A stretch of 23,894 bases of DNA from a virus: IMG/VR virus record IMGVR_UViG_3300037070_002977, positions 1 through 23,894 of that record. One strand, written 5' to 3'. Below, piece after piece: positions 1 to 23,894 of the stretch; position 1 is the first letter of the stretch; every line of letters starts with the position of its first letter. The notes beneath the pieces were generated by a model that was not told where the DNA came from, searched no databases, and worked only from the letters and a program-made list of their open reading frames with translations. The position numbers and the translations under genes are program-made.

Positions 1-882
1 GGTCATTGCTCCCAATTTAATTAGTCGGCCCAAATAACCAGCCAAGAAGAAGCCGGTCATCGAGCCTGCGCCCGATCCAAACTGAGAAAGAAATGTATTC
101 GCCCTAGTTGGATCACCAGGGAAAGCGTCGTAGATCGCCTTTTCTGCTACGTCAGCTGCATGGGTTAGGGCGTTTTTTTCCCCAATCCCCATCATGGGAC
201 CCGTCCAGGGGTTCCCCGCTATGATGCCAATCGACTTGAGCATCTCTGGAGGTATCGTAGCAAGCCCAGATACTGCCCGATCAAATGCATCCCGAGCCGG
301 TGTGAATTTCGGCATTGGGTGATTGGGATCACCCGAGAGCTGAAGATCCGTTTCCTTTAGGCTAGCCGCAGCATCTGCTATCTTCTTTTGATGCTCCCGC
401 TCAGTGTACTGGTGGAGCATCTCCGTCGTCATGCCGCCAATCGGCTTGGCAATCTTGGCATTTGCGAATTGCAAATTCTGATTATAACGATCAGCATCCT
501 CCTGAGTTTTGAAGACTGGTGGCTTACCATCAACACCGGGCTGTAGAATCCCCTCTTTCCCTAAGACATCTAATGCCGCAGCCCTGTTGGCTGTAACCTC
601 AGCCTTCGATTCCTCAGGCGTCATGTTCCCAAAATCAAAAGGACTTTGGAGTGGATAGGTGACAGGCTTGTCAGGCTCTAGCCGCCGACCAAATTGAGAG
701 GGCAGGGGAATGGGCTCTCGCGCTTTCGGTAGCGCTACGCCGAGATCGCCCTTTAGAGGCCTTCCAAACTCGGAAGGTTTCGGTATTGGGGCAATGAGAT
801 CTATGTACGGATTGTCCTTCAACACCTCTCTAAGAAAGGCGTCGGTGGGATCTACTTTTGGCAGAGGGAAAGAAGACGCCAT
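1..882 (-). CDS. Large virion/internal protein, N-terminal part (cut by window edge)
   Basis: An open frame starts with ATG at 882, three bases after the stop of the preceding gene, and runs without a stop to base 1, giving at least 294 residues; the C-terminal part lies outside the window. The start reads MASSFPLPKVDPTDAFLREV. A short peptide is duplicated near residues 32-40 and 58-66 (PIPKPSEFGRPL, then PIPLPSQFGRRL). Residues 125-180 look helical and charged, and a Gly/Ala-rich hydrophobic stretch (around GAGSMTGFFLAGYLGRLIKL) sits at the truncated edge. I recognise no catalytic motif, and no lytic transglycosylase signature is visible in this part. Position, last in a block that resembles the T7 gene 13-16 order, suggests a giant internal/ejection protein of the gp16 type or a large polyvalent phage protein. 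That role is inference only. Confidence 0.6.
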   Translation of the reverse strand, partial: MASSFPLPKVDPTDAFLREVLKDNPYIDLIAPIPKPSEFGRPLKGDLGVALPKAREPIPLPSQFGRRLEPDKPVTYPLQSPFDFGNMTPEESKAEVTANRAAALDVLGKEGILQPGVDGKPPVFKTQEDADRYNQNLQFANAKIAKPIGGMTTEMLHQYTEREHQKKIADAAASLKETDLQLSGDPNHPMPKFTPARDAFDRAVSGLATIPPEMLKSIGIIAGNPWTGPMMGIGEKNALTHAADVAEKAIYDAFPGDPTRANTFLSQFGSGAGSMTGFFLAGYLGRLIKLGAMT

Positions 883-885
883 TTT

Positions 886-2208
886 CTAAGGCCAAACGTT
901 GAAGCCGCCGTCTTCAGTCTTGAAGATGACCGTGCTTAAACCAAGCTGTTTGGCCATTTGCGGCACATAGATGCGTGGATCAGCCCCATGCGGAATAACA
1001 AGAGCATTCTCCCTTGATGTTCCTGCCCCTGCCTTTGGCTGCTCAGCTGCGGCTGCTGAATCGGCCGCAGCAGGAGCTGTGGCTGAATCGACAGTAACTT
1101 CTCCAGGCGCAGCTGTTCCAGCTCTAAGGTCTCCCTTCGCAGCAGCTGACGTTCCACCGCTTGCATCTTCACTCTGTCCAAGCAACGCTTTCCGTGTTTG
1201 TAAAATAGTGTCTAAAGCAGCTTCAGCCGCCTTACGCCGATCAAATGGTTCAGCAGAGTAACTATCGGCTGCTGCCTTTTCCATCCTGTCAACTTCAACA
1301 AGAATATCGTGATTAATACTAGCTTGCTCTTCCCTGGTCATGTAACCAGCATCATTCATGCTTCTCATTAGTTCTTTAAATTTTTCAGCACCAACTGCGT
1401 TCTCTAATTCAATCCCAGGTTTAGCGAGAGCATCCAGCCTATCTTGACGTTCTTTGGCGTCAGCATAAGCCAGCATCTGACGTTCATCACTAGCTGCTGT
1501 GCGTAGATCGCCAACCTTATCGCGATTACGCTGATACGCACGATCCTCCTTATGTTCCTGCTCTTGCCGCGCTTCCCTTTGATCCGCACGTTTGCGATCC
1601 ACACGCGCCCTATTGCTCGCCTGCGCCCCCGCGAAACCTTTGCCGAAAGCCATGCTCGCAGGCTGTCTCGGGTCAGCATAGGCTAGCCCAGTTGCAGCAT
1701 CGGCAGCGAAATTAGACACTCCTTCCGGAAGCATGTTGCCCAGCCAGCCACGATCCGCAGGTTCACCATCAGCAGTGCCGGTAGTGCTGCCCGCAGTAAG
1801 CGCCTGCAAGGCGCTGTCGATTGTAGAGGTGTCGTTGCCACCACCAGTTAAAGCGTCCGTAAGGGTCTGGCTGGTAGCCGGCTGCTGAGCGGCTGCATCA
1901 AACCCCTGCTGTATGCGATCCCCATAAGGATCACTCGCGTTACTGCTGCCGATGTTCGCTTCCGATCCAGCAGGAGATCCCTGCGGAACAGCAACAACCT
2001 GATTAGCCGCCTGTCCCGGCACGTCCACTGCCATTATTGGCGCAGGAGCTACGTTAGACGCGCCAGCATTTTGACCAGCTATCACTTGCCCAGGAACTGT
2101 AGTGCCGGCAGGGCCTCTTAATACCGATTGCAACCACTGCATATAAGGATCGGCATTATACTGCTGCATCTGAGCATATGCAGCAGAGTCTTGAGGTGAG
2201 AGCGCCAT
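886..2208 (-). CDS. Ala/Gln-rich coiled-coil phage structural protein
   Basis: The frame encodes 440 residues from ATG 2208, which follows the stop of the upstream gene by one base. Residues 1-150 are rich in Ala, Gln, Gly, Ser and Thr and look mostly disordered. Residues about 196-265 are densely charged (Arg, Glu, Asp, Gln, Lys) and predicted by eye to form a long coiled coil; residues 270-345 look like further helices. Residues 345-395 are an Ala/Gly/Ser linker. The last 45 residues look like a small folded cap (SRENALVIPHGADPRIYVPQ, ending GGFNVWP), a type of C-terminal motif seen in phage structural proteins. It sits between Pro/Gly-rich proteins and a possible giant protein, where T7 has gene 15. 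Its role in DNA ejection or as an internal virion protein is inferred from position alone. Confidence 0.75.
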   Translation of the reverse strand: MALSPQDSAAYAQMQQYNADPYMQWLQSVLRGPAGTTVPGQVIAGQNAGASNVAPAPIMAVDVPGQAANQVVAVPQGSPAGSEANIGSSNASDPYGDRIQQGFDAAAQQPATSQTLTDALTGGGNDTSTIDSALQALTAGSTTGTADGEPADRGWLGNMLPEGVSNFAADAATGLAYADPRQPASMAFGKGFAGAQASNRARVDRKRADQREARQEQEHKEDRAYQRNRDKVGDLRTAASDERQMLAYADAKERQDRLDALAKPGIELENAVGAEKFKELMRSMNDAGYMTREEQASINHDILVEVDRMEKAAADSYSAEPFDRRKAAEAALDTILQTRKALLGQSEDASGGTSAAAKGDLRAGTAAPGEVTVDSATAPAAADSAAAAEQPKAGAGTSRENALVIPHGADPRIYVPQMAKQLGLSTVIFKTEDGGFNVWP

Positions 2209-2209
2209 C

Positions 2210-2797
2210 TTATTTCTTACCCTTATCCTTCGGCGGAGGCTTAACTAGGGTATTCAGAACAGCATTCGGGTCCCACCAATTGTAATCTCTGGAATGGATC
2301 TTCCCCGCCGCATCGATGTTGGAGATCACCATTGGTGTATGAAGGCCATACGAATCGATTTGCCCCTGAGTGAAGAGGTGCCGAAACGGAGACGTGATGA
2401 TCGGGTTTGGCCCGCTCAACATCGCATTGTTAGCAGGATTGATGCTGGGGGGCGGACCATTCGGATCTCTTGGAGGAGCGGGCGGCGGCTTGGTTGGATC
2501 GCGCGGCCTCCCATCAGGGGGCGGTTTGGGTTTGGGTTTAGGAGGCGTCCCGGCTACATTATCTATCCCTGGAATATAGAGCGATGGCCGAGCATTCGGA
2601 TCGTTAGCGGGCCTGATATCCTGGGCACCATAATTGTTCCCGTAATAGGACTGCGCCGAAGCAATATCCGGCAGTGTTCCACCAGTTTGCATAATATGCA
2701 TCAGAGCGCTTAACTGGGTAGAGTTAGCGCCACGATTGTACCAGTCTATAAGTACCTGTTGGTGTGGCCCAGGAGGAATTGGATATTCTGGCTGCAT
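2210..2797 (-). CDS. Proline-rich phage protein
   Basis: The frame encodes 195 residues from ATG 2797, with AGGG a few bases upstream. The N-terminal 65 residues (MQPEYPIPPGPHQQVLIDWY and onward) look partly folded. Residues about 84-120 form a polyproline segment with repeated KPKPKPPP, RDPTKPPPAPP and RDPNGPPP units, likely an extended polyproline spacer. The last 75 residues (NPIITSPFRHLFTQGQIDSY and following) look like a second folded part ending in a Lys-rich tail (PPPKDKGKK). I recognise no family. It ends one base before the next gene starts, so it is cotranscribed with the neighbouring internal-virion-type genes. A virion linker or ejection role is inference only. Confidence 0.7.
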   Translation of the reverse strand: MQPEYPIPPGPHQQVLIDWYNRGANSTQLSALMHIMQTGGTLPDIASAQSYYGNNYGAQDIRPANDPNARPSLYIPGIDNVAGTPPKPKPKPPPDGRPRDPTKPPPAPPRDPNGPPPSINPANNAMLSGPNPIITSPFRHLFTQGQIDSYGLHTPMVISNIDAAGKIHSRDYNWWDPNAVLNTLVKPPPKDKGKK

Positions 2798-2809
2798 TGT
2801 CTTGCCCTA

Positions 2810-3604
2810 TCAGAGCCGATATTGCGGCCCGCCGCCACCGCCACTTCCGCCCAACATTCTTAGAAGTTGCTGAAGCGCGCCTTGCGGATTGCTCATCAAC
2901 ATGGATTGCCAGTTCATGCCTGCGGGGCTGCTGAGCAGTGATTGCAGATTACCCATCGGCGAGTCCCCAACGACACCACCCCACTGCTCACCGGAATTAA
3001 ACTGCTCACCGGGATTAAGAGGAGGTCTCACCCCACCAGGGTAATGTGGTGCCGCCCCAGGATTAAGACCGGGCTTAGTTTCATCAAAGATCCAAGGCGG
3101 CGCACCTCCCGTCCATGCTGCATCGTTCTTCCGAGCGGCCCAATCGTTGTTGCCCATCGGCATGTTGCCGCCGCCACCCGGCGGGGTGCCATCACGACGG
3201 GGCGGTATAGGCATGCCACCTGGACCGCCCGGAAGAGGACCGCCGCTGTTATTCCATATCGGTCCACCACCCGGAAAGGGCAGGGTGCTATCACGACGAG
3301 GAGGCATACCTGGAGCGCCTGGGGGTCTTCCAGGACCACTGGGAGGCATTCTCGGCACAATTCCGATAGGGCTTGGCCTGCTTCTCTCGATAGGGCTGAC
3401 ACCATACGGAGGCGGAGACCGATAGCCAGGAGGGCCACCCGGTGTGGGGAGCGTAGAATCTCGGCGGCGTTGCGGATCTGGAGTCGGTAGCGTCGAATCT
3501 CGACGCTGGCCTACCATAGGCATGGCCGACCCAGCCCCTGCCATACGCCCCTGCGTCCAATAGCCGGGATTGCTCCCACCAGAATTGCTTAAATAACCAG
3601 CCAT
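2810..3604 (-). CDS. Pro/Gly-rich phage protein with RRDSTLP repeats
   Basis: I place the start at ATG 3604 because GGAGGG stands seven bases upstream; an upstream in-frame extension to 3688 would overlap the preceding gene. The product has 264 residues and begins MAGYLSNSGGSNPGYWTQGR. Residues 34-142 are Pro/Gly/Arg-rich and contain four spaced copies of a short motif: RRDSTLPTP, RRDSTLPTP, RRDSTLPFP and a decayed RRDGTPP. Residues 195-215 carry NPGEQ/NSGEQ-like elements, and the C-terminus is a short helix (QGALQQLLRMLG) followed by poly-Gly. It looks largely disordered with small folded ends. No enzyme motif is visible. It lies between the Met-Cys protein and a second proline-rich protein, so a structural or ejection-associated role is likely but unproven. 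Confidence 0.72.
   Translation of the reverse strand: MAGYLSNSGGSNPGYWTQGRMAGAGSAMPMVGQRRDSTLPTPDPQRRRDSTLPTPGGPPGYRSPPPYGVSPIERSRPSPIGIVPRMPPSGPGRPPGAPGMPPRRDSTLPFPGGGPIWNNSGGPLPGGPGGMPIPPRRDGTPPGGGGNMPMGNNDWAARKNDAAWTGGAPPWIFDETKPGLNPGAAPHYPGGVRPPLNPGEQFNSGEQWGGVVGDSPMGNLQSLLSSPAGMNWQSMLMSNPQGALQQLLRMLGGSGGGGGPQYRL
3179..3505 (-). repeat. Coding segment with four RRDSTLP-type peptide motifs
   Basis: Four copies of an Arg-Arg-Asp-Ser/Gly-Thr-(Leu)-Pro unit occur in the Pro/Gly-rich protein. The first two are 13 residues apart and the others 56 and 33 residues further on. Three copies share RRDSTLP plus Thr or Phe and Pro; the fourth is shortened to RRDGTPP. Codon choice differs between copies, so the peptide appears conserved more than the DNA. 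Confidence 0.75.
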
Positions 3605-3650
3605 TTTGCGACCCTCCGAAAGGGGTGTAAGTGATGTTAAAGGTTCCATC

Positions 3651-4445
3651 TCAACCGCCCCTGAAAGCTGAGCCACCCAATGAGCCAAGCATCGCAGCTA
3701 ACCAATTATTGGGCTGACTGACGGTTTGCGTCTGGGCAGTCGGCGTCGAGCCCATCAGGCCCCCGAAGATATCCCACTGCCGGAACGGCCACTCGCGTGC
3801 GTTCAGGAATTCTTGATAGTAGGCGTCTGCTTTCTGCTGCGCATTTTGTTGTTGCTGATCACCTACGCCAAGCAGCGAAAGCGCGCGATTGAGGGCCGCT
3901 TGATCCTCCAGCTGGGTATTTTGATCAAATCGACCAAGATCGGCAGCGCGCATGCCCATGCCGGTCTGATAGGCGTTCGAATAGGCTCTCGATGTAAGAT
4001 CACCGATCTGCTGATTTTCCATCTGCATCTGACCGGTCTCAGCTACACCGTGACGCGCATCCCCATAGGCACCCGCGCTTGTCGCCGCATCTCCGATGTC
4101 ATTGCGCTGGATCTGGCCCGCCTGCTGCATGTCTCTGATGGAAGGCTGAAGAGCATTTTGCAGATACGGATCCATGTAGTCTTTGATCTTGCCGAGCTGA
4201 CCATTCTCATCGACAAGCCGCTCGTTAGAAAGCTCAAGCGGTGAATTGGCGTATTTTTTTACGGCTCCGAAGCCAGCCCGCTGATCAGGCGTGAAGCCAG
4301 CGACCCGCTTTGATGCATCGTAGCCAGGATAGGTCTGGTTCATAATGTCCAGACCAAGCCCAAGCGCACGGTTCTTTGCCGCCAACAGGACCGGGTCATC
4401 GATCTTGTTGGTCTGCTTCGTTTTGTTATCGCCGCCAATGCACAT
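3651..4445 (-). CDS. Met-Cys internal-virion-like protein (T7 gp14 position)
   Basis: The frame encodes 264 residues from ATG 4445. It begins MCIGGDNKTKQTNK, and Met-Cys at the start is also seen in T7 gp14 and relatives (recalled, not aligned). The body is Gln/Ala-rich and helical: residues 100-200 hold many Q, A, D and M (for example QMQMENQQIGDLTSRAYSNA), suited to coiled coils. The C-terminal part (AREWPFRQWDIFGGLMGSTP) resembles the common phage pattern of a Gln-rich helix followed by P-x-x-Q-x-D/L and a Gly-rich tail. It follows a GNAT-type gene directly, as T7 gene 14 follows gene 13. I infer an internal or ejection protein that acts with the DNA-delivery complex in the host envelope. 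It could also be an unrelated tail-associated protein; no similarity beyond motif style was tested. Confidence 0.65.
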   Translation of the reverse strand: MCIGGDNKTKQTNKIDDPVLLAAKNRALGLGLDIMNQTYPGYDASKRVAGFTPDQRAGFGAVKKYANSPLELSNERLVDENGQLGKIKDYMDPYLQNALQPSIRDMQQAGQIQRNDIGDAATSAGAYGDARHGVAETGQMQMENQQIGDLTSRAYSNAYQTGMGMRAADLGRFDQNTQLEDQAALNRALSLLGVGDQQQQNAQQKADAYYQEFLNAREWPFRQWDIFGGLMGSTPTAQTQTVSQPNNWLAAMLGSLGGSAFRGG

Positions 4446-4470
4446 ATTCAGCGACCCCTATTTCAGAAGA

Positions 4471-4899
4471 TCAGCGAAGCCGCACCGTATATCCAACTGG
4501 GGTGTAGCCTACTATTTCGCCTATCCTGCCACGCTGCTTGGCGCGTTCCGGATTATTCACGCGAATAAGGAGTGGAAGCTCCAGTCTCTCGGCTTCCAGC
4601 GTGGCGGCTTGCATTAGTTGGATACCAACTCGCCCACCACGATATTCGGGAAGAACGAAAAAGTAGGCGTCAACAAGGACATGGTGGTCCGAATAGCGCA
4701 GCTCACTATCCTCTATTCCGAGCAAGCCGACAAGAGTGTTATCCTCTTCGGCCACAAACATATCTAGTTGTTCCACCAGATTGGTCAGGTCAGCTAACGC
4801 CTTGGGCCTGTTAGGTGGCGCAACTCCATTCTCGGCGTGGAAATGCTCCAGCAATTCGGAGAGTGCAGGGATATCTTCTTTTTGCGCTAGCCGGATCAT
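4471..4899 (-). CDS. GNAT-fold acetyltransferase-like protein (T7 gp13 position)
   Basis: I choose ATG 4899, whose ATGA overlaps the stop of the preceding gene and gives the usual GNAT start (MIRLAQKEDIPALSELLEHF); ATG 4905 or TTG 4923 are possible longer starts. The 142 residues match GNAT length. Beta strands at about 46-62 (MFVAEEDNTLVGLLGI) and 74-83 lead into the acetyl-CoA loop EYRGGRVGIQLM at 85-96. The loop reads RGGRVG, with Arg where the classical R-x-x-G-x-G has its first Gly. The C-terminus (IGEIVGYTPVGYTVRLR) fits the last strands. Two readings compete: an enzyme that acetylates an amino group, or a structural relative of T7 internal virion protein gp13, which as I recall has a GNAT-like fold. 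Its place after the nozzle and fibre genes and before the Met-Cys protein favours the second. Confidence 0.85.
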   Translation of the reverse strand: MIRLAQKEDIPALSELLEHFHAENGVAPPNRPKALADLTNLVEQLDMFVAEEDNTLVGLLGIEDSELRYSDHHVLVDAYFFVLPEYRGGRVGIQLMQAATLEAERLELPLLIRVNNPERAKQRGRIGEIVGYTPVGYTVRLR

Positions 4900-5708
4900 G
4901 GCCATGGCAGGATGCGATACCAAAATATGAAAGAGAAAGCAGTAGAAACAGCTGATCCTGTAGTGCTGATAATAAACAGAACATCATTGTTAACAGGGTC
5001 AGACTCGATCTGCCCAGCACCTATCAAACTACTGGTTCCAGTTCCTACGGCATCTCTTGGATTAGCAAAATCTGAAGGCACCGGAATCGACAATCGAAGT
5101 TTTTGGGTGTTTTTGCCGGATTGTGGGGTTAGATTAAATCGACCGAACACCCCAACCAATGGGCCGATGTTGACATACATCGATTCTAATGGGGTTACTG
5201 CATTCACAAACTCGACAATGACCGCTGTAGGCGTATAAAGCCCCATCTTAAAATCAATCAGATCGGCTGCGGGCGCACCTGTGATGCGGATCAACTTGTC
5301 GGCAGCGAACGTAAGAGCGTTGATCGTCTGAAGGTTGGGCTCTACGGATATCGTGTTGCCAGCGATATCAATCCCAGCTCCTTCAGCCAGATCAATCGAG
5401 ATCGTGTTGCCATCAACCGCAATCCCAGTGCCCGCCTCTAGATCCAGCGATATATTCCCTTCCCCATCGTCATCGCTATCAACCTTGATCCCACTTCCTG
5501 AGTTAAGGAATCTGAACTCCTTCTTTTTGTCAGACCAGAACAGAGGTTTGTCGGCATTCGGATCCACCAGCGTTGTCGGCAGATCCCCCACGCTGCCCTC
5601 ATGCGATGCCAGCTCCACTTCGTTCAGAGCAGCCTCTATGCGCGCGATACGGGTTTCCGGATCAAGGCCAATTTTCGCACCAAATTGGCCTAGCGCTAAC
5701 CGCCTCAT
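4896..5708 (-). CDS. Tail fibre-like protein with beta repeats
   Basis: The frame encodes 270 residues; its ATG at 5708 overlaps the nozzle stop as ATGA. Residues 1-35 look like a helical attachment segment (MRRLALGQFGAKIGLDPETR). Residues about 70-125 contain three related beta units (GSGIKVDSDDD.., GTGIAVDGNTISIDL, GAGIDIAGNTISVEP), a pattern common in trimeric phage fibre shafts. The rest is beta-rich with a pattern seen in C-terminal fibre heads: MYVNIGPLVGVFGRF, then LRLSIPVPSDF, and an aromatic end (FSFIFWYRILPWP). It probably sits on the tail and contacts the host surface or supports another fibre. The short overlap with the nozzle gene supports cotranslation. The target receptor cannot be read from sequence. 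Confidence 0.75.
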   Translation of the reverse strand: MRRLALGQFGAKIGLDPETRIARIEAALNEVELASHEGSVGDLPTTLVDPNADKPLFWSDKKKEFRFLNSGSGIKVDSDDDGEGNISLDLEAGTGIAVDGNTISIDLAEGAGIDIAGNTISVEPNLQTINALTFAADKLIRITGAPAADLIDFKMGLYTPTAVIVEFVNAVTPLESMYVNIGPLVGVFGRFNLTPQSGKNTQKLRLSIPVPSDFANPRDAVGTGTSSLIGAGQIESDPVNNDVLFIISTTGSAVSTAFSFIFWYRILPWP

Positions 5709-7711
5709 CGGCGCGATCCAGCTTCTTGCGTCTCAGCAATCGGAACCCCCATGCGCCAATAGCCATCCAGCACATTCTGAGTAAGCTCATACCCGATATA
5801 ACGCCCTCGCACGCGGATGTCTTTCATCCCAGTTACAGGCGTCAGCGTAAAACTCTCGCTGTCAGCATTCACCGTCTTTAAACTCTCCCTGAATTGCGAA
5901 TTATTATTAATAAACTCTGGCTGCATCATAGGGCGATCCTGCGTAAATACACGTCCAGTGATGTCGCCAACTTGCCACTCAAAATCCGGCGAGAACCCAA
6001 AGATATCTAGATTTTTTTCAGCGCCATCGATCCGATAGAGACCAGATTTTAACGTAGTTATGAGCGGTTTTGCCGATGGAGTATCGTTTGGTCCACCAGC
6101 ATTAACTCCCACCTCGTGTTGGTAAATGAACCCATCATTGGATCCAAGAAGAATGCCCTTATTGACGCTGAAGGCAGCACTGGTGCGCGGCAATTCACCA
6201 GCTCCCCAATACCAACTGTCAATATTGACGAATACGTAATGCGTCGGCTCACTCGCCCCAGGAGACGGGGGTTCTTCCTCATATAGCCCACCGTCCGAAG
6301 GACCCGGTGTTCCACGATCCTTCGTATTTTCAGCGTTACCTAAGGCCGCCGTCCACCACACTTCACGCTCTGCCGCATTATACCAACAAGTCGTCTTTCT
6401 GCGGTTCAATGGCGTCATATTCCCATAGAACCAAGCATGGATATCATCACTGTTAGGAATGCCCTGCACAGAGCCATTGAAGATGTGAAAGCCATTGGTG
6501 CCAGCCCAAAATGCCGCCCCTTCTGCCATGCAAAAGGCACCCGGCCCAACCAGACCGCAATTCGTGCCAGCCATTCGTGACGAATAGACAAATTGCCCGC
6601 CAGTGAATTGAAATACATAGAGTGATGTATCCGACCATACGAGCGAAACGCCACCTCCCAGCGAACCTCCAGCAATCAATACATTACCTTTCGCCAGTCT
6701 CCGTTCGTTAGCCTTGCTCGTCAAACCAGGGGTCCAGTTCTGGGGATTATCCTGATCTGGCCAGGACACCACCATGTTTTTACGCAAAGCAAAGATGAAT
6801 CTCTCTTCTGTAACAAACACATAGATTACGTCGGTGGGGACGGGTGTTCTGTTAGACATAATGTCAGGGGGAGGGTCAGGAGGAGTAGCAGTAGGGGGAG
6901 GAGGATCAGTGAGATCCACTGGTATCGCTACCGCCCTGACATTATCTTCCCGATTCCACCAATAAATCGTTCCGCCTTGATATGCGGCAATTAGCTTAGT
7001 GCCGTAATTATCCAGCGACCAATAACGGGGCGTGATCTCACCCTCAACATCGCGTGCAGTGCCATAAAAATTATGACCATCGGGACCACCCTTCCCGTAA
7101 GGCCCGACGCCATATCCTTCTGTTTCAACCGCACCCGCTGTTCCAGTTCTCACTTCGTATCGTAAAGTGACCGTTGGTCCGCCGACATGTGGTTGCGTAG
7201 ATCCGGCTGGCTGATCGACAGTAATGCGATAGGCGTTAATGCCGAGAACATCGAAGATTTTATATGAACCATTGATGACTGGATTTGGCGCTCCGAGAAT
7301 TGGATCTGCTCCGCTGATAATCACGGTATCATTAACAAAAGCGCCATGGCTGAGATGACTAACTGTAACTACATCATCCCCTTCTATCGTTGTGAAGGGA
7401 TCCTCCACAGGGTTCGTTGTATCTGTGCGGATCGGCGTAATATTTTGTGGTGCATTTGATTCCTTAGAGATCTGTGAGATGTAAAGACGCACATCGGTGC
7501 CAACCGCATACACCTCTAATCCAGAAGCCACACGCCACACATGCGAACCACGAGGAATGCCCTCAAGTTTTTGAGGGAATAGCTTTATCCAGCCACCGAT
7601 TTTCTCGGCATGCCCGCCAACCCAACGAATGTGATTAGCCTCCACATAACGCCCTACAGAGGCAGCAAGGCTATCCGTCTTGACAACACCGGGAGGGAAT
7701 TGGATCTCCAT
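5705..7711 (-). CDS. Tail nozzle / DNA-stabilisation protein (P22 gp10-like)
   Basis: The frame encodes 668 residues from ATG 7711, six bases after the fibre stop. The N-terminus (MEIQFPPGVVKTDSLAASVG, then RYVEANHIRWVGGHAEKIGG) has the form typical of podovirus proteins related to P22 gp10: a P-P-G-V opening, an N-x-I/V-R-W/F strand and a KIGGW turn. Most of the chain is beta-rich and Trp-rich, as in beta-propeller tail nozzles such as T7 gp12 and P22 gp10. A proline-rich loop lies near residues 270-295 (DPPPPTATPPDPPPD). The protein would close the portal channel after DNA packaging and extend the tail. Its position after the adaptor and a fibre gene fits that role. The family call rests on motif recognition, not on a search. 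Confidence 0.82.
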   Translation of the reverse strand: MEIQFPPGVVKTDSLAASVGRYVEANHIRWVGGHAEKIGGWIKLFPQKLEGIPRGSHVWRVASGLEVYAVGTDVRLYISQISKESNAPQNITPIRTDTTNPVEDPFTTIEGDDVVTVSHLSHGAFVNDTVIISGADPILGAPNPVINGSYKIFDVLGINAYRITVDQPAGSTQPHVGGPTVTLRYEVRTGTAGAVETEGYGVGPYGKGGPDGHNFYGTARDVEGEITPRYWSLDNYGTKLIAAYQGGTIYWWNREDNVRAVAIPVDLTDPPPPTATPPDPPPDIMSNRTPVPTDVIYVFVTEERFIFALRKNMVVSWPDQDNPQNWTPGLTSKANERRLAKGNVLIAGGSLGGGVSLVWSDTSLYVFQFTGGQFVYSSRMAGTNCGLVGPGAFCMAEGAAFWAGTNGFHIFNGSVQGIPNSDDIHAWFYGNMTPLNRRKTTCWYNAAEREVWWTAALGNAENTKDRGTPGPSDGGLYEEEPPSPGASEPTHYVFVNIDSWYWGAGELPRTSAAFSVNKGILLGSNDGFIYQHEVGVNAGGPNDTPSAKPLITTLKSGLYRIDGAEKNLDIFGFSPDFEWQVGDITGRVFTQDRPMMQPEFINNNSQFRESLKTVNADSESFTLTPVTGMKDIRVRGRYIGYELTQNVLDGYWRMGVPIAETQEAGSRR

Positions 7712-7717
7712 CTGGTG

Positions 7718-8947
7718 TCACAGATAGTAGCCGTTAACGAAAAGTTGGAAAAGCGGTGCCGGCCCCCCAGTTGGCGGTCCTGACAGTTGCGTAAAATCCA
7801 GCGTGCGAGCCGCGACCTGTTGTGGCGTCTGCATCATCACAATCGCTTCCGATGTAAACGCATAATAGCCTGCAAGACGAATCTCCCCCAATGCCGCAGC
7901 AACCCCTGAACCACCTGTGGCTACCCGCACCTCTAACAACCCAGCACCTAAATTTCCCCTTACATTTACACTAAGCCGTACGGCAAGAGCTTCGGGCGGA
8001 ACGAGGGGAAGGCTGATGTTGCTAAAGTTATTATTGCCCCTAGGAACAGGACGCGCGTCCGCCTCAGCGCTAACTATGCTAGCCATATTGCCGGCTTGAC
8101 GAAAATCGATGAAGTTTTGTGATGCGTTCGTGCGGGCGCAGCCAACAAAGCCATAAAAGGTATAGCCACTAGGGAGAAAACCCGATGGGAGGGCAACCGC
8201 TCCGCCACCAGTCGGGCCTGGACTACCATTGGTTCCAGAGAGCATGGCATCAACGGTGCCGTCTGACTTGGCAATTAGATAAATTGAATACCAAGTGTCA
8301 GGGGCTCTAGCGATATTCACACGTCCACCAGCACCGCCTAATGTGATGTCAACTGGTTGCGATACAACACGAAAAGCTCTCAATCCTCCTGCCGTTGATC
8401 GAAGAACCGCAGCATCTGCCCTTATTATTATGTGAGTGGCATCCGTTCGATCCAAAACCAAGTTCCTATGAAAACAAAGCTGATTGGCATTGCCGATGGC
8501 GTCGTCAGGAGGTGGATTAAGGAAGATCCAGCAACCGCCAGTGATCGCGGTGGAATTATAAATAAGCTCTGCGATATATCCGGCTTGAAGGTCCCCTACC
8601 GCTAGATTTACAAATTGACCAAGAGATTGTTTCCGGATCGGCTTTGCAACTAAATCACCGTATTTAAGCGTTGGATTAAGGTTCGTATTGTCCTCATCAA
8701 TCCTTGCCCGAATGAGCAAACCAGTTATCAACGCCGGATCGCCGCCGGTTGCGTCAGGCGAACCGACATGGAGAGGCGTGTAGGTATAGGCTACCCCCGT
8801 GCCACTGGTGGAGATCGTTCCTCCCATGTCCCTGAAAATACGATCGACACCATCAAGGCCAGCATTAAGCTTATTGCCCCAGGTGTTATCGCTTCCACCG
8901 ATTTCCGGTTTGGTAAATTTATAAAGGGTGGTGACTGAATCTGGCAT
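7718..8947 (-). CDS. Tail fibre / receptor-binding-like protein
   Basis: The frame encodes 409 residues. ATG 8947 overlaps the adaptor stop as TGATG. The start (TLYKFTKPEIGGSDNTWGNK followed by LNAGLDGVDRIFRD) is a well-known fibre N-terminal motif: T-x-x-L/Y-x-K-P-x-x-G-x-x-x-T-W-G-x-K-L-N followed by D-x-x-D. The remainder is beta-rich, with many Gly, Ile and aromatic residues (GYIAELIYNSTAITGGCWIF; WYSIYLIAKSDGTVDAMLSG) and no coiled coil. It probably attaches to the tail by its N-terminus and carries a surface-binding domain. It is placed between adaptor and nozzle genes, which in T7 are adjacent. An enzymatic activity is not visible. Confidence 0.82.
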   Translation of the reverse strand: MPDSVTTLYKFTKPEIGGSDNTWGNKLNAGLDGVDRIFRDMGGTISTSGTGVAYTYTPLHVGSPDATGGDPALITGLLIRARIDEDNTNLNPTLKYGDLVAKPIRKQSLGQFVNLAVGDLQAGYIAELIYNSTAITGGCWIFLNPPPDDAIGNANQLCFHRNLVLDRTDATHIIIRADAAVLRSTAGGLRAFRVVSQPVDITLGGAGGRVNIARAPDTWYSIYLIAKSDGTVDAMLSGTNGSPGPTGGGAVALPSGFLPSGYTFYGFVGCARTNASQNFIDFRQAGNMASIVSAEADARPVPRGNNNFSNISLPLVPPEALAVRLSVNVRGNLGAGLLEVRVATGGSGVAAALGEIRLAGYYAFTSEAIVMMQTPQQVAARTLDFTQLSGPPTGGPAPLFQLFVNGYYL

Positions 8948-9627
8948 CAGCTTACCTGCACGTCAAAGGACATGCCACGACGCACACGGTCATCGAGCAC
9001 TGTGCCCTTCTGAATTTCGGATTGTGCTAAAGTGAACATCGTTGCCGCACGCTGTTCGTCCTTCAGAAAGACGTAGGAGAACCCCATCGCAGCAAATTTA
9101 AACGGATTACGCCAATCCGTCGTAAACAAATTGGTGAGATTGCTTGCTGAGAGCGGTTGGGGTCGCTCATAATACGAAAACCAGAATTTGAAATCCTCAT
9201 CAGCCTTCGTGTCAAAATACATCGTGTCGCCAAGGATCGCAAAATAGCGTGGGGCTGATTCGCTTAGCTCGCCATCCGTGCCGGTTGCACGGCGATAATC
9301 AATCTCATCTTCAGGCATAAATATCAGATCATTAAACCCGACCATGTAAAGCCGGATAGGATCGAGAAACAGAGAGATTAGAGGCTGATTCTCTTCACCG
9401 GAGGGTGGCGCAAAAAAGAGGCTAATCTCCGATTCTCCCACCGGAAGAGTAAGTGGGATCCGCTTTTGCATCTTGCGGACCCTCATGTTTCGGGAAAGCC
9501 ACTCCTCAGTGTCAGCTACGATATCCTTCGCCACAGCTCCCGACGCACCCGACACAGAGTCAGAGTTGACCCATGATGCAACGGAGCCTGGAGTAGCCTT
9601 GCCGGCAATCAGCGTATTGTAATCCAC
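8947..9627 (-). CDS. Head-tail adaptor protein
   Basis: The frame encodes 226 residues from ATG 9627. It begins MDYNTLIAGKATPGSVASWV, and helices with the pattern TEEWLSRNMRVRKMQ follow at about 40-57. Residues 57-72 (QKRIPLTLPVGESEISLF) and the later segment PRYFAILGDTMYFDTKADED followed by FKFWFSYYERPQPLSASN match the layout of podovirus adaptor proteins of the SU10 type: a strand pair, Tyr-Tyr, then Leu-S-x-S-N. C-terminal helices (FKFAAMGFSYVFLKDEQRAA) complete the fold. Such proteins form a dodecameric ring below the portal and link it to the nozzle, as T7 gp11 and P22 gp4 do. It follows the head genes and precedes the tail genes, as expected. Confidence 0.8.
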   Translation of the reverse strand: MDYNTLIAGKATPGSVASWVNSDSVSGASGAVAKDIVADTEEWLSRNMRVRKMQKRIPLTLPVGESEISLFFAPPSGEENQPLISLFLDPIRLYMVGFNDLIFMPEDEIDYRRATGTDGELSESAPRYFAILGDTMYFDTKADEDFKFWFSYYERPQPLSASNLTNLFTTDWRNPFKFAAMGFSYVFLKDEQRAATMFTLAQSEIQKGTVLDDRVRRGMSFDVQVS

Positions 9628-9647
9628 GCAAGGCCCCCAGCTGCCTT

Positions 9648-10349
9648 TTAGTGATTCTGACGTAGCTGCTCGTGGAGCATCGCCTTCGCATGGCGTTCCG
9701 TCTTCACAGCGCGACCGAACCGCGACTGGATAGCCCTTCGAACAAACTCGAACGGATAGTCCACCTTCCCATCCAAGTAGTTGATCGGGTGGAAGTCGTT
9801 GTAGTCGGTAGCGTCGTGTGTTCCTTCAACCTCGTCGCTGGTAGGATCCGGTTGGGATTTATCCCCTGGCTTGATCTCTACTTTTTCGAAGTTGAAATAA
9901 GTCTCTACCCCGTTGCGCACCTGCGAGAAGAAGGCACCGGTCGCATTGCCATCGGCATCCTTGTCCGTTCCGTATGTCTCGCCAAAATCGCGATTGGGAT
10001 TGAGCCGAAGACGTTTTTCTTTCAGCTCTACCTTTTTGCTCTGCAAGGCAGAAAACTCAGCAGAAAGCTTGGTCATTGCCACTTCGGGTGCAGATGCTGT
10101 TACTGCCACTGTTTCCTCCTGCTGATCGGCTTCCATATTGAAAAGCAGCTCAGCTGCCTGCTCACGCCAACGCATGTTGCGAATCTGGCCCCGTAGACCC
10201 AGCTTCACATCCAGGCGATCAACCTCGTCTTCAGTGAGATCGCGCACTTGCTCAAGTGTCGCGATCCCTTCAGTTGCCAGCTTGTCAGCTGTCCGTTGGG
10301 CGATCCCGTCAATTTCAGTCAACGCCGCAACATGGCTCCTAATATTCAT
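9648..10349 (-). CDS. Helix-hairpin-helix domain head protein
   Basis: I place the start at ATG 10349, with GGGGG nine bases upstream; a longer frame to 10424 would overrun the preceding small gene. The 233 residues open with a helix-hairpin-helix module at about 8-68: LTEIDGIAQRTADKLATEGI, then TLEQVRDLTEDEVDRLDVKL, then a GLRGQIRNMRWREQAAEL helix. The IDGIA turn followed by a helix and a T-L-E-Q-V helix matches the H-h-H/DUF4332-type domain in which a G-I-G or G-I-A hairpin contacts DNA backbone. Residues 95-120 form a Lys/Glu/Leu-rich helix. The last 65 residues (NYLDGKVDYPFEFVRRAIQS and onward) look folded and helical. A DNA-binding virion or head-completion role is inferred. Confidence 0.75.
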   Translation of the reverse strand: MNIRSHVAALTEIDGIAQRTADKLATEGIATLEQVRDLTEDEVDRLDVKLGLRGQIRNMRWREQAAELLFNMEADQQEETVAVTASAPEVAMTKLSAEFSALQSKKVELKEKRLRLNPNRDFGETYGTDKDADGNATGAFFSQVRNGVETYFNFEKVEIKPGDKSQPDPTSDEVEGTHDATDYNDFHPINYLDGKVDYPFEFVRRAIQSRFGRAVKTERHAKAMLHEQLRQNH

Positions 10350-10362
10350 GTTGCAGTGCCCC

Positions 10363-10554
10363 CTACGGAATCCGCTTGACCTTGTTGCCGGAAACAGATG
10401 CCGACAGATCAGACATCCCGCCACTCGACAGCATCGTCATGTCTGCCTTATGGCCAGGACCAGTAACAGCCTTCTCCCGATACGGGCCGGTCTCAGTACG
10501 GATCTTCTGCCCACGCGCAGAAGATTCAGTCACACAACAGTCGCTCTTCGCCAT
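10363..10554 (-). CDS. Small basic phage protein
   Basis: The frame encodes 63 residues. AAGGAG (10561-10566) stands six bases upstream of ATG 10554, one of the strongest ribosome-binding sites in the window, which supports a real gene. The product (MAKSDCCVTESSARGQKIRT, ending SASVSGNKVKRIP) is rich in Ser, Lys and Arg, has a CysCys pair near the start and no transmembrane segment. It stops 13 bases before the start of the helix-hairpin-helix gene. I recognise no family. Small genes between capsid and adaptor in phages often encode head-decoration or completion factors, but nothing here shows that. Confidence 0.7.
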   Translation of the reverse strand: MAKSDCCVTESSARGQKIRTETGPYREKAVTGPGHKADMTMLSSGGMSDLSASVSGNKVKRIP

Positions 10555-10575
10555 AACTGTCTCCTTGCTTACCCA

Positions 10576-10857
10576 TTACCATGGGTGAAAAAAGTCATCG
10601 TCTTCGATCATGCTGCGGACCCGGCTCCGGGCAGAACCACCCAGAGCCGTTCTAAAGCCACGCATCTCATCGAAGGCATCGGCACGGTCCAAACTCATCG
10701 AACCCTTGCCAGACTGGCGTGGGGCTCTCGCCTCACGCGTGAAGCCGTCCTCCAGCGCGTTACCACTGGAGGGGCCGCTGTAGTCCTTCTTACCCTTCTC
10801 GCCGCTGGACTCGTCCAGCATGCTGTAAGAAGTGTAGGTGCGGCTACGGTACATCAT
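10576..10857 (-). CDS. Small Arg/Ser-rich phage protein
   Basis: I choose ATG 10857, four bases after the stop of the upstream gene with GGGGGA about eight bases before it; ATG 10854 is an equal choice and a longer frame to 10902 would overlap the upstream gene. The product has about 93 residues, begins MMYRSRTYTSYSMLDESSGE and is rich in Ser, Arg, Gly, Asp and Glu. It looks disordered, with a likely helix near LDRADAFDEMRGFRTALGGS, and ends acidic and aromatic (DDDFFHPW). I recognise no family. Its place among head genes suggests a virion or assembly factor. Confidence 0.65.
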   Translation of the reverse strand: MMYRSRTYTSYSMLDESSGEKGKKDYSGPSSGNALEDGFTREARAPRQSGKGSMSLDRADAFDEMRGFRTALGGSARSRVRSMIEDDDFFHPW

Positions 10858-10861
10858 GGGA

Positions 10862-11269
10862 CTACGTCCCCCAGATGACTTCACAGAACACGTTTCCAAC
10901 ACCGCCTGGAGTGCCTACTCCCGCAAGCAATCCAATCTCTACATCGGTGTCAGCCGGAATAACCCGGTTGATCATAAGGGCATCGAATGCAGCCTGATCC
11001 GGAGTATACGTGCTGCGAACTGACCGCCCCTTATTGACCGCAAGAGTGGTGAGATCGAAGGCCGTGCCGTAAGCGGCTGGGGTAGCAGTAATCCCAACCT
11101 GAACCTTTGGAGCTGTGGTCGATCCGGCCAAAGCTGTGCTGATACCCGTCACACCGTAGTCATACAGGAGACCAGCCTTGCCTTTTGGCCCCCTGAATCC
11201 ATACTTCTGATCCGTTGCCAGAGCCGGGAACGGAAAAGAGTACCGGGTTGGTTTGTTGTCGTAAGCCAT
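10862..11269 (-). CDS. Beta-rich head protein downstream of capsid gene
   Basis: I place the start at ATG 11269 (MAYDNKPTRYSFPFPALATD) because AGAGGA stands six bases upstream; a longer frame to 11374 would run into the capsid gene. The 135 residues are rich in Gly, Thr, Val and Ala with alternating hydrophobic residues (KVQVGITATPAAYGTAFDLT; DVEIGLLAGVGTPGGVGNVF), consistent with a beta-sandwich. No catalytic motif is visible. It begins 23 bases after the major capsid gene, a place where many phages encode a decoration or cement protein. That role is an inference from position and fold type. Confidence 0.7.
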   Translation of the reverse strand: MAYDNKPTRYSFPFPALATDQKYGFRGPKGKAGLLYDYGVTGISTALAGSTTAPKVQVGITATPAAYGTAFDLTTLAVNKGRSVRSTYTPDQAAFDALMINRVIPADTDVEIGLLAGVGTPGGVGNVFCEVIWGT

Positions 11270-11292
11270 GTGTTTTCCTCTCAGTCTGGGGG

Positions 11293-12288
11293 TTAGGCTG
11301 CAGAGCCCCACAGGATGACACGAGCATTCGTCGCATCGCTGTGAGTAAGCCCAAAGCCACCGCAATAATACCAAGCCGCAGCATGCGACCGGCCGAAGTC
11401 AGACGGGATCTTTGCGCGAACCTCTTCAGGAGTAACCACGCACTCCATCACAGTGTCGCCGCCAAAGAACAGAACCCAGCTGGATTTTGCATTGTTCCAG
11501 GGGTCCGACACATTCCCGAAGGCATCGAAGGTCGTTGAATCTTCTGCGCCACCCTTCGGAATATTGGTCTGCTCGACAAAGACGAAGCCACCGTAGCGAC
11601 CCATCTCCGACTCGAAGATCATGTTCAGGCCCGTCTCGGTGTAGACGTGCTTGACCTCAAGATCGTCCTTCAGCGCACGGAAGGTCGAGGGATGAGACGT
11701 TGCGATGTATTTGCCAACACGCGGATCAGGCGGGATATTCCGCTCACGCATCATGTCGTCCACGAGATTGATGTGCTCGCTCGACAACTCGATGTTGTTC
11801 GTGGTGACAGTAGTGCCGTTGGTGGTTACGGTCAGCGCCGTAGTGGAAGTGCCGCCCGTAGGCACGACAACGATCGGGGTGGCCGCAAACTGTAGCCACG
11901 ACGATGCGTCAAAGAACTTCCTGGCATTGTTCGACAGCGCCTTGTGGACGATGTCTGTCACCTGAAACTTCGCCAGCATCTCGGATTTGCTGGTGAAGGG
12001 CACCGCAATGCCGGCCTCAGTTACGAGCAGGCTGGACTGGGTGAAAGGGAAGGTTGTCTCGGGAATCGGCTCCAGCTCATCGAGCGCTCGCGCGGCGACG
12101 GCAGTGTCTCCGAAAATGTCCCAATAGAACCTATCGCCCGTATGATACGGCTTGTCCGCTTCAATCGGGTCCGTGAATTGCCGCATCGTCGCCAGCGGCT
12201 GAAGCGTCGTCCGAAGGATGTCGCTCAGATCTGCGTCGGTGCGGTATAGGAGTGTCTCGTTGCCACCCCATACAATACCTGCTGCCAT
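11293..12288 (-). CDS. Major capsid protein (HK97-type, N4 gp56-like)
   Basis: The frame encodes 331 residues from ATG 12288, with AGAGGA nine bases upstream. It has the layout of an HK97-fold coat protein: an N-terminal arm, a charged E-loop-like region near residues 40-75, a central domain, and a C-terminal strand system. The segment YIATSHPSTFRALKDDLE (194-211), then GLNMIFESEMGRYGGFVFVE (220-239), resembles the A-domain of N4 gp56-like coat proteins, where a glycine-rich strand follows E-x-G. The end (KIPSDFGRSHAAAWYYCGGF, GLTHSDATNARVILW) is typical of podovirus coat proteins. Its position after a scaffold gene and before small head genes fits. Hundreds of copies would be needed per virion, so its hidden ribosome-binding site is noteworthy. 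Confidence 0.92.
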   Translation of the reverse strand: MAAGIVWGGNETLLYRTDADLSDILRTTLQPLATMRQFTDPIEADKPYHTGDRFYWDIFGDTAVAARALDELEPIPETTFPFTQSSLLVTEAGIAVPFTSKSEMLAKFQVTDIVHKALSNNARKFFDASSWLQFAATPIVVVPTGGTSTTALTVTTNGTTVTTNNIELSSEHINLVDDMMRERNIPPDPRVGKYIATSHPSTFRALKDDLEVKHVYTETGLNMIFESEMGRYGGFVFVEQTNIPKGGAEDSTTFDAFGNVSDPWNNAKSSWVLFFGGDTVMECVVTPEEVRAKIPSDFGRSHAAAWYYCGGFGLTHSDATNARVILWGSAA

Positions 12289-12356
12289 AGTCGTGATTCC
12301 TCTTTCATCTAGCGACGTGCCGAACTGAAAGAGGAATGGAAGGATGAAGAGGAATT
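12289..12356 (-). promoter_or_regulatory. Alternative hairpins masking the capsid ribosome-binding site
   Basis: On the transcript, ATTCCTCTTTCA (12337-12326) can pair perfectly over 12 bases with TGAAAGAGGAAT (12307-12296), leaving an 18-base loop (12325-12308). The second arm contains AGAGGA, the capsid Shine-Dalgarno sequence, nine bases before ATG 12288. A second upstream copy, ATTCCTCTTCATC (12355-12343), can pair with GATGAAAGAGGAAT over about 13 bases with one bulged A. This second copy starts in the scaffold stop codon (TAA 12357-12355). No run of U follows the hairpin, so it is not a typical terminator. Translation control is an inference. Confidence 0.6.
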
Positions 12357-13566
12357 AAATGGCGAATTTACGCCTCGCCCGCATGTCTGCGACTATATCG
12401 GCAGTGCTCTTGGGCGCTTGCGGCATAACTCGTTGAACTGTGTTAGCCCGTCGCGGGTTGTTGCTCTGTTCAGCACGCTTCTCAGAGACGCGTGCCTGTG
12501 ACCGGTTCTGTGACTGCATTTGAGCCGGCGTCTGGGGCTGGGGTTGCTGATATTGCTGCCCACCCGCCTCAGGTTGAGGACTAAGCAGTCTAAGCAGATC
12601 ACCCTTGACATAATTGGCCGCCGCATCAGCCAGCGTTAACGGATCGCTGACTGGGAACCCTCGTTCGCGATACTGTCGGTGCCAGTCCGCTATCTTCTCG
12701 GGTTCTCGTTGTACCGCTTGGAGATGTTCCTCAGCCACCCCGATGCTGCGCATTTCCTGCAAGCAAAGATCGTTGAGGGTAATCACCGTAGCGGCACCAA
12801 GACGACGGTCTCGATAAATCTCTGGGTGTCTACTTTGAAATTCCGAAGTTAGCGCGTTGGCTATAAGCTCGGATTTCATTCCGGCCATAGCGTCCCGCGT
12901 GATCTCGTCAGATGATTTCGACGGCCCTTGCTTGGCAAGGATGCGCCGTTCGATGTCATCTACAAGTGACTCCAGGGCTTCTGTCCCTGAGTCTTCGTCC
13001 CCAAGCTGTATTTCGCTAACTACCTTGCGAAGGTCTAGTTGCGTTTCTTGCGGTCTGGTACCCGCTTGCTCGGATTGATCAGGCGGTTGGTGTTCCGACT
13101 GGTCTTGGCGTTGGAGATTACCAGAATTTCGCAGCTGCGCAAGAGTGCCTGCCAATTCTGCGCGAAGTTGTTTTACCTCAGGCAGCGCTTCTCTATACGC
13201 AAGGTGCTGCTGAGCCGCCGCAATCATCTCTTGCTCGGTCAGCTCATGGTCTTGATGATTGACTCGGAGCTTAAATCGCCTGTCCGCAGGCGTTTCGGCT
13301 TGCTGTGCCGGCTGCTGTTGCTGCGGCTCCTGTTGCGGCTGCTGGGGTTCTGGCTCTTCCGCCCGATCCTTTTGAGCCTCCGATGCTTCCCACTCCCGCC
13401 GCTGCCGAATACGGTCGTAGATCTCTGCGCGCTTTTGTTCGATACGAGGCCTAGGAGCTTCCGCTTCAGGCTGAGACACTTTTTCCTGGGCGGGCGGCTC
13501 TTGCGGCGGCGGAGCGCCACCTTCTACCGGTTGTTCAGCGATATAGTCGCCCTGGACTTCACTCAT
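12355..13566 (-). CDS. Capsid scaffold protein
   Basis: I place the start at ATG 13566 with AAAGGAG seven bases upstream; the frame could extend to 13638 but would overlap the preceding gene. The 403 residues begin MSEVQGDYIAEQPVEGGAPP. The first 110 are Pro/Gln/Glu-rich (PQQPQQEPQQQQPAQQ), followed by FKLRVNHQDHELTEQEMIAA, a pattern often seen near the N-terminus of podovirus scaffold proteins (K-V-N-G-E-E-x-E-L-T/S-x-x-E). Charged helices follow, with repeated Q, E, K and R. The C-terminus is basic (VADMRARRKFAI), as in scaffolds that bind coat protein. The gene directly precedes the major capsid gene. It would direct procapsid assembly and leave before or during DNA packaging. Confidence 0.82.
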   Translation of the reverse strand: MSEVQGDYIAEQPVEGGAPPPQEPPAQEKVSQPEAEAPRPRIEQKRAEIYDRIRQRREWEASEAQKDRAEEPEPQQPQQEPQQQQPAQQAETPADRRFKLRVNHQDHELTEQEMIAAAQQHLAYREALPEVKQLRAELAGTLAQLRNSGNLQRQDQSEHQPPDQSEQAGTRPQETQLDLRKVVSEIQLGDEDSGTEALESLVDDIERRILAKQGPSKSSDEITRDAMAGMKSELIANALTSEFQSRHPEIYRDRRLGAATVITLNDLCLQEMRSIGVAEEHLQAVQREPEKIADWHRQYRERGFPVSDPLTLADAAANYVKGDLLRLLSPQPEAGGQQYQQPQPQTPAQMQSQNRSQARVSEKRAEQSNNPRRANTVQRVMPQAPKSTADIVADMRARRKFAI

Positions 13567-13942
13567 CCCGTTGCTCCTTTTGCTCCTGCGCTCGTGTATC
13601 CAGCTGACTAAGCCGCTGCTGGGCATTCGCCCCTTCACTCAACTGCTCATAAATCCATGCCATCACCGATGCATAAGGAGCGGCCTTCTTTTGCAGCTCA
13701 AACAATTCGCGCTCATTCTTAGGGTGCATGGTTATCAGCTGTGCAGCAGCATTGCTCGATTCCAACAAAGCGTATTTTACGTAGTCGGCGAGCATTCCAT
13801 CGATTTGTCCCACCAACTCGCGACGAATATTATTGGCCTTAATAACAGCCTCACCCAACATCGTGCGTTGTCTGAATTCGGATGGCACCCCGACAGCTTC
13901 TTCGGGGTCATAGTCGTCCATTAAATCTTCGTACTCGCTCAT
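13559..13942 (-). CDS. Small acidic helical protein before scaffold
   Basis: The frame encodes 127 residues from ATG 13942, eight bases after the previous stop, with AGCAGG close upstream. The start is acidic (MSEYEDLMDDYDPEEAVGVP). Residues 25-110 look like amphipathic helices (VIKANNIRRELVGQIDGMLA; ERELFELQKKAAPYASVMAW) and the end is charged (DTRAQEQKEQRDE). It overlaps the scaffold start by eight bases, which suggests translational coupling. I recognise no family. It may assist scaffold or portal assembly, but this is inferred only from the coupling and location. Confidence 0.72.
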   Translation of the reverse strand: MSEYEDLMDDYDPEEAVGVPSEFRQRTMLGEAVIKANNIRRELVGQIDGMLADYVKYALLESSNAAAQLITMHPKNERELFELQKKAAPYASVMAWIYEQLSEGANAQQRLSQLDTRAQEQKEQRDE

Positions 13943-13949
13943 AACCTGC

Positions 13950-15821
13950 TCAAGCTGCCAGCAGCAGAGCTACCACAGCTTCCTGATTCCTAATAGCCAG
14001 CTGCATAGCCTTTTGTTTTTTCTCGTCAATATCCTTCTTAAGGCGGGTAAGACGCTCTTTTCTTTGGTGAACAACCTCAGCTTCTCGCGTGGCGACTTCA
14101 GCCTTGCGTTGTTCGCGCAGTTTTTCAAGTTCTACGCGCGCCTGCGCGATGGCAACAGCAGTCTTTGTAGCTTCCAGCTCACCCTTATCGCTCTGAATAA
14201 ATGCTCGGGCAGGTTCTGTGACTGTCGGCTCTTTAACTGGCCGCTTCCATATAGCCTGTCGCTTCTCGTGAACCTTGTCCTTAAGCTGTTGAACCTGCTT
14301 TTCGGTAAGAGGCTTAGTAAGCGTTAGAGGCTTACGCTTAGGCTTGTGCCTTCTTTCCTCAAAACGAGTGACGGAAGTTCCAAGGTTGGTTTCCTCCTCT
14401 TCAACAGGCGCTCCCTCAACAAAACCATTAAAGTCAGCAGTATCGCCTCCGATTGGTTGACCACCAGTAATCAGGGGATTGATACGGCTCCCCGCACCCT
14501 CAGTAACAGCTAAACTGCCGGCAATAGGCACCGCACCAACAAATGTGGCGCTGTCTGCGCCACTCTCCGTAGCAACAAGGCTACCTTCGATACCGGCCTC
14601 TATCGACCCAACAAAAGCTGCCGTATCCGCCCCAATTTCGACGGCTGCAATCGTGCCCGTAATCGCCGCATCACCAACAAAGACGGCAGTGTCTTCACCG
14701 GTCTCTGTCGCAGCAAGTGAGCCAATAACCGCAATCGTGCCATTGAAGACTGCTGTGTCTGGGCCAGCCTCCGTTGCAGCCAGCGTGCCAGCAACATTGA
14801 CGTTGCCGTTTAATGTCGCCGTATCCGATCCCGACTCGATTGCCGCCAGTCCAGCTGCAATGGGAACAGTGCCGGTAAATGCTGCGGTATCAGGACCCGT
14901 CTCTGTCGCAGCTAGTGTGCCAGCGATGGGAACGGTGCCCGTGAAAACAGCCGTATCACTGCCGGCCTCCTGCGCAGCGAAATCACCGACTATGGTTGAT
15001 AGCGCACTACCAACGAAAGCGGCAGTGTCAGAGCCTGTCTCGGTAGCAGCAAGATTACCTGTAGCGGTGACAGTGCCGGTAAATGCTGCGGTATCAGAGC
15101 CAGTCTCTGTGGCTGCAAGATTCCCGACACGAGCAGCAAGAGTCTCTTTGAAAGCAGCATGTGCCGCTGCCGCATCGACAGCCGTCGCTGGCACAAAGGT
15201 CTTGGCGGTACCAGTGAAGATTGAATAATAATGACCAACCGCCATGTTGGTCTGTGCCGTTGAGCCAGTGGTGGTTGCAGTGCCCAGCGTAGTGAAGCCA
15301 GCGGCAGCACCCGGCACTACGTTATTCTCATCGGCAGCGCAGCCGACGAACAGATATTCAGCCGATGCCAGAGCAGAAATGGCGGCAGATGGATCTACGC
15401 CAGCGTCACCAGCTGCTCCCGCCGATCCAGCTACGCTGATCGTGCTTCCAAAATCGCGTGGATAATAACCAATGTGACAGGCACGAGCACGTGTCGTCGT
15501 CGTGTTAGTGATGGTGATCGTGCCACCAATGGGAATGGCATTGGTGGTGACCTTGTACCAAATCGAAGCGTGTGCGCCGGTCGCCGCAGAGCCCTGCCCG
15601 TTGCGGAAACCGGTCGCCAGCGTATAAGCGCCATTGCCAGCGTTGTCGGCTACACCGGAGATATCATCGGCACCTGTTAAATCGGTAGTGCCGGCATTAT
15701 CAGAGGCAACGCAAACAACGCACAAACTGCCTGCTGGGACAGCAACAGCGAGCGTATGGACGAGAGTGGTACCAGTTTTACTGTTGGCGCTGCCGACGAC
15801 AACAGGTGTGCCGAAGGCCAT
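13950..15821 (-). CDS. Large repeat protein with beta N-terminus and charged helical tail
   Basis: The frame encodes 623 residues from ATG 15821, with AGAGG five bases upstream. Residues 1-228 form a Gly/Thr/Ala/Val-rich beta domain (VVVGSANSKTGTTLVHTLAV; ASIWYKVTTNAIPIGGTITI) that resembles Ig-like or jelly-roll phage modules. Residues 233-470 are ten tandem repeats of about 22 residues (GxLAATETGxDTAAFxGxVxxA). Residues 475-623 are strongly charged and helical, with long Lys/Arg/Glu runs (ARVELEKLREQRKAEVATRE; RLKKDIDEKKQKAM). It lies between a small beta-rich gene and the acidic gene before the scaffold, where T7-like phages have no such gene. A virion fibre or head-decoration role is plausible; the charged tail could dock it. 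No function is established here. Confidence 0.85.
   Translation of the reverse strand: MAFGTPVVVGSANSKTGTTLVHTLAVAVPAGSLCVVCVASDNAGTTDLTGADDISGVADNAGNGAYTLATGFRNGQGSAATGAHASIWYKVTTNAIPIGGTITITNTTTTRARACHIGYYPRDFGSTISVAGSAGAAGDAGVDPSAAISALASAEYLFVGCAADENNVVPGAAAGFTTLGTATTTGSTAQTNMAVGHYYSIFTGTAKTFVPATAVDAAAAHAAFKETLAARVGNLAATETGSDTAAFTGTVTATGNLAATETGSDTAAFVGSALSTIVGDFAAQEAGSDTAVFTGTVPIAGTLAATETGPDTAAFTGTVPIAAGLAAIESGSDTATLNGNVNVAGTLAATEAGPDTAVFNGTIAVIGSLAATETGEDTAVFVGDAAITGTIAAVEIGADTAAFVGSIEAGIEGSLVATESGADSATFVGAVPIAGSLAVTEGAGSRINPLITGGQPIGGDTADFNGFVEGAPVEEEETNLGTSVTRFEERRHKPKRKPLTLTKPLTEKQVQQLKDKVHEKRQAIWKRPVKEPTVTEPARAFIQSDKGELEATKTAVAIAQARVELEKLREQRKAEVATREAEVVHQRKERLTRLKKDIDEKKQKAMQLAIRNQEAVVALLLAA
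14412..15125 (-). repeat. Ten tandem 22-residue repeats within the large repeat protein
   Basis: Reading the protein, units start at residues 233, 255, 279, 301, 323, 345, 367, 389, 413 and 435. The consensus is G-[NST]-L-A-A-T-E-[TS]-G-[SAP]-D-T-A-A-F-[TV]-G-[TS]-V followed by three or four variable residues. Two units carry two extra residues, and the last carries a longer insertion (GAGSRINPLITGGQPIG) before its DTADFNG half. The DNA repeats diverge at many third positions, so the copies are old or kept by selection on the protein. Confidence 0.9.
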
Positions 15822-15830
15822 TTAAGCCTC

Positions 15831-16202
15831 TTAGACAGCGTGCGTAATCGTCGCCGTGCTCATCGTGACGTTCTGACCGTTAGAAATAATCGTGTTATCG
15901 AGAATTACGTCGCCGCCACCACCCGTCGCAGTGACCGTCAGCCCGGTGATGTGAGCTAAGCCACCACTGGTCTTGATCTGCGCCTTAGCCGCTGTGCCAG
16001 CTGCCGTCGCTGCCACAGTGCCCGCATCCAAGGGTGTTAGAGTCCACACAGCACCCGTCACACTGCCCGTAGGTGAGCCCAACCCATAGGTCACGAGTAC
16101 ACCATCCGCAGCCGTAAGGATCTCGATGGTGCCGTTGTCAAAATACGTCCGCACAGCGTTCATGCGAGCCGTCTTGACCGCAACGTTGTAAGTGACTGCC
16201 AT
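15831..16202 (-). CDS. Small beta-rich phage head protein
   Basis: The frame encodes 123 residues from ATG 16202. It starts immediately after the portal stop, with GGAGAGG eight bases upstream inside the portal end. It begins MAVTYNVAVKTARMNAVRTY, then NGTIEILTAADGVLVTYGLG, and has alternating Val/Thr/Ala strands ending NGQNVTMSTATITHAV. Similar small proteins with the pattern A-V-K-T-A-R-M-x-A-x-R-x-Y-x-x-N-G-T-x-E-I-L occur in many phage head gene clusters, by recollection. A minor capsid, decoration or head-fibre role fits the position between portal and repeat protein. Confidence 0.75.
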   Translation of the reverse strand: MAVTYNVAVKTARMNAVRTYFDNGTIEILTAADGVLVTYGLGSPTGSVTGAVWTLTPLDAGTVAATAAGTAAKAQIKTSGGLAHITGLTVTATGGGGDVILDNTIISNGQNVTMSTATITHAV

Positions 16203-19200
16203 TTACGTAGCCTCTCCGTTCACATGCTCTACTCCCTGCACACGACCATCTTCGCCGTAGACCACGCGCTTCGGAGCCTGCATGGCTTGCATCATCTGAA
16301 TAAGGACTTGCTGGCTCTGCTGCTGCGTCTGCGCGAGCATGGTAAGCGTCTGGGTGAGCTGGTTGGTGCTCTGCATCAAGCTCTGCGCTGCCTGCTCCAT
16401 CGCCGTTTCCATCGGCAACGGCTCACGCGCCTGTTGCGGTGTCAGGGTATCTTGAGCCTGGGCTGTAGCCTCATCGATCATCTGCTTGTTATGCGCAGCT
16501 GCTCGCAGCCCAAAGTCCTGTTGACCAGTTCGCTGCTGATGCTGAAAATCTCGTTCAGCTACCGCCTGTTGGTACTGTGAGTCGCGTTGCTGCTGTTCAG
16601 CGTTTCGATCAGCCGCTGCTTGAGTCGCTGCAAATTCACGATCCTTATTGGCGAACTCACGCTCCCTAAAGCCCAGCTCTTGCTGCGCCAACTGGTTGGT
16701 TGCCTGATGCTCGCGATCAGCCTGCCGCTGTTGCTCAGCAAATTGACGCTCCTTAATCGATTGTTCTTGTTCGAATCCCTGCTGCTTGAAGGTTTGGTCC
16801 TGCTGAAGGCTCTGCTGCTTGAAGGAACTCTCTTGCGAAAGGGCGTCAATCTCAGCCGCAATCTTTTGCCGCTCCAGCTCCAGCTTCTCTCTTTCGACTT
16901 GGTTCTTTTCCTGCGCGAGCTGAAGATCGACCTGTTGTTTTTCCTTCTCCAGCTCCAATCGCTGAGCATCAAGATCCGCCTTTCGCTGATCCGATTCCTG
17001 CTGTGCCTGGATCTTCATTTGATCCGAGTGCATCTGCGCTTCAATCTTCATCTTATTCGGATCATTTTCCTGCGCTTGCTGCTGCTGCTCCATCATCTTC
17101 TGCTCAGCTTCTTCGGGGCTGGTGAAGGTAAAAATACGTGCCGCAGACACACCGGTCGAAGCCCAGATTTCAGCAAACAGCTCTTCAGCTTTCGGCTGCA
17201 CCTGACCCATAACCATGGGCGCAACCTTCATGCTCACATCGACAGCCGCATTAATGCGCTGGAGTTTCTGGACCGGATCCCCCGCTCCGGGTCCAATGCT
17301 TATCTTGGTTGTCAGCTGTCGGTCTAAGATCTCGTCCAGAATGAGATCTGCACCAAAGCGCTGATAGAGGTTTCCCTTTTTAGCCAGAAGCGAAAGAAGA
17401 TTCTGGTCTGTCTCGTAATACTGCTCCAGCCACACGATGTGGCGAATTACCGGCTCCGCCCAGGTTTCCAAAAAGACCGCAAGATCGAAATCCTGCGTCG
17501 TGTTAGCGGCTGAACTAACCAGCTGCATGCCACGCGCTGTCTCACCAATCGCTCTGCTGGACTGCACAGTTGACGTAGCGAAGGAGCCGGCCAGCTCGTC
17601 AAACTGCGAATTAAGCCGATCCATCTCGGCATAGATTGTCGCATTCGGCCCCTGGATCGGCTGGAAGCGAATATCCTTGTCGAGATCAGAAACGCCTATG
17701 GTAGCGTCGGGACCACGCTCGCGAACCGCTCTCAAGTCTACGTTAGCGCCCATCCGGTAAAGCGTGATTGGCGCAATCGCCTGCTTCATCGCATCGATGC
17801 GCAGGTTCGTTGAGTCGTTGATCTCGTCTTGAAGGGGTCTCCACGCCTCAACGTGGGACATCGGGATGGCAACATGCGGCTCAATGGAGCCAACTCCCAT
17901 CACATAAGGACGCTCGCCACGATGTGCTGGGTAATGCCCAACCTCACCCGTCTCACCGGGCTCTGAAAGCAGATGACGCGTACCTAGCGACCAAAAGTGA
18001 TAGTCGATCCCATCCACACGGACGAAATTCTCATGCACCCACACAACTTCGAAGTCGTTGACGCTTGGCTGCGCACTGCGCCCATAACGGTCTTCATTTC
18101 CCGTGCGTGAGGTGCGAACACCGGTATTGCTGGTGTCGTTAATGGCATTCGCCATTACCTTGTCGGGGATCTCAAACCATGGGCCACCGCCCATGTGCTG
18201 GGACCCAGGCTTCATCATCGCCTTCACATCCCCAACCTTCATGGGATGTTTTACTATTAAGAATTGCCCGTCCTGAAATACGTCCCACCATGGAGCCGCC
18301 ATATCGACAATGACGTTCTCTGGCTCGATGTGGTAAATCATCGGCTTGTCGCGCAGGATCTTACGCTGCACCGGCAATCCGTTCATGCCGACGACGTTTA
18401 ATTCCTCAGACTCGCCCATATCCATGGGCATAGGCATACCGCCACCCATAGGTGGCATCATGGGCAGGTTTGGAGTAGGAGGCGGCATGCCCGTCCCCAT
18501 AGGGGGCATAGGCTGCGGTGGAGGCATGCCTGTCCCCATCGGCGGCATGCCCGGAGGTAGCATACCAGTGTCCATGGGAGGCATCCCCTGTGGCGGGGGC
18601 ATTCCTCCTCCCATAGATGGATCCGCCCCCATCGGGGGCGCATTGGGATCCATAGGCCCAGGAGGCGGCGCAGCCTGAGGAACGCCAGCGGTGAGGTCTA
18701 CGTTCGGATCAGCGGATGGAGGTGGAAGCGCTGGATTGGCAAGATGCTGTGCTTGCCCAGTTTCCGGATCCTCCTCTTCGTCGCCCTCCTCAATTTTTTC
18801 CTGAAATTCCCAGGAAGTTTTGGCGACCGAGATACCAGCCACACAGACATCAAATCCCGCCCCGAGTGCCATCTTCACCCAAGGAATGCCAGCTTTCCGG
18901 CCAGTAGAGCGATCAAACCGATAATTAATCAGCGCATGATTTAACTCAGCGCTTGCCTGCTGATCAGGATCGGTATCGTCTTCTGCCGTAATTGTTACAG
19001 CGTCGTCGGTGCTAAATAGCGCTGCCCGAATGGCAACCAGCTTATTTTTAACGGCTGAGCGGGTCTTTGGAATGAACAGCCTTGATCGAGCCGAGTAATT
19101 CTTATGAGCGTATTTTGAACGATAGTTATGTTCGTTACGATAGGATTCATTGGAGCGAGCCATCGCTCCTCTGCGGCGACCGAGATCGGTGCTATTGGCA

Positions 19201-19355
19201 TGAATGACAGCCGCACGCGCCATAGCCATCAAGCGCTTCGATAGAGCGTCTTTGTCTGAGTCCGGGCTGTCGAGCCCGACACTGGAAGAGTTAGCCGATC
19301 CGATAATCTGGCTAAGCTCAGCGCCACGTAATTGTTCGGCAGGCTCTTCAATCAT
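16203..19355 (-). CDS. Portal protein with Pro/Met insert and long Gln-rich tail
   Basis: I choose ATG 19355, whose ATGA overlaps the preceding stop; GTG 19364 would add three residues. The 1050 residues exceed usual podovirus portals of about 500-760. Residues 55-185 match a portal N-terminus (YRSKYAHKNYSARSRLFIPK, TRSAVKNKLVAIRAALFST). An insert at about 205-315 is Pro/Met/Gly-rich. Residues 320-745 hold the clip, stem and crown-type core, including IPMSHVEAWRPLQDEINDST, NLRIDAMKQAIAPITLYRMG, and the SSRAIGETARGMQLVSSAAN helix. From about 748 to 960 the chain is Gln/Glu/Lys-rich coiled coil, ending with PKRVVYGEDGRVQGVEHV, a motif seen at portal C-termini. It forms the dodecameric vertex for DNA packaging. 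No terminase gene is in the window. Confidence 0.92.
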   Translation of the reverse strand: MIEEPAEQLRGAELSQIIGSANSSSVGLDSPDSDKDALSKRLMAMARAAVIHANSTDLGRRRGAMARSNESYRNEHNYRSKYAHKNYSARSRLFIPKTRSAVKNKLVAIRAALFSTDDAVTITAEDDTDPDQQASAELNHALINYRFDRSTGRKAGIPWVKMALGAGFDVCVAGISVAKTSWEFQEKIEEGDEEEDPETGQAQHLANPALPPPSADPNVDLTAGVPQAAPPPGPMDPNAPPMGADPSMGGGMPPPQGMPPMDTGMLPPGMPPMGTGMPPPQPMPPMGTGMPPPTPNLPMMPPMGGGMPMPMDMGESEELNVVGMNGLPVQRKILRDKPMIYHIEPENVIVDMAAPWWDVFQDGQFLIVKHPMKVGDVKAMMKPGSQHMGGGPWFEIPDKVMANAINDTSNTGVRTSRTGNEDRYGRSAQPSVNDFEVVWVHENFVRVDGIDYHFWSLGTRHLLSEPGETGEVGHYPAHRGERPYVMGVGSIEPHVAIPMSHVEAWRPLQDEINDSTNLRIDAMKQAIAPITLYRMGANVDLRAVRERGPDATIGVSDLDKDIRFQPIQGPNATIYAEMDRLNSQFDELAGSFATSTVQSSRAIGETARGMQLVSSAANTTQDFDLAVFLETWAEPVIRHIVWLEQYYETDQNLLSLLAKKGNLYQRFGADLILDEILDRQLTTKISIGPGAGDPVQKLQRINAAVDVSMKVAPMVMGQVQPKAEELFAEIWASTGVSAARIFTFTSPEEAEQKMMEQQQQAQENDPNKMKIEAQMHSDQMKIQAQQESDQRKADLDAQRLELEKEKQQVDLQLAQEKNQVEREKLELERQKIAAEIDALSQESSFKQQSLQQDQTFKQQGFEQEQSIKERQFAEQQRQADREHQATNQLAQQELGFREREFANKDREFAATQAAADRNAEQQQRDSQYQQAVAERDFQHQQRTGQQDFGLRAAAHNKQMIDEATAQAQDTLTPQQAREPLPMETAMEQAAQSLMQSTNQLTQTLTMLAQTQQQSQQVLIQMMQAMQAPKRVVYGEDGRVQGVEHVNGEAT
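18411..18743 (-). repeat. Pro/Met/Gly-rich repeat insert in the portal gene
   Basis: Imperfect units of the form P-P-M-G-T-G-M-P-P-P-Q are repeated (PPQGMPPMDTGMLPPGMPPM, GTGMPPPQPMPPMGTGM, PMMPPMGGGMPMPMDMG) and interrupt the portal core after residue 205. The upstream flank is acidic (QEKIEEGDEEEDPETGQAQH). The core resumes at ELNVVGMNGLPVQRKILRDK. DNA units are also similar, so slippage or unequal recombination may change the number of copies. Confidence 0.85.
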
Positions 19356-19762
19356 CGCTGCCACTCACTCGGCAAGACGTATCGCGTCTCACCAGTTACC
19401 CAGTTGCGCTCCGTAAGCATTCCATGGATCGCACGGTGATTTCTTTTTCGCTCTGCTGCCCAGTCTTCCTCTCGCCGCTTGCCTCTTGGCTGGAATGCAC
19501 GCTCTAGCAACTCACCAGCCGCCTTCTTCACAGATTTGTAGCCAGGATCGCTGGCCAAATCCCGAAGCTTAATCACATAAAACGTATTCTTTGGAGCAAG
19601 CGGATGAGTAAGTGTAACTATTCCATGGTCGCTCTCGTAATCGACACGAAAATGATGCCCAGGATATTCCTTTTCAGCCACCTGACCGATAGTCGTGGCA
19701 AGCATGACATCGCGAAACGCTTTGTCTTTCTCGGTGCGATCAGAATATTTAGCCAGCCACAT
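19352..19762 (-). CDS. Small basic protein upstream of portal
   Basis: The frame encodes 136 residues from ATG 19762, with GAGG about nine bases upstream. It begins MWLAKYSDRTEKDKAFRDVM, then LATTIGQVAEKEYPGHHFRV. Strands near VDYESDHGIVTLTHPLAPKN and FYVIKLRDLASDPGYKSVKK are followed by a helix-rich basic tail (GKRREEDWAAERKRNHRAIH). The alternation of strands and helices suggests a small alpha/beta fold. Its stop overlaps the portal start (ATGA), so translation is probably coupled. I recognise no family and see no catalytic motif. Confidence 0.7.
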   Translation of the reverse strand: MWLAKYSDRTEKDKAFRDVMLATTIGQVAEKEYPGHHFRVDYESDHGIVTLTHPLAPKNTFYVIKLRDLASDPGYKSVKKAAGELLERAFQPRGKRREEDWAAERKRNHRAIHGMLTERNWVTGETRYVLPSEWQR

Positions 19763-19773
19763 CGGTTAGGGCC

Positions 19774-20382
19774 TCATGCAGTCTCAAGCAGCAATACGCC
19801 GCCATCTTCCAGCAGCAACTTGTCGCCACTTTCCAGAAGGAATTCGAAATCCGATCCAACGCTGGGGAAGTTCGGTATAATAGGCGCTGTTGCTATCCCC
19901 TGCATATTCCAGCCACGAACTACCCATAACCCAGCCTCAACGGCATCCGCCACCCAGTAGGTTTGCGCTGGAATGGGCGCGTCAGCGACACTGTCCGCAA
20001 CAACATTATTGATACGATCACCTGAGCTGGAAGCAGTGCGCAGCTGATGAGCTACCGCAGACCAGCCCCGTATCATCTTACCCTGAACCAAGATCGGAAG
20101 ACGGATCCAATCATTCGAGTCAGCCGCAATAGTATGGACGTACACCAAACCATTGATATCAGAAGGGATTTTTGAATCAGCTTCGTCAGTACTTCCAGGG
20201 AACCTCTCCAACACAGCGGGAGTAGGAATAGGTGTTGATACTATTTCGATTAAGGAGCTGGTATAAAGAGCCAATGCATTTGTCGTTGTGTTGGCAGGCG
20301 AGCCATCCTTAAGAAGAGGAACAACCTCTCCACCGGTCAGTGTCCCAGCATTTGGAGCGTCATTTATGGCTAATCCCGGCAT
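19774..20382 (-). CDS. Tail-fibre-like protein with LLLE-repeat C-terminus
   Basis: I choose ATG 20382 (TGATG overlap with the upstream stop); GTG 20385 is an alternative. The 202 residues begin MPGLAINDAPNAGTLTGGEV, then VPLLKDGSPANTTTNALALY, a frequent phage tail-fibre opening (A-L-T-G-x-E-x-V-P-x-x-x-G). The middle is beta-rich with tryptophans (SNDWIRLPILVQGKMIRGWS; QTYWVADAVEAGLWVVRGWN). The end repeats a short unit three times: FLLESGD, LLLEDGG, LLLETA. Such LLLE-type tails occur in phage structural proteins, by recollection. A fibre adaptor, spike base or capsid-associated role is possible. Confidence 0.72.
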   Translation of the reverse strand: MPGLAINDAPNAGTLTGGEVVPLLKDGSPANTTTNALALYTSSLIEIVSTPIPTPAVLERFPGSTDEADSKIPSDINGLVYVHTIAADSNDWIRLPILVQGKMIRGWSAVAHQLRTASSSGDRINNVVADSVADAPIPAQTYWVADAVEAGLWVVRGWNMQGIATAPIIPNFPSVGSDFEFLLESGDKLLLEDGGVLLLETA

Positions 20383-20699
20383 CACTCAGTTTCCCAAAGA
20401 ACATCCAGAACGGATCCCCACATCATGGGAACAGTCGGCGTCCACTGAAGCGTAGTTCCAAGATCTGGATCTGTTACTATCGGCGGCGGTATCACGTCTG
20501 GCGGTATCACTACCGGCAGTCTCGGCCCTCCGTAAGCCCCTCTCTTGTTAGGGTCGGCATAGAATAAGCGTCGATGAACTCCGGAGCCAAATTCGTACTC
20601 CAAGACCTTCCGCTTCTCATGCTCGCGCTCTGGGTCAACCGTGCGGACCCAATGCTCGAAATCACGAGTTATGTAGCGGACATTACCAGCCCCAGCCAT
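20382..20699 (-). CDS. Small hypothetical protein with Pro-rich middle
   Basis: The frame encodes 105 residues from ATG 20699, two bases after the preceding stop. It starts MAGAGNVRYITRDFEHWVRT, followed by VDPEREHEKRKVLEYEFGSG. Residues about 58-78 are proline-rich (GGPRLPVVIPPDVIPPPIV), and the end is hydrophobic and aromatic (TPTVPMMWGSVLDVLWETE). GGGG is present upstream but spacing is long. Its stop overlaps the next start (GTGATG), which supports it as one unit of the operon. I recognise no family. Confidence 0.65.
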   Translation of the reverse strand: MAGAGNVRYITRDFEHWVRTVDPEREHEKRKVLEYEFGSGVHRRLFYADPNKRGAYGGPRLPVVIPPDVIPPPIVTDPDLGTTLQWTPTVPMMWGSVLDVLWETE

Positions 20700-20701
20700 T
20701 T

Positions 20702-22729
20702 TTAATACAGAACCCCGTAGTGCTTGCTGCCAGCGGGAATGGTCGCATTCATCACAGCGTCAGTCGGGAAGCTGCAAGGCGAAGCAGCATGCAAAGCAGT
20801 CAGCGCAGCAGTAGGCGTCCCATCAGGATTAACGTATTGGACTCCAGCCAGCCCATGGGCCTCCATTCCCTGTTCACTCGGCCATGGTGATGCCTGCGCC
20901 ATGGCGGACGTGAAAGGCACCAGATCGTTGTAGGCAACCATCGCTGTGCTGCCAGGATTGGTGTGGCGAATTAAATCCCCTGCATTGGTCGCATAAACAT
21001 TGCAGTCATAGACCATGCCATTCGGCAGGATCTCGTCCAGCTTGAGATTCGCAGGGCCGTTGAGGCGGGTAATGCAAGTGATCGTAGTCGCCCCACAGAG
21101 GCCGGCGCTGACGGGATAGGCAAAGATGTTGCCCTGTATGACATCCATGCTGGTGAGCCAGTTCAGCTCAGTTGGCAGCGTTGCCCAGCTCGCTGCCCAC
21201 CGATCACTCGAATAGCCGCCGCAAGACGCGCCATTACTTGCCAGCTTGCCGGTTGTAGCGCAGTCCAGCGCTGAGCGACTGTCGGCATAAATGCCTACCG
21301 TATCCTTGCCGCCAACAATGGTATTGTTGAGGATACGCACGTTAGAGGATCCGGCAATCTTCAGCGCCGTCCCTACTGGGGCTTTGATGACGTTGTTATA
21401 AAAATCCAACGCGTCCGAGATTTCGTAAAAGAACGAAGTGCCTTCGCCGGCAATGCCGCTCCCCTCAAACGTGTTGTTAAACACCTTGGCGTCCCAGTTG
21501 CTCTGGTCGAACCAAACGCCGTGTGAGGAATTGTTGCCGAAGTAGCTATTTTTTATAACAGTATGGATGGTGCGGCTGGTTTTAATCGCCCCCGATTGCG
21601 GGCTGGAGGAGAACTCGTTCCAGGGGTCCATCCCAGTCATACGCACACCATCAAAGACCGCGCCATCGGTGTACACCAAATTAACGCCCATCCAGTTACT
21701 GTCGGTGATCGTAGCGTGTTCGATCTGCGTATCCTCTAACGCATCACTGGAGGTTCCCTGTAGGAACAGGGCAACGGTGACATCATCGATCACCACATCA
21801 TGGAGCTTAAGCCGGTCAGCTGTCGGGCCGAGATCCAGCATCGACGCTTTGGCTTGGGAGTTGCAATAACGCTGCACGGTGAACCCGGCGAGTGTTACGT
21901 CAGCCGCCTGGACAGTGATGAAGTCCCCCAGATTGCAAACCGCAATCTCGTTCTGAGCAGCATCCTTAGTGGAAGCCATCAGGTAGACGCGATTATTGGT
22001 ACGATCGACCCAGAAGCGATCTTCGTTGAGATCAGCCTTCTTCACGACCTCTTGGAGCTTCTCACCATCCACCCACACTTGGTCGATGTATTTACCAACG
22101 TTGTAGGGATAGACAGTGTCGGTTCCATTGAGGTTATCACTGCCGCTTTCAGTGCAGAACGTAATTCCAAAACCATTGCCGCATGGACGTGGGGTATAAG
22201 CGGCCCATTTATAGGTGCCTTCCTTCGTCCACGCATTGTCAAAGATGTTAACTGAGCCGTCGAAAACCACCGTCTCGCCTGGAGCTGCCAAAAGCTGGAT
22301 ACCGGGCTTTTGGATATAAATCTCGGTTCCCCACGACGAACCATTCAACGTATTCCCCTGGTTCTTGTAGGTGCCGCCCTTCACGATGATCGGATCACCA
22401 TTCGCAGCCTTGTTGATGGCGTCCTTCAGGCTGGCGCAGGGAGCAGTCTCGCTGCAAGCCGTGCCGCTGCCATTGGTGGCCACATAACGTGGCGTGCCAT
22501 CCAGATCTGCGACCGTGTAGGTCAGGGGTAAATGTGCGCCCGCATTGGCTGACGGATTAACCAAAGGCTCAGGAGGGATCGGCGGTTTGGTGGGTTTAAG
22601 GGTGAGAATTGTCTCGACACAAATCTCATCACCGCTCTCTGATGTAATACATTGCGAGTTGTGGCTTTCTTGCGCCACCCCAATCCCAGCCCCAAATAGC
22701 AGAGCGGCTACGGTAATAAATGATTTCAT
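20702..22729 (-). CDS. Signal-peptide beta-helix protein, possible polysaccharide lyase/depolymerase
   Basis: I choose ATG 22729 because AGGGGG stands four bases upstream and a Sec signal peptide follows (MKSFITVAALLFGAGIGVAQ, likely cut after Ala 19); a longer frame to 22786 would overlap the upstream small gene. The mature region has several Cys residues. Residues about 81-121 (RYVATNGSG... APCASLKDAI.. NGDPIIVKGGTY) are the classic cap of right-handed parallel beta-helix proteins, followed by many N-x-T/S-I/F and N-N-T-I turns (FNNTFEGSG, LNNTIVGGKD). This fold is used by pectate/alginate-type lyases and by phage tailspikes. No catalytic triad can be assigned by eye. It may digest capsule or biofilm polysaccharide. 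The signal peptide is unusual for a spike. The 675-residue length fits either reading. Confidence 0.8.
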   Translation of the reverse strand: MKSFITVAALLFGAGIGVAQESHNSQCITSESGDEICVETILTLKPTKPPIPPEPLVNPSANAGAHLPLTYTVADLDGTPRYVATNGSGTACSETAPCASLKDAINKAANGDPIIVKGGTYKNQGNTLNGSSWGTEIYIQKPGIQLLAAPGETVVFDGSVNIFDNAWTKEGTYKWAAYTPRPCGNGFGITFCTESGSDNLNGTDTVYPYNVGKYIDQVWVDGEKLQEVVKKADLNEDRFWVDRTNNRVYLMASTKDAAQNEIAVCNLGDFITVQAADVTLAGFTVQRYCNSQAKASMLDLGPTADRLKLHDVVIDDVTVALFLQGTSSDALEDTQIEHATITDSNWMGVNLVYTDGAVFDGVRMTGMDPWNEFSSSPQSGAIKTSRTIHTVIKNSYFGNNSSHGVWFDQSNWDAKVFNNTFEGSGIAGEGTSFFYEISDALDFYNNVIKAPVGTALKIAGSSNVRILNNTIVGGKDTVGIYADSRSALDCATTGKLASNGASCGGYSSDRWAASWATLPTELNWLTSMDVIQGNIFAYPVSAGLCGATTITCITRLNGPANLKLDEILPNGMVYDCNVYATNAGDLIRHTNPGSTAMVAYNDLVPFTSAMAQASPWPSEQGMEAHGLAGVQYVNPDGTPTAALTALHAASPCSFPTDAVMNATIPAGSKHYGVLY

Positions 22730-22737
22730 AATGCCCC

Positions 22738-22890
22738 CTACTTTTTCTTTTTGGTTGCCGAAGTTTCTTCCTCTGACCAATCCCATCTTGATGCAGCAGA
22801 CGGATAACCTACGTGAACTTCTTCCTCTGCCTCTTCCTTAGGAGCAGGCGTCGGCTCTTCCTCAGTCTTCGTTTTCTTAGGCGCTGCCAT
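22738..22890 (-). CDS. Very small Lys/Glu-rich protein
   Basis: A 50-residue frame runs from ATG 22890 to TAG 22738-22740. AGGAG (22897-22901) is six bases upstream, and the stop of the preceding gene (TAG 22902-22900) overlaps this ribosome-binding site as TAGGAG. The product starts MAAPKKTKTEEEPTPAPKEE, contains HVGYPSAASRWDWSEEE and ends TKKKK. It is highly charged and likely disordered except for the Trp-containing middle. Its stop sits in the ribosome-binding site of the next gene (TAGGGGG), so three genes are tightly coupled. The function is unknown; a linker or assembly peptide is one possibility. Confidence 0.75.
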   Translation of the reverse strand: MAAPKKTKTEEEPTPAPKEEAEEEVHVGYPSAASRWDWSEEETSATKKKK

Positions 22891-22899
22891 TGCAATCTC

Positions 22900-23894
22900 C
22901 TATCGTTGCTGGAGGATTTTCTTCTCGTATTCGATCATATCCACGTCCATCACGAGAGTTGACGTGGTGCCAGCTGATTTGACTGCGCCAATTCCAACGC
23001 CCAGTCCTGCTAATGTCGGAATATTGGTCGTCATCGGAACTGCAATTTTTGGCAGTCCGTCGATATAGAAGGATGCGCTGGTTCCCTCCATATTAACGAA
23101 GATATAGTAATTACGATCTTCGCCAGCCGTGAAGACAACACCAGTATCGACTGCCGTTTCTGTTCCGGCCGCACGACAAACAGCTTCCCACTTGCCGCTA
23201 TTAACGCTGTGCGTGTAACGGAAGAATACTCCGTTGGTCGCCACACCTACGGCAGTATCGAGAAAGCCCATCCGCACCGTGAAGGTATTGGTCCCGTCAG
23301 ATAGGACAAGCTCCTTCGCCACGAAGTAGCAATGCGCCTCACCAAACCCGAGCCGGATAGGCACGGACGAAGTCGCAATAGCAGCAGCGCCTGTTGTGGT
23401 TGTCCCCAAATTCAGCCGCAGAACGCCAGGATGATGCTGGGTCCATGGAGTTACAGCTGCAACGTCCGCACCCGTTCCTGTAACCGTCGCAACAAAATCA
23501 CCCGTGCCACCCGGCGTAGAGGCACCCCCAGCTATGCTGATCGGCGCTAAACAGTCGGTGTATCCGTAGATACTTGTGCGACGATGCGGAAAAGGCTCTC
23601 CTCTTAAATCCGGCGGCCCAGCTTCAGCATCATAGTTCATGCTGAATTGGTAGTTAGAACAATAATTGTTATCGACAATCTTGATACCGTAAGTGACCCC
23701 AGGAACCGACCCTGTGATGTGGAATGTCAGTGGGCTATGGCTGTTGGCAGGACTCACGGTATCAGCTGGATCGTTAGGCAACTTATCTGGTCCTGTCGCC
23801 TGCAAATAACTAAAACTGTTGTTGGCAAAAGTAAAATTATGGCTGTCATTGATACGAATTATGGCATCATTTCCGCCAACCGATAGGTCCGGAC
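22900..23894 (-). CDS. Tailspike-like protein, C-terminal part (start outside window)
   Basis: The frame stays open to the right edge, so the start lies beyond base 23894; a TTG at 23805 should not be taken as the start, since the same frame continues upstream (PDLSVGGNDAIIRINDSHNF and so on). The visible 330 residues begin with one or two turns that resemble a parallel beta-helix (NDAIIRINDSHNFTFANNSF). The C-terminal 160 residues form a lectin-like (concanavalin A-type) module: GVFFRYTHSVNSGKWEAVCR, then NYYIFVNMEGTSASFYIDGL, then a GVGIGAVKSAGTTSTLVMDV strand and DMIEYEK. Such modules often end phage spike proteins. The likely role is binding surface glycans, with hydrolysis possible in the unseen part. 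Stop TAG 22902-22900. Confidence 0.75.
   Translation of the reverse strand, partial: PDLSVGGNDAIIRINDSHNFTFANNSFSYLQATGPDKLPNDPADTVSPANSHSPLTFHITGSVPGVTYGIKIVDNNYCSNYQFSMNYDAEAGPPDLRGEPFPHRRTSIYGYTDCLAPISIAGGASTPGGTGDFVATVTGTGADVAAVTPWTQHHPGVLRLNLGTTTTGAAAIATSSVPIRLGFGEAHCYFVAKELVLSDGTNTFTVRMGFLDTAVGVATNGVFFRYTHSVNSGKWEAVCRAAGTETAVDTGVVFTAGEDRNYYIFVNMEGTSASFYIDGLPKIAVPMTTNIPTLAGLGVGIGAVKSAGTTSTLVMDVDMIEYEKKILQQR

Follow-up and report, generated by a model that had tools for sequence, protein, structure and literature searches.

The DNA analyzed here, viral record IMGVR_UViG_3300037070_002977 at its full length (positions 1 to 23,894; referred to below as the window), is a 23.9-kb fragment of 23,894 nucleotides with virion-type genes only. 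The gene of interest, designated P0001, lies on the minus strand (22729 to 20702) and is an open reading frame of 675 codons followed by a TAA stop codon. It encodes a beta-helix protein (Pfam Beta_helix, E = 4.8e-11) with a predicted signal peptide. The ATG start codon (22729 to 22727) follows, at a spacing of 4 bases, a Shine-Dalgarno-like AGGGGG (22739 to 22734, minus strand) that overlaps the TAG stop codon (22740 to 22738) of a small upstream ORF. The coordinates, start, and reading frame given for this gene in an earlier note on this DNA were correct. The only other in-frame start codons within the first 80 codons, a GTG at codon 18 and a TTG at codon 56, both lack a good ribosome-binding site, and the next in-frame ATG is codon 251. 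Thus, it seems unlikely that translation of P0001 starts downstream of its hydrophobic N-terminal segment.

Genes surrounding P0001

The genes next to P0001, like those for the portal and major capsid proteins, are also on the minus strand. A translationally coupled ORF for a 50-amino-acid protein rich in lysine and glutamate (22738 to 22890) is immediately upstream, preceded by a gene for a likely tailspike or fiber (22900 to 23892) that is cut by the end of the window. The product of the latter has an SO2946-like C-terminal lectin-type domain (PF22237, E = 2e-11) and, ahead of it, beta-helix-like rungs that were recognized by eye only. The earlier note had described P0001 as coupled to its neighbors by stop codons inside ribosome-binding sites. 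This arrangement was found at the two upstream junctions, from the likely tailspike to the small ORF (TAGGAG...ATG, 22902 to 22888; TAGGAGATTGCAATG) and from the small ORF to P0001 (TAGGGGGCATTATG, 22740 to 22727), but not at the downstream junction, which is tight (TAA, 2 nucleotides, ATG) with the stop codon outside the ribosome-binding site.

Just downstream of P0001 is a gene for a conserved protein of 105 amino acids (20382 to 20699) with homologues in the same place in related loci L007 and L086 (tblastn, 40% over 57 amino acids). It is followed by a gene for a 203-amino-acid protein with no family match in Pfam or PHROG (19774 to 20385), and then by a gene for a conserved protein of 136 amino acids (19352 to 19762; 39 related loci by tblastn), which adjoins the portal gene and marks the end of the cassette. 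The portal protein (16203 to 19364, 1,053 amino acids; PHROG 1216, E = 5e-21) has homologues in Vibrio phages. The major capsid protein (11293 to 12288; PHROG 1357), which served as the query for finding relatives, is 42% identical to those of Vibrio phages and up to 62% identical to those of IMG/VR relatives. By its portal and capsid proteins, the phage is related to Vibrio phages of the podovirus type and to numerous IMG/VR records. Elsewhere in the window, a 623-amino-acid protein (13950 to 15821) contains about ten repeats of the form NLAATETGSDTAAFTGTV, and an acetyltransferase-like gene for 150 amino acids (4471 to 4923; GNAT by eye) with homologues in seven related loci lies in the virion block.

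In the relatives that were inspected, the terminase gene is followed by variable genes, then by a gene for a conserved protein of about 136 amino acids, and finally by the portal gene, with small local differences. Judging from these relatives, the terminase gene would lie beyond the end of the window and P0001 between terminase and portal. The variable genes of the relatives encode tail fiber- or tailspike-like proteins, and P0001 occupies this slot, just upstream of the portal gene. The cassette of L017 encodes a beta-helix protein of 1,054 amino acids, those of L136 and L140 encode fibers, and that of L086, the nearest long relative, encodes a 1,464-amino-acid protein and a beta-helix-like protein of 350 amino acids. 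In L012 (3 to 3398), three similar-looking proteins of about 342 to 395 amino acids, the first of them cut by the end of the locus, are encoded in tandem and are probably paralogous receptor-binding proteins. Three further features were seen in L086. Towards its C-terminal end, the 1,464-amino-acid protein (5993 to 10387) has a PhoD-like phosphatase domain (Pfam, E = 1.4e-10); a cassette protein of 102 amino acids (4243 to 4551) has a twin-arginine-type start (MNRRELLIGTAAAGAATLLPAPA) with a weak match, below cutoff, to the Pfam TAT_signal model; and the large terminase (1013 to 3622, 869 amino acids) contains an apparent intein-like insertion (CTIGSMRILMSD...VIEGFCSSNS), recognized by eye only.

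Predicted signal peptide, beta-helix, and cysteines of P0001

Residues 1 to 19 of P0001 (MKSFITVAALLFGAGIGVA; 22673 to 22729, minus strand) are predicted to form a Sec signal peptide with an uncharged core of 17 residues and with cleavage after A19 and before Q20 (MKSFITVAALLFGAGIGVA/QESHN). The prediction was made with a home-made score that combines the charge of the N-region, the hydrophobic core, and the -3/-1 rule, with about 97 kb of annotated E. coli K-12 sequence as the calibration set. P0001 scored 6.98, compared to a maximum of 5.14 among 45 cytoplasmic E. coli proteins, and fell within the range of 18 E. coli proteins exported via Sec with SPI signal peptides (6.5 to 9.8). No other protein in the window scored above 3.4, and only 3 of 2,000 shuffles of residues 2 to 45 reached 6.98. 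P0001 also passed a stricter test in which the score is combined with a minimum length of 11 residues for an uncharged hydrophobic core; the cutoffs of the core rule were set by hand after these proteins had been seen. This strict test was passed by 18 of 21 exported and by none of the 45 cytoplasmic E. coli proteins. However, BcepIL02 gp62, a Burkholderia phage fiber with an ordinary N-terminus, passed as well, so the test is imperfect and a score near 7 does not by itself prove a signal peptide. The start of P0001 is short and positively charged, the residues at -3 and -1 are small (G17 and A19), and polar sequence follows directly after the site. The exported-protein signal that the earlier note had read at this start is supported by both the score and the strict test.

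The beta-helix that the same note had proposed was also recovered. Residues 328 to 487 (21269 to 21748, minus strand) match the right-handed beta-helix model PF13229 of Pfam with 43 bits, above its cutoff of 25.9. A cap region at the start of the helix (residues 79 to 160, YVATNGSGT...APCASLKDAINKAANGDPIIVKGGTY; 22250 to 22495, minus strand) is similar to the entry part of beta-helix proteins from bacteria and phages, with weak matches to a pectate lyase of Bacillus phage SP-15 (E = 0.03), to PHROG 11333, and to a secreted protein of Paenibacillus (37% over 108 columns). The NosD model in Pfam (PF05048) was matched by residues 328 to 487 with 27.7 bits against a cutoff of 23.6, but the corresponding NCBIfam model (TIGR04247) gave 30.3 bits against a cutoff of 300, and the NosD match was read as generic beta-helix similarity. 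Distant matches in the PDB, to NDM beta-lactamases (E = 0.04), were taken as chance. AlphaFold, run on the single sequence without relatives, gave a pLDDT of 33.8. No lyase or glycosidase family model in Pfam or NCBIfam matched P0001, which leaves the suggestion that it is an enzyme unsupported. No head-binding domain was matched in Pfam or PHROG, and no virion-anchor domain was recognized.

The "several cysteines" noticed earlier amount to 14, or 2.07% of residues, compared to 0.41% in the other genes of the window (about 5-fold; binomial P of about 1e-6). Most of them form close pairs (27/37, 92/98, 183/192, 265/289, 490/503, and 545/552, with further cysteines at 576 and 652). Six of the seven successive pairs are at most 24 residues apart, an arrangement expected in about 1% of random placements. 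This pattern fits disulfides formed outside the cytoplasm, and the enrichment and pairing lend independent support to the signal peptide. Signal peptide, cysteine pairs, and operon structure thus agree with the proposal in the earlier note of an exported beta-helix protein made together with the late virion genes, as far as can be judged from the sequence.

Close relatives of P0001 were not found among 50,697 phage records, in plasmids, in IMG/VR by peptide-pattern search, among the ORFs of about 160 related loci, or in GTDB genomes, where six 8-residue patterns were used. A degenerate-DNA scan for HG[VIM]WFDQ gave mainly terminase-like genes, and phmmer identified no relative of P0001 among the products. 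Beta-helix or secreted proteins encoded on plasmids of Paenibacillus and Deinococcus showed weak resemblance to P0001.

Predicted export signals on other fiber- and spike-like proteins

To regard P0001 as an isolated oddity would be too narrow a view. The main new result is that predicted export signals are found repeatedly, in several phage lineages, on proteins resembling tail fibers and tailspikes. Upstream of the portal gene in 104 loci, 259 ORFs reach a length of 200 amino acids or more, and 4 of them passed the strict signal peptide test; two of the 4 look like real genes, and both are tail fiber-like (L136, 6945 to 8045; L140, 8954 to 9862). Near its N-terminus, the L140 protein aligns with PHROG 33320, the tail fiber of Bcep781. 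The Burkholderia phage proteins Bcep781 gp49, Bcep1 gp51, and BgManors32 gp48 had signal scores of 8.4 to 9.3, and the GenBank entries for the first two carry the note "possible signal peptide domain." In the open-licence literature, we found no paper on signal peptides of tail fibers and no explanation of this note. A scan with the Bcep-type signal peptide fibers yielded 27 IMG/VR loci, including near-duplicates and the Bcep phages themselves. In about 25 of these loci, the predicted signal peptide directly precedes the motif QF.PGQ.LTA.QLN or a close form of it. L215 has this motif without a signal peptide.

A second type combines a predicted signal peptide with a QTYPSPTFNSLTLQNPL shaft and a beta-helix-like body. 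It was found in L200, L201, L203, L206, and L210, and also in Shewanella phage vB_Sb_QDWS (OK094664), in an unannotated 687-amino-acid ORF (L216, 3947 to 6010) that is masked by QDWS_23 and the opposite-strand gene QDWS_24. The protein of L196 combines a signal peptide with a pectate-lyase-like domain (Pfam, E = 7e-10), and in that of L208, the signal peptide is accompanied by a beta-helix start of the DUF1565 type and by 14 cysteines.

The signal peptide fiber of L136 and an ordinary fiber of L135 are 64% identical over 174 residues and differ at their N-termini, which shows that either kind of N-terminus can be joined to one and the same body. In addition, L136 carries an ordinary fiber beside its signal peptide protein. 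Xanthomonas phage PBR31 has a clear signal peptide on a putative structural protein, orf035 (L217, 3806 to 4615), whose gene directly adjoins that of the ordinary tailspike, orf034. In Bcep781 and Bcep1, the signal peptide protein is the only fiber recognized in the stretch examined. As a possible test, virion proteomics of phage JC1, which is Bcep22-like, was considered, but it does not decide the matter because the JC1 fibers fail the strict signal peptide test.

P0001 shares a right-handed beta-helix and a place in the adsorption cassette with podoviral tailspikes of the P22/Sf6 type, such as PBR31 orf034. However, those tailspikes have a head-binding N-terminal domain and lack a signal peptide, whereas P0001 has a predicted signal peptide, cysteine pairs, and a proline-rich linker. 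With its predicted signal peptide, and with the head-binding domain unmatched, P0001 falls outside the definition of a podoviral tailspike. With Bcep781 gp49 and Bcep1 gp51 (PHROG 33320 and 32740, "tail fiber protein"), P0001 shares a late virion-gene position, a Sec signal peptide, and a large body; Bcep781 gp49 has 15 cysteines and, by eye, pectate-lyase-like stretches. As for Bcep781 gp49, a cleavable Sec signal peptide is predicted at the annotated start of P0001, by sequence score. Both Bcep proteins have QF.PGQ.LTA.QLN after the signal peptide, whereas P0001 lacks this motif, and no sequence similarity between them and P0001 was detected. Neither the motif nor the GGTG/TGPL shaft is present in P0001, which matched neither PHROG 33320 nor PHROG 32740 and showed no significant similarity to the other signal peptide fibers. 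The QDWS ORF and the proteins of L196, L208, and L210 are like P0001 in joining a signal peptide to a beta-helix-like body in a phage, but they have a fiber shaft of GGTG repeats between the two, and P0001 has none. A bacterial protein, WceF of Pantoea stewartii, which is encoded in an exopolysaccharide cluster, is a Tat-exported, trimeric, tailspike-like glycanase with demonstrated activity (PMC7949094). Like WceF, P0001 combines a tailspike-like beta-helix with an export signal; unlike WceF, it is phage encoded, has a predicted Sec signal, and is known from sequence alone. In its presumed function, P0001 is similar to podoviral tailspikes and to WceF. By its features, it is a cysteine-rich beta-helix protein with a predicted signal peptide, encoded in the adsorption cassette of a phage, and it fits neither the podoviral tailspikes nor the Bcep781-type fibers.

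Possible roles of P0001

On balance, we lean, without much confidence, towards P0001 being an exported, disulfide-bonded beta-helix protein that binds or cuts glycans and acts outside the cytoplasm and the virion, as one of a recurring class of signal peptide fibers and spikes. P0001 would belong functionally to the cassette of phage adsorption proteins. Its translation would be coupled with that of its neighbors, as gene order and overlaps indicate, and it would presumably be made late. The signal peptide would direct it through the Sec system of the host and be removed after A19, and the cysteine pairs would be oxidized in the periplasm. From there, or after lysis, P0001 may bind or trim surface glycan of the host or of neighboring cells, outside the virion, which is the least certain step. 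It would be one case of a fiber- or spike-like protein in which a Sec signal peptide replaces the ordinary virion-type N-terminus. Points against this reading are that the signal peptide test is home-made and lets an ordinary fiber (BcepIL02 gp62) through, that P0001 is unlike the other signal peptide fibers, with neither their QF.PGQ.LTA.QLN motif nor their GGTG repeats, and that it carries no signature of a lyase or glycosidase; the sole recognized fiber of Bcep781 and Bcep1 also counts against it. P0001 could just as well take part in adsorption, occupy receptors, or attach late to virions as act as a free polysaccharide-degrading enzyme, because signal peptides recur on fibers and spikes and because the gene lies in the slot that receptor-binding-type genes occupy in its relatives.

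The main rival is that P0001 is a virion tailspike that reaches the particle by a detour: exported, processed, and oxidized in the periplasm, it would join tails after lysis or at the envelope, and the signal peptide would mark an assembly route rather than a free enzyme. The signal peptide proteins do occupy fiber and spike positions, and the mature start left after cleavage, QF.PGQ.LTA.QLN, resembles that of fibers without a signal peptide, such as the one in L215. Moreover, the fact that Bcep781 and Bcep1 have no second recognized fiber in the stretch examined would be easier to reconcile with a virion protein than with a free one. However, P0001 has no attachment-type motif, the ordinary fiber or spike beside the signal peptide protein in L136 and PBR31 favors a free protein, and we know of no established periplasmic route of spike assembly in tailed phages. 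We regard this detour as unlikely, though deserving of attention.

It is less probable still that P0001 is captured bacterial cargo, a secreted beta-helix protein that serves the infected host or the phage population and is unrelated to adsorption. The weak resemblance to Paenibacillus and Deinococcus plasmid-borne or secreted proteins and to NosD would be in keeping with such an origin, as would the lack of a recognized virion-anchor domain. However, the codon usage of P0001 is typical of this phage, which argues against a recent bacterial import; the gene sits in the adsorption cassette; the combination of signal peptide and fiber or spike recurs in phages; and no close bacterial relative was found, in bacterial genomes searched by short patterns only. 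At about the same low level of probability, and marginally below it, the N-terminus could stay uncleaved as a membrane or virion anchor on a normal virion protein assembled in the cytoplasm, given that some ordinary fiber N-termini are partly similar (BcepIL02 gp62), but the small residues at -3 and -1, the short positive start, and the polar stretch after the site fit a cleaved signal peptide, and the cysteine pairs fit an oxidizing compartment.

In the textbook view of tailed phages, fibers and spikes are assembled in the cytoplasm. The recurrence described here suggests that, in some phages, proteins of the attachment type exit the infected cell on their own, apart from the virions. A broader proposal, which we offer tentatively and consider somewhat doubtful, is that many tailed phages of Gram-negative hosts export a receptor-binding-type protein through Sec, with P0001 as a beta-helix member. 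Such a protein would be either a decoy, by which receptors are occupied or stripped, or a spike that completes its maturation in the periplasm and is added to virions once the cell has lysed. If so, there would be an unrecognized second pool of adsorption proteins, and the receptors targeted by a decoy would be those on the infected cell, on its neighbors, and on debris. Both options are directly testable in isolated, sequenced phages, namely, the Bcep781 group, Shewanella phage QDWS, and Xanthomonas phage PBR31. Surveys of depolymerases that assume a virion location may misplace such proteins. If the export signals on this recurring class of fibers and spikes are genuine, either receptor-binding proteins have a second use outside the cell or there is a new route of assembly.
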